Assembly: GCA_018993155.1 (NCBI GenBank)
Contig: JAGKSX010000010.1
Span: 1-43,027 of the forward strand
Source: Hydrogenophaga sp.
Lineage (GTDB): Bacteria; Pseudomonadota; Gammaproteobacteria; Burkholderiales; Burkholderiaceae_C
DNA: 43,027 nt
Direction: 5' to 3'
Shown here: piece after piece, positions 1 through 43,027 of the stretch
How positions within the stretch are numbered: the first letter of the stretch is position 1
Layout of the letters: every line of letters begins with the position of its first letter
Notes under the pieces: model-generated
What the model saw: the letters and a program-made list of their open reading frames with translations, nothing else
The model's database searches: none
What the model was told of the DNA's origin: nothing
Program-made: the position numbers and the translations under genes

Positions 1-2
1 CG

Positions 3-83
3 CCCTACGACCTGACCAAGGGCCGCATCAACTTCCGTCACATCGAAGGCCGCGGCCCGATGGTGCCGCGCAAGCCGCGCTGA
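3..83 (+). CDS. infA: Translation initiation factor IF-1, C-terminal end (partial)
   Basis: Only the last 26 codons and the TGA stop are inside the window. The peptide has the typical C-terminus of IF-1, with PYDLTKGRI followed by FRHIEGRGP and a basic tail. IF-1 is an OB-fold protein of about 72-90 residues that binds the A site of the 30S subunit and helps IF-2 and IF-3 during initiation. The reading frame enters from the left edge, so the start lies outside. The next gene is convergent with only 13 bases between the stops and no clear terminator hairpin. The identification rests on the strongly conserved tail and is secure despite the short length. Confidence 0.9.
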   Translation, partial: PYDLTKGRINFRHIEGRGPMVPRKPR

Positions 84-96
84 TCCTTCGTTTTTC

Positions 97-1125
97 TCAG
101 TAAAACAGGGCCTGCAGGTCGACGCTGCTGCGCCGGCCCACGTCGGCGTGGTGCGCCGACAGCCAGGCGCTGGCGTGCTCGCGGCCCAGCGCGAACAGCA
201 TTTCAAAGAAGCGCATGTTCGCCGCGGCCTTGCTCTCGGTGCTCAGCTCGCGCATGACCTCGCTGGCCTCGATCACGTGAAAGTGCGTGCTGGCCAGGCG
301 CCGGTCGAGCTCTCCCCGGCGCCACCAGGCGCTGTGGGCCGCGCGCTCGCGCAGGTGGGCAAACATGCGCATCTCGCGCAGGAAGGTGGCGTTGAACGCC
401 AGTTCCATCATGCGGCTCTTGATGTCCGCTGCCGACTGCGGCGTGGCGCTGTGCTTGAGCGGGGCCAGCATCACCAGCACGATGTCGCGTGCGCGGCACT
501 CGTGGAACAGCGGGAAGACCGCCGGATTGGCCGCGTAACCCCCATCCCAGTAAGGCTCTCCATCGATCACCACGCTGCGGTGCATGGTGGGCAGGCAGGC
601 CGACGCCAGCACCGCGTCGGGCGTGAGCTCCGCTGAGCGGAACAGCCGCAACTTGCCGGTGTTGGCGTTGGTCGCCGCCACGAACAGCTTGACCGGGCTG
701 CGCCCGCGCAGGCGCTCGAAATCAACTTGGCTCGACAGGATCTTGCGCAAGGGGTTGAGGTCGAACGGGTTGAGCTGCTCAGGCGAGAAGTAGTGGGTCC
801 ACTGCAGCATGAGTTGCATGGCCGGCGCCAGCCGCATGTCCTTGCCATCGGCCGTGGGCACGGCCACCTCGAACGGCATGCTGGCCGCCACGGCGCTCCA
901 GAAGCCCCTGAGCGCGGTGCGTGCGCCCTCCGCTCCCCCAGCCATCAGGCCTTGCGCGAGCAGCACCGCGTTCATCGCGCCGGCGCTGGTGCCGCTCACG
1001 CCATCGAAGCGCAGGCGCCCGTCCTCCAGCAGGGCATCGAGCACACCCCAGGTGAAGGCGCCGTGCGCGCCGCCGCCCTGCAGGGCCAGGTTGACGGTGG
1101 GCGGACCGCGCCAGCGCAAGGCCAT
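97..1125 (-). CDS. Patatin-like phospholipase family protein
   Basis: A 342-residue protein of the bacterial patatin/RssA-like group, serine lipid hydrolases with a Ser-Asp dyad. Visible motifs are the oxyanion loop GGGAHG at residues 17-22, the nucleophile elbow GTSAG with Ser47, and the catalytic Asp in DGG at about residue 194. No signal peptide is seen, so a cytoplasmic or injected role is possible. The ATG at 1125 is five bases after the aroG stop, and a G-rich stretch in the end of aroG can act as ribosome binding site, so the two genes are likely cotranscribed. Longer upstream extensions in this frame only read through aroG out of frame and were not used. The substrate is unknown. Confidence 0.88.
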   Translation of the reverse strand: MALRWRGPPTVNLALQGGGAHGAFTWGVLDALLEDGRLRFDGVSGTSAGAMNAVLLAQGLMAGGAEGARTALRGFWSAVAASMPFEVAVPTADGKDMRLAPAMQLMLQWTHYFSPEQLNPFDLNPLRKILSSQVDFERLRGRSPVKLFVAATNANTGKLRLFRSAELTPDAVLASACLPTMHRSVVIDGEPYWDGGYAANPAVFPLFHECRARDIVLVMLAPLKHSATPQSAADIKSRMMELAFNATFLREMRMFAHLRERAAHSAWWRRGELDRRLASTHFHVIEASEVMRELSTESKAAANMRFFEMLFALGREHASAWLSAHHADVGRRSSVDLQALFY

Positions 1126-1130
1126 GGGGC

Positions 1131-2228
<1,098 letters not shown>

Positions 2229-2399
2229 GGCAGGTCGAAATGTCGGGCTGATGACAAAGAAGCGGCCCGAGGTCCGTGGAGCCGCAAAAAAGTCACGTTC
2301 GGTGGATTCTGGGGCATGGGCGGTTTCAGGCGCCGAAGCGCTTGGTCGACATAGACAGAGACAGGCCCACCGTGTGGGCGATGGAAGATGGACAGGACG

Positions 2400-2897
2400 A
2401 TGAAGACCCTTTACCTCGGACTCGTGGCAGTGTGCCTGGGCAGCGGCCCGGCCCTGGCGCAGACGACCGCGCCCAGCGACCCGCCCGCGATGGTGCTGGA
2501 GCCTTTCAAGAACGAGGTGTGGATCAACGTGGGCGGCTTCTCGCGCCACTTTGCCCGCCACAACGGCTACAACGAGAACAACCTGGGCCTGGGCGCCGAG
2601 TACCGCACCAGCACCGAGCTGTCCTACATGGCCGGCGCTTACGACAACAGCGTGCACAGGACCACGTCGTACGTGGCCATGAACTGGCAGCCCTGGTCCC
2701 TGGGGCCGATCAAGCTCGGGGGCACGCTGGGGATCATGAACGGCTATCCCTCGCTCGCCAGGGGCGGCACCTTCTTCGCCGCCCTGCCCATGGCCACCTG
2801 GGAAGGTGAGCGCTACGGCGTCAACGTCGGCATCATCCCCTCGATGGGCAAGATCGACGGCGCGGTGATCGTGCAGTTCAAGCTGCGCGTGGTTTGA
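2400..2897 (+). CDS. Small secreted, probably outer-membrane beta-barrel protein
   Basis: A 165-residue protein with a clear Sec signal peptide: MK, a hydrophobic core, then ALAQ with likely cleavage after residue 20. The mature part alternates polar and hydrophobic residues with many Gly, Asn, Tyr and Trp (for example NENNLGLGAEY and YVAMNWQPW) and ends in FKLRVV, as in small outer-membrane barrels. I recall similar about 160-residue proteins in Proteobacteria with uninformative names, and assign no function. The ATG at 2400 is preceded by GGACAGG; an in-frame ATG at 2388 would add four residues ahead of the signal peptide and is less likely. Its 3' end overlaps the convergent exonuclease gene by 20 bases. 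Confidence 0.75.
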   Translation: MKTLYLGLVAVCLGSGPALAQTTAPSDPPAMVLEPFKNEVWINVGGFSRHFARHNGYNENNLGLGAEYRTSTELSYMAGAYDNSVHRTTSYVAMNWQPWSLGPIKLGGTLGIMNGYPSLARGGTFFAALPMATWEGERYGVNVGIIPSMGKIDGAVIVQFKLRVV

Positions 2898-3522
2898 GGG
2901 CCTGCGCATCCGGGCGCTGTGTGTGCGTCTGGATGAAGCGGGGCAGGGCGGCGCGCGTGCAGCGCTGCAGGGCCATCAGAAAACCGTGATCGGGCTCGTT
3001 CACGCCATGGCGTGCGCGCAGGTCGTGCTGGATGCGGCCCAGCAGCTCGGCCGCCATCTCGGCATCGGCCAAGGCCCGGTGCGCCTGGCCGGTGCGCGGC
3101 AGCCGGAAAAAATCCACCAGTGAACCCAGCTTGTGGCTCGGCGCCTCGGGGTAGAGCCGGCGCGAGAGCAGCACCGTGCAGGCAAAGGGTTGTGGGGCGT
3201 TGGCGCCTGCGCGCTCGAGCTCGGCTGTCCAGAAGCGGCGGTCGAACGCCGCGTTGTGCGCCACCATGGGCACTTGGCCCACGAAACGCGCGGCCTCGCG
3301 CATCACGGTGTCGGCCGGTGGCGCGGTCTCGACCATGGCGTTGGTGATGCCGGTCAGCTGCGTGATGAAAGACGGGATGCGCACGCCCGCGTTCATCAGG
3401 CTCTGGTAGCGGTCCACCACGCGCCCCTGTTCGGTGATGACGATGGCCACCTCGGTGGCGCGGTCGCCCATGGTGGGCGAGATGCCGGTGGTTTCGAAGT
3501 CGATGACAGCAATGCGGGACAT
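2878..3522 (-). CDS. 3'-5' exonuclease, DnaQ-like DEDDh family
   Basis: A 214-residue exonuclease resembling the proofreading epsilon domain and RNase T-type enzymes. The DEDDh residues are visible: Asp8 and Glu10 in VIDFETTG, the Asp of HNAAFD, and the final His and Asp in HRALADAEMAAEL. The family removes 3' nucleotides from DNA or RNA using two divalent metals. There are no extra domains, so it is a stand-alone exonuclease rather than a polymerase subunit with a tau-binding tail. The ATG at 3522 gives an N-terminus directly at the Exo I motif; upstream extension in the open frame is not supported. It lies downstream of the DUF4148 gene on the same strand with an 86-base gap holding a possible hairpin. 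Confidence 0.9.
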   Translation of the reverse strand: MSRIAVIDFETTGISPTMGDRATEVAIVITEQGRVVDRYQSLMNAGVRIPSFITQLTGITNAMVETAPPADTVMREAARFVGQVPMVAHNAAFDRRFWTAELERAGANAPQPFACTVLLSRRLYPEAPSHKLGSLVDFFRLPRTGQAHRALADAEMAAELLGRIQHDLRARHGVNEPDHGFLMALQRCTRAALPRFIQTHTQRPDAQALKPRAA

Positions 3523-3561
3523 GGGGCTGAACTGTAGCGCGGCGCGCACCCCACGCGCCGA

Positions 3562-3592
3562 AGCCCCGACATCGCTGAAAGACGCCGGGGCT
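3562..3592 (-). terminator. Possible terminator hairpin after the DUF4148 gene
   Basis: Inverted arms AGCCCCG (3562-3568) and CGGGGCT (3586-3592) enclose a 17-base loop, placed 17 bases beyond the DUF4148 stop on the minus strand. There is no T-run after the stem, so intrinsic termination is doubtful; it could simply stabilise the transcript 3' end. Confidence 0.25.
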
Positions 3593-3608
3593 CCGGTGGG
3601 CGGACCGT

Positions 3609-3974
3609 TCAGCGCTGGACCACGACGAGGGTCTGCATCATGTAGCGGTGCGGCGCCTGTTCGCGGTAGGTGATGCCGGTCTGGCCGTCGGCCACCAGCT
3701 CGCCCCGCGCCCAGGCGGTGCGCAGCTCGGCCTGCACGTCGGCGCGGGTCTTCATCGATGTCATGGGCATGGTGGTGTAGCGGCCAGGGTTCAGGTCGCG
3801 GTAGGTGGCACCGGTCTGGCCATCGGCGATCAGCGTGCCGTTGCGCTGCGCTTCGGCGAGTTCGGCGCGGACCTGGTCGCGCGTCTTGGGCGACGCAGCG
3901 TCGGCGGCCAGCGCCATGCCGGTGCAGGCGGTGGAGAGGGCCAGGGCGATGAGGGAGAGGCGGGCGAATTTCAT
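3609..3974 (-). CDS. DUF4148 domain protein, tandemly duplicated, secreted
   Basis: A 121-residue protein with a signal peptide (residues 1-24, ending in MALAADA) followed by two copies of the DUF4148 motif at about 31-66 and 76-111. Each copy reads TRxxVxAEL, then an Ala/Arg-rich helix, then ADGQTGxTYR and a Pro-x-x-Tyr ending. DUF4148 proteins are small periplasmic proteins of unknown function, common in Burkholderiales and usually with one or more copies of this unit. The start at 3974 is chosen because GGAG stands eight bases upstream and the signal peptide begins there; an ATG at 4046 would add 24 residues before it. No enzymatic role can be proposed. Confidence 0.85.
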   Translation of the reverse strand: MKFARLSLIALALSTACTGMALAADAASPKTRDQVRAELAEAQRNGTLIADGQTGATYRDLNPGRYTTMPMTSMKTRADVQAELRTAWARGELVADGQTGITYREQAPHRYMMQTLVVVQR

Positions 3975-4094
3975 GGGAGGCTCCTTGGGGTTGTGCCGAC
4001 GGTGCCGGCGTTGGCTTGCCCACTGAATACGCCGTGGCGCCGCCATCGGATTCAGCCCATTTCCATTTGCGCCACCCGAGGGGCGGCGGCCCCT

Positions 4095-4571
4095 TCAACG
4101 GGGTCGGCGCGAAGCGACCTTGTGCAGCAATTCGAGCAGCAGCGCGCGCTCGCCGGCGCTGAGATGGTCGTAGGTCGCGCGCTCGCCCTCGATCACGCTC
4201 TCGGCGGCCGTCCGCGCGGTCTTCGCGCCTTTCGGTGTCGTGCTCACTCGCTGCGTGCGGCGGTCGGTGTCGCTGCGCTCGCGCACGATCAGCCCACGCC
4301 GCTCCAGACGCTCCAGCCAGGTGGTGAGGTTGGGCGGTGTCACGGCCAGGGCGCGCGCGAGCTGCCGCGCACTCACGCCCGGGTTGTGGTGCACCAGCGC
4401 AAGGATGGTGAACTCCACCGGCCGCAGGTCGTGGGGCTTGCCGATGCGCTGCTGGAACACGTCGAGCGTGCTGAGCTGGGCCTGGGCGATCTGGTAACCC
4501 AGGATGCCCAGCAGCCCGGCTTCAGACAGGTGACCTGCGGGCGTTTCGTCGGGGGAGGGGCGTTGCGGCAT
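4095..4571 (-). CDS. MarR family transcriptional regulator
   Basis: A 158-residue winged-helix protein. The recognition helix region reads VSARQLARALAVTPPNLTTWLERLERRGLI, followed by the wing with RSDTDRRTQRVSTTPKG; flanking helices give the dimer. MarR proteins are ligand-responsive repressors, frequently of phenolic-compound catabolism, and bind palindromic sites in divergent promoters. Here the gene diverges from a tannase/feruloyl-esterase-like gene, and an excellent palindrome lies between them at 4628-4648. I infer that it represses the esterase gene and itself and is released by a phenolic acid or ester. Family assignment is firm, the ligand is a guess. Confidence 0.9.
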   Translation of the reverse strand: MPQRPSPDETPAGHLSEAGLLGILGYQIAQAQLSTLDVFQQRIGKPHDLRPVEFTILALVHHNPGVSARQLARALAVTPPNLTTWLERLERRGLIVRERSDTDRRTQRVSTTPKGAKTARTAAESVIEGERATYDHLSAGERALLLELLHKVASRRPR

Positions 4572-4627
4572 GCCGGCGATTGTCCCGCAAGGCCCGACCT
4601 AGGGAATGCACGGATGTGGGCAAATAG

Positions 4628-4648
4628 ATAGTTTAGTAACTTAACTAT
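4628..4648. promoter_or_regulatory. MarR-type operator between the regulator and the esterase gene
   Basis: A 21-base near-perfect palindrome with arms ATAGTT (4628-4633) and AACTAT (4643-4648), an inner pair AGT/ACT and a single central base; only one symmetric pair (4634/4642) does not match. It is AT-rich in a very GC-rich setting and sits 57 bases before the marR ATG and 36 before the esterase ATG, so binding would cover both promoters. That MarR is the binder is inferred from position and symmetry. Confidence 0.75.
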
Positions 4649-4683
4649 TGGCATCCACACACCACAACGAGGAGACATTTCCC

Positions 4684-6408
4684 ATGCCAGCATCCCTCTC
4701 ACGCCTGCCGCTGCTCGCGGTGATCACCCTGGCCGCCTGCGGCGGCGGCTCGGACAACCCGGCACCGACCCCGCCGCCATCGGCCCCACCGCCCATTCCG
4801 CAACTGGGCCAGGCCGCGCCTGCCGCCCTGGTGGGCAGCTGCGCCGACCTCGCGTTGCGCCTGGCCGGCCTGGCCAACACGACCCTCACCGCGAGCACGG
4901 ACGTGGCCGCAGGCGCGCTCACCGTGGGCGGCCAGCCGGTGCCGGCACACTGCCGCGTCACGGGCAAGATGTTCGAGCGCACCAGCGCCGTGGACGGCAA
5001 CACCTACGCGATCTCGTTCGAGGTGCGCCTGCCGCTGGCGTGGAACGGCCGCTTCTTCCACCAAGGCAATGGCGGCATCGATGGCAGCGTGGTCACGGCC
5101 ACGGGGGCCGAGGGCGGCGGCCCGTTGACCCATGCCCTGCACAAGGGCTTTGCGGTGCTCAGCTCCGATGCCGGCCACGCTGCCGCCATGGGCCCCTTCT
5201 TCGGCATCGACCCACAGGCCCGGCTGGACTACGGCTACCAGGCTGCCGCGAAGCTCACCCCCATGGCCAAGAACCTGCTGGCCGGCGCCTATGGCAAAGG
5301 CCCCGACCGCTCCTACTTCGGCGGTTGCAGCAACGGCGGCCGCCATGTGTTCAACGCCTTTGCCCGCATGCCCGAGCAGTACGACGGTTACCTGGCCGGC
5401 GCGCCGGGCTACAACCTGCCCAAATCGGCGGTGGCCAACATCTTCGGCGGCCAGCGCTACGCCAGCGTGGCCACGGATCCGGCCGACATCTCCACCGGCT
5501 TCACGAACGCCGAACGCGCCACCGTCGCCGCCGCGGTGCTGGCCAAGTGCGACGCGCTGGACGGGGCCACCGACGGCCTGATCCAGGACGTCAAGGCCTG
5601 CCAGAGCAACTTCTCGCTGGCCGCCGATGTGCCCACCTGCCCGGGCGCGCGAGACGGCAGCTGCCTGAGCAGTGCGCAGAAGACCGCGATCGCGCCGATC
5701 TTCAGCGGCGCCACCACCAGCACCGGCGCTCCGGTGTATTCGAGCTTTCCGTACGACGCTGGCATCGGCTCCGGTGGCATTCCGTTCTGGGAGTTCACCG
5801 CACCGGTGGCGCTGGATTCGGGTGCGGTGGGCGTGATCTTCGCGGTGCCGCCCGCCGATCCGCTCACGTTCAACGGGCCGAGCTTTGCGTTGACGGGCAG
5901 CATCGACGCCATGTTCGCGTCGATCAGCGCGACCAACGCGACCTACACCGAATCGGCCATGAGCTTCATGACACCACCGAACCCGACCCAACTCTCCAGG
6001 GTGCGCGACCGGGGCGCCAAGATCATGGTCTACCACGGGGTGAGCGACCCGATCTTCTCGTCCGACGACAGCGTGAGCTGGGTCAAGGGCGTGGCCACGA
6101 ACCACGCCGATGCCAATGCCTTCGCGCGGCTGTACCTCGTGCCGGGCATGGGCCACTGCTCGGGAGGCCCGGCCACCGACCAGTTCGACATGCTCGCCTC
6201 GCTGGTCGACTGGGTCGAGCGGGGGGTGGTGCCCGACCGGGTCACCGCCTCGGCGCGCGGCGCCGGCAACCTCGGTGGCGTGAACGCCGAGACGCCGGCG
6301 GGATGGGCCGCGAACCGCACCCGACCGCTGTGCCCCTGGCCGCAGGTCGCGCGCTACAACGGCAGCGGCAGCCTGGACAGCGCCAGCAGCTTCAGCTGCA
6401 GGCCCTGA
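4684..6408 (+). CDS. Tannase/feruloyl esterase family lipoprotein
   Basis: A 574-residue serine esterase that probably hydrolyses ester bonds of hydroxycinnamic or gallic acids. Residues 1-19 form a lipoprotein signal with lipobox LAAC (Cys19), followed by a Gly/Pro linker, so the mature enzyme should be membrane-anchored, facing the periplasm or cell surface. The family CS-D-HC arrangement is visible: Ser216 in GGCSNGGR with the neighbouring Cys, Asp455 in GVSDPIF, and His491 in GMGHCSGG. A GAGGAGA sequence eight bases before the ATG at 4684 supports this start over the in-frame upstream ATG at 4648, which lies in the operator. Likely controlled by the divergent MarR protein. MHETase-like activity belongs to the same family and cannot be excluded. 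Confidence 0.88.
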   Translation: MPASLSRLPLLAVITLAACGGGSDNPAPTPPPSAPPPIPQLGQAAPAALVGSCADLALRLAGLANTTLTASTDVAAGALTVGGQPVPAHCRVTGKMFERTSAVDGNTYAISFEVRLPLAWNGRFFHQGNGGIDGSVVTATGAEGGGPLTHALHKGFAVLSSDAGHAAAMGPFFGIDPQARLDYGYQAAAKLTPMAKNLLAGAYGKGPDRSYFGGCSNGGRHVFNAFARMPEQYDGYLAGAPGYNLPKSAVANIFGGQRYASVATDPADISTGFTNAERATVAAAVLAKCDALDGATDGLIQDVKACQSNFSLAADVPTCPGARDGSCLSSAQKTAIAPIFSGATTSTGAPVYSSFPYDAGIGSGGIPFWEFTAPVALDSGAVGVIFAVPPADPLTFNGPSFALTGSIDAMFASISATNATYTESAMSFMTPPNPTQLSRVRDRGAKIMVYHGVSDPIFSSDDSVSWVKGVATNHADANAFARLYLVPGMGHCSGGPATDQFDMLASLVDWVERGVVPDRVTASARGAGNLGGVNAETPAGWAANRTRPLCPWPQVARYNGSGSLDSASSFSCRP

Positions 6409-6412
6409 GCCT

Positions 6413-6832
6413 TCACCCCGCCTTGGGGTACAGCACCATCTGCGTGCAGCGGAACAGGGCAATCGTCCTGCCCGTTTCGCGGTGCGTGACCACCGCGTCC
6501 CACACCTGCGTGGTGCGGCCCAGGTGGGCGGGCCTGGCCACGCAGTCGACGGTGCCCTCCAGCGCCGTGCCCAGGTGGTTGCTCTTGAGCTCGATGGTGG
6601 TGAAGCCGTTGGCCTCCTTGGGCAGGTTGGCCACGCAGCCGTAGCCGCAGGCCGTGTCGGCCAGCGTGACCACGCTGCCCGCGTGCAGGAAGCCGTTGGG
6701 TGCCATGGTGTGGGGCTGCACAGCGAGCTCGGCGCGCACCTCCTGCGGGCTCACCTGCGTGAAGACCAGGCCGAGATGGCCCGGCAGTTTGCCCACGCCG
6801 CGTTGGTTGAACTGTTGGGTGAGATCGGTCAT
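6413..6832 (-). CDS. PaaI-like hotdog-fold thioesterase
   Basis: A 139-residue hotdog thioesterase of the PaaI/YdiI type. The active-site segment NGFLHAGSVVTLADTACG, a following NFTTIEL-like strand (GFTTIELKSNHL) and the C-terminal strand with FRCTQMVLYP are all typical. Such enzymes cleave acyl-CoA esters, often hydroxyphenylacetyl-CoA, aromatic or medium-chain acyl-CoA. The ATG at 6832 is preceded by AGGAG at a good distance. It lies downstream of the MATE gene on the same strand with a 38-base gap and is convergent with the esterase gene, whose stop is four bases away. The physiological substrate is not evident. Confidence 0.9.
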   Translation of the reverse strand: MTDLTQQFNQRGVGKLPGHLGLVFTQVSPQEVRAELAVQPHTMAPNGFLHAGSVVTLADTACGYGCVANLPKEANGFTTIELKSNHLGTALEGTVDCVARPAHLGRTTQVWDAVVTHRETGRTIALFRCTQMVLYPKAG

Positions 6833-6870
6833 GCGGGTCTCCTGCTTTTTGGAATGATGGTGAGAGGGGC

Positions 6871-8256
6871 TCAGCGCGTCCAGCTGCCCAGCCGGATCGC
6901 GATCGCCAGGGTGGAACCATAAACGACCAGGCTGAGCGCGACCACCGCGAACAGGCCGCTGGCCGAGGTCTGGAACACGTGCACGCAGAGCCAGCCGCCC
7001 ACCGCGAGGATCAGCAGGCGGCCCATGCTGCCCGCCAGCGGCCAGAACATGCGGCCCGCGCCCTGCGAAGCGAAGAACAGCGCCAGGCCCAGGCCGAAGA
7101 AGCCGTAGCAGCCGCCGACGATGTTCAGGTAGCTGGCGCCGAAGGCCCGCACCGCGGCGTCCTGCGTGAAGAGGTTCATCCACAGTCCGGGGGCGATCGC
7201 GGTCGCCACGCCGATGGCGCCCGTGATGGCCGCCACCACCGCGCCACCGGCCCAGGCCACGCGCACCGCGCGCGGGGCCTGCCCCGCGCCCATGTTGGTC
7301 GCGACCATCGCGGTCAGCGCGGTGCCGAAGCCGAACGCGATCGGCACCAGGATGTACTCGAGCCGCGCCGCCACGCCATAGCCCGCGAGCGCGGCCGTGC
7401 CGTAGTGGCCCACGAAGGCCGTGGCCACCGCGATGGAGGCGTTGCTGATCACCGGGCTCAGCGAGGCCGGCAGGCCCACGCGCAGAATCTCGCGCCACAG
7501 CGAGCGCTGCGGCCACCACGGTGTGCGCCCGAGGTGCACCGCGCCGTCGCGGCGCAGCAGCCAGGCCACCATCACCACGGCCGACAGCGCGTTCACCGTG
7601 AGCGTGCTCAGGGCCGCGCCGGCCACGCCGATGCCCGGCACCGGGCCCCAGCCGAACACCAGCAGCGGGCTCAGGCCCAGGTGCATCAGCGCGGTGGCCA
7701 CCAGCAGCAGCGAAGGCAGCAGCATGTTGCCCGCGCCCCGCACCACGGCGGCCAGCACGTTGGTGAACCAGATCACCGCGGCGCCCGCGAACAGCGCGTT
7801 CGAATACGCCAGCGCCGCCTCCAGCGCGGGTCCGCGCCCACCCATGGCGGCGAAGATGCCGCGCCCGCCGCCAAGCAGGGCGCCCATGAACAGCACCGCC
7901 AGCAGCGCGGCGATCAACAAGGCCTGCTGCGCCAGCCGGCTCGCGTCCTCGCGCCGGCCCGCGCCCAGCGCGCGCGCCACGGCGGCGGTGGCCGCGCCGC
8001 CGATGCCACCGGCCGACATCTGCAGCATCAGCATCGACAAAGGGAACACCAGCGCGATGCCGGCGAGCGCGTCCGCCCCCACCAACCCGAGGATGTAGCC
8101 GTCGTAGCCGATCACGATGGTCATGGCGAACAGGCCCATCACGTTGGGCGTGGCCAGCCGGAACAGCGTGGGCAGCAGCGGCGCGTGCAGCATCTGCTGC
8201 ACGCGGGTCTGGGCGGGGTCGGTGCGCGCGGCGTCGACGGGCAGGACAGCGCTCAT
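6871..8256 (-). CDS. MATE family multidrug efflux transporter
   Basis: A 461-residue integral membrane protein with about twelve hydrophobic segments arranged as two related halves, as in NorM/DinF-type MATE exporters. These expel cationic drugs or metabolites in exchange for Na+ or H+. Segments such as GIGGAATAAVARALGAGR in the first half and the matching TALTAMVATNMGAG in the second half mark the conserved loops after TM2 and TM8. The start at 8256 leaves a short cytoplasmic N-terminus before TM1; the open frame extends upstream only through the SDR gene. It follows the SDR by 13 bases and is probably in the TetR-controlled unit. The exported compound is unknown. Confidence 0.9.
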   Translation of the reverse strand: MSAVLPVDAARTDPAQTRVQQMLHAPLLPTLFRLATPNVMGLFAMTIVIGYDGYILGLVGADALAGIALVFPLSMLMLQMSAGGIGGAATAAVARALGAGRREDASRLAQQALLIAALLAVLFMGALLGGGRGIFAAMGGRGPALEAALAYSNALFAGAAVIWFTNVLAAVVRGAGNMLLPSLLLVATALMHLGLSPLLVFGWGPVPGIGVAGAALSTLTVNALSAVVMVAWLLRRDGAVHLGRTPWWPQRSLWREILRVGLPASLSPVISNASIAVATAFVGHYGTAALAGYGVAARLEYILVPIAFGFGTALTAMVATNMGAGQAPRAVRVAWAGGAVVAAITGAIGVATAIAPGLWMNLFTQDAAVRAFGASYLNIVGGCYGFFGLGLALFFASQGAGRMFWPLAGSMGRLLILAVGGWLCVHVFQTSASGLFAVVALSLVVYGSTLAIAIRLGSWTR

Positions 8257-8269
8257 GGGGGCGCTCCGC

Positions 8270-8977
8270 TCAGGCGCGCGCATCGCGCAGGTAGATGCCG
8301 GGTTCGGCCGAGAGGCCGCGCTTGACCTGTTGCGTGAGCTCGTCGCCCAGCACCTCCTCGGCACCGGCTTCCAGCGCATCGAAGGCGCGGCGCACGATGG
8401 CCTCGGGCGTGGACTTGGGCATCTCGATGCCGCGCGTGAGGTCGGTGTCCACGAAACCCATGTGCAGGCCCAGCACCTGCGTGCCTTGTGCGCGCAGGTC
8501 GTGGCGCAGCCCGTTCGTGAGCGCCCAGGCGGCGGACTTGCTCGCGCCGTAGACCGACAGCATGGGCGAGTTGATCCAACTCGCGATCGACAGCACATTG
8601 AGCAGCGCGCCGCCGCCGTTGGCCGCGAGCACCGGCGCAAAGGCCTGGCTCACGCGCAGCAGGCCGAAGAAGTTGGTCTCCAGGTGCGCGCGAGCCGAGG
8701 CCTCGCCGCCTTCGGCGAGGAAGCCACCGAACGAGGCGATGCCGGCATTGTTGACCACCAGCGTCACGTCGCTCGCGTGGTGCGCCGCAGCGGCCACCGC
8801 CGCCGGGTCGGTCACGTCCAGCGCGATCGGCTCCACGCCCGGCAGCGTCACGCTGGCCGGATTGCGCGTCCCGGCGTAGACCTTGCGTGCGCCGCGCGCC
8901 AGCGCCTCGCGTGCGAAGGCCAGGCCGATGCCCCGGTTGGCGCCGGTGATGAGAACGGTGGCGTTGTGAAGCTGCAT
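8270..8977 (-). CDS. Short-chain dehydrogenase/reductase (SDR)
   Basis: A 235-residue classical SDR. Nucleotide binding is shown by TGANRGIG at residues 11-18, the stabilising NNAG motif and the catalytic Tyr-x-x-x-Lys in YGASKSA, with the catalytic Ser in the preceding VLSIASW strand. The basic residue after the third glycine and TRNP at the end of strand 2 suggest NADP preference. It is the first gene after a perfect palindrome at 9016-9035 and is followed by the MATE exporter, so it may modify the compound that the exporter or the TetR repressor recognises. The substrate cannot be deduced. Confidence 0.9.
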   Translation of the reverse strand: MQLHNATVLITGANRGIGLAFAREALARGARKVYAGTRNPASVTLPGVEPIALDVTDPAAVAAAAHHASDVTLVVNNAGIASFGGFLAEGGEASARAHLETNFFGLLRVSQAFAPVLAANGGGALLNVLSIASWINSPMLSVYGASKSAAWALTNGLRHDLRAQGTQVLGLHMGFVDTDLTRGIEMPKSTPEAIVRRAFDALEAGAEEVLGDELTQQVKRGLSAEPGIYLRDARA

Positions 8978-9015
8978 GGTGAAAGTCCAGTCAATGAAGG
9001 AAGGGAGGCAAGGTG

Positions 9016-9035
9016 AATATGACGATCGTCATATT
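9016..9035. promoter_or_regulatory. TetR operator in front of the SDR-MATE unit
   Basis: A perfect 20-base palindrome built from AATATGACGA and its exact complement, 39 bases upstream of the SDR ATG and downstream of the tetR stop. A closely related palindrome precedes the tetR gene itself (9698-9717). The shared outer ten bases make these almost certainly sites of the same repressor. Confidence 0.8.
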
Positions 9036-9076
9036 TGTGGGCGAAAAAAAGCGGGGCACATGAAAGCCGGCCGGGT

Positions 9077-9676
9077 TCAGGTGGAAGGGGAAGACGAAGA
9101 AACGTCGTGCTGCGCCAGCAAGGCGCGGCGGTTGTCGGCCAGCAGGGCCTTGCCTTCGGCGTTGTCGCCCAGCGCGCGCGCCAGCTGCAGCGCGCCCACC
9201 AGCTGGCTGGCGATGGCAGCGGCCAGGCCGGGGACCGCACCCTCGGGCAGCGCGCGCTCGACCGCCGCCACCAGGCCGCGCACGCGCTCGGCGGCGGCGG
9301 CGCGCACATCGGGCGACTGGCGCGGCATCTCCGACACCAGGGCCGCCACCGCGCAGCCGTTTTCGGTGGCGCTCAGATGGCGCTCCGACAGGTAGCCGTC
9401 CACCAGCGCACGCAGGGGGCTCGCACCCTCGGCCTCGCGCGCGGCGTTGCCCTTGGCGATGCGCGCCGCGCTCTGCTGCCCGGCGTGCGCCAGGGCCTCG
9501 GCCAGCAGCGCGTCGCGCGAGGCGAAGTGGGCGTAGAAGCCGCCGTGGGTCAGGCCGGCCTCTTTCATGATGTCGGCCACGCCCACGCCCTGGAAACCCG
9601 CGCGGCGGATCGCCCGCGACGCGGTGTCGACGATGCGTTCGTGCGTGAGGGCCTTGCGGCTGGGCGCGATTTCCAT
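9077..9676 (-). CDS. TetR family transcriptional repressor
   Basis: A 199-residue TetR/AcrR regulator. The N-terminal helix-turn-helix spans about residues 10-55, with ERIVDTASRAIRRAGF, VGVADIMKEAGLTHGGFYAHF and ASRDALLAEAL; the GGFYAHF type is common in NemR-like repressors of reactive-compound detoxification genes. The C-terminal half is the ligand and dimerisation domain. The start at 9676 is preferred; an in-frame ATG at 9721 would translate through the operator at 9698-9717. Two related palindromes, one before this gene and one before the SDR-MATE unit downstream, point to autorepression plus control of those genes. The inducer is unknown, perhaps an electrophile or a drug. Confidence 0.9.
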   Translation of the reverse strand: MEIAPSRKALTHERIVDTASRAIRRAGFQGVGVADIMKEAGLTHGGFYAHFASRDALLAEALAHAGQQSAARIAKGNAAREAEGASPLRALVDGYLSERHLSATENGCAVAALVSEMPRQSPDVRAAAAERVRGLVAAVERALPEGAVPGLAAAIASQLVGALQLARALGDNAEGKALLADNRRALLAQHDVSSSSPST

Positions 9677-9697
9677 GGTGGCGGGATTGTAGCCATC

Positions 9698-9717
9698 AAT
9701 ATGACGACCATCATATT
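9698..9717. promoter_or_regulatory. TetR operator before tetR (autoregulatory)
   Basis: A 20-base imperfect palindrome with outer arms AATATGA and TCATATT, 21 bases upstream of the tetR ATG. It differs from the perfect site at 9016-9035 only in its centre (three of twenty bases). The position fits autorepression. Confidence 0.75.
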
Positions 9718-9774
9718 TCACCCGATCAACGGCGCAACCGCGCCCGGCGCGGGGGCCCCCGTGCGATCATCCGG

Positions 9775-9795
9775 GGCATCACGATGCGTGATGGC
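9775..9795. promoter_or_regulatory. LysR operator before tcuR
   Basis: A dyad with arms ATCACG (9778-9783) and CGTGAT (9787-9792) around three bases, containing the LysR T-N11-A signature. The surrounding 21 bases match the site at 10759-10779 at 19 positions. It lies about 20 bases before the tcuR start, a usual place for autorepression. Confidence 0.75.
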
Positions 9796-9815
9796 AACCA
9801 GGCCCGGAGACCGTT

Positions 9816-10775
9816 TTGGAACTGCGACAACTGCGTTACTTCGTGCGGGTGGTGGAGCTGGGCTCCATGGGCCGGGCCGCGATCGACCTGGATCTGGTGC
9901 AGTCCGCCCTGAGCCAGCAGATCAGCCGTCTGGAGAGTGAGCTCAGCACCCGCCTGCTGCAGCGCACGCCGCGCGGCGTGGTGCCCACCGATGCCGGTGC
10001 CGCCTTCTTCCGCGAGGCCCAGCTCACGCTGCGCCACGCCGCCCAGGCCGTGCGCGCCGCGCAGCAGGCCCGCCTCTCGGGCACGGTGAGCGTGGGGCTG
10101 GCGCCCACGACCGCTGCCATGCTTGGCCTGCCGTTGATCCAGGCCATGCAGGCGCGATACCCGGATGTGCGCCTGCACATGGTGGAAAGCATGTCCGGCC
10201 ACCTCGCGGCCATGCTCAACGCGCGCGAGCTCGATCTCGCCGTGCTGTTCGACGCCCGCCTGCAGACCCAGCCCGACGGCCGTGGCAGCCGCCTTTGGCA
10301 GGTGCAGCCGCTGTTGTCGGAAGACCTGTTCCTGATCGCGCCGCGGCACGACCCCCGACCGCGCCCGGCCAGCATGCGACTGGCCGACCTGGGCGACGAA
10401 CCCCTGATCCTGCCCACCGGGCCGCACGGCCTGCGCAGCGCGCTGGACGCCGCGTTCGCCCGCGCCGGCGTGGTGCCGCGCGTGGTGCTGGAGGTGGACT
10501 CGCTCTCGCTGGTGATGCGGGCGGTCGACGCCGGGCTGGGTGCCACCCTGCAGCCGCATGCCGCCGTGGGCCCCGCACCCGACGCCGCGCACCGTTACGC
10601 GCTGGTGCGCATCGACGACGCGCAGGCCAACCGCGTCAACCTGCTGTGCAGCCTGTCCGAGGGCGAACTCTCGCCCGCCGCGCTGGCCACCCGGGTCGTG
10701 ATCCGCGACACCCTGCAGGCGCTGGTGCAGGGCGGCCAGTGGCCCGGCACCCGGCTCTGGCATCACGATCCGTGA
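9816..10775 (+). CDS. tcuR: LysR family regulator, probable tricarballylate regulator TcuR
   Basis: A 319-residue LysR-type protein. The winged HTH is at residues 1-60 (LRQLRYF, then GRAAIDLDLVQSALSQQISRLE), the effector-binding domain follows to the end. The start is a TTG at 9816, preceded by GGAGA at a good distance; no in-frame ATG is available and the Met-Glu-Leu-Arg-Gln start is the family standard. It stands directly upstream of tcuA and tcuB in the same direction, as in the tricarballylate genes of Salmonella, where TcuR controls tcuABC. Two nearly identical dyads flank the gene. The ligand would then be tricarballylate or a related tricarboxylate such as citrate or aconitate, which is inference from the neighbours. 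Confidence 0.82.
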   Translation: MELRQLRYFVRVVELGSMGRAAIDLDLVQSALSQQISRLESELSTRLLQRTPRGVVPTDAGAAFFREAQLTLRHAAQAVRAAQQARLSGTVSVGLAPTTAAMLGLPLIQAMQARYPDVRLHMVESMSGHLAAMLNARELDLAVLFDARLQTQPDGRGSRLWQVQPLLSEDLFLIAPRHDPRPRPASMRLADLGDEPLILPTGPHGLRSALDAAFARAGVVPRVVLEVDSLSLVMRAVDAGLGATLQPHAAVGPAPDAAHRYALVRIDDAQANRVNLLCSLSEGELSPAALATRVVIRDTLQALVQGGQWPGTRLWHHDP

Positions 10776-10779
10776 TGCC
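10759..10779. promoter_or_regulatory. LysR operator before tcuA
   Basis: Nine-base perfect arms GGCATCACG (10759-10767) and CGTGATGCC (10771-10779) separated by three bases. It overlaps the tcuR stop codon. The centre (10769) lies about 64 bases upstream of the start point expected from the -10-like TACAGT at 10821-10826, which is where LysR activator sites usually sit. Confidence 0.78.
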
Positions 10780-10784
10780 CCCAT

Positions 10785-10809
10785 GCCGCCGGTGAGCTTC
10801 ACCGGCGGC
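10785..10809. repeat. Perfect 11-base inverted repeat between tcuR and tcuA
   Basis: Arms GCCGCCGGTGA (10785-10795) and TCACCGGCGGC (10799-10809) flank a three-base loop. It lies just after the tcuR stop and overlaps the -35-like TTCACC (10798-10803) of the putative tcuA promoter. With no T-run it is a weak terminator candidate; a second regulator site or an mRNA hairpin ending tcuR are alternatives. Confidence 0.6.
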
Positions 10810-10826
10810 CGTTCGCTCCCTACAGT
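10798..10826 (+). promoter_or_regulatory. Putative tcuA promoter
   Basis: TTCACC (10798-10803) and TACAGT (10821-10826) are separated by 17 bases, each matching four of six consensus positions. A weak core promoter with a LysR site about 64 bases upstream of the expected start fits an activator-dependent promoter. Prediction by eye only. Confidence 0.4.
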
Positions 10827-10871
10827 GCGGGCCATGGTCGGGCGGTCCCGGCGAGCCGTGAGGAGCGATTT

Positions 10872-12290
10872 TTGTTGGAAGAACCCGATGTCCTGGTGAT
10901 TGGGGGCGGCAATGCCGCCCTGTGCGCCGCCTTGATGGCGCGCGAAGCCGGCGCCCGCGTGCTGCTGCTCGAAGCCGCACCGCGCGAGTGGCGCGGAGGC
11001 AACTCCGGCCACACCCGCAACCTGCGCTGCATGCACGACGCGCCGCAGGACGTGCTGGTCGAGGCCTACCCCGAAGAAGAGTTCTGGCAGGACCTGCTCA
11101 AGGTCACCGGCGGCCAGACCAACGAACACCTCGCGCGCCTGACCATCCGTGCCTCGTCGAGCTGCCGCGACTGGATGCGCCGCCACGGCGTTCACTTCCA
11201 GCCGCCACTCTCGGGCGCGCTGCACGTCGCGCGCACCAACGCCTTCTTCATGGGCGGGGGCAAGGCGCTGGTCAACGCCTACTACCGCAGCGCTGAAAAG
11301 CTCGGCGTGCGCGTGCGCTACGAAACGCCGGTGGACCGCATCGAGGTCCAGGACGGCCGCTTCGTCGCCGCGCTCACGCGCAGCGGCGAGCGCATCACCG
11401 CCAGAAGCTGCGTGCTCGCCGCCGGGGGCTTCGAGTCCGACCGCGACTGGCTGCGCGAAGCCTGGGGCCAGAACGAGCGCGGCGAATGGCCGGCCGACAA
11501 CTTCCTCATCCGCGGCACGGCCTACAACAAAGGCGTGTTGCTCAAGCACCTGCTGGACGACCACGGCGCCGACCGCATCGGCGACCCCACGCAGGCCCAC
11601 ATGGTCGCCATCGACGCGCGCGCGCCGCTCTACGACGGCGGCATCTGCACCCGCATCGACTGCGTCTCGCTCGGCGTGGTGGTCAACCGCGAGGCGCGCC
11701 GCTTCTACGACGAAGGCGAAGACTTCTGGCCCAAGCGCTACGCCATCTGGGGCCGCCTCGTCGCCCAGCAACCGCAGCAGATCGGCTACTCCATCATCGA
11801 CAGCAAGGCCATCGGCCGCTTCATGCCGCCCGTGTTCCCGGGCGTGAAAGCCGACACCCTGCCCGACCTCGCGCGCCAGCTTGGCCTGGACGTGGACACC
11901 TTCATGCAGACCCTCGACAGCTACAACGCCGCCTGCCGCGTCGGCACCTTCGACCACACCGCGCTCGACGACTGCCACACCAAAGGCCTGACACCGGCCA
12001 AGACCCACTGGGCCCGCCCCATCGACACCGCCCCCTTCTATGGCTTCGCGCTGCGCCCCGGCATCACCTTCACCTACCTCGGCCTGCGCACCGATCACAC
12101 CGCCGCCGTGCGCTTCAACGACCGGCCCAGCCCCAACCTCTTCGTGGCCGGCGAGATGATGGCCGGCAACGTGCTCGGCAAGGGCTACACCGCCGGCGTG
12201 GGCATGTCCATCGGCACCGCCTTCGGCCGCATCGCCGGCACGAACGCGGCGCGGGCCGCCGTGAAAGGAGCGCAGCATGCAGGCGCTTGA
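10872..12290 (+). CDS. tcuA: FAD-dependent tricarballylate dehydrogenase TcuA
   Basis: A 472-residue flavoprotein of the fumarate reductase/succinate dehydrogenase family. The FAD-binding motif is at residues 7-35 ([17 protein letters not shown], then VLLLEA), with [27 protein letters not shown] and the C-terminal FAD segment [16 protein letters not shown]. TcuA oxidises tricarballylate to cis-aconitate, which enters the citric acid cycle. The start is TTG at 10872 (a second TTG follows), with GAGGAG six bases upstream; no in-frame ATG fits. tcuB starts 14 bases before the tcuA stop, as expected for the dehydrogenase and its membrane electron acceptor. Other tricarboxylate-like substrates are possible, but the gene pair is characteristic. 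Confidence 0.9.
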
Positions 12291-13449
12291 AGCCCTCGCG
12301 CGCGACGCGCGCGCGCTCGCCCAGGGCGAGGTCGTGCTCTCCGCACCCGAAACCGAGGTGGCGCGCCAGATGCAGATCTGCAACGCCTGCCGCTACTGCG
12401 AGGGCTTCTGCGCGGTCTTCCCGGCCATGACGCGCCGGCTCGAGTTCGGCAAGGCCGACATCCACTTCCTCGCCAACCTCTGCCACAACTGCGGCGCCTG
12501 CCTGCACGCCTGCCAGTACGCACCGCCGCACGAATTCGCCGTTAACGTGCCCCAGGCCATGGCCGAGGTGCGCGGGCAGACCTATGCCGACTACGCCTGG
12601 CCGCCCACGCTGGGCGGGCTCTACCAGCGCAACGGCCTCACGCTCAGCGTGGCACTCGCCGCCGGCCTCGCACTGTTCCTGCTGCTTGCCGTCGCGCTCA
12701 AGGGCAGCCTGTGGCCCAGCGACCTGGCCGGCAACTTCTACCACCTGTTCCCGCACAACCTGCTGGTCAGCCTGTTCGCGCCCGTGTTCCTGTTCGTGGT
12801 GTTCGCGCTCGGCATGGGCGTCACCCGCTTCTGGCGCGACGTCACCCCCGCCACCAGCGGCGGGCCCCTGAACTTGCCGGCCACCGGCGAAGCCGCGCAC
12901 GACGCGCTGCGGCTCAAGTACCTCGACGGTGGCCACGGCGACGGTTGCCCCAACGAGGACGACGCCTACACCCTCTCGCGCCGCCGTTACCACCACTTCA
13001 CCTTCTACGGCTTCATGCTGTGCTTCGCCGCCACCAGTGTGGCCACGGTCTACCACTATGTGTTCGGCTGGGTCGCACCCTACGAACTGCCCAGCCTGCC
13101 CAAGCTGCTCGGCGTGGTGGGCGGCGTGAGCCTGCTGATCGGCACCACGGGTCTGTGGCGACTCAACCGGCGCCGGCATCCGCTGCATGGCGACATCGCG
13201 CAGAAACCGATGGACCTCGGCTTCATCGCCCTGCTGTTCCTCACCAGCGCCACCGGCCTGGCGCTGTGGCTGTTGCGCGGCACGCCGGCGCTCGCCATCG
13301 CGCTGTGCCTGCACCTCGGTGCGGTGATGGCCCTGTTCGCCACGCTGCCCTACGGCAAGTTCGCGCACGGCGTGTTCCGCACCGCCTCGCTGCTGCGGTT
13401 CGCGGTGGAGAAGCGGCAGCCGAACCCCGTTGGCCTGAGCGCGGATTGA
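12277..13449 (+). CDS. tcuB: Tricarballylate utilization 4Fe-4S membrane protein TcuB
   Basis: A 390-residue protein that reoxidises the FADH2 of TcuA and passes electrons to the quinone pool. The N-terminus carries two ferredoxin-like clusters, Cys35-x2-Cys38-x2-Cys41-x3-Cys45 and Cys69-x2-Cys72-x2-Cys75-x3-Cys79, followed by about six membrane segments with conserved His residues ([19 protein letters not shown]) suited to haem or quinone binding. This is the CitB/TcuB layout. It overlaps tcuA by 14 bases, so translation is probably coupled. The Bug protein gene follows after 31 bases. The length agrees with the family (about 370-390). Confidence 0.92.
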
Positions 13450-13480
13450 ACTTCCCCACCCCAGAAAGAAGAGACCCACG

Positions 13481-14455
13481 ATGAAGAAACGACAACTGCT
13501 GTGGGCCGCCGTGCTCGCGACCTCCACCCTGGCACTCGGCCACGCGCAAGCCCAGGACTTTCCGCCCAGGAAGCCGGTCACGCTGGTGGTGGGTTTTGCG
13601 GCCGGCGGCGCCGCCGATGCGGCCGCCCGCCTGATCGCGAAGAAGCTCGCGGCCAACATCGGCCAGTCGGTGGTGGTCGACAACAAAGGCGGTGCGGGCG
13701 GCAACATTGCCCACCAGTTCGTCGCCAACGCCGCGCCCGACGGCACGGTGCTGCTGTTCGGTTCGATCGGTCCGCTGACCATCGCCCCGCACCTCATGAA
13801 GCTGCCCTACGACCCGTTCAAGGACCTGGCCCCGGTCTCCGGTGGCGTGAACTTTCCGAACGTGCTGGTGGCGCGCAAGGGCCTGGGCGTGAAGACCCTG
13901 GCCGAGTTCGTGGCGCTCGAGAAGAAAAAGCCAGGCAGTCTGGACTTCGCCTCCACGGGCGCCGGCTCAGCCTCGCACCTGGCCGGTGAACTCTTCAACC
14001 AGCGCGCGGGCATCGACATGGTGCACGTGCCCTACAAGGGCGGCGCGCCCGCGCTGCAGGACCTGCTCGGCGAGCGGGTCGCGTCCTACTTCTCCGCGCC
14101 GCCCACCGCCCTGCCGCACATCGAAACCGGCAAGCTCGTGCCGCTGGCCACGACCGGGCCGACCCGGCCGGCCTACCTGCCCAATGTCCCCACCGTCGCC
14201 GAAGCGGGATACCCGGGCTTCGAGGCCTTGAACTGGTATGCCTTTGTCGCTCCCGGCAAGACGCCCGTGGCCTTGCTCGACCGCTGGAACCAGGAGATCG
14301 TCAAGGCGCTCAACGACGCCGAGGTGAAGGCGGCCCTCAACGAGCACGGGCTCACGCCTCAGCCCACGTCCCGCGCCGAACTCACCGAGTTCATGAAGAA
14401 GGAAGACGCCAAGTGGGGCGCGATCGTGCGAGAGCGCAAGATCACGGCGAACTGA
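13481..14455 (+). CDS. Bug/TctC family tripartite tricarboxylate substrate-binding protein
   Basis: A 324-residue periplasmic binding protein with a signal peptide (residues 1-24, ending AQAQ). Bug-family landmarks are present: PVTLVVGFAAGGAADAAARL, VVVDNKGGAGGNIA, the PDGTVLL loop, VPYKGGAPALQDLL and the PTVAEAGYPGFE motif. Bug proteins bind carboxylates and either feed TctAB membrane subunits or act as sensors. No tctA or tctB gene is in the window. It follows tcuAB with 31 bases and takes the place of the tcuC transporter known from enterobacteria, so it is likely the tricarballylate/citrate capture protein for this module. AAGAAGAG about ten bases upstream serves as ribosome binding site. 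Confidence 0.9.
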   Translation: MKKRQLLWAAVLATSTLALGHAQAQDFPPRKPVTLVVGFAAGGAADAAARLIAKKLAANIGQSVVVDNKGGAGGNIAHQFVANAAPDGTVLLFGSIGPLTIAPHLMKLPYDPFKDLAPVSGGVNFPNVLVARKGLGVKTLAEFVALEKKKPGSLDFASTGAGSASHLAGELFNQRAGIDMVHVPYKGGAPALQDLLGERVASYFSAPPTALPHIETGKLVPLATTGPTRPAYLPNVPTVAEAGYPGFEALNWYAFVAPGKTPVALLDRWNQEIVKALNDAEVKAALNEHGLTPQPTSRAELTEFMKKEDAKWGAIVRERKITAN

Positions 14456-14470
14456 GGCGCGGGGCGTTTC

Positions 14471-14484
14471 GCGGCCGAGGCCGC
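14471..14484 (+). terminator. Weak terminator-like stem between convergent genes
   Basis: GCGGCC and GGCCGC form a short GC stem just beyond the Bug gene stop and before the convergent tetR stop. There is no T-run in either direction, so its role is uncertain. Confidence 0.2.
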
Positions 14485-14497
14485 AGGGCGCCAGCTG

Positions 14498-15115
14498 CTA
14501 GCGCGTCGAGGCGACGCCCAGCGAGCTGCTCCACGAGGCCATCGCGCAGTCCACGATGCGCAGCAGCTGTTCCTCGCCCATGCCGTCGCGCGCCTGCATC
14601 GACAGGCCCTCGAGCACCGTGGTGTAGTACATCGCAAGCAGCGCCGAGTCGACCTGCGGCGGCACGTCGCCGTCGGCGATGCCGCACTCGATGCGGTGCT
14701 GGATCGCGTCCTGCGCGCGCAGGCGCAGCTCGCGCAGGTGGGCGCGCACCTTCTCGTTGGCCGGCACGCCCACGGTGGCGCCGAGCACCACCATGCAGCC
14801 GCTGGGCCGGCTCGGGTTCACGTAGGCGATGGCGTGGCTGCGCAGCATGGCCGCGATGGCCTCGAAGGCCGTGGGTTCGTCGGTCAGCGCCAGCTCGGCC
14901 TCGGGGTTTTCCGTGCGCTCGTAGAGATCCACCGCCTCGCGGAACAGCGCCTCCTTGGAGCCGAAGGCCGCGTAGAGGCTGGGCGGGTTGATGCCCATGG
15001 CCGTGGTGAGGTCGGCGATGGACGTGCCGTCGTAGCCGCGGTCCCAGAACACCAGCATGGCCTTGGCGAGCACGGCATCGCGCGCGAAACCGGGTGGGCG
15101 ACCTCGGGTGGCCAT
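14498..15115 (-). CDS. TetR family transcriptional regulator
   Basis: A 205-residue TetR protein. The DNA-binding region starts with a basic RGRPPGF segment and has FWDRGYDGTSIADLTTAMGINPPSLYAAFGSKEALF, the layout of the AcrR/YcdC-like subgroup. The C-terminal part includes GCMVVLGATVG, a pattern of the TetR C-terminal domain seen in regulators of SDR and reductase genes. The start at 15115 has AAGGAAA upstream; the longer open frame runs into the divergent SDR gene and was not used. It diverges from the SDR-SMR pair across 100 bases and probably represses them. I see no convincing symmetrical operator in that gap. Confidence 0.9.
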   Translation of the reverse strand: MATRGRPPGFARDAVLAKAMLVFWDRGYDGTSIADLTTAMGINPPSLYAAFGSKEALFREAVDLYERTENPEAELALTDEPTAFEAIAAMLRSHAIAYVNPSRPSGCMVVLGATVGVPANEKVRAHLRELRLRAQDAIQHRIECGIADGDVPPQVDSALLAMYYTTVLEGLSMQARDGMGEEQLLRIVDCAMASWSSSLGVASTR

Positions 15116-15215
15116 GGCGTTTCCTTTCTGTATGAGTGGTCGAAGAATTCGGGCCGGGCGCGAACCGGCACGCCTTTCTACCATTTTGAAGTCATCACTA
15201 CGAAAAGGACTCGAC

Positions 15216-15956
15216 ATGAAACCGCTCCAGGGCAAAGTGGCGCTCGTCACCGGCGGCAGCCGGGGCATCGGCGCGGCCATCGCGCGCCAGCTCGCGCAGC
15301 ACGGCGCCGAAGTGGCCTTCACCCACCAGCACCCCTCGGCGCAGGCGCAGCGCACCCGCGACGGCATCGTGGCCGAGGGCGTTCGCTGCAGCGCCATCCA
15401 GGCCGACAGCGCGGACCGCCAGGCCCTGGCCGCCGCGGTGGACCGCGTGCGCGAGGTGCATGGCCGGCTGGACATCCTGGTCAACAACGCGGGCATCTAT
15501 GCCGGCGGCGCCATCGACGAGACCACCGACGCGCAGCTCGACGCGCTGGTCGCCGTGCACATGGCCGCGACGGTGATCGCCACGCGCGCCGCAGTGCCGC
15601 ACATGGCGCCGGGCGGCAGCGTGATCAGCATCGGCAGCTGCCTCTCGGAGCGCGTGCCGGAGGCGGGCTGGAGCCTGTACGCGATGAGCAAGGCCGCGCT
15701 GGTCGGCCTCACCAAGGGCCTGGCGCGCGACCTCGGGCCGCGCGGCATCACGGCCAACCTGGTGCTGCCCGGCCCGATCAACACCGACATGAACCCGGCG
15801 GACAGCCCGCAGGCCGAGGGCGAGCGCGCCCATGTGGCGCTGGGCCGGTACGGTGAGCCGCACGAGGTGGCGGCGCTGGTGGCCTTCCTGGCCGGCGATG
15901 GCGCGCGCTTCATCACGGGCGCATCGATCGCCGTCGATGGGGGGTACGCCGCATGA
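15216..15956 (+). CDS. SDR family oxidoreductase
   Basis: A 246-residue classical SDR close to the FabG/3-oxoacyl reductase group. TGGSRGIG at residues 13-20 binds the nucleotide, NNAG follows, Ser and Tyr-x-x-x-Lys (YAMSKAA) are catalytic, and the C-terminus ends in GASIAVDGGYAA as in FabG-like enzymes. The ATG at 15216 is preceded by AAGGA. The stop overlaps the ATG of the SMR gene (ATGA), so the two products are coupled. Divergent TetR regulation is likely. The substrate is unknown; coupling to an SMR exporter hints at detoxification of a small compound. Confidence 0.9.
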   Translation: MKPLQGKVALVTGGSRGIGAAIARQLAQHGAEVAFTHQHPSAQAQRTRDGIVAEGVRCSAIQADSADRQALAAAVDRVREVHGRLDILVNNAGIYAGGAIDETTDAQLDALVAVHMAATVIATRAAVPHMAPGGSVISIGSCLSERVPEAGWSLYAMSKAALVGLTKGLARDLGPRGITANLVLPGPINTDMNPADSPQAEGERAHVALGRYGEPHEVAALVAFLAGDGARFITGASIAVDGGYAA

Positions 15957-16288
15957 TTGCCTCCCAGGAAAAAACCGCCTGGCTGATCCTGCTCTTCGCG
16001 GCCCTGCTGGAGCCCGTGTGGCTGATCGCGCTCAAACGCTCGCAGGAGTTCACCGTGTTCTGGCCCAGCGTGATCGGCCTGGGCGTGGTCGCGCTGAGCC
16101 TGGGCCTGCTGACGCTGGCCCTGCGGGACCTGCCCATGGGCACCGCCTACGCCGTCTGGGTGGGCGTGGGCTGCGTGACGGTGGCGCTGTCGGGCATCAC
16201 CTGGATGGGGGAGAGCGGCGACCCGTTCCGGCTCGCCTGCATGGGCCTGATCCTGGTCGGCGTGGCCGGCCTCAAGGCCACCACGTAG
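15953..16288 (+). CDS. Small multidrug resistance (SMR) protein, Gdx/SugE type
   Basis: A 111-residue membrane protein with four helices. The essential acidic residue is Glu20 in AALLEPVW, and GTAYAVWVGVG is the central motif of the family. The sequence LPMGTAYAVWVG, then GESGDPFRLACMGLILVGVAGLK, is nearer to guanidinium exporters (Gdx, formerly SugE) than to EmrE multidrug pumps. These act as antiparallel dimers exchanging substrate for protons. Overlapping start and stop with the SDR gene imply cotranslation. No guanidine riboswitch is seen; control is more likely by the divergent TetR. An EmrE-like substrate range cannot be excluded. Confidence 0.88.
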   Translation: MIASQEKTAWLILLFAALLEPVWLIALKRSQEFTVFWPSVIGLGVVALSLGLLTLALRDLPMGTAYAVWVGVGCVTVALSGITWMGESGDPFRLACMGLILVGVAGLKATT

Positions 16289-16294
16289 CGCTGC

Positions 16295-16957
16295 TCAGGC
16301 GGCGGTGGCGAGCCTGCGCCGTGGCGCCGCCTTGCGGGCGCGCGGCGGCGCGGGCGCATCGACCATCTGCAGCAGCACCAGGCGCACGCCGGCCTGCATG
16401 GTGGCGATGGCTTTCCTGTCACCCGAGAGGTGCTTGAGCAGGGCTTGCTGGAACAGGCCGTCGAGCAGGGCGTAGGCCACCTCGCTCGGCACCTTCACCG
16501 GTGCCCCTGCGAGCTCCGAGAGGCGCTGCATCACGCGCCAGATCATCTTTTCCAGGCTCTTGTCGATGGCCTCCACATCGTCGCGCAGCGCCTCCTCGAA
16601 CAGCGCCTGCGAGCGCAGGTCGTACCAGAGCCGGTGCATGGTGGTCTCGGTGCGCAGCGTCTCGCCGAGCGCCTCGACAAAACCGTCGAGCAGTTGTTCG
16701 AAGTGAGTGGAGGTCGTCGTGACCTCGTCGTAGCGCGTCACGCAGCGCGCCTTGTACTGGCGCACGCTGCACAGGATCAGGTCGAGCTTGTCGGTGAAGT
16801 AGTAGTGCAGCACGCCGTGCGAGAACGCCGAGTTCTGCGCGATCTCGCGCAGGCTGGTGCGCGCGTAGCCCAGGTCGGCCAGCGTCTGCAGCGCGGCCTC
16901 GCCGAGTTCGGCGCGGCGTTCGTTGAACTTGTCGTTGCGGGGGGGCGCTTTGCTCAT
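16295..16957 (-). CDS. TetR family regulator, BetI-like
   Basis: A 220-residue TetR repressor. The HTH region reads ALQTLADLGYARTSLREIAQNSAFSHGVLHYYFTDK, with the helix pattern and HYYF motif shared with BetI-type proteins, and a BetI-like C-terminal domain (MHRLWYDLRSQALFEEALRDD). The tail from about residue 200 is Ala/Arg/Pro-rich. The start at 16957 is preferred; an ATG at 16993 would add twelve residues ahead of the basic N-terminus. It diverges from the SDR at 17099, and the shared gap holds a strong dyad over the -35 of that gene plus a weaker copy 22 bases upstream, which fits repression of the SDR-reductase-CoA ligase set and of itself. Confidence 0.88.
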   Translation of the reverse strand: MSKAPPRNDKFNERRAELGEAALQTLADLGYARTSLREIAQNSAFSHGVLHYYFTDKLDLILCSVRQYKARCVTRYDEVTTTSTHFEQLLDGFVEALGETLRTETTMHRLWYDLRSQALFEEALRDDVEAIDKSLEKMIWRVMQRLSELAGAPVKVPSEVAYALLDGLFQQALLKHLSGDRKAIATMQAGVRLVLLQMVDAPAPPRARKAAPRRRLATAA

Positions 16958-16998
16958 CGGGCCATTGTAAGGACGGCCGACCACCCGCGCCAATCAAG

Positions 16999-17016
16999 TT
17001 TGGACAGTCGTCAAGA
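16999..17016. promoter_or_regulatory. Second, weaker TetR site
   Basis: This 18-base stretch matches the strong dyad at 17021-17038 at 14 positions and starts exactly 22 bases, about two helical turns, upstream of it. The GACA and GTCAAGA half-sites are kept. The spacing suggests two dimers on the same face of the DNA. Confidence 0.5.
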
Positions 17017-17020
17017 AAAA

Positions 17021-17052
17021 TCTTGACACTTGTCAAGAAAGCTCCGTAGCAT
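17021..17052 (+). promoter_or_regulatory. Promoter with overlapping TetR operator
   Basis: The dyad TCTTGACA / TGTCAAGA (17021-17038, two-base centre) includes a perfect -35 TTGACA at 17023-17028. TAGCAT at 17047-17052 is a fair -10 after 18 bases. Binding to the dyad would block RNA polymerase directly. The SDR ATG follows at 17099 with AGGAG eight bases before it. Confidence 0.7.
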
Positions 17053-17098
17053 GGAGCCGTTCCTCGAAGAACACGGTCCACACACACAGGAGACAAAC

Positions 17099-17905
17099 AT
17101 GGCGAAGTTCGATCTGACCGGCCGCAAGGCCCTGGTCACCGGGGGCGCGCGCGGCCTCGGCGAAGGCATGGCGCAGGCGCTCGCGGCAGCGGGAGCCTCG
17201 GTGATGATTGGCGACGTGCTCACGTCGCTCGGCCAGGAGACAGCGGGCAAGCTCCCCGTCACCGGTGGCGCGAAGGCCGGTTTCGTGAAGCTCGACGTGA
17301 CGCAGGAGGCCGACTGGCAGGCGGCGGTGAAAGCCACGGTTGACATGCTGGGCGGCTTCGACATCCTGATCAACAACGCCGGCATCGAGGTCACCGCGCT
17401 GGTGGCCGACATCGAGCCCGAGGCGCTGCGCAAGATGCTGGACGTGAACATCGTCGGCACCGCGCTGGGCCTCAAGCACGCCTTCCGCGCCATGCGACCC
17501 AACGGCGCCGCCGGGAAGGGTGGCGCGGTGGTCAACATCGCCTCGGTGGCCGCCACCATCGCCTTCCCCGCCATCGCCGGCTACTCGGCGACCAAGTCGG
17601 CGGTGGACCGCCTCACCCGCGTGGCCGCGATGGAAGCCGGCAAGCTTGGCTACGGCGTGCGCGTGAACTGCATCTACCCCGGCCTGGTGCCGACCGAGAT
17701 GGGCATGAAGCTCGCCGGTGACGTGGTGGCCGCCGGCCTGTTCGCCTCGCCCGAGGCGGCAGTCGGCGCCATCATCGAGCAGACGCCTTCGGGCCGCCTC
17801 GGCGAGGTCGGCGACATGGCCGACGCGGTGGTCTTCCTCTGTTCCGATGCGGCCCGCTTCATCAACGGCGCGGGCCTGCCGGTCGACGGCGGCATGGGCA
17901 TGTAG
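17099..17905 (+). CDS. SDR family oxidoreductase
   Basis: A 268-residue classical SDR. TGGARGLG near residue 15 and the Asp at the end of strand 2 (MIGDVL) point to NAD as cofactor. NNAG, a catalytic Ser in VVNIASVA, and Tyr-x-x-x-Lys in YSATKSA are present; the C-terminus ends GAGLPVDGGMGM. It resembles 3-alpha/20-beta-hydroxysteroid or cyclic-alcohol dehydrogenases, but the substrate cannot be fixed. AGGAG precedes the ATG. Its TAG stop forms the first bases of the palindromic element 17903-18173, which separates it from the next genes of the same direction. The upstream promoter carries TetR operators. Confidence 0.9.
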   Translation: MAKFDLTGRKALVTGGARGLGEGMAQALAAAGASVMIGDVLTSLGQETAGKLPVTGGAKAGFVKLDVTQEADWQAAVKATVDMLGGFDILINNAGIEVTALVADIEPEALRKMLDVNIVGTALGLKHAFRAMRPNGAAGKGGAVVNIASVAATIAFPAIAGYSATKSAVDRLTRVAAMEAGKLGYGVRVNCIYPGLVPTEMGMKLAGDVVAAGLFASPEAAVGAIIEQTPSGRLGEVGDMADAVVFLCSDAARFINGAGLPVDGGMGM

Positions 17906-18173
17906 GGCCTGCTAACCCTATTTTTTCAAGATGCGTTGCGGATCAAAAAGGCCATGCGCAAGGCGCGAAACGCAGACGGGCCGGCGGCCCGGCGAGGCTT
18001 CGCAACGCGGCGCATGGCCTTTTTGGCCGCAACCCGAAGGGAAGGGGTTGAAAACAACGCCACTCTTCGTTGCACTCCTAGGCCAGACATCCAGTCTGGC
18101 CGTCGTCGCGCGCCTCGATTGGCGCTGTTTTCAACCCCTTCGCACTCGAAAAAAATAGGGTTAACAGGCCCTA
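17903..18173. repeat. Nested palindromic element with about 25-base terminal inverted repeats
   Basis: The outer ends are inverted copies: TAGGGCCTG, one differing base, then TAACCCTATTTTTT on the left (17903-17926), mirrored on the right up to 18173. Inside are two long stems: 16-base arms at 17944-17959 and 18010-18025, and 16-base arms at 18041-18056 and 18126-18141. The second loop holds a further stem GGCCAGAC/GTCTGGCC (18081-18088, 18094-18101). The whole can fold as a three-way cloverleaf on either strand. Open frames inside it show no codon signature of real genes and are taken as spurious. It fills the gap exactly, from the SDR stop to the ribosome binding site of the next gene. It looks like a non-autonomous repeat (MITE or large REP-like). 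Confidence 0.8.
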
Positions 18174-18183
18174 GGAGAACACC

Positions 18184-19314
18184 ATGAGCAGCAAGAAACC
18201 CGTCATCGTCTACGGCGCCTCCGGCTACACCGGCCGCCTGGTCTGCGAGTACCTGCGCGAGTACAACATTCCCTTCATCGCCGCCGGCCGCAGTGCCGAC
18301 AAGCTCAACGCCGCGATGCAGGCCAACGTGCCCGGCGTCGAGACCGCGAGCTTCGAGGTGGTGGAGGTCGAGCATTCGGTCAAGGCGCTCACCGAGCTGT
18401 TCAAGGGCGCCTCGGTCGTGCTCAACACCGTGGGCCCGTTCGCGAAGTTCGGCCCCGAGGTGGTGCAGGCCTGCCTGGCCGCGAAGTGCCACTACACCGA
18501 CACCACCGGCGAGCAGGACTGGCTGATCACGCTGGACGAGCAGTACGGCGAGAAGTTCGCCAACGCCGGCCTGCTGCTTTCGCCCGGCCTGGCGCAGATG
18601 TACACCACCGGCGAGATCGCCGCGCAGATCTGCCTGGAGACGCCGGGCCTGGACACGCTGGACATCGCGGTGTTCTGGGGCGGCAGCCCCACCATCGCGT
18701 CCACCCAGACCATCCTGGTCAACGCCGCCACCTCCAAGGCGTTCCACCTGCAGCAGAACCAGTACGTGGAATGGCAACCCGACGCCGGGCTCTACCAGCT
18801 CGCCATTCCCGGCCAGCACGAGATGGCGCTGGCCCTGCCCTGGGGCGGCACCTCGCACCCGGTGTGGTTCAGGCGCGACCCGCGCGTGGCCAACGTGAAG
18901 GTGCTGGGCGGCGTGTTCAACAAGCCGCTGATGCAGGGCGTGCCGCTGATCGTGGCCGCCGCGCTGGAGGCCACCAAGGACATGAACCCCGACGAGCGCT
19001 ACGCCGCGCTCGCGCAGACCGCGGCCGGCGTGATGAACACCATGCCGCCGCGCGAGAACCCGCGCATCAACAAGTCGGTCGATTCGGTGCACGCCTCGGG
19101 TCCGCTGGGCCGCGCGCACTGCGTCATCTTCGGCAACTGCAACTACAAGCAGACCGGGATGATGCAGGCCTTCGCCGCCAACTGGCTGCTGCAGCAGCCA
19201 CCGAAGCGCGTGGGTTTCGCCTCGGGCTGCCAGGCCTTCGGGCACCACGAGCTGCTCGGTGCGCTGCGCGGCTTCGGTCTGGTGCAGGCGCCGGTGCTGA
19301 CCGTGCACGTGTGA
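18184..19314 (+). CDS. Saccharopine dehydrogenase-like NAD(P)-binding protein
   Basis: A 376-residue protein with an N-terminal Rossmann domain: VIVYGASGYTGRLVCEYL at about residues 7-24, AAGRSADKL at the second strand, and VVLNTVGPFAKFG, the pattern of the saccharopine dehydrogenase/trans-acting enoyl reductase superfamily. A CHYTDTTGEQDW segment follows, as in that family. The C-terminal half is unlike lysine-pathway enzymes, so a lysine role is not supported. AGGAG eight bases before the ATG partly overlaps the end of the palindromic element. The gene is followed after 13 bases by an acyl-CoA synthetase, suggesting reduction or oxidation of a carboxylic compound before or after CoA activation. 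Confidence 0.8.
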   Translation: MSSKKPVIVYGASGYTGRLVCEYLREYNIPFIAAGRSADKLNAAMQANVPGVETASFEVVEVEHSVKALTELFKGASVVLNTVGPFAKFGPEVVQACLAAKCHYTDTTGEQDWLITLDEQYGEKFANAGLLLSPGLAQMYTTGEIAAQICLETPGLDTLDIAVFWGGSPTIASTQTILVNAATSKAFHLQQNQYVEWQPDAGLYQLAIPGQHEMALALPWGGTSHPVWFRRDPRVANVKVLGGVFNKPLMQGVPLIVAAALEATKDMNPDERYAALAQTAAGVMNTMPPRENPRINKSVDSVHASGPLGRAHCVIFGNCNYKQTGMMQAFAANWLLQQPPKRVGFASGCQAFGHHELLGALRGFGLVQAPVLTVHV

Positions 19315-19327
19315 AACAGGCCCTTCC

Positions 19328-20881
19328 ATGCGGCTGATCGACTACCTCGACAAGGGGGCCATGCTCGGCCCGGACGCGCCCTGTCTCTCGATGGGTGGCA
19401 TGGACCTGAGCTACGACGACGTGCGGCGCATCAGCCACCGCGTGGCGCGCGCGCTCGCGCGCACCGGCATCGAGCCCGGCGCCAAGGTGGCGGTGCTGTC
19501 CAGCAACGACGCGCTGGCGTTCGCCTGCGTGTTCGGCATCTCGCGCGCGGGCGCCGTCTGGTGCCCGGTGAACCCGCGCAACGAGGCCTCGGAAAACCGC
19601 CACGTGCTCGACGCCTTCGACTGCCGCTGCCTGATCTTCCACAGCGCCTACGCGCCCATGGTCGAGCAGATGCGCGCGCAGCTGCCCAAGGTGCGCGTGT
19701 GCGTGTGCCTCGACGCCGTGCTGCCCTTCGCGCCCTCCTGGGCGCAATGGACCGACGGCACCAGCGACGAGCCGCTGGAGGTGCCTCCGGTGGACGACCT
19801 GGCCATGATCGCGGGCACCGGCGGCACCACCGGCCAACCCAAGGGCGTGATGCTCTCGGGCCGCAACCTGGAGACCATGAGCGCGCTCACGCTCATGGGC
19901 TACCCGTTCGACGGCCGGCCCACCTACCTCGCGCTCGCGCCGCTCACGCACGCGGCCGGCGTGCTGTGCCTGCCGGTGATGGCCCTGGGCGGGCGCGTGG
20001 TCATCATGCCCAGGCCCGACCTGGGCGAGTTCCTGGCGCTGATCGAGCGCCACCGCGTCACCCACACCTTCCTGCCACCCACGCTGATCTACATGCTGCT
20101 GCAGCACGAGCGGCTGGCGACGACGAAGCTCGATTCGCTGCAGTGCTTCTGGTACGGCGCCGCGCCGATCTCGGCCGCGCGGCTGGAAGAGGCGCTGGTC
20201 AAGATCGGCCCGGTGATGGCGCAGCTCTTCGGCCAGACCGAGGCGCCGATGATGATTTCCATGATGTCGCCGCGCGAGCACTTCCACGCCGACGGCAGCG
20301 TGGCGCGCGAGCGCCTCTCGTCCGCCGGGCGGCCCGGCCCGCTGGTGCAGGTGGCGACCATGGACAGCGAAGGCGCGCTGCTGCCCCCGGGCGGCACCGG
20401 CGAGATCGTGGTGCGCAGCTCGCTGGTGATGATGGGTTACTACCAGGACCCCAAAGCCACGGAAGAGGCTGGCCGCTTCGGCTGGCACCACACCGGCGAC
20501 ATCGGCCGGCTGGACGCGGACGGTTTTCTCTACATCGTCGACCGCGCGAAAGACATGATCATCACCGGCGGCTTCAACGTCTACTCGGTCGAGGTCGAGC
20601 AGGCGCTGATGCAGCACCCCGATGTGCAGGACAGCGCCGTGATCGGCCTGCCCGACGAGAAGTGGGGCGAGGCGGTGGTGGCGGTGCTGCAGCCGCACGC
20701 GGGCCGCAGCCTGCAGCCCGAGGAGATCATCGCCTTCGTGAAGGCGCGCATCGGCAGCGTGAAGGCACCCAAGCGGGTCGAGGTCTGGCCCGACCTGCCG
20801 CGCTCCAAGGTCGGCAAGGTGATGAAGAAGGACATCCGCGCCGAGCTGCTGGCGCGGCTGAACCGTCAGACCGGCGCCTGA
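19328..20881 (+). CDS. Acyl-CoA synthetase (AMP-forming)
   Basis: A 517-residue member of the ANL superfamily that activates a carboxylate with ATP and links it to CoA. The phosphate loop at residues 163-174 reads GTGGTTGQPKGV (usually TSGTTG at the start), followed by FGQTEAP (motif A5), YYQDP, HTGDIGRLDADGFLYIVDR and the C-terminal catalytic Lys497 in VGKVMKK. It resembles fatty-acid or feruloyl/aryl-CoA ligases; the binding pocket does not allow a firm choice. It closes the SDR, saccharopine-like, CoA-ligase set. Its last 16 bases overlap the end of the convergent LysR gene. Confidence 0.9.
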   Translation: MRLIDYLDKGAMLGPDAPCLSMGGMDLSYDDVRRISHRVARALARTGIEPGAKVAVLSSNDALAFACVFGISRAGAVWCPVNPRNEASENRHVLDAFDCRCLIFHSAYAPMVEQMRAQLPKVRVCVCLDAVLPFAPSWAQWTDGTSDEPLEVPPVDDLAMIAGTGGTTGQPKGVMLSGRNLETMSALTLMGYPFDGRPTYLALAPLTHAAGVLCLPVMALGGRVVIMPRPDLGEFLALIERHRVTHTFLPPTLIYMLLQHERLATTKLDSLQCFWYGAAPISAARLEEALVKIGPVMAQLFGQTEAPMMISMMSPREHFHADGSVARERLSSAGRPGPLVQVATMDSEGALLPPGGTGEIVVRSSLVMMGYYQDPKATEEAGRFGWHHTGDIGRLDADGFLYIVDRAKDMIITGGFNVYSVEVEQALMQHPDVQDSAVIGLPDEKWGEAVVAVLQPHAGRSLQPEEIIAFVKARIGSVKAPKRVEVWPDLPRSKVGKVMKKDIRAELLARLNRQTGA

Positions 20882-21783
20882 GCCAGCAGGGGCCCGGTGC
20901 GCTCCACGATGAAGTCGCGCAGGCAGCGCACCAGCGGCGTGAGCTGGCGCCGGCTGGGCAGCACCAGGAACAGCGGCACGGCTTCGGTGGTCCAGTCGGT
21001 GCACAGGGCCTGCAGGCGGCCTTGCGCCAGGTCATCGGCCACGTCGAAGAACGATTTGTAGGCGATGCCCTTGCCCAGCAGGGCCCAGCGCCGCACCGCG
21101 TCGCCGTCGTTGGAGACGTTGACGCTCTTCACGCGCACCGTGATCTCGGCCTCGGCGTCGCCGCGCGAGAAGCGCCAGCGGTCGTGCACCTCGTCGTAGA
21201 GCATGAAGCACAGGCAGTGATGCCCGCTCAGCTCGTGCGGCGTGGCGGGCGCACCGTGCCGCGCGAGGTAGGCCGGTGAGGCGCACAGCACGCGCCGGTG
21301 CGAGGCCGCCAGCGGCAACGCCACCAGGTTGGAATCGCGCGGCTTGCCGTAGCGGAAGGCCGCGTCCACCGGGTTGCTGTAGACGTTGGCGATGCTGTCC
21401 GAGAGCAGCAGGCGCACGTCCACGCGCGGGTGCGTGTCCTGGAACTCGTTGAGCCAGGGCAGCAGCAGGTTGCGCCCCAGGTCGGACGGCGCGGCGAGCT
21501 GCAGCACGCCTTGCAAGGCCTGCTCGCCCGCGCCGATCTGCTGGCTCGCCTGCTGCAGCGCCTCCAGTGCGGGGCGGCACTGTTCGAGGAAGCGCTCGCC
21601 CTGTTGCGTGAGCCGCAGGCTGCGCGTGGAGCGCACGAACAGCGGCACGCCGAGTTCCGCTTCCAGCCGCTTGAGGGCCGCGCTGGTGGCGGCGGGCGTG
21701 AGGTCGAGCGCGCGCGCCGTGGCCGACAGGCTGCCGCTGTCGACGGTGCGCACGAAGATGTCCAGGTCCTGCAGGGCTTTCAT
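20866..21783 (-). CDS. LysR family transcriptional regulator
   Basis: A 305-residue LysR-type regulator. The HTH covers residues 3-62 (LDIFVRTVDSGSLSATARAL, then AATSAALKRLEAELGVPLF), typical of the CrgA/AaeR-like subgroup, and the ligand domain follows with PSDLGRNLLLPWL and AFRYGKP. The start at 21783 gives the standard N-terminus; the open frame extends upstream to 21870 without support. It diverges from the Old Yellow Enzyme gene across a 104-base gap and probably controls that gene and the following reductase, perhaps in response to a quinone or other electrophile. No strong operator was recognised; a weak TCAA/TTGA dyad lies at 21789-21803. Confidence 0.9.
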   Translation of the reverse strand: MKALQDLDIFVRTVDSGSLSATARALDLTPAATSAALKRLEAELGVPLFVRSTRSLRLTQQGERFLEQCRPALEALQQASQQIGAGEQALQGVLQLAAPSDLGRNLLLPWLNEFQDTHPRVDVRLLLSDSIANVYSNPVDAAFRYGKPRDSNLVALPLAASHRRVLCASPAYLARHGAPATPHELSGHHCLCFMLYDEVHDRWRFSRGDAEAEITVRVKSVNVSNDGDAVRRWALLGKGIAYKSFFDVADDLAQGRLQALCTDWTTEAVPLFLVLPSRRQLTPLVRCLRDFIVERTGPLLAQAPV

Positions 21784-21887
21784 GATTTTCAAATTCTGCT
21801 TGAGGATGCATTCAAAAGCCAGGTGGTTTTTCAAATGAACGGATCGGGAGACCATGCTGTCCATTCCCACTTCACCGAAAGCCCACC

Positions 21888-22979
21888 ATGCCCTCCCACC
21901 TGTTCCGCCCCCTTGAACTCGGCCCGCTGCAGCTGCCCAACCGCCTGGTGATGGCGCCGCTCACACGCAGCCGCAGCAGCCAGCCCGGCAACGTGCCCAA
22001 CGCGCTCATGGCCACCTACTACGCGCAGCGCGCCGGTGCCGGCCTGATCGTGTCCGAAGCGACCCAGATCTCGCCGCAGGGCCAGGGCTACAGCTTCACG
22101 CCCGGCATCCACAGCGAGGCCCAGGTGGACGGCTGGCGCCGCGTGACCGACGCGGTGCACGCGGCGGGCGGGCGCATGGTGCTGCAGCTGTGGCACGTGG
22201 GCCGCATGTCGCACCCCAGCTTCCATGCCGACGGCCTGCCGCTCGCGCCCTCGGCCCTCTCGCCCGACGCCAAGGTCTGGGTGATGGGTGAGGACGGCGT
22301 GGGCCGCATGGTGGACGCCCCGGTGCCGAGGGCGATGACGCTGCAGGACATCCAGCGCACGATCGGCGACTACCGCCGCGCCGCCGCCAACGCCATGCGC
22401 GCCGGCTTCGACGGCGTGGAGATCCACGGCGCCAACGGTTACCTGATCGACCAGTTCCTGCGCACCACCTCGAACCACCGCACCGACGCCTACGGCGGTG
22501 GCATGCCGCAGCGCACGCGCTTCGCCGCCGAGGTGGCCGCTGCCGTGGCCAGCGAAGCCGGCGCCGAGCGCACCGGCATGCGGCTGGCGCCCTACATCAC
22601 CCAGCGCAACATGGACTGCCCCGAGATCGTGCCCACCATCCTGCACTTGGCGAAGCAGCTGGACGAGATCGGCCTGGCCTACCTCCACCTGGCCGAAGCC
22701 GACTGGGACGACGCGCGCCAGGTGCCCGACGCCTTCCGCCACGACCTGCGCCGCGCCTACCAGGGCCGCGTGATCGTCGCGGGCAAGTACGACGCGCCGC
22801 GCGCCGAGGCCATCCTCCAGAGCGGGCTGGCCGACCTGGTGGCCTTCGGCCGCTCCTTCATCGCCAACCCCGACCTGCCGGCTCGCCTGGCCGCCAACCT
22901 CCCCCTGGCCGCGCTCGATCCGGCCACACTGTTCGGCGGCGGCGCGCGCGGCTACACGGACTACGCTGTCGCGGCCTGA
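21888..22979 (+). CDS. Old Yellow Enzyme family FMN reductase (NemA-like)
   Basis: A 363-residue alkene reductase that uses FMN and NAD(P)H to reduce activated double bonds, maleimides, nitro-esters or quinones. Conserved segments are LPNRLVMAPLTRSRS, the substrate-binding HGAN in EIHGANGYLIDQFL, TSNHRTDAYGG and the phosphate-binding AFGRSFIANPDLP. The length matches NemA/PETN reductase (about 365). A zinc-independent quinone oxidoreductase gene follows with 36 bases, and a LysR gene is divergent, a layout common for reactive-carbonyl defence. The physiological substrate is unknown. Confidence 0.93.
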   Translation: MPSHLFRPLELGPLQLPNRLVMAPLTRSRSSQPGNVPNALMATYYAQRAGAGLIVSEATQISPQGQGYSFTPGIHSEAQVDGWRRVTDAVHAAGGRMVLQLWHVGRMSHPSFHADGLPLAPSALSPDAKVWVMGEDGVGRMVDAPVPRAMTLQDIQRTIGDYRRAAANAMRAGFDGVEIHGANGYLIDQFLRTTSNHRTDAYGGGMPQRTRFAAEVAAAVASEAGAERTGMRLAPYITQRNMDCPEIVPTILHLAKQLDEIGLAYLHLAEADWDDARQVPDAFRHDLRRAYQGRVIVAGKYDAPRAEAILQSGLADLVAFGRSFIANPDLPARLAANLPLAALDPATLFGGGARGYTDYAVAA

Positions 22980-23015
22980 ATGCCTCCCTCTGTCACCTCC
23001 TCTGAAAGCAAGACC

Positions 23016-24035
23016 ATGAAAGCCGTTGGATACCAGAAGCCCCAGGCCATCAGCGCCGCCGACTCGCTGATCGACATCACCCTGCCCGAGCCCGTGGCCA
23101 CGGGCCGCGACCTGCTGGTCGAGGTGAAAGCCGTGTCGGTCAACCCGGTGGACACCAAGGTGCGCAAGAGCAGCGCGCCGGCCGAGGGCGAGGCTTACAA
23201 GGTGCTGGGCTGGGACGCCAGCGGCATCGTCAAGGCCGTGGGGCCGGAGGTCACGCTGTTCCAGCCGGGCGACCGCGTCTGGTACGCCGGCTCCATCGCG
23301 CGCCCGGGCACCAACAGCGAGCTGCACCGGGTGGACGAGCGCATCGTCGGCCACATGCCGAAGTCGCTCGATTTCGCGCAGGCCGCGGCGCTGCCGCTCA
23401 CCGCCATCACCGCCTGGGAGATGCTGTTCGACCGCCTGGGCGTCGCCCCCGGCAAGGCGCCCAGCGCGCAGACGCTGCTCATCATCGGCGCCTCGGGCGG
23501 CGTGGGCTCCATCCTCACGCAGCTGGCCACGCGGCTGACCAGCCTCACCGTCATCGGCACCGCCTCGCGGCCCGAGACGCAGGCCTGGGTGAAGGCGCTG
23601 GGCGCGCACCACGTGATCGACCACGGCCAGCCGATCGCCGCCGAGTTGAAGCGCATCGGTTTCCCCCAGGTGGACCACATCGTGAGCCTCACGCAGACCG
23701 ACGCGCACTTCGACCAGATCGTCGAGGCCATCGCGCCCCAGGGGAAGTTCGGCCTGATCGACGACCCGGCCTCGCTGGACGTGACCAAGTTCAAGCGCAA
23801 GTCGGTCTCGGTGCACTGGGAGCTGATGTTCACGCGCGCGCTGTTCGGCACGGCCGACATGGTCGGCCAGCACCGCCTGCTCAACGAGGTGGCCGCGCTG
23901 GTCGACGCCGGTCTGATCCGCACCACGCTGGCCGAGCACTTCGGCCCCGTCAACGCCGCCAACCTCAAGCGCGCCCACGCCCTGATCGAGTCGGGCCAGG
24001 CGCGCGGCAAGGTGGTGCTGGAAGGCTGGGCCTGA
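23016..24035 (+). CDS. Zinc-independent alcohol dehydrogenase/quinone oxidoreductase family protein
   Basis: A 339-residue medium-chain dehydrogenase/reductase. The N-terminal domain carries VEVKAVSVNPVDTKVR and GWDASGIVKAVG; the Rossmann domain has LLIIGASGGVGSILTQLA. The structural and catalytic zinc cysteines are absent, as in quinone oxidoreductase and ZADH-type enzymes that reduce quinones or alkenals with NADPH. The start at 23016 is the conserved Met-Lys-Ala-Val; an upstream in-frame ATG at 22980 directly follows the previous stop and gives a non-conserved extension. It likely belongs with the OYE gene in one unit. Substrate unknown. Confidence 0.88.
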   Translation: MKAVGYQKPQAISAADSLIDITLPEPVATGRDLLVEVKAVSVNPVDTKVRKSSAPAEGEAYKVLGWDASGIVKAVGPEVTLFQPGDRVWYAGSIARPGTNSELHRVDERIVGHMPKSLDFAQAAALPLTAITAWEMLFDRLGVAPGKAPSAQTLLIIGASGGVGSILTQLATRLTSLTVIGTASRPETQAWVKALGAHHVIDHGQPIAAELKRIGFPQVDHIVSLTQTDAHFDQIVEAIAPQGKFGLIDDPASLDVTKFKRKSVSVHWELMFTRALFGTADMVGQHRLLNEVAALVDAGLIRTTLAEHFGPVNAANLKRAHALIESGQARGKVVLEGWA

Positions 24036-24042
24036 GGCTTTC

Positions 24043-24948
24043 CTAGCGCCTGGTCGCCTTCTTGTGCGCCGCGCGGGGCGTGGCGTCGGCGGGTGGCGAC
24101 ACGGTCTCGAAGAACGCGTGCACCATGCGCGCGCTGCGCCGCTCGGCCAGGCACAGCACGTGCGCGTAGGTGAAGATGTCCGCGTCGCTGATGCTCACCA
24201 GGTGCAGGCCCGGGCCGGGCACGAACTCCACCGTGGACACGGCGGCGATGCCGATGCCCTGTGACACGGCCTCGCGGATCACCTCGCGGCTGCTGATCTC
24301 CATCACCACCTCGGGCGCCACGCCGGCCTTGTTCAAGGCCTGCTCCAGCGCCTTGCGCGTGGTCGAGCCCTGCTCGCGCAGGATCATGCGCTCGCCCTGC
24401 AGCTCGGCCAGCCGGATGCTGCGGCGCCGCGCGAAGCGGTGCTCGCTGGCGGTGAAGATGCCCACCGGGTGGCGGCTGAACGGCACCGAGAGGAAACGGT
24501 CGTCCTTCACCAGCTGCGCGAGCACGCCCACGTCGGCGCGGTAGTCGAGCAGGCGGTCCAGCACGTCCTGCGAGTTGCCGGTGCTCACGCTGACCTTGAT
24601 GTCGGGGTAGTGCTGGCTGAAGTCCGCCAGCATCCGGGTCACGTGGTACGGCCCCACGGCGGCCACGCGCAGCTGGCCGGTGCGCAACTCGCCCGCGTCG
24701 CGCAGCAGGCTCACCGCGTCGCCCTCCAGGCTGAAGATGTTCTGCGCCAGCTGCATCAGCTGTTCGCCCAGCTGCGTGAGCTGCACGCGGCGCCCGCTGC
24801 GGTGGAACAGCTCCACCTTGTAGCTCTCCTCGAGAAAGCGCACCTGCGTGGTGATGGTGGGCTGGCTCACGTGCAGGTGCTCCGCGGCCTTGGTGAAGCT
24901 GCCCATGCGGGCCACGGCGTAGAAGGATCGGAGCTGGGTGAGTCGCAT
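24043..24948 (-). CDS. LysR family regulator of the phosphonate operon
   Basis: A 301-residue LysR-type protein. The N-terminus MRLTQLRSFYAVARMGSFTK, then HVSQPTITTQVRFLEE, is the HTH; the effector domain has VGPYHVTRMLADF and LREQGSTTRKALEQAL, a pattern seen in CysB/Cbl-like and phosphonate-cluster regulators. The tail is Ala/Lys-rich. It is divergent from phnD across 228 bases. No Shine-Dalgarno sequence is visible before the ATG, and a -10-like TATACA is so close that the message may be leaderless. The inducer is likely a phosphonate (2-aminoethylphosphonate, phosphonoacetate or similar), inferred from the neighbours. Confidence 0.88.
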   Translation of the reverse strand: MRLTQLRSFYAVARMGSFTKAAEHLHVSQPTITTQVRFLEESYKVELFHRSGRRVQLTQLGEQLMQLAQNIFSLEGDAVSLLRDAGELRTGQLRVAAVGPYHVTRMLADFSQHYPDIKVSVSTGNSQDVLDRLLDYRADVGVLAQLVKDDRFLSVPFSRHPVGIFTASEHRFARRRSIRLAELQGERMILREQGSTTRKALEQALNKAGVAPEVVMEISSREVIREAVSQGIGIAAVSTVEFVPGPGLHLVSISDADIFTYAHVLCLAERRSARMVHAFFETVSPPADATPRAAHKKATRR

Positions 24949-24970
24949 AGAAAAATTGTATAGAACTCCG

Positions 24971-24986
24971 CCAATCTTTGAATTGG
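24971..24986. promoter_or_regulatory. Dyad upstream of the phosphonate LysR gene
   Basis: CCAAT and ATTGG (24971-24975, 24982-24986) enclose six bases, 23 bases upstream of the lysR ATG. It is an AT-richer island and a reasonable LysR site for autoregulation and for phnD activation. Short arms make it tentative. Confidence 0.4.
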
Positions 24987-25070
24987 TCGCAGACCAGCGG
25001 CGGTGGTTTACTGACGTCCAGAGCAGTGCAGGAGTCGCCAGAACCACCGAATGCTCGTGATTTTTCATCG

Positions 25071-25088
25071 TTGTCACAGGCGCGTCAC
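25071..25088 (+). promoter_or_regulatory. Possible Pho box upstream of phnD
   Basis: Two direct seven-base units, TTGTCAC (25071-25077) and GCGTCAC (25082-25088), are separated by four bases, the 11-base period of PhoB sites. They match five and four of seven positions of the CTGTCAT consensus. Phosphate-starvation control of a phosphonate operon is plausible, but the match is moderate. Confidence 0.35.
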
Positions 25089-25089
25089 A

Positions 25090-25114
25090 CCCGGCTGAAA
25101 AACTCCAAGCCGGG
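25090..25114 (+). other. Leader hairpin upstream of phnD
   Basis: CCCGGCT (25090-25096) and AGCCGGG (25108-25114) form a seven-base stem with an 11-base loop, about 60 bases before the phnD start. No T-run follows, so it is not a terminator. It may be an mRNA leader structure; no known riboswitch is recognised. Confidence 0.4.
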
Positions 25115-25176
25115 CACTTCCGCCCAGCCAAAGATGGAGAAATTTCATGCCCCTACAAACCCCCGGAGACAAGCTC

Positions 25177-26043
25177 ATGATGAATCGCAGAAAGGTGCTG
25201 ATCGGCACCGCCGCCACCGTGGCCGGCACGCTGGCCTTCCCGGCCCGCTCGCAACAGGTGCTCACCGTCGGCCTGATCCCGTCGGAAGATTCCCGCGCCA
25301 TGATCGCCAACAGCCAGAAGATGATGGACATGCTGTCCGCCGCGCTGGGCATGCCGGTCAAGCCCTTCGTGGCGGCCGACTACAACGGCGTCATCGAGGC
25401 GCTGCGCTCCAAGCGCCTGGACGTGGCCTACCTCGGCCCGTTCTCCTACGTGCTCGGCGCCACCATCGCGCCCATCGAGGCCTTCGCCGTGGCCGAGACC
25501 AAGAAGGCCGGGCGCACCTTCTATCACAGCCAGGTCATCGCGCACAAAGACAGCGGCATCAAGACCGTGGCCGACCTCAAGGGCAAGACCTTCGCCTTCG
25601 TCGACCCCAGCTCCACCTCGGGCCACCTGTTCCCCAAGGCCGGTCTGATGAAGGCGGGCTTCGACACCGACAAGGACTTCGGCCGCGTGATCTTCTCGGG
25701 CTCGCACGACTCCAGCGCGATCGCGGTGCAGAACAAGAAGGTGGACGCCGCCGCCATCGCCGACCGCATCCTGGACGCCGCCATCGCCAAGGGCCTGGCC
25801 AAGCGCGAGGACCTGGTCGAGGTGTGGAAGTCCGACCCCATCCCCGAGTCGCCCACCGTGTGGCGCACCGACCTGCCGGCCGACCTCAAGAAGCGCGTGC
25901 AGGCCGCCTTCCTGCAGGTCAAGGACATCCCGTGGTCCGACCAGGGTCAGCTCAACGGCTTTCACCCCACCAACGACGCGGCCTACAACGTGATCCGCGA
26001 CACCGCCAAGCTGCTCAACCTCGATCTGAGGAAGATGAAATGA
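25177..26043 (+). CDS. phnD: Phosphonate ABC transporter, periplasmic substrate-binding protein
   Basis: A 288-residue PhnD-type binding protein. The N-terminus MMNRRKVLIGTAATVAG has a twin Arg and a hydrophobic core, so export may be by Tat or Sec. LTVGLIPSEDS opens the mature fold, and AAVDYNGVIEAL-like (AADYNGVIEAL), DVAYLGPFSYV and FVDPSSTSGHLFP are PhnD signatures that bind the phosphonate group. The start at 25177 has GGAGA seven bases upstream; an in-frame ATG at 25147 also has GGAGA and would add ten residues, so both are possible. Its stop overlaps the phnC start. It feeds PhnC and PhnE. Confidence 0.92.
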   Translation: MMNRRKVLIGTAATVAGTLAFPARSQQVLTVGLIPSEDSRAMIANSQKMMDMLSAALGMPVKPFVAADYNGVIEALRSKRLDVAYLGPFSYVLGATIAPIEAFAVAETKKAGRTFYHSQVIAHKDSGIKTVADLKGKTFAFVDPSSTSGHLFPKAGLMKAGFDTDKDFGRVIFSGSHDSSAIAVQNKKVDAAAIADRILDAAIAKGLAKREDLVEVWKSDPIPESPTVWRTDLPADLKKRVQAAFLQVKDIPWSDQGQLNGFHPTNDAAYNVIRDTAKLLNLDLRKMK

Positions 26044-26866
26044 TCGAGATCCGCAACCTCACCAAGCGCTATGGCGACTTCGTGGCCTTGCACGACGTCA
26101 GCCTGAGCGTGGCCAAGGGCGAGTTCGTCGTGATCCTGGGCGCCTCGGGCGCGGGCAAGTCCACGCTGCTGCGCTGCATCAACCACCTCGCCGAGCCCTC
26201 GGGCGGCGAGATCCGGGTGGACGGCGAACTCTCGCGCGGCGACCGCGCCGGCCTGCGCAAGGTGCGCCGCGACGTGGCCATGATCTTCCAGCACTACAAC
26301 GTGGTGCCGCGCCTCTCGGTGCTGAAGAACGTGCTCACCGGCCGCCTGGGCTCCATGCCCGCGCTGATGTCGTGGTTCCAGCTGTTTCCGCGCGAGGACA
26401 TCGACGCCGCGCGCGAATGCCTGCACCGCGTCGAGCTCGAACACAAGGCCGATGTGCGCACCGACACGCTCTCGGGCGGGCAGAAGCAGCGCGTGGGCAT
26501 CGCCCGCGCGCTGGCCCAGCACCCCAAGGTGATCCTGGCCGACGAGCCCGTGGCCAGCCTGGACCCGAAGACCTCGCGCAAGGTGCTGCGCTACCTGCAG
26601 CAGGCCAGCCGCGACTCCGGCATCACCGTCATCTGCAACCTGCACCAGGTGGACTACGCGCGCGAGTTCGGCCAGCGTGTGATCGGCGTGGCCGGTGGCC
26701 GCATCGTGTTCGAGGGCCGTCCCGACGAACTCACCGACGAGGTGCTGCAGCGCATCTACCCCGGTGGCCTTGAAGGCCCCACCCCGCCCGAAGCACCGGC
26801 GGCCTCGGTGGCCGTGCCGACCCCTGTCGCGGCGCACGCCGCTCCCCAACTGGCTCTGGAGCAACC

Positions 26867-26870
<4 letters not shown>
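26040..26870 (+). CDS. phnC: Phosphonate ABC transporter, ATP-binding protein
   Basis: A 276-residue ATPase that powers phosphonate import. The Walker A motif GASGAGKST is at residues 34-42, the Q-loop at MIFQHYNVV, the signature LSGGQKQR at 144-151, Walker B VILADEP at 164-170 and the switch His in CNLHQVDYA. This matches PhnC (about 260 residues), with an extra Ala/Pro-rich tail of about 30 residues after residue 245 that is not needed for the fold. The ATG overlaps the phnD stop (ATGA), and the stop overlaps the phnE start in the same way, so the three are translationally coupled. Confidence 0.94.
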
Positions 26871-28932
<2,062 letters not shown>

Positions 28933-28941
28933 AGGCCTTTC

Positions 28942-30042
28942 ATGACCTCGAACTACTTCAATCCCGTGCACAGCGTGTACGGGGCAGGGGCCCTGTTGTC
29001 GCTGCCGAAGCTGCTGGGAGGCCGCAAGGCCGCGCTGGTGACCTTCCCCGAGGCGCGCCAGCTCGGCCTGCTGGCCCGGCTGGAGGGCGTGCTCGGCGCC
29101 CAGCTGGCCTGCGTGATCGACCAGGTGCTGCCCAACCCCGATGTGGCCGAACTCGCCGCGACCCACGAGGCCTTCTGGCGCGCGCACGCCGACGTGGAGG
29201 TCATCGTGGCCGTGGGCGGTGGCAGCGCCATCGCCACCGCCAAGGCGCTCATGGTCGGCACCGCCAGCGGCCGCTTCCAGGAACTGGTGGACCTGCTGGC
29301 CACCGGCGCGGCTTTCACCCCGCACGCGGTCAAGACTCTGATCGCCGTGCCCACCACCGCCGGCACCGGCAGCGAAGTCACGCCCTGGGCCACCATCTGG
29401 GACCGTGAAAGCCAGAAGAAGTACTCGCTGCACCTGCCGCAGACCTGGCCCAGCGCGGCCATCATCGACCCCGAGCTCATGCTCTCGCTGCCGGCCTCGG
29501 TCACGCTGCAGAGCGGGCTCGATGCCTTGTCGCACGCGCTCGAATCGATCTGGAACGTCAACGCCAACCCGATCTCGGACGCCTTCGCGATCTCCGCCGT
29601 GGGCGACATCCTGGACGTGCTGCCGCGCCTGATGCGCGAGCTCGGCAACCTGGAGCTGCGTGGTCGCATGGCGCTGGCCGCGCTCAAGGCCGGCATGGCG
29701 TTCTCCAACACCAAGACGGCGCTGGCGCACTCCATCTCGTACGAGATGACGCTGCGCTACGGCCTGCCGCACGGCATCGCCTGCTCGTTTCCCTTGCCCA
29801 TGGTGCTGGCGCGCGCCATCGGCCGCCGCGCAGACCGCGACGCGGTGCTCGAACAGGCGCTGGGCGGGCCGCTGGCCAACGCACCCGTGCGCCTGGCCCG
29901 GTTCATCGAACAGTTCGGCGTCAAGACCCGTTTCAGCGACTACGGCGTGAGCGACGAGGAAGCCGAACAGATGGTGCGGCACGCCCAGGGCGGCGCGCGC
30001 GGCAAGAATTTCATTGGCAGCGCCGAGGAGACCCTGGCATGA
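28942..30042 (+). CDS. Phosphonate-associated iron-containing alcohol dehydrogenase
   Basis: A 366-residue group III (iron-dependent) alcohol dehydrogenase. The NAD-binding GGGSAIATAK is at residues 92-101 and the metal ligands are Asp194, His198, His263 and His277 in DALSHAL, LAHSIS and LPHGIAC. In phosphonate clusters this family is annotated as metabolism-associated; the related PhpC reduces phosphonoacetaldehyde to 2-hydroxyethylphosphonate. Here, before phnY, the reverse reaction (2-hydroxyethylphosphonate to phosphonoacetaldehyde) is the attractive role, but this is inference. Nine bases follow phnA, and the stop overlaps the phnY start (ATGA). Confidence 0.88.
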   Translation: MTSNYFNPVHSVYGAGALLSLPKLLGGRKAALVTFPEARQLGLLARLEGVLGAQLACVIDQVLPNPDVAELAATHEAFWRAHADVEVIVAVGGGSAIATAKALMVGTASGRFQELVDLLATGAAFTPHAVKTLIAVPTTAGTGSEVTPWATIWDRESQKKYSLHLPQTWPSAAIIDPELMLSLPASVTLQSGLDALSHALESIWNVNANPISDAFAISAVGDILDVLPRLMRELGNLELRGRMALAALKAGMAFSNTKTALAHSISYEMTLRYGLPHGIACSFPLPMVLARAIGRRADRDAVLEQALGGPLANAPVRLARFIEQFGVKTRFSDYGVSDEEAEQMVRHAQGGARGKNFIGSAEETLA

Positions 30043-31493
30043 ACGCACGCAGCCCCCTGCGCGACAGCGAACACTTCCGCGCCGAGGCGCTGCGCATCGG
30101 CGGCGACCGCATCACTCGCGAGCGCACGCTCGACGTGATCAACCCCTACAACCGCGAGCGCGTGGGCACCGTGCCCCTGGCCACGCTGGACGACGTGCGC
30201 CGCGCGTACCACATCGCCCGGTCCTACCAGGCCACGCTCACGCGCTACGAGCGCTCCAGCATCCTGCAGAAAGCCTCGGCCCTGCTGCGCGCGCGCGCCG
30301 AAGAGGCTTCCACGCTGATCACGCTCGAATCCGGCCTGTGCAGGAAGGACTCGATGTACGAGATCGGCCGCGTGGCCGACGTGCTGGTGTTCGGCGCCAA
30401 CGAGGCCTTGCGCGACGACGGTCAGGTGTTCTCCTGCGACCTCACGCCGCACGGCAAGAAGCGCAAGGTCATCACGATGCGCGAGCCGCTGCAAGGCGTG
30501 ATCACCGCCATCACGCCGTTCAACCACCCCATGAACCAGGTGGCGCACAAGGTGGTGCCCAGCATCGCGACCAACAACCGCATGGTGCTCAAGCCGTCCG
30601 AGAAGGTGCCGCTCTCGGCCTACTTCCTGGCCGACATCCTGTACGAGGCCGGCCTGCCGCCCGAGATGTTCCAGGTGGTCACTGGCGACCCGCGCGAGAT
30701 CGCCGACGAGATGCTGGTCAACGAGCACGTGGACCTGATCACCTTCACCGGCGGCGTGCCCATCGGCAAGTACATCGCGCAGAAAGCGGGCTACCGCCGC
30801 ATCGTGCTCGAACTCGGCGGCAACGACCCGCTGATCGTGATGGAGGACGCCGACCTCGACAAGGCCTCCGACCTCGCGGTGCAGGGCTCGTACAAGAACT
30901 CCGGCCAGCGTTGCACGGCGGTCAAGCGCATGCTGGTGCAAGCCTCGGTGGCGGCCGAGTTCACCGAACTTGTCGTCGAGAAGACGCGGCGCTGGAAACA
31001 CGGCGACCCCATGGACGGCGGCATGGACATGGGCACCGTGATCGACGCCGCCTCCGCCGAGCGTTTCCAGGGCCTGGTCAACGAAGCCGTGTCGCAGGGC
31101 GCGCGCCTGCTCACCGGCAACCAGCGCGAAGGTGCGCTCTACGCGCCCACGGTGCTGGACAACGTGCGGCCCGAGATGACCCTGGTGCGCGAAGAAACTT
31201 TCGGCCCGGTCTCGCCCATCATCGCGTTCCGCGACATCGACGAAGCCATTCGCATCTCCAACGGCACGGCCTACGGCCTGTCCTCGGGCATCTGCACCAA
31301 CCGCATGGACCACGCCACGCGCTTCGCCAAGGAGCTGGTGGTGGGCACGGTGAACGTGTGGGAGGTGCCGGGTTACCGCATCGAACTCACGCCCTTCGGC
31401 GGCATCAAGGACTCGGGCCTGGGCTACAAGGAAGGTGTGCAGGAGGCCATGAAGTCCTTCTGCAACGGCAAGACCTTCACCCTGCCGTGGTGA
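30039..31493 (+). CDS. phnY: Phosphonoacetaldehyde dehydrogenase
   Basis: A 484-residue aldehyde dehydrogenase that oxidises phosphonoacetaldehyde to phosphonoacetate with NAD. The catalytic Cys292 lies in NSGQRCTAVKR and the general base Glu258 in LELGGNDP; NAD contacts are TPFNHPMNQVAHKV and FTGGVPIGK. The phosphonate-cluster context and LVLKPSEKVPLSA-like region support PhnY over a generic enzyme. It supplies the substrate for PhnA four genes downstream in logic but upstream in place. It is the last gene of the operon; the convergent LysR gene ends eight bases away without a visible terminator. Confidence 0.92.
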   Translation: MNARSPLRDSEHFRAEALRIGGDRITRERTLDVINPYNRERVGTVPLATLDDVRRAYHIARSYQATLTRYERSSILQKASALLRARAEEASTLITLESGLCRKDSMYEIGRVADVLVFGANEALRDDGQVFSCDLTPHGKKRKVITMREPLQGVITAITPFNHPMNQVAHKVVPSIATNNRMVLKPSEKVPLSAYFLADILYEAGLPPEMFQVVTGDPREIADEMLVNEHVDLITFTGGVPIGKYIAQKAGYRRIVLELGGNDPLIVMEDADLDKASDLAVQGSYKNSGQRCTAVKRMLVQASVAAEFTELVVEKTRRWKHGDPMDGGMDMGTVIDAASAERFQGLVNEAVSQGARLLTGNQREGALYAPTVLDNVRPEMTLVREETFGPVSPIIAFRDIDEAIRISNGTAYGLSSGICTNRMDHATRFAKELVVGTVNVWEVPGYRIELTPFGGIKDSGLGYKEGVQEAMKSFCNGKTFTLPW

Positions 31494-31501
31494 ACAGCCC
31501 C

Positions 31502-32434
31502 TTAGAGTGCCGGTGAACCGCCCGGCTCGCTGAGCCGGTTCCCCCAGCCCTCCACCGTCTCGCGCAGCATGCGCGCGACGATCTTGCTCGCTGGCGTGAG
31601 CTGGCCCTGTTTCGGCAGGGCCAGCGTCACGTGGCGCCGCAGGTCGGGGTTGACCACGCGCGAGGCGCGCAGCCGGCCCGCGCGCAGCTCGGCGTCGATG
31701 GAGAACGGCCCGAGCAGCGAGTACAGCCCGCGCGTGTGGGCCACCAGTTCGCGTTGCACGCGCAGCGAATCGGCCTCCACCTCGGCCTGCAGCACGAAGC
31801 CCTTGCTGCGCGCCGTCTCGTCCAGCACCGCCCGCCAGTGCGCGGGCCGCCGAGGCAGCACCAGGCGCAGCCCGGCCAGGCGCGCGAATTCGAAGGTGTC
31901 GTTCTGCGTCAGCGGGTCGTCCGGGCGCGACACCAGGTAGGTGCCGGCCACGGCCAGCAGCTGCTCGTCCGCGCTGGTGGGCTTCTGGTAGCGGAACAGG
32001 ATGGCCATGTCCACGCTGCCCATGTCCAGCAGTGCGTCCAGCTCGCCGCCCTGGCCCTCGCGCACGTTGAGCTTGATCTTCGGAAACTCGGCCTGCAGGC
32101 GCAGGAACACGTGGGTGATCAGCGGGTGCGCCGCCGAGGGCAGGATGCCCAGCCGCACCTCGCCCATGGGTTCGCCGGCATCGACGCGGATGTCGGCCAG
32201 CAGCTGGTCCGTGTCGCGCACCCAGCCGCGCACGCGCGCCTCCACGTGGCGGCCCAGGTCGGTCAGCGTCACGCCGCGCCCGGTGCGCCGGAACAGCGCG
32301 CCGCCGCACTGTTTCTCCAGTTCGCCGATCTGCCGGCTGATGTGCGACTGCACCGTCTGCCGCAGTGCCGCCGCCTTGGTGAAGCTGCCGAGCTCGGCCA
32401 CTTCAAGGAACAGGCGGAAGTCGTTCGGGTTCAT
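31502..32434 (-). CDS. LysR family regulator of the FAH-HyuAB operon
   Basis: A 310-residue LysR-type protein. The HTH at residues 3-62 reads DFRLFLEVAELGSFTKAAAL, then TVQSHISRQIGELE; the subgroup is similar to Nac/Cbl-like regulators of carboxylate use. The start at 32434 has GGAG upstream; a longer frame to 32491 lies in the promoter. It is divergent from the FAH-family gene, so it most likely governs the six-gene operon beginning at 32554. An imperfect dyad CATGC/GCATG at 32454-32471 is next to its start. The effector is unknown. Confidence 0.88.
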   Translation of the reverse strand: MNPNDFRLFLEVAELGSFTKAAALRQTVQSHISRQIGELEKQCGGALFRRTGRGVTLTDLGRHVEARVRGWVRDTDQLLADIRVDAGEPMGEVRLGILPSAAHPLITHVFLRLQAEFPKIKLNVREGQGGELDALLDMGSVDMAILFRYQKPTSADEQLLAVAGTYLVSRPDDPLTQNDTFEFARLAGLRLVLPRRPAHWRAVLDETARSKGFVLQAEVEADSLRVQRELVAHTRGLYSLLGPFSIDAELRAGRLRASRVVNPDLRRHVTLALPKQGQLTPASKIVARMLRETVEGWGNRLSEPGGSPAL

Positions 32435-32453
32435 CGGGAGTCTCCGGTTGAGG

Positions 32454-32471
32454 CATGCTTTTTTGGGCATG
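32454..32471. promoter_or_regulatory. Candidate LysR site between the regulator and the FAH gene
   Basis: CATGC (32454-32458) and GCATG (32467-32471) are inverted around eight bases rich in T. It lies 19 bases before the lysR ATG and about 85 before the FAH ATG, as expected for a divergent LysR promoter. The arms are short. Confidence 0.35.
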
Positions 32472-32553
32472 TCTGAAATCTCGGTTTGCATTCTAGGCAG
32501 ATGGCGGGTGCTTTTCTAGACTGCGTTCCCATCACCCCACGGAGACACCCGCC

Positions 32554-33399
32554 ATGCGTTTTGCCAGCTTCGAGGTCGACGGCCGAGCCACCTACGGGGT
32601 GGTCGGCGCCGATGGCCGCCACACCCCTGTTCCCGCCGCGTTCCAGGCCCGCCACGCCGACCTGAAGGCCGCCATTGCCGCCAACGCACTCGGTGAACTC
32701 AGCAGCCTGGGCGGCCCCTCGCTCGCGCCCGACCAGCTGCGCCTGCTGCCGGTGATCCCCAACCCCGGCAAGCTGATCTGCATCGGCCTGAACTACAAGA
32801 GCCATGTGGCCGAGACCAAGCGCGCCGACAGCGAGTACCCCTCGATCTTCCTGCGCTTCAACGACACCCTGGCCGCGCACGGCGACGAAGTGCTGCGCCC
32901 CGTGTTTTCCGACCGCTTCGACTGGGAAGGCGAACTCGCCTTCGTCATCGGCCAGGGCGGCCGCGACATCCCGAAAGACAAGGCCTTCGACCACATCGCC
33001 GGCTACGCCTGCTTCAACGACGTGAGCGTGCGCGACTGGCAGAAGCACACCCACCAGTTCACCCCCGGCAAGAACTTCCCCGGCACCGGCCCCTTCGGCC
33101 CCTACATGGCCACGCGAGACGAAGTGCCTGACGTGACGAAGCTGCTGCTGGAAACGCGCCTGAACGGCACCGTGGTGCAGCACGCCAGCGTGGGCGACCT
33201 GATCTTCGACATCCCCACCATCGTCAACTACGTCTCGCGCTTCACGCCGCTCTCGCCCGGCGACGTGATCGCCACCGGCACGCCCGGCGGCGTTGGCGAC
33301 CGCCGCGAGCCGCCGCTGTACATGAAAGAAGGCGACGTGGTCGAGGTCGAGATCACGGGCCTCGGAGTTCTCCGCAACCCCATCGGCGTCACGGCCTGA
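32554..33399 (+). CDS. Fumarylacetoacetate hydrolase (FAH) family protein
   Basis: A 281-residue FAH-fold enzyme. The family includes fumarylacetoacetase, acylpyruvases, oxaloacetate decarboxylases and 2-keto-diacid hydratases. Metal ligands Glu125 and Glu127 in DWEGELAFVIG and Asp156 in FNDVSVRD are present, along with CIGLNYKSHVAE and GDVIATGTPGGVG. The ATG has GGAGA nine bases upstream. As first gene of the HyuAB operon it probably acts on a ring-opened or acyl-pyruvate-like intermediate, or supplies the carboxylate that HyuAB works on. The exact reaction cannot be read from the sequence. Confidence 0.88.
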   Translation: MRFASFEVDGRATYGVVGADGRHTPVPAAFQARHADLKAAIAANALGELSSLGGPSLAPDQLRLLPVIPNPGKLICIGLNYKSHVAETKRADSEYPSIFLRFNDTLAAHGDEVLRPVFSDRFDWEGELAFVIGQGGRDIPKDKAFDHIAGYACFNDVSVRDWQKHTHQFTPGKNFPGTGPFGPYMATRDEVPDVTKLLLETRLNGTVVQHASVGDLIFDIPTIVNYVSRFTPLSPGDVIATGTPGGVGDRREPPLYMKEGDVVEVEITGLGVLRNPIGVTA

Positions 33400-33415
33400 T
33401 CCGCGACACAACACC

Positions 33416-35512
33416 ATGAGCAACACCCACCTCACCCCGCACGACGCGCGCCTGCGCGTCGCCGTCGACATCGGCGGCACCTTCACCGACATGGCCGCCT
33501 TCGACGAAGTCACCGGCCAGCTGCTGTTCGGCAAGGCCCTGTCCACCCACGGTCAGCTGGTCAACGGCATCCAGGCCACGCTGGACAGCGCCGACATCGA
33601 CCTGCGCGACGGCCACCTGTTCCTGCACGGCTCCACCATCGCCATCAACACGCTGCTGGAGCGCAACGGCGCCAAGACCGCGCTGCTGATCACCGAAGGC
33701 TTTCGCGACATCTACGAGATCGGCCGCGTGAACCGGCCCGACGCCTACAACCTGTTCTTCAACAAGCACGAGCCGCTGGTCAAGCGCTCGCTGCGCTACG
33801 AGGTGGCCGAGCGCCTGCGCGCCGACGGCAGCACGCACAAGGCGCTGGACGAAGACGCGGTGCGCGAGCTGGCGCGCGAACTCGGCGGCAAGGACATCGA
33901 GGCCGTGGCCGTGCTGCTGCTGCACTCGTACCGCAACCCGGCGCACGAACAGCGCGTGAAACAGATCCTGCAAGAGGAACTGCCGGGCGCCTTCGTCTGC
34001 GCCTCGCACGAACTCAGCCAGGAATACCGCGAGTTCGAGCGCGTCTCCACCGCGGTGGCCAACGCCTACGTGGGCCCGCGCGTCTCGGCCTACCTCGGCC
34101 AGCTGGAAGACCACCTGAGCAACAAAGGCTTCAAGGGCGACTTCTACGTGGTGCAGTCCACCGGCGGCCTGTTCCCCAGCGAACATGCCCGGCGCGATTG
34201 CGTGCGCATGCTCGAGTCCGGCCCGGCGGCCGGCGTGATCGGCGCGCAGGCCATCTGCGCGCAGCTCGGCATGGGCGACGCCATCGCCTTCGACATGGGT
34301 GGCACCACCGCCAAGGCCGGCGTGATCAGCGAAGGCCGGCCGCTGACCACTGGCAGCGCCCTCATCGGCGGCTACGAGCGCGCCCTGCCGATCCAGATCC
34401 CGATGATGGACATCCACGAGGTCGGCACCGGCGGCGGCTCCATCGCCCGCGTGGAAACCGGCAACGCGCTGCGCGTGGGCCCGCAGAGCGCGGGCTCCAT
34501 CCCCGGCCCCGTGGCCTACGGCCGTGGCGGCACCGAACCCACCGTGACCGACGCCAACCTCGTGCTCGGCCGCCTCGACGCCGACCACTTCCTGGGCGGC
34601 GAACTCAAGCTCGACCTCGCCGGCACGCAGCGCCAGATGGAAGAGCGCGTGGCCAAGCCCCTGGGCCTGGACGCCACCGCCGCCGCCGACGGCATCCTGC
34701 GCATCGCCGTCACCCAGATGTCGCACGCCGTGAAGGCCGTCACCACCGAGCGCGGCCTGGACGCCGGCAGCTTCACCATGGTGGTCTACGGCGGCGCCGG
34801 CCCGCTGCACGCCTCGGCCATCGCGCGCGAGATCGGCATCCGCAAGGTGCTCATTCCCTACGCGCCGGGTTATTTCTCGGCCTACGGCATGCTGTTCTCC
34901 GACCTGCGCTACGACTACGTGCGCTCGGTGTTCCGCAAGCTCAACGACGTGTCCTTCGACGAAATCGAAGCGCTCTACAAGGGCATGGAAGACGAAGGCC
35001 GCGCCGCGCTCGCCGCCTCGGGCATCACGCCCGACGGCATCGTCATCGAACGCGCCGCCGACATGCGCTACGTGGGCCAGGAGCACGCTGTCACGGTGGA
35101 CCTGCCCGGTGCGTTCTTCGTGGACAAGGACCGCTCGGCCATCAAGAACCACTTCGACCAGGTGCACAAGGTGCGCTACGGCACCTCGGCGCCCCAGGAA
35201 GCGGCCGACCTCGTGAGCCTGCGCGTGACCGTGCTCGGCACCATGAAGAAGCCGCCGCGCCACCACGTGGACGAAGGTGCGGCACAGCCCGAAGCGGCCG
35301 CCCTGCGCGGTACCAAGCCGGTGTACTTCCGCGCCGGCGGCTGGGCCGACACGCCGGTCTACAAGCGCGACGCGCTGCGCGCCGGCAACGTCATCGCCGG
35401 CCCGGCCCTGATCGAAGAACACGCCTCCACCACCGTGGTCCAGCCCGGCGACGAACTGCGCGTCGACGGCCTGGGCAACCTGCAAATCGCCATCGGGAGC
35501 GACCGCTCATGA
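33416..35512 (+). CDS. hyuA: Hydantoinase/oxoprolinase family protein, subunit A (HyuA)
   Basis: A 698-residue ATP-dependent subunit of the N-methylhydantoinase/5-oxoprolinase/acetone carboxylase family. ATP-binding segments are VDIGGTFTDMAAF near residue 17 and FDMGGTTAKAG in the middle, with HGSTIAINTLLERNGAKTALL and EVGTGGGSIARV. HyuA phosphorylates an amide, lactam or ketone enol(ate) so that HyuB can hydrolyse or carboxylate it. The length matches the family (about 690). It follows the FAH gene by 16 bases, and its stop overlaps the hyuB start by three bases (ATGA). The substrate is unknown; neither a hydantoin carbamoylase nor a racemase is near. Confidence 0.9.
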   Translation: MSNTHLTPHDARLRVAVDIGGTFTDMAAFDEVTGQLLFGKALSTHGQLVNGIQATLDSADIDLRDGHLFLHGSTIAINTLLERNGAKTALLITEGFRDIYEIGRVNRPDAYNLFFNKHEPLVKRSLRYEVAERLRADGSTHKALDEDAVRELARELGGKDIEAVAVLLLHSYRNPAHEQRVKQILQEELPGAFVCASHELSQEYREFERVSTAVANAYVGPRVSAYLGQLEDHLSNKGFKGDFYVVQSTGGLFPSEHARRDCVRMLESGPAAGVIGAQAICAQLGMGDAIAFDMGGTTAKAGVISEGRPLTTGSALIGGYERALPIQIPMMDIHEVGTGGGSIARVETGNALRVGPQSAGSIPGPVAYGRGGTEPTVTDANLVLGRLDADHFLGGELKLDLAGTQRQMEERVAKPLGLDATAAADGILRIAVTQMSHAVKAVTTERGLDAGSFTMVVYGGAGPLHASAIAREIGIRKVLIPYAPGYFSAYGMLFSDLRYDYVRSVFRKLNDVSFDEIEALYKGMEDEGRAALAASGITPDGIVIERAADMRYVGQEHAVTVDLPGAFFVDKDRSAIKNHFDQVHKVRYGTSAPQEAADLVSLRVTVLGTMKKPPRHHVDEGAAQPEAAALRGTKPVYFRAGGWADTPVYKRDALRAGNVIAGPALIEEHASTTVVQPGDELRVDGLGNLQIAIGSDRS

Positions 35513-37251
35513 ACACACGAGACAACCTGCCCAGCACGACGGTTGACCCCGTCACCGTCGAGATCATCCGCAACGGCCTCTTCGCCGTGACGGAGGAGAT
35601 GAAGACCAACCTCACGCGCACCGCGTACAACCTCATCATCTATGAGGCGCTGGACTTCACGGTGGGCCTGTTCACCAAGGAAGGCGACACGGTCTCCATC
35701 GGCCTGGGCCTGCCCATGTTCATCCGTGGCATGGCCGAGACGGTGAAGGCGAAGATCAAACACTTCGGCTACGAGAACATCAAGCCGGGCGACATCCTCG
35801 TCACCAACGACGCCTACACCACCGGCAGCCACCTGAACCACTTCACCTTCACCATGCCGGTGTTCCACGAAGGGCAGCTCGAAGGCTTCACCTGCTGCAT
35901 GGCGCACTGGCTCGACGTGGGCGGCACCCTGGGCAACGTGACCACCGACATCTTCAGCGAAGGCATCCAGATCCCGATCGTGAAGTACCAGCGCGAAGGC
36001 GTGGTCAACCAGGACCTGGTCGACATCATCGCGATGAACGTGCGCATGCCCGAGCGCGCGCTGGGCGACCTGCGCGCGCAGATCACCGCCATCACCACCG
36101 GCGAGCGCCGCTATGTGGAGCTGCTGCAGCGCTACGGCGCCGACGCGGTCAACGGCTCGATCCGCCAGATCATGGATTCGAGCGAAGCCGTGGCGCGCAA
36201 GAACACGCTGTCCATCCCCGACGGCGTGTACGAAGCCGAGTCCTACATGGACGACGACGGCCTGGAGATCGGCAAGCGCATCCCCATCCGCGTCAAGGTC
36301 ACCGTGAAAGGTGACGAGATGACGGTGGACCTGTCCGACGTGAGCAAGCAGGTGCGCGGCTTCTACAACTCCGGCTTCACCACCGGCATCGCCTGCGCGC
36401 AAGTGGCCTACAAGTGCCTCACCACGCCCACCGACTACCCGGTGAACGACGGCAGCTTCCGCTCGCTGAAAGTGATCATGCCCATGGGCACCGTCATCAG
36501 CGCCGAGCGCCCGTACCCGATGCGCGTGTGGATGACCTTCCCGATGACGGTAATCGACACCATCTTCAAGGCCCTTGCGCCCGCGATTCCCGACCGCGCC
36601 ATCGCCGGCCACCACGCTGACCTGGTGTTTCCCAACATCCACGGCATCTCGCCGGAGGACGGCCGCTTGTTCATCGTCGGCATCGGCCCGCTGGGCGGCG
36701 GCTGGGGCGCCAAGAGCACGGAAGACGGCGTGTCCGTTACCGTCTGCATCAACGACGGCGACACCCACAACAGCCCGACCGAACAGCTCGAAGCCAAGTA
36801 CCCGGTGCTGGTCGAGAAATACGAGATCCGCAAGGACAGCGCGGGTGCCGGCAAGTACCGTGGCGGCCTGGGCGCGGAGATGGTGGTGCAGGCGCTCTCG
36901 CCCTTCACCGTCACCACCCGCATCGACCGCGTGCACTGCAAGCCCTGGGGCCTGGAAGGCGGCGGCGACGCCATGGGCAACGGCTTGGCCGTGCGCCACA
37001 AGGGCGTGTGGAAGGAGGACCACCTCAACGCCAAGATCTTCAACGTGCGCCTCGAACGCGGCGATGCCTACAAGATGCTCTCGGGCGGCGGCGGTGGCTT
37101 CGGCAGCCCGCTGGAGCGCGAGGCCGAGAAGGTGGCCGAGGACGTGCGCGAAGGCTATGTGAGCGCCGAGGTGGCGCGCGAGGTCTACCGCGTGGCGCTC
37201 GATGCGCAACAGCAGGTGGACGAGGCCGCCACGGCCCGCCTGCGGGCCTGA
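35509..37251 (+). CDS. hyuB: Hydantoinase/oxoprolinase family protein, subunit B (HyuB)
   Basis: A 580-residue partner of HyuA. Conserved stretches include YEALDFTVGLF, GDILVTNDAY, AHWLDVGG, GIQIPIVKYQREG and the glycine-rich SGGGGGFGSPLEREAE end. The metal site of the family seems changed: where many HyuB have PvHxG, GGxHLPD and HHxD, this protein shows LPMFIRG (68-74), GSHLNH (106-111) and HWLD (133-136). His108, His133 and Asp136 remain, and His111 is extra. It may belong to a subgroup with a different metal or reaction. The CobW-type GTPase two genes downstream would fit a metal requirement. Coupled to hyuA by an ATGA overlap. Confidence 0.9.
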   Translation: MNTRDNLPSTTVDPVTVEIIRNGLFAVTEEMKTNLTRTAYNLIIYEALDFTVGLFTKEGDTVSIGLGLPMFIRGMAETVKAKIKHFGYENIKPGDILVTNDAYTTGSHLNHFTFTMPVFHEGQLEGFTCCMAHWLDVGGTLGNVTTDIFSEGIQIPIVKYQREGVVNQDLVDIIAMNVRMPERALGDLRAQITAITTGERRYVELLQRYGADAVNGSIRQIMDSSEAVARKNTLSIPDGVYEAESYMDDDGLEIGKRIPIRVKVTVKGDEMTVDLSDVSKQVRGFYNSGFTTGIACAQVAYKCLTTPTDYPVNDGSFRSLKVIMPMGTVISAERPYPMRVWMTFPMTVIDTIFKALAPAIPDRAIAGHHADLVFPNIHGISPEDGRLFIVGIGPLGGGWGAKSTEDGVSVTVCINDGDTHNSPTEQLEAKYPVLVEKYEIRKDSAGAGKYRGGLGAEMVVQALSPFTVTTRIDRVHCKPWGLEGGGDAMGNGLAVRHKGVWKEDHLNAKIFNVRLERGDAYKMLSGGGGGFGSPLEREAEKVAEDVREGYVSAEVAREVYRVALDAQQQVDEAATARLRA

Positions 37252-37252
37252 C

Positions 37253-37636
37253 ATGGACGCCGCCACCGTGGCAGCCGCCGACCCCCGCGCCGCCCGCCTG
37301 CTGGGTCTGTGGAGCCGCCTGAGCGCCCAGCACGTCACGCTGGGCTCGGGTTGCGGCTGCGGCGTGGGCGGGGTCAGCGTCTCGCTGCAGGACTTCGAGC
37401 TCGACATCGCCGACTACCTCTGGGCCGAGAGCGAGCGCCTGGGCGTGTCCAGCGTGGAAGCTTTCCTGCTGCAGCCCGGGCCGATCGCCGAACAGCCCCA
37501 GCCGGTGATGAACCTGCTCACGCGCCTGGAAGCGGGTGAGGCCGACGAGGCCGATGCCGACTGGCTGCTCACGCGGCTGGCGCGCACGCTCGAATCCTTC
37601 GCCAAGCTGCACGGCCCCATGGGCACCGCGACATGA
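37253..37636 (+). CDS. Unrecognised 127-residue protein with a Gly-rich Cys pair
   Basis: I do not recognise this family. The protein is 127 residues, without signal peptide or membrane helix. Its mark is GSGCGCGVGG at residues 31-40, with Cys34 and Cys36 the only cysteines, preceded by His27. An acidic middle (DFELDIADYLWAESE) and two amphipathic C-terminal helices follow. The start at 37253 is one base after the hyuB stop; a longer frame from 37202 overlaps hyuB out of frame. The stop overlaps the GTPase ATG (ATGA). The place between HyuB and a CobW-like GTPase suggests a role in metal delivery or maturation of HyuAB; this is inference only. Confidence 0.8.
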   Translation: MDAATVAAADPRAARLLGLWSRLSAQHVTLGSGCGCGVGGVSVSLQDFELDIADYLWAESERLGVSSVEAFLLQPGPIAEQPQPVMNLLTRLEAGEADEADADWLLTRLARTLESFAKLHGPMGTAT

Positions 37637-38649
37637 AAGCCGTGCCCGTCACCGTGCTCACCGGCTTCCTGGGCAGCGGCAAGACCACGCTGCTCAACCG
37701 CCTGCTGCGCGCGCCCGGCATGCACGGCACGGCCGTGGTCATCAACGAATTCGGCGCCGTCGGGCTGGACCACGACCTCGTTGACCACACCGAAGAGAAC
37801 ATGGTGCTGCTGGCCAACGGCTGCATCTGCTGCACCATCCGGGGCGACCTGGTGGAGGCCTTCGAGCGCCTGGCCGCCACGCCCGCCGCCCAGCGAGGCG
37901 AACTGCGCCACGTGGTGCTGGAAACCACCGGCCTGGCCGACCCCGCGCCCATCCTGCACACCCTCATGGGCGACCCGCGCCTGCACGGCACCTGGCGGCT
38001 CGCCGGCGTGGCCTGCACCGTGGACGCGTGCCACGGCATGGCCACGCTCGACCAGCACCCCGAAGCCGTGAAACAGGCCGCCGTGGCCGACCGCCTGCTG
38101 CTCACCAAGACCGACCTGCAGCCCGTGCCCGAGGCGCTCATGCAGCGCCTGCGCGACATCAACCCGCTGGCCGAGATCCGCACCGATGCCGGGGGCGCGC
38201 TGTCGGCCCTGCAAGCGCTGCTGGTGCGGCCGGCGCCCGCCTTCACCGCGCTGCCCGACGCGGGCCGCTCCGACTTCTTCCCCGCCTCCGCACCCGATGC
38301 GAGCCGCCACGACGACCGCATCCGATCGCACGTCATCGTGCGCGAGCAACCGCTCTCGCGCGAGGGCTTCTTCGCCTGGCTGGACATGATCGCGAAGATG
38401 CGCGGCGACGACCTGCTGCGCGTCAAGGGCATCGTGCACCTGGACGACGACCCGGAGCACCCGCTCGTCATCCACGGCGTGCAGCACCTGTTCCACCCGC
38501 CCGAGACGCTGCCCCGCTGGCCCAGCGACGACCGGCGCACGCGCATCGTGTTCATCACGCGCGGCATCGATGCCGAAGACATCGACGCCACGCTGAGCGT
38601 TTTTGAACGGCGCCGCACGCGCCGAGCCCCTGCCCCTCAACCCGATTGA
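37633..38649 (+). CDS. CobW/COG0523 family GTPase, putative metallochaperone
   Basis: A 338-residue G3E GTPase. GFLGSGKTT at 11-19 is Walker A, CICC at 64-67 is the metal-binding CxCC motif, ETTG at 97-100 follows, and TKTD at 158-161 is the guanine specificity motif (usually NKxD). The C-terminal CobW domain covers about 230-330, with a short Arg/Pro tail. The family inserts metals such as Zn, Co or Fe into client enzymes, as for nitrile hydratase and cobalamin enzymes. The nearest client here is HyuAB. It overlaps the previous small gene by four bases. Confidence 0.9.
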   Translation: MKAVPVTVLTGFLGSGKTTLLNRLLRAPGMHGTAVVINEFGAVGLDHDLVDHTEENMVLLANGCICCTIRGDLVEAFERLAATPAAQRGELRHVVLETTGLADPAPILHTLMGDPRLHGTWRLAGVACTVDACHGMATLDQHPEAVKQAAVADRLLLTKTDLQPVPEALMQRLRDINPLAEIRTDAGGALSALQALLVRPAPAFTALPDAGRSDFFPASAPDASRHDDRIRSHVIVREQPLSREGFFAWLDMIAKMRGDDLLRVKGIVHLDDDPEHPLVIHGVQHLFHPPETLPRWPSDDRRTRIVFITRGIDAEDIDATLSVFERRRTRRAPAPQPD

Positions 38650-38671
38650 CACAACCCCCAAGGAGACAAGC

Positions 38672-39646
38672 ATGAAGTTGAAGATGAAGCACTGGATGAC
38701 CGGCCTGGCCCTCGCCGCCGTGGGCGTGGCGCCCGCCCTGGCCCAGGGCAAGTTCCCCGACAACATGATCAAGCTCATCGTGCCCTTTGCAGCCGGCGGC
38801 GGCGTGGACGGCGCGGCGCGCCTGCTTGCCAAACAGCTGCAGACCGACCTGGGCGTGACCGTGGTGGTGGACAACCGCGCCGGCGGCAGCGGCACCATCG
38901 GCGGCAAGGCGGTGCAGACCGCGCACCCCGACGGCTACACCCTGCTGTTCTCGGCCGCCACGCACGTGCTCGCCAGCCACGTGCTGGCCACGCCGCCCTA
39001 CGACCCGGTGACCGACTTCGTGCCCGTGGCCCGCACCGGCGAAGCGCCGCTGCTCATCGTGATCCCGCCCACCGCGCCGCAGAAGAACCTGCGCGAAGTG
39101 ATCGACGCGGCGGGCAAAGGCGGCAACAACTGGAACGCCGCCATCCCAGCGCTCGGCGCGCCCAGCCACCTCGCCACGCTGCTGCTGGCCAAGCAGGGCA
39201 AGGTCAGCTTCACCATGACGCCCTACCGGGGCACCGCGCCCGCCGCCACCGACGTGGCCGGTGGCCACGTGCAGGTGCTGGTCGATTCCATCATCTCGCT
39301 GCAACCCATGGCCAAAGGCGGCCGCGTGAAGCCCATCGCCCAGACCGGCGCCAAACGCAGCAGCGTCGCGCCCGACGTGCCCACGGCGGCCGAGAGCGGC
39401 TACCCGGGCCTGGTGTACGTGTCGTGGTACGGCGTGTGGGCACCCAAGGGCACGCCGGACGACCGCGTGCAGTTCCTCAACAAGGCCATCAACAAGGCCA
39501 CGGAAGAACTGGCCAAGGCCGGCTCGCTCGCCTCGCTGGGCGTGGAGCCGGTGGTGGAGTCGGTGGACACCTTCCGCAAGTACATCGCGACCGATGTGGC
39601 GCAGAGCGCGGGATTGTTGAAAGAGGCAGGATTCAAGCCGGAGTGA
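38672..39646 (+). CDS. Bug/TctC family tripartite tricarboxylate substrate-binding protein
   Basis: A 324-residue periplasmic protein with a signal peptide (residues 1-24, ending PALAQ). Bug landmarks: IKLIVPFAAGGGVDGAARL, VVVDNRAGGSGTIGG, PDGYTLLFS, APSHLATLLLAKQGK and VPTAAESGYPGL. GGAG seven bases before the ATG supports this start. It is the sixth gene of the FAH-HyuAB operon, 22 bases after the GTPase, and probably captures the substrate of that pathway. No TctAB genes are nearby, so a shared transporter elsewhere or a signalling role must be assumed. It is clearly related to, but distinct from, the Bug protein of the tcu module. Confidence 0.9.
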   Translation: MKLKMKHWMTGLALAAVGVAPALAQGKFPDNMIKLIVPFAAGGGVDGAARLLAKQLQTDLGVTVVVDNRAGGSGTIGGKAVQTAHPDGYTLLFSAATHVLASHVLATPPYDPVTDFVPVARTGEAPLLIVIPPTAPQKNLREVIDAAGKGGNNWNAAIPALGAPSHLATLLLAKQGKVSFTMTPYRGTAPAATDVAGGHVQVLVDSIISLQPMAKGGRVKPIAQTGAKRSSVAPDVPTAAESGYPGLVYVSWYGVWAPKGTPDDRVQFLNKAINKATEELAKAGSLASLGVEPVVESVDTFRKYIATDVAQSAGLLKEAGFKPE

Positions 39647-39674
39647 GGGCCTGCGCGAATCGCCCCGCGCCCGC

Positions 39675-40586
39675 TCAGAACACCGACAGCCCGGTGCGCG
39701 CGGCGAACAGTTCCAGCGCCTGCATGCCCAGCAGCGAGTTGCCCGTGGCACCCAGCGCGGGCGACCACACGCACAGGCTCAGGCGATCGGGCACCACCGC
39801 CACGATGCCCCCGCCCACGCCGCTCTTGCACGGCAGGCCGATCCGGAACGCGAACTCACCTGCCGCGTCGTAGGTGCCGCAGGTCAGCATCAGCGCGTTG
39901 ATGCGGCGCGTCTGGCGCTCGCTCAGCAGGGACTCGCCGCTGAACGGGTGCCGGCCGTCGCGGCACAGGAAGCCGGTGGCGCGCGCCAGTTGCAGGCAGC
40001 TCATGCGCACCGCGCAATGGTGGAAATAGGCGTCCAGCACGGCCGCGACGTCGTTGTCGATCTTGCCGAAGCTCTTCATGAAGTTGCCCAGCGCGATGTT
40101 GCGAAAACCGGTCGCGGCCTCGGACGCCGCCACCTCCTCGTCGAAGTGCACGGGCTCGTTGCACAGGCTGGACACCAGCTCCAGCATGGCCGCCTTGGGA
40201 TCGCCCTGGCTGACCAGCCGGTCCGTGACGGCGATCGCGCCGGCGTTGATGAAGGGGTTGCGCGGCGTGCCCTGTTCGGCCTCCAGCTGCACCAGCGAGT
40301 TGAAGGGGTTGCCCGAGGGTTCCCGCCCGATGCGTTCCCACAGGCGCTCGCCCATGGCGCGCATGCCCAGGGTCAGGGCGAAGAGTTTGGAAATGCTCTG
40401 GATCGAGAAGGGGGTGGTGCTGTCGCCGGCCTGCGCCTCCTCGCCGTCGCAGGTGCGCAAGGCGATGCCGAACTGCGCCGCCGGCACGCGCGCCAGCGCG
40501 GGAATGTAATCGGCCACCCGGCCCTGCGCCCCCAGGGCCGGGCGCAGGGTGGCGACGATGTCCTCGAGGATGGGCTGGAATGGCAT
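39675..40586 (-). CDS. glsA: Glutaminase
   Basis: A 303-residue enzyme of the serine-dependent beta-lactamase-like glutaminase family that converts glutamine to glutamate and ammonia. The catalytic Ser64-x-x-Lys67 pair is in QSISKLFAL, followed by REPSGNPFNSLVQLE, NPFINAGAIAVTD and SGVGGGIVAVVP, all typical for GlsA. The length agrees with the family (about 305). It lies 15 bases downstream of the UvrA-like gene on the same strand and may be cotranscribed, though its ribosome binding site is poor. It converges with the Bug gene, 28 bases away. Confidence 0.93.
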   Translation of the reverse strand: MPFQPILEDIVATLRPALGAQGRVADYIPALARVPAAQFGIALRTCDGEEAQAGDSTTPFSIQSISKLFALTLGMRAMGERLWERIGREPSGNPFNSLVQLEAEQGTPRNPFINAGAIAVTDRLVSQGDPKAAMLELVSSLCNEPVHFDEEVAASEAATGFRNIALGNFMKSFGKIDNDVAAVLDAYFHHCAVRMSCLQLARATGFLCRDGRHPFSGESLLSERQTRRINALMLTCGTYDAAGEFAFRIGLPCKSGVGGGIVAVVPDRLSLCVWSPALGATGNSLLGMQALELFAARTGLSVF

Positions 40587-40601
40587 GGCGACGATTGTCG
40601 G

Positions 40602-43027
40602 TCAGCGCGCGCCGAGCGCCGCCGCCAGATGGGGTGCCGTCGGGCTGGCGGGGCAGGCCGCCACCGCATCGGGCGTGCCCGCCACGACGATGCGGCCGCC
40701 TTCATGGCCGGCGCCCGGCCCCACGTCGATCACCCAGTCGCTGGCGGCCACGACGCGCATGTCGTGCTCCACCATCACCACCGTGTTGCCGGCGTCCACC
40801 AGCGCATTCAGCTGCGCCATCAGCCGATCCACATCGGCGGGATGCAGGCCGGTGGTGGGCTCGTCGAGCACGTAGAGCGTGTCTCCCCGGTTGGGCCGCT
40901 GGAGTTCCGTGGCCAGTTTGATGCGCTGTGCCTCGCCGCCGGAGAGTTCGGTGGCCGGCTGCCCCAGCCGCAGGTAGCCCAGGCCGATGTCCTGCAACAG
41001 TTTCAACGGGCGGTGGATCGCCGGGTCCTGCTGGAAGAAGGCCACGCCTTCCTCCACCGTCATGGCCAGCACCTGGGCGATGTTCTTGCCGGCATGGGTG
41101 ATCTGCAAGGTTTTCTCGTTGTAGCGCTGCCCGCCGCAGGTGGCGCAGGGTGCGTACACGCTGGGCATGAAGAGCAGTTCCACGTGGACAAAACCTTCGC
41201 CTTCGCAGGTGTCGCAGCGCCCGCCCGGCACGTTGAATGAAAAGCGCCCCGCGCCCCAGCGCCGCGACCGCGCCGCCGGCTCGGCCGCGAAGCGTTTTCG
41301 CACCGCATCGAACAGGCCTGTGTAAGTGGCGAGGTTGGAGCGCGGCGTGCGGCCGATCGGTTTCTGATCGACCCGCACCAGGCGGCGAAAGGCGTCGGCG
41401 CCGGCCTCGATCCGGCCGCCGCTCACCACCGCCGCCGCGCTGCCGGGCTCGGTGTCCTCGGTCTCGCCCGTGTCGCGTTGCGCCGGTTCATGGCCCAGGT
41501 GGTCCGCCATGAGGTCGACCAGCGCATGGCCCACCAGGCTCGACTTGCCCGAGCCGGACACCCCGGTCACGGCGGTCAGCACGCCGAGGGGAAAAGCCGC
41601 GTCGAGACGGTGCAGGTTGTTGCAGCTGACGCCGCTCAGTTGCAGCCAACCCTGCGGTGGGCGCGCCGCCCGCCTGCGCCGTGGGGGCGCGGCGAAGAGG
41701 TGCCGCGCGGTGTGGGAGTCCGGCCCGCGGCGCAGGCCCGCCGGCGGACCGCTGTACAGCACGCGCCCGCCGTTCTCGCCCGCTTCGGGGCCCACGTCCA
41801 CGATCCAGTCGGCGTGTTTCATCACCGCGAGATCGTGTTCGACCACGAAGAGCGAGTTGCCGGCGCGCTTGAGGCGGTCCAGCGCCGCCAGCAGCGCCAC
41901 GCCGTCGGCGGGGTGAAGGCCTGCCGAGGGCTCGTCGAGCACATAGAGCACGCCAAAGAGATTCGCGTGGATCTGCGTGGCCAGCCGCACGCGCTGCAGT
42001 TCGCCCGACGACAGGGTGGGTGTCTGCCGGTCGAGCGACAGATAGCCCAGGCCGATGTCCTCCAAGGTCTTGACGCGCTCCAGCACGTTCTGGGCGATCC
42101 GCTGGGCGGCGATGCGTTTCTCTTCCGAGAGGTGGGGCGTTCGCCGCACGTCGGGCGCGCCTTCATGACCCGGGCGCGGGGCCACGGCCCGGCCGGCGCG
42201 GCCCCTGGGGGTGGCCGTTGGCGCCGAGGGGGATGCGAGCCGGCCGGCGGCCGCCGGTTCAAGCACCTGCGCGAGCCGCGTCAATGGCAAGCGGGAGAGC
42301 TCGCCGATGTCCAGGCCGGCGAAGGTCACCGAGAGCGCCTCTGCCTTCAGGCGCTTGCCCTGGCACGAAGGACACACCGTGCCGGACATGAAGCGCGCCA
42401 CGCGGCGCTTCATCAGTTCGCTGGAGGTCGTGGCGAAGGTCTGCAACACGTACTTGCGCACGCCCGTGAAAGTACCCTGGTAGCTCGGCTCCATCTTGCG
42501 GCGCAACGCGGCCCGCGTCTCGGCCGGGGTGAAGCCGGCGTACACCGGCACGGTGGGCTGCTCTTCGGTGTACAGGATCCAGTCCCTGTCTTTCTTGGGC
42601 AGATCGCGCCACGGCGTGTCGACGTCGTAGCCCAGCGTGACCAGGATGTCGCGCAGGTTCTGCCCATGCCAGGCGGGCGGCCACGCGGCGATGGCGCGTT
42701 CGCGGATGCTCAGCGTGTCGTCGGGCACCATGGCCTTCTCGGTCACGTCGTAGACGAATCCCATCCCCTGGCAGACCGGGCAGGCACCCTGGGGCGTGTG
42801 GGGCGAAAAGTCTTCGGCGAACAGCATGGGCTGGCCCGGCGGGTACAGGCCCGCGCGCGAGGACAGCATGCGCAGCATGTTGGGGATCATGGAGACCGAA
42901 CCGAGCGGGGAGGGCGAGCCCGCCCAGCCCCCGGGCCGCTGCAGCGCCACCGCAGGCGGCAGGCCCCCGGTGCCGTCCACAACGGGCGGGCCCACCTCGG
43001 TCGGCCAGCCCGCGCGCGCAGGGCGGG
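40602..43027 (-). CDS. UvrA-like excinuclease ABC ATPase (class II UvrA), N-terminus beyond the window
   Basis: The window holds about 808 codons of an ABC ATPase of the UvrA family; the start and the first Walker A are outside the right edge. Zinc-finger motifs CPVCQG (about 42770), CPSCQG, CDTCEGEGF and CATCGGQRY are seen. ABC signatures LSSGELQR (about 42000) and LSGGEAQR (about 40935), and the second Walker A GVSGSGKSS (about 41550) are intact. The size and LYPPGQPMLFAEDFSP resemble UvrA2/DrrC-type paralogues that lack the UvrB-binding domain and are linked to drug or damage tolerance. A Pro/Ala/Arg-rich stretch (about 42125-42265) interrupts the first nucleotide-binding region. Confidence 0.88.
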   Translation of the reverse strand, partial: RPARAGWPTEVGPPVVDGTGGLPPAVALQRPGGWAGSPSPLGSVSMIPNMLRMLSSRAGLYPPGQPMLFAEDFSPHTPQGACPVCQGMGFVYDVTEKAMVPDDTLSIRERAIAAWPPAWHGQNLRDILVTLGYDVDTPWRDLPKKDRDWILYTEEQPTVPVYAGFTPAETRAALRRKMEPSYQGTFTGVRKYVLQTFATTSSELMKRRVARFMSGTVCPSCQGKRLKAEALSVTFAGLDIGELSRLPLTRLAQVLEPAAAGRLASPSAPTATPRGRAGRAVAPRPGHEGAPDVRRTPHLSEEKRIAAQRIAQNVLERVKTLEDIGLGYLSLDRQTPTLSSGELQRVRLATQIHANLFGVLYVLDEPSAGLHPADGVALLAALDRLKRAGNSLFVVEHDLAVMKHADWIVDVGPEAGENGGRVLYSGPPAGLRRGPDSHTARHLFAAPPRRRRAARPPQGWLQLSGVSCNNLHRLDAAFPLGVLTAVTGVSGSGKSSLVGHALVDLMADHLGHEPAQRDTGETEDTEPGSAAAVVSGGRIEAGADAFRRLVRVDQKPIGRTPRSNLATYTGLFDAVRKRFAAEPAARSRRWGAGRFSFNVPGGRCDTCEGEGFVHVELLFMPSVYAPCATCGGQRYNEKTLQITHAGKNIAQVLAMTVEEGVAFFQQDPAIHRPLKLLQDIGLGYLRLGQPATELSGGEAQRIKLATELQRPNRGDTLYVLDEPTTGLHPADVDRLMAQLNALVDAGNTVVMVEHDMRVVAASDWVIDVGPGAGHEGGRIVVAGTPDAVAACPASPTAPHLAAALGAR

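Follow-up and report, generated by a model that had tools for sequence, protein, structure and literature searches.

An operon around HyuA and HyuB

Six genes lie together on the + strand of the window, the whole 43,027-nucleotide stretch of Hydrogenophaga sp. DNA that was analysed. They encode an FAH-superfamily protein, HyuA, HyuB, a 127-residue protein designated SML, a COG0523 GTPase and a Bug protein, and a LysR-type regulator gene lies opposite. An earlier note had described six one-strand genes, with ATGA overlaps or gaps of at most 22 bases, opposite a LysR gene, and both the coordinates and the Pfam domains agree with that description. HyuA/HyuB and SML/GTPase are joined by ATGA overlaps, and the other gaps are 1–22 bases (FAH-HyuA 16, HyuB-SML 1, GTPase-Bug 22). 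GC3 is 0.91–0.93 across all six operon genes and the LysR gene. The features are as follows.

31502..32434, - strand: LysR-type regulator, divergent from the operon (Pfam LysR_substrate 2.5e-30, HTH_1 5.5e-19)
32453..32476, no strand: conserved imperfect palindrome, from the alignment of 10 LysR-FAH spacers
32554..33399, + strand: FAH-superfamily protein (Pfam FAA_hydrolase 4.3e-66; motifs NYxxHxxE, ExE, RDxQ and GK)
33416..35512, + strand: HyuA, ATP-binding subunit (DxGGT at 18, DMGGT at 293 and GxxPGP at 360, intact)
35509..37251, + strand: HyuB, metal-site subunit (Pfam Hydantoinase_B 2.2e-157)
35653..35655, + strand: HyuB Asp49, aligned with CapB metal ligand Asp41
35830..35832, + strand: HyuB His108, aligned with CapB metal ligand His99
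35839..35841, + strand: HyuB His111, aligned at the place of CapB Asp102, a changed metal ligand
35905..35907, + strand: HyuB His133, aligned with CapB metal ligand His124
37253..37636, + strand: SML, 127-residue HyuB partner of an unnamed family, no Pfam match
37331..37333, + strand: SML His27, invariant in 20/20 (alignment A2)
37352..37360, + strand: SML Cys34-x-Cys36, invariant in 20/20 (alignment A2)
37610..37612, + strand: SML His120, invariant in 20/20 (alignment A2), lost in a Microvirga relative outside A2
37633..38649, + strand: COG0523 GTPase (GxxGSGKT at 11, CxCC at residue 64, CobW_C domain)
38672..39646, + strand: Bug/TctC periplasmic binding protein (Pfam TctC domain, 4.5e-54)

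Other genomes repeat the order FAH-HyuA-HyuB-SML-(GTPase)-Bug with LysR opposite, so the arrangement is not due to chance; Hydrogenophaga aromaticivorans has the complete operon (locus L023). Across these relatives FAH, the GTPase and LysR come and go, whereas the adjacency of SML and HyuB stays. Among the 23 SML loci with a readable upstream side, FAH is missing in 5, and in a Microvirga locus it lies downstream; draft genomes are included, so operons may be broken at contig ends. Two loci (L009 and L024) have an identical SML and are probably one species. Of the relatives that were read on the upstream side, most have a LysR orthologue at the matching place. In the window its probable start is 32434, with the ATG at 32491 as an open alternative; the sequence compared with Pfam started a few codons before 32434. 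The palindrome, ATGC-N8-GCAT in the window with the consensus ATGCC-N6-GGCAT over the 10 spacers, is probably a LysR-type operator.

The FAH protein has the FAA_hydrolase domain and the acylpyruvase active-site residues HxxE, ExE, D, Q and K, a motif definition taken from the catalytic residues of FAHD1 (excerpt of PMC7056447). In domain and catalytic motifs it is like acylpyruvases, 5-oxopent-3-ene-1,2,5-tricarboxylate decarboxylase and 2,4-didehydro-3-deoxy-L-rhamnonate hydrolase, but it scores below every NCBIfam equivalog cut-off. For a substrate lead from names, no NCBIfam equivalog was above its cut-off for FAH, HyuA, HyuB or the GTPase. A keto-acid product is probably the target of the FAH enzyme, which would cleave or decarboxylate it in the majority of operon versions though not in every one, and Bug may deliver or sense the substrate.

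The metal site of HyuB

In enzymes of this family, HyuA phosphorylates a carbonyl or amide. HyuA of the window matches Pfam Hydantoinase_A (6e-95) with its N- and C-terminal domains (Hydant_A_N and Hydant_A_C), and the pair belongs to the hydantoinase/ketone-carboxylase family, with the Pfam domains split over HyuA and HyuB and the ATP-site motifs DxGGT, DMGGT and GxxPGP as defined in an excerpt of PMC8453981. HyuA Lys300 was considered as a lineage-specific residue and ruled out, because the Apc subunit 5l9w_b also has Lys.

The Pfam homology of HyuB is beyond doubt, and the published tetrad Asp/Glu-His-Asp-His is not kept in it; the corresponding residues are Asp49, His108, His111 and His133. 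In the HyuB tree, the position of caprolactamase Asp102 is occupied by His throughout the H lineage (32/32 rows) and by Asn in the lineage next to it (7 rows). Rows from other lineages have Asp (14 rows), as do all five solved sequences that were matched. This replacement of Asp102 by His at a metal-ligand position of the lineage, shown by alignment, is a new observation. Mutants of the caprolactamase binding site lost activity (excerpt of PMC8453981). A tie between the Asp-to-His change and SML was ruled out, since five loci carry H-type HyuB without SML.

Caprolactamase CapAB from Pseudomonas jessenii (PDB 6YRA) is homologous to HyuA/HyuB over nearly the full length, and it shares the ATP motifs and three of the four metal ligands. 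However, CapB Asp102 is His in the window, CapAB is a two-subunit enzyme without SML, and the window subunits score 536.0 and 291.4 bits against 1000-bit cut-offs (NCBIfam NF050156/NF050157). The best PDB match of both subunits is ATP-dependent N-methylhydantoinase (7HK5 and others; 435.5 and 318.9 bits), which, unlike the window, has both parts in one 1288-residue chain and keeps the metal-site Asp. Acetophenone carboxylase Apc and acetone carboxylase Acx (5L9W, 5M45, 5SVB) combine HyuA/HyuB-family subunits with a small third protein carrying metal-binding residues, as in the window, but their HyuB keeps Asp at the changed position. Their gamma subunit binds Zn; it is PF08882 with four Cys, and SML has no detectable relation to it.

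SML and the COG0523 GTPase

SML gave no Pfam or NCBIfam family match at E<=0.001, no sequence-family match in the PDB and no Foldseek fold match at E<=0.001. It is a real family. In 250 genomes of the window's family, SML was found in 18 and this HyuB in 19, with all 18 coinciding (hypergeometric 1.6e-26, relatedness ignored); in the 19th, HyuB ends at the contig edge, and the 231 genomes that lack this HyuB also lack SML. The earlier note had proposed to look for co-occurrence of the 127-residue protein, the GTPase and this HyuB subgroup; that of SML and HyuB was found, in 18/18 cases of this sample. Two phylum-wide samples (398 and 388 genomes) each gave only the same three SML genomes, all from the window's family. 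HyuB is the gene directly before SML in 29/29 SML loci (28 and the window), the distant ones coming from profile searches seeded with relatives of the window, and the adjacency is kept in different families and on an alphaproteobacterial plasmid, even where HyuB identity falls to 60%. The Hyd branch (hydantoinase/oxoprolinase) is described as a two-gene unit with no third subunit gene (PMC5214803); SML is a candidate subunit.

His27, Cys34, Cys36 and His120 are the only Cys and His residues of the window SML, and they are invariant in alignment A2, whose other 19 members are 30–78% identical to it. This set appears fit to bind a metal. The protein that the earlier note labelled "small Cys protein" has only two cysteines, as CxC. 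The Microvirga SML, whose homology comes from one search, is part of the SML profile used in reading the HyuB residues and in the 29-locus survey; it keeps CxC, has no His120, and its other His is shifted. The structure model of SML is mostly helical with a short hairpin, and the CxC loop has low confidence.

Several kinships of SML were rejected. PF08882 gave no Pfam match and an hhalign probability of 0.6% against the gamma subunit, with a local likeness "LxDxELDI" (E 0.11, probability 0.6%). Penicillinase_R was sub-threshold and matched 2/17 members (best E 0.031), and PDB 2g9w, which we take to be a BlaI-type repressor, was sub-threshold at E 0.042; neither is believed. A 110-residue Cys protein beside the Rhizobium/Shinella GTPase was rejected as an SML homologue on comparison, and a 115-residue gene before HyuA in Streptomyces gave no match to the SML profile.

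The GTPase (Pfam cobW 1e-44, CobW_C 7e-26) is a G3E GTPase with CxCC and CobW_C, like COG0523 proteins such as YjiA, CobW, ZigA and the nitrile hydratase activator; it differs in scoring below all NCBIfam equivalog cut-offs, and its client would be a HyuAB-family enzyme. YjiA is its best PDB match, and YjiA and YeiR prefer Zn (excerpt of PMC7895991). The GTPase adjoins SML in 17/29 loci and was not found beside SML in the other 12, the deepest ones included; it is optional in the operon. A GTPase of >45% identity was seen only beside SML among the best 80 of 570 genome loci and the listed plasmid matches (20 of 64 records), so dependence, if any, runs from the GTPase to SML.

The operon GTPases form one clade, with support of 95/84 (12 rows) in a first tree and 99/99 (14 rows) in a second tree, and in both its members come only from these operons. 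In the first tree, 45 of 56 given rows were long enough, and 12 of 17 operon GTPases were given; the second took in all 38 rows, one of them partial (L107). Both have long-branch warnings, and their midpoint root serves display only. The second tree included nine GTPases from seven genomes, of which five (G514, G420, G344, G425 and G130) lack the GTPase in the operon; none of the nine fell in the operon clade. Genomes lacking the operon GTPase still carry other COG0523 proteins; therefore its absence is no proof that a GTPase is unneeded. The Rhizobium/Shinella sister group of the clade (90/81) dissolved into an open fork after these nine were added, and a zinc role is thus not carried by the tree. 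A COG0523 GTPase also lies near HyuAB in the loci L041, L043 and L055. In L041 and L055, which are acetophenone-carboxylase-like operons, it adjoins PF08882-HyuA-HyuB; the GTPases of these two loci group with those of Znu/Fur operons (96/90), separate from the operon clade.

A three-part enzyme as the leading interpretation

In the leading interpretation, to which we give a probability of about 0.47, HyuA, HyuB and SML together make up an ATP-dependent enzyme of three parts whose metal site is shifted; SML would be a gamma-type metal subunit or assembly factor and the GTPase an optional metal helper. The recurring operon order, the co-occurrence and adjacency of SML and HyuB, the invariant His/Cys set, the His in the metal tetrad, the single clade of operon GTPases and the GTPases beside PF08882-HyuA-HyuB speak for it, as do the Zn preference of YjiA and YeiR and the inactive caprolactamase mutants. 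HyuA would phosphorylate a carbonyl or amide, and the activated intermediate would react at the HyuB metal, whose ligands by alignment are Asp-His-His-His where Asp-His-Asp-His is usual; this may alter metal choice. SML may bind a metal ion through its four invariant residues and serve HyuB as a small third subunit or an assembly factor, a role like that of the Zn-binding gamma subunit in acetone and acetophenone carboxylases. The GTPase may be a metallochaperone, with zinc the likeliest metal, supplying HyuB and/or SML at metal shortage. Against the three-part enzyme, the low identity of SML (45–77%) compared with that of HyuB in the same operons (86–94%) is unusual and would speak against an integral subunit. 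The unrelatedness of SML and gamma, the weak Penicillinase_R and 2g9w leads, the loss in the Microvirga SML and the SML-less H-type HyuB also count against it. Two acetone carboxylases metalate correctly in E. coli without chaperones (excerpt of PMC10865871), and this counts against it too. A fuller version appears doubtful: that an Asp-to-His change in the first shell gave this HyuAB lineage another catalytic metal and chemistry, that SML with its His-Cys-Cys-His set is a new third subunit independent of the gamma subunit, and that the GTPase was recruited as a dedicated metallochaperone.

It is also rather unlikely that SML and the GTPase act as a pair in maturation, inserting metal into HyuAB and then departing, with SML as a carrier and not a subunit. 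The SML/GTPase overlap points that way, as does the case of Rhizobium and Shinella, in whose operons the gene of a non-homologous small CxxC protein overlaps that of a related GTPase. A similar deacetylase-small protein-GTPase block occurs in a genome of the same genus (L197), and the fast evolution of SML suits a transient factor better than a subunit. However, SML occurs without the GTPase in 12/29 loci, and the close GTPases were listed only beside SML. The earlier note had proposed that the GTPase and SML mature HyuAB: the SML-HyuB tie, the invariant His/Cys residues, the changed ligand and the COG0523 genes near Apc-like operons favour this, but the fixed pair it implied finds no support in those 12 loci or in the five placed genomes, which gave no operon-clade GTPase. 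The capture of the substrate by Bug and the handling of the product by FAH, also proposed in the note, are putative.

SML might instead be a metal-independent partner (a regulatory or stabilising subunit or a substrate-channel cap), with the GTPase as a co-transcribed metal-limitation gene and His111 tuning substrate choice only. The helical model with its low-confidence CxC loop, the weak Penicillinase_R and 2g9w matches and the inconstant GTPase are in keeping with this, but exactly the two Cys and the two His stay invariant across deeply diverged sequences, and COG0523 GTPases adjoin another HyuAB with a Zn-binding subunit, which makes it improbable. An ordinary catabolic operon, co-located through shared substrate regulation with no physical or metal link, would account for LysR, Bug and FAH as frequent catabolic companions and for the varying gene content, but it is very improbable given that the SML-HyuB adjacency survives across families while other genes come and go.

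Metal choice in the HyuAB family is an unsettled question: two acetone carboxylases that share one first shell take Mn or Fe (excerpt of PMC10865871). Here one transcription unit unites a naturally occurring first-shell change with a GTPase and a small candidate metal binder, and relatives lack one part or another, so the effect of each part on metal content can be tested directly. For the unnamed 127-residue family, the operon supplies a partner and a role that can be tested. Many COG0523 GTPases have no known client (excerpt of PMC9164220), and if the fuller version of the interpretation is true, a separate recruitment of such GTPases to operons of the acetophenone carboxylase type would add HyuAB-type enzymes to the COG0523 clients as a new class.

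Operon layout and recurrence

The operon lies at 32554-39646 on the forward strand. SML is our name for the 127-residue protein encoded directly after HyuB.

32554-33399, + strand, FAH gene (Pfam)
33416-35512, + strand, HyuA gene (Pfam); gap of 16 bases after FAH
35509-37251, + strand, HyuB gene (Pfam); ATGA overlap with HyuA
37253-37636, + strand, SML gene, 127 codons; gap of 1 base after HyuB
37633-38649, + strand, COG0523 GTPase gene (Pfam); ATGA overlap with SML
38672-39646, + strand, Bug gene (Pfam); gap of 22 bases after the GTPase

A LysR gene has the opposite orientation. The six genes and spacing claimed in the earlier note (ATGA overlaps, gaps of 16, 1 and 22 bases, opposite LysR) match the gene coordinates, and its families for FAH, HyuA, HyuB, the GTPase, Bug and LysR agree with Pfam. 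A glutaminase gene (39675-40586) converges with the operon end. The window also carries an adjoining phosphonate block at 25147-31493 (PhnD, PhnE, a PsrA-type iron alcohol dehydrogenase and phosphonoacetaldehyde dehydrogenase; each exceeds its NCBIfam cut-off) and a TcuB-type tricarballylate utilisation protein at 12277-13449, above its NCBIfam cut-off.

The source genome is a 4.9-Mb draft with three HyuB genes besides that of the operon, and Hydrogenophaga aromaticivorans (L023) and Malikia granosa (L024) supply the closest named loci. SML was detected in 18/250 genomes of the same family and the operon-type HyuB (E<=1e-200) in 19/250, treating two 250-genome samples, whose listed handles agree, as one. 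All 18 SML genomes were among these 19; in the remaining one (G131), HyuB was cut off by a contig edge. The gene directly before SML was HyuB in all 18 (86-94% identity, own genome aside), and the GTPase followed SML in 13 and was missing from five. We laid out 34 loci, 28 with SML, giving 29 SML loci with the window, two of them probably from one species. HyuB preceded SML in 29/29, and the GTPase was present in 17/29, with L132 readable only about 1.2 kb beyond SML. The upstream side was unreadable in six SML loci (L009, L016, L017, L107, L134, L148); FAH was found in 18 of the other 23 (in Microvirga it is located after SML) and was absent from L025, L131, L132, L133 and L136. LysR / FAH-HyuA-HyuB-SML-(GTPase)-Bug is a recurrent operon with HyuA-HyuB-SML as its core.

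The HyuB metal site and SML

The metal ligands of caprolactamase CapB are Asp41, His99, Asp102 and His124; His99, Asp102 and His124 are described as fully conserved across the family, and binding-site mutants as having lost activity (PMC8453981). Those of acetone carboxylase are given as His150, Asp153, His175 and Glu89 (PMC8453981, PMC10865871). At the corresponding alignment positions the window's HyuB has Asp49, His108, His111 and His133, so that His111 stands in place of CapB Asp102 and acetone carboxylase Asp153. All five matched solved sequences, two of which are near-identical acetone carboxylase chains, have Asp there.

HyuB loci for the ligand survey were collected with a HyuB profile, disregarding SML (17/290 genomes of the order; 28 matches at E<=1e-120), and other loci were added. 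The position had three states: His in the operon HyuB lineage, Asn in seven rows of a neighbouring lineage (L171-L174, L177, L178 and L180) and Asp in 14 rows from HyuB further away, among them the three paralogues encoded by the genome of the window. Judged by alignment, the metal-ligand site varies among Asp, Asn and His within the family. In a 42-row HyuB tree, the 32 His-type rows grouped together (98/98), and nested among them was a 28-row group (96/87) holding all the SML loci given; within it, L181 lacks SML; L164 and L185 stop at contig edges. No SML lay within reach in five His-type loci, L181-L184 and Streptomyces L152. Under midpoint rooting, the change to His would predate the arrival of SML.

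SML had no Pfam, NCBIfam or PDB-sequence match and no detectable relation to the carboxylase gamma subunit. An alignment of 20 SML sequences (30-78% identity to that of the window) contained nine invariant residues, including His27, Cys34, Cys36 and His120, and these four are the only two Cys and two His of the window's SML. The AlphaFold2 model (mean pLDDT 85.5, pTM 0.77) predicts helices, including a long C-terminal one, and a short hairpin; stretch 31-40, which contains the CxC, was modelled with low confidence. Foldseek found no PDB match at E<=0.001 (best 0.71). Sub-threshold leads to Pfam Penicillinase_R (2/17 members, best E 0.031) and PDB 2g9w (E 0.042) may reflect one common fold, and the metal reading does not account for them.

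A Microvirga plasmid encodes a divergent relative of 139 residues (E 6e-8 against the 17-sequence profile and 2e-9 against the 20-sequence alignment, in a small search set), again located after HyuB (79% identity); this protein lacks His120, and its other His is displaced. SML evolves much more quickly than HyuB, with identities of 45-77% vs 86-94% in the same operons; this and the lack of a detectable gamma-subunit relation count against the proposed gamma-like subunit role of SML. In burkholderial L133 (7631-8980), the SML frame stays open and continues into a YncE-like beta-propeller; the junction carries a hydrophobic stretch, and the arrangement may be a fusion or an overlapping start. 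SML of the GTPase-less operons L140-L143 and L135 has a C-terminal tail like GGSxAWRxxYR that is absent from other aligned SML.

The COG0523 GTPase

The window GTPase has the Walker and CxCC motifs, and its only PDB matches were YjiA sequences. The operon GTPases formed one clade (12 rows, 95/84; 14 rows, 99/99, in a second tree). A Rhizobium/Shinella pair stood beside it (90/81) in the first tree, and this fork was open once nine more GTPases from SML genomes were added. In this pair of plasmid operons (L186 3717-8649, L188 3580-8649), the GTPase overlaps a 110-residue MCSLCG.. (CxxC) protein and lies with genes for a polysaccharide-deacetylase-family protein, a binding protein and an amidase. 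The 110-residue protein had no Pfam match and was rejected as an SML relative. Deacetylase, small protein and GTPase also occur together in a genome from the same genus as the window (L197 3957-6152).

Among the best 80 GTPase loci, which differ in length, HyuAB matches were found in six (L023, L024, L025, L041, L043 and L055) and in none of the other 74. L041, L043 and L055, with HyuA-HyuB upstream of the GTPase, fell with marine alphaproteobacterial GTPases in a separate group (96/90); the Fur and Znu genes found in L026 had homologues in 8/8 of the marine loci L026-L033, L026 being a self-match. L041 (452-9014) encodes a PF08882 gamma subunit, HyuA, HyuB, a 274-residue protein, an AMP-binding ligase and the GTPase, and its HyuA and HyuB are closest to acetophenone carboxylase. 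L055 (10-9005) runs HyuA-like, PF08882, HyuA, HyuB, 318-residue protein, GTPase, AMP-binding; the L043 contig (operon 111-8901) starts at HyuA, and any PF08882 gene would lie outside the readable part. The COG0523-HyuAB pairing in these acetophenone-carboxylase-like operons is separate from the SML operons.

This separate pairing is the best support for the metal role that the earlier note gave the GTPase; the absence of the GTPase from 12/29 SML loci counts against it. Some COG0523 protein was present in 15/15 genomes tested. In the nine of these genomes without the operon GTPase, the best one was 40-49% identical, by percentage as near as the least similar operon copies, and it is possible that another COG0523 protein substitutes. 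Of nine GTPases placed in the tree (from seven genomes, five without an operon copy), none fell in the operon clade, and no relocated operon GTPase was seen among them. Acetone carboxylases acquire metal without chaperones in E. coli and have no known chaperones, according to PMC10865871; the former counts against a need for the GTPase. In the open-licence PMC literature, the scope of our search, no paper linked COG0523 with hydantoinase, and nothing combined three of the four operon terms; co-mentions of CobW with hydantoinase (in a quorum-quenching metagenome study) and of oxoprolinase with metallochaperone were judged unrelated from listings, and Hydrogenophaga-hydantoinase papers, by title, did not concern this operon.

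Proposed function

The conserved unit, the changed ligand, the invariant His/Cys set and the distinct GTPase clade are direct observations. It is established for this enzyme family that HyuA phosphorylates a carbonyl or amide and that the intermediate moves to the HyuB metal (PMC5214803, PMC8453981 and PMC10865871); the first also describes Hyd gene clusters as two genes without a gamma subunit. In the operon, His111 could alter the metal choice or chemistry of HyuB, and SML may bind zinc or a similar ion and act either as a gamma-like subunit of HyuB or as a factor in its assembly. The GTPase would replenish the metal under scarcity, and Bug and FAH would bracket a pathway for a keto acid or cyclic amide. 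The acylpyruvase motif set is retained in the FAH protein, and the Microvirga locus additionally carries a DHDPS-family protein and TctC, TctB and permease genes; these features are compatible with a carboxylated substrate and do not fix it. The operon is real and recurs, and its enzyme is a previously undescribed form within a known family, in which one metal ligand has changed and a partner protein of its own has been added.
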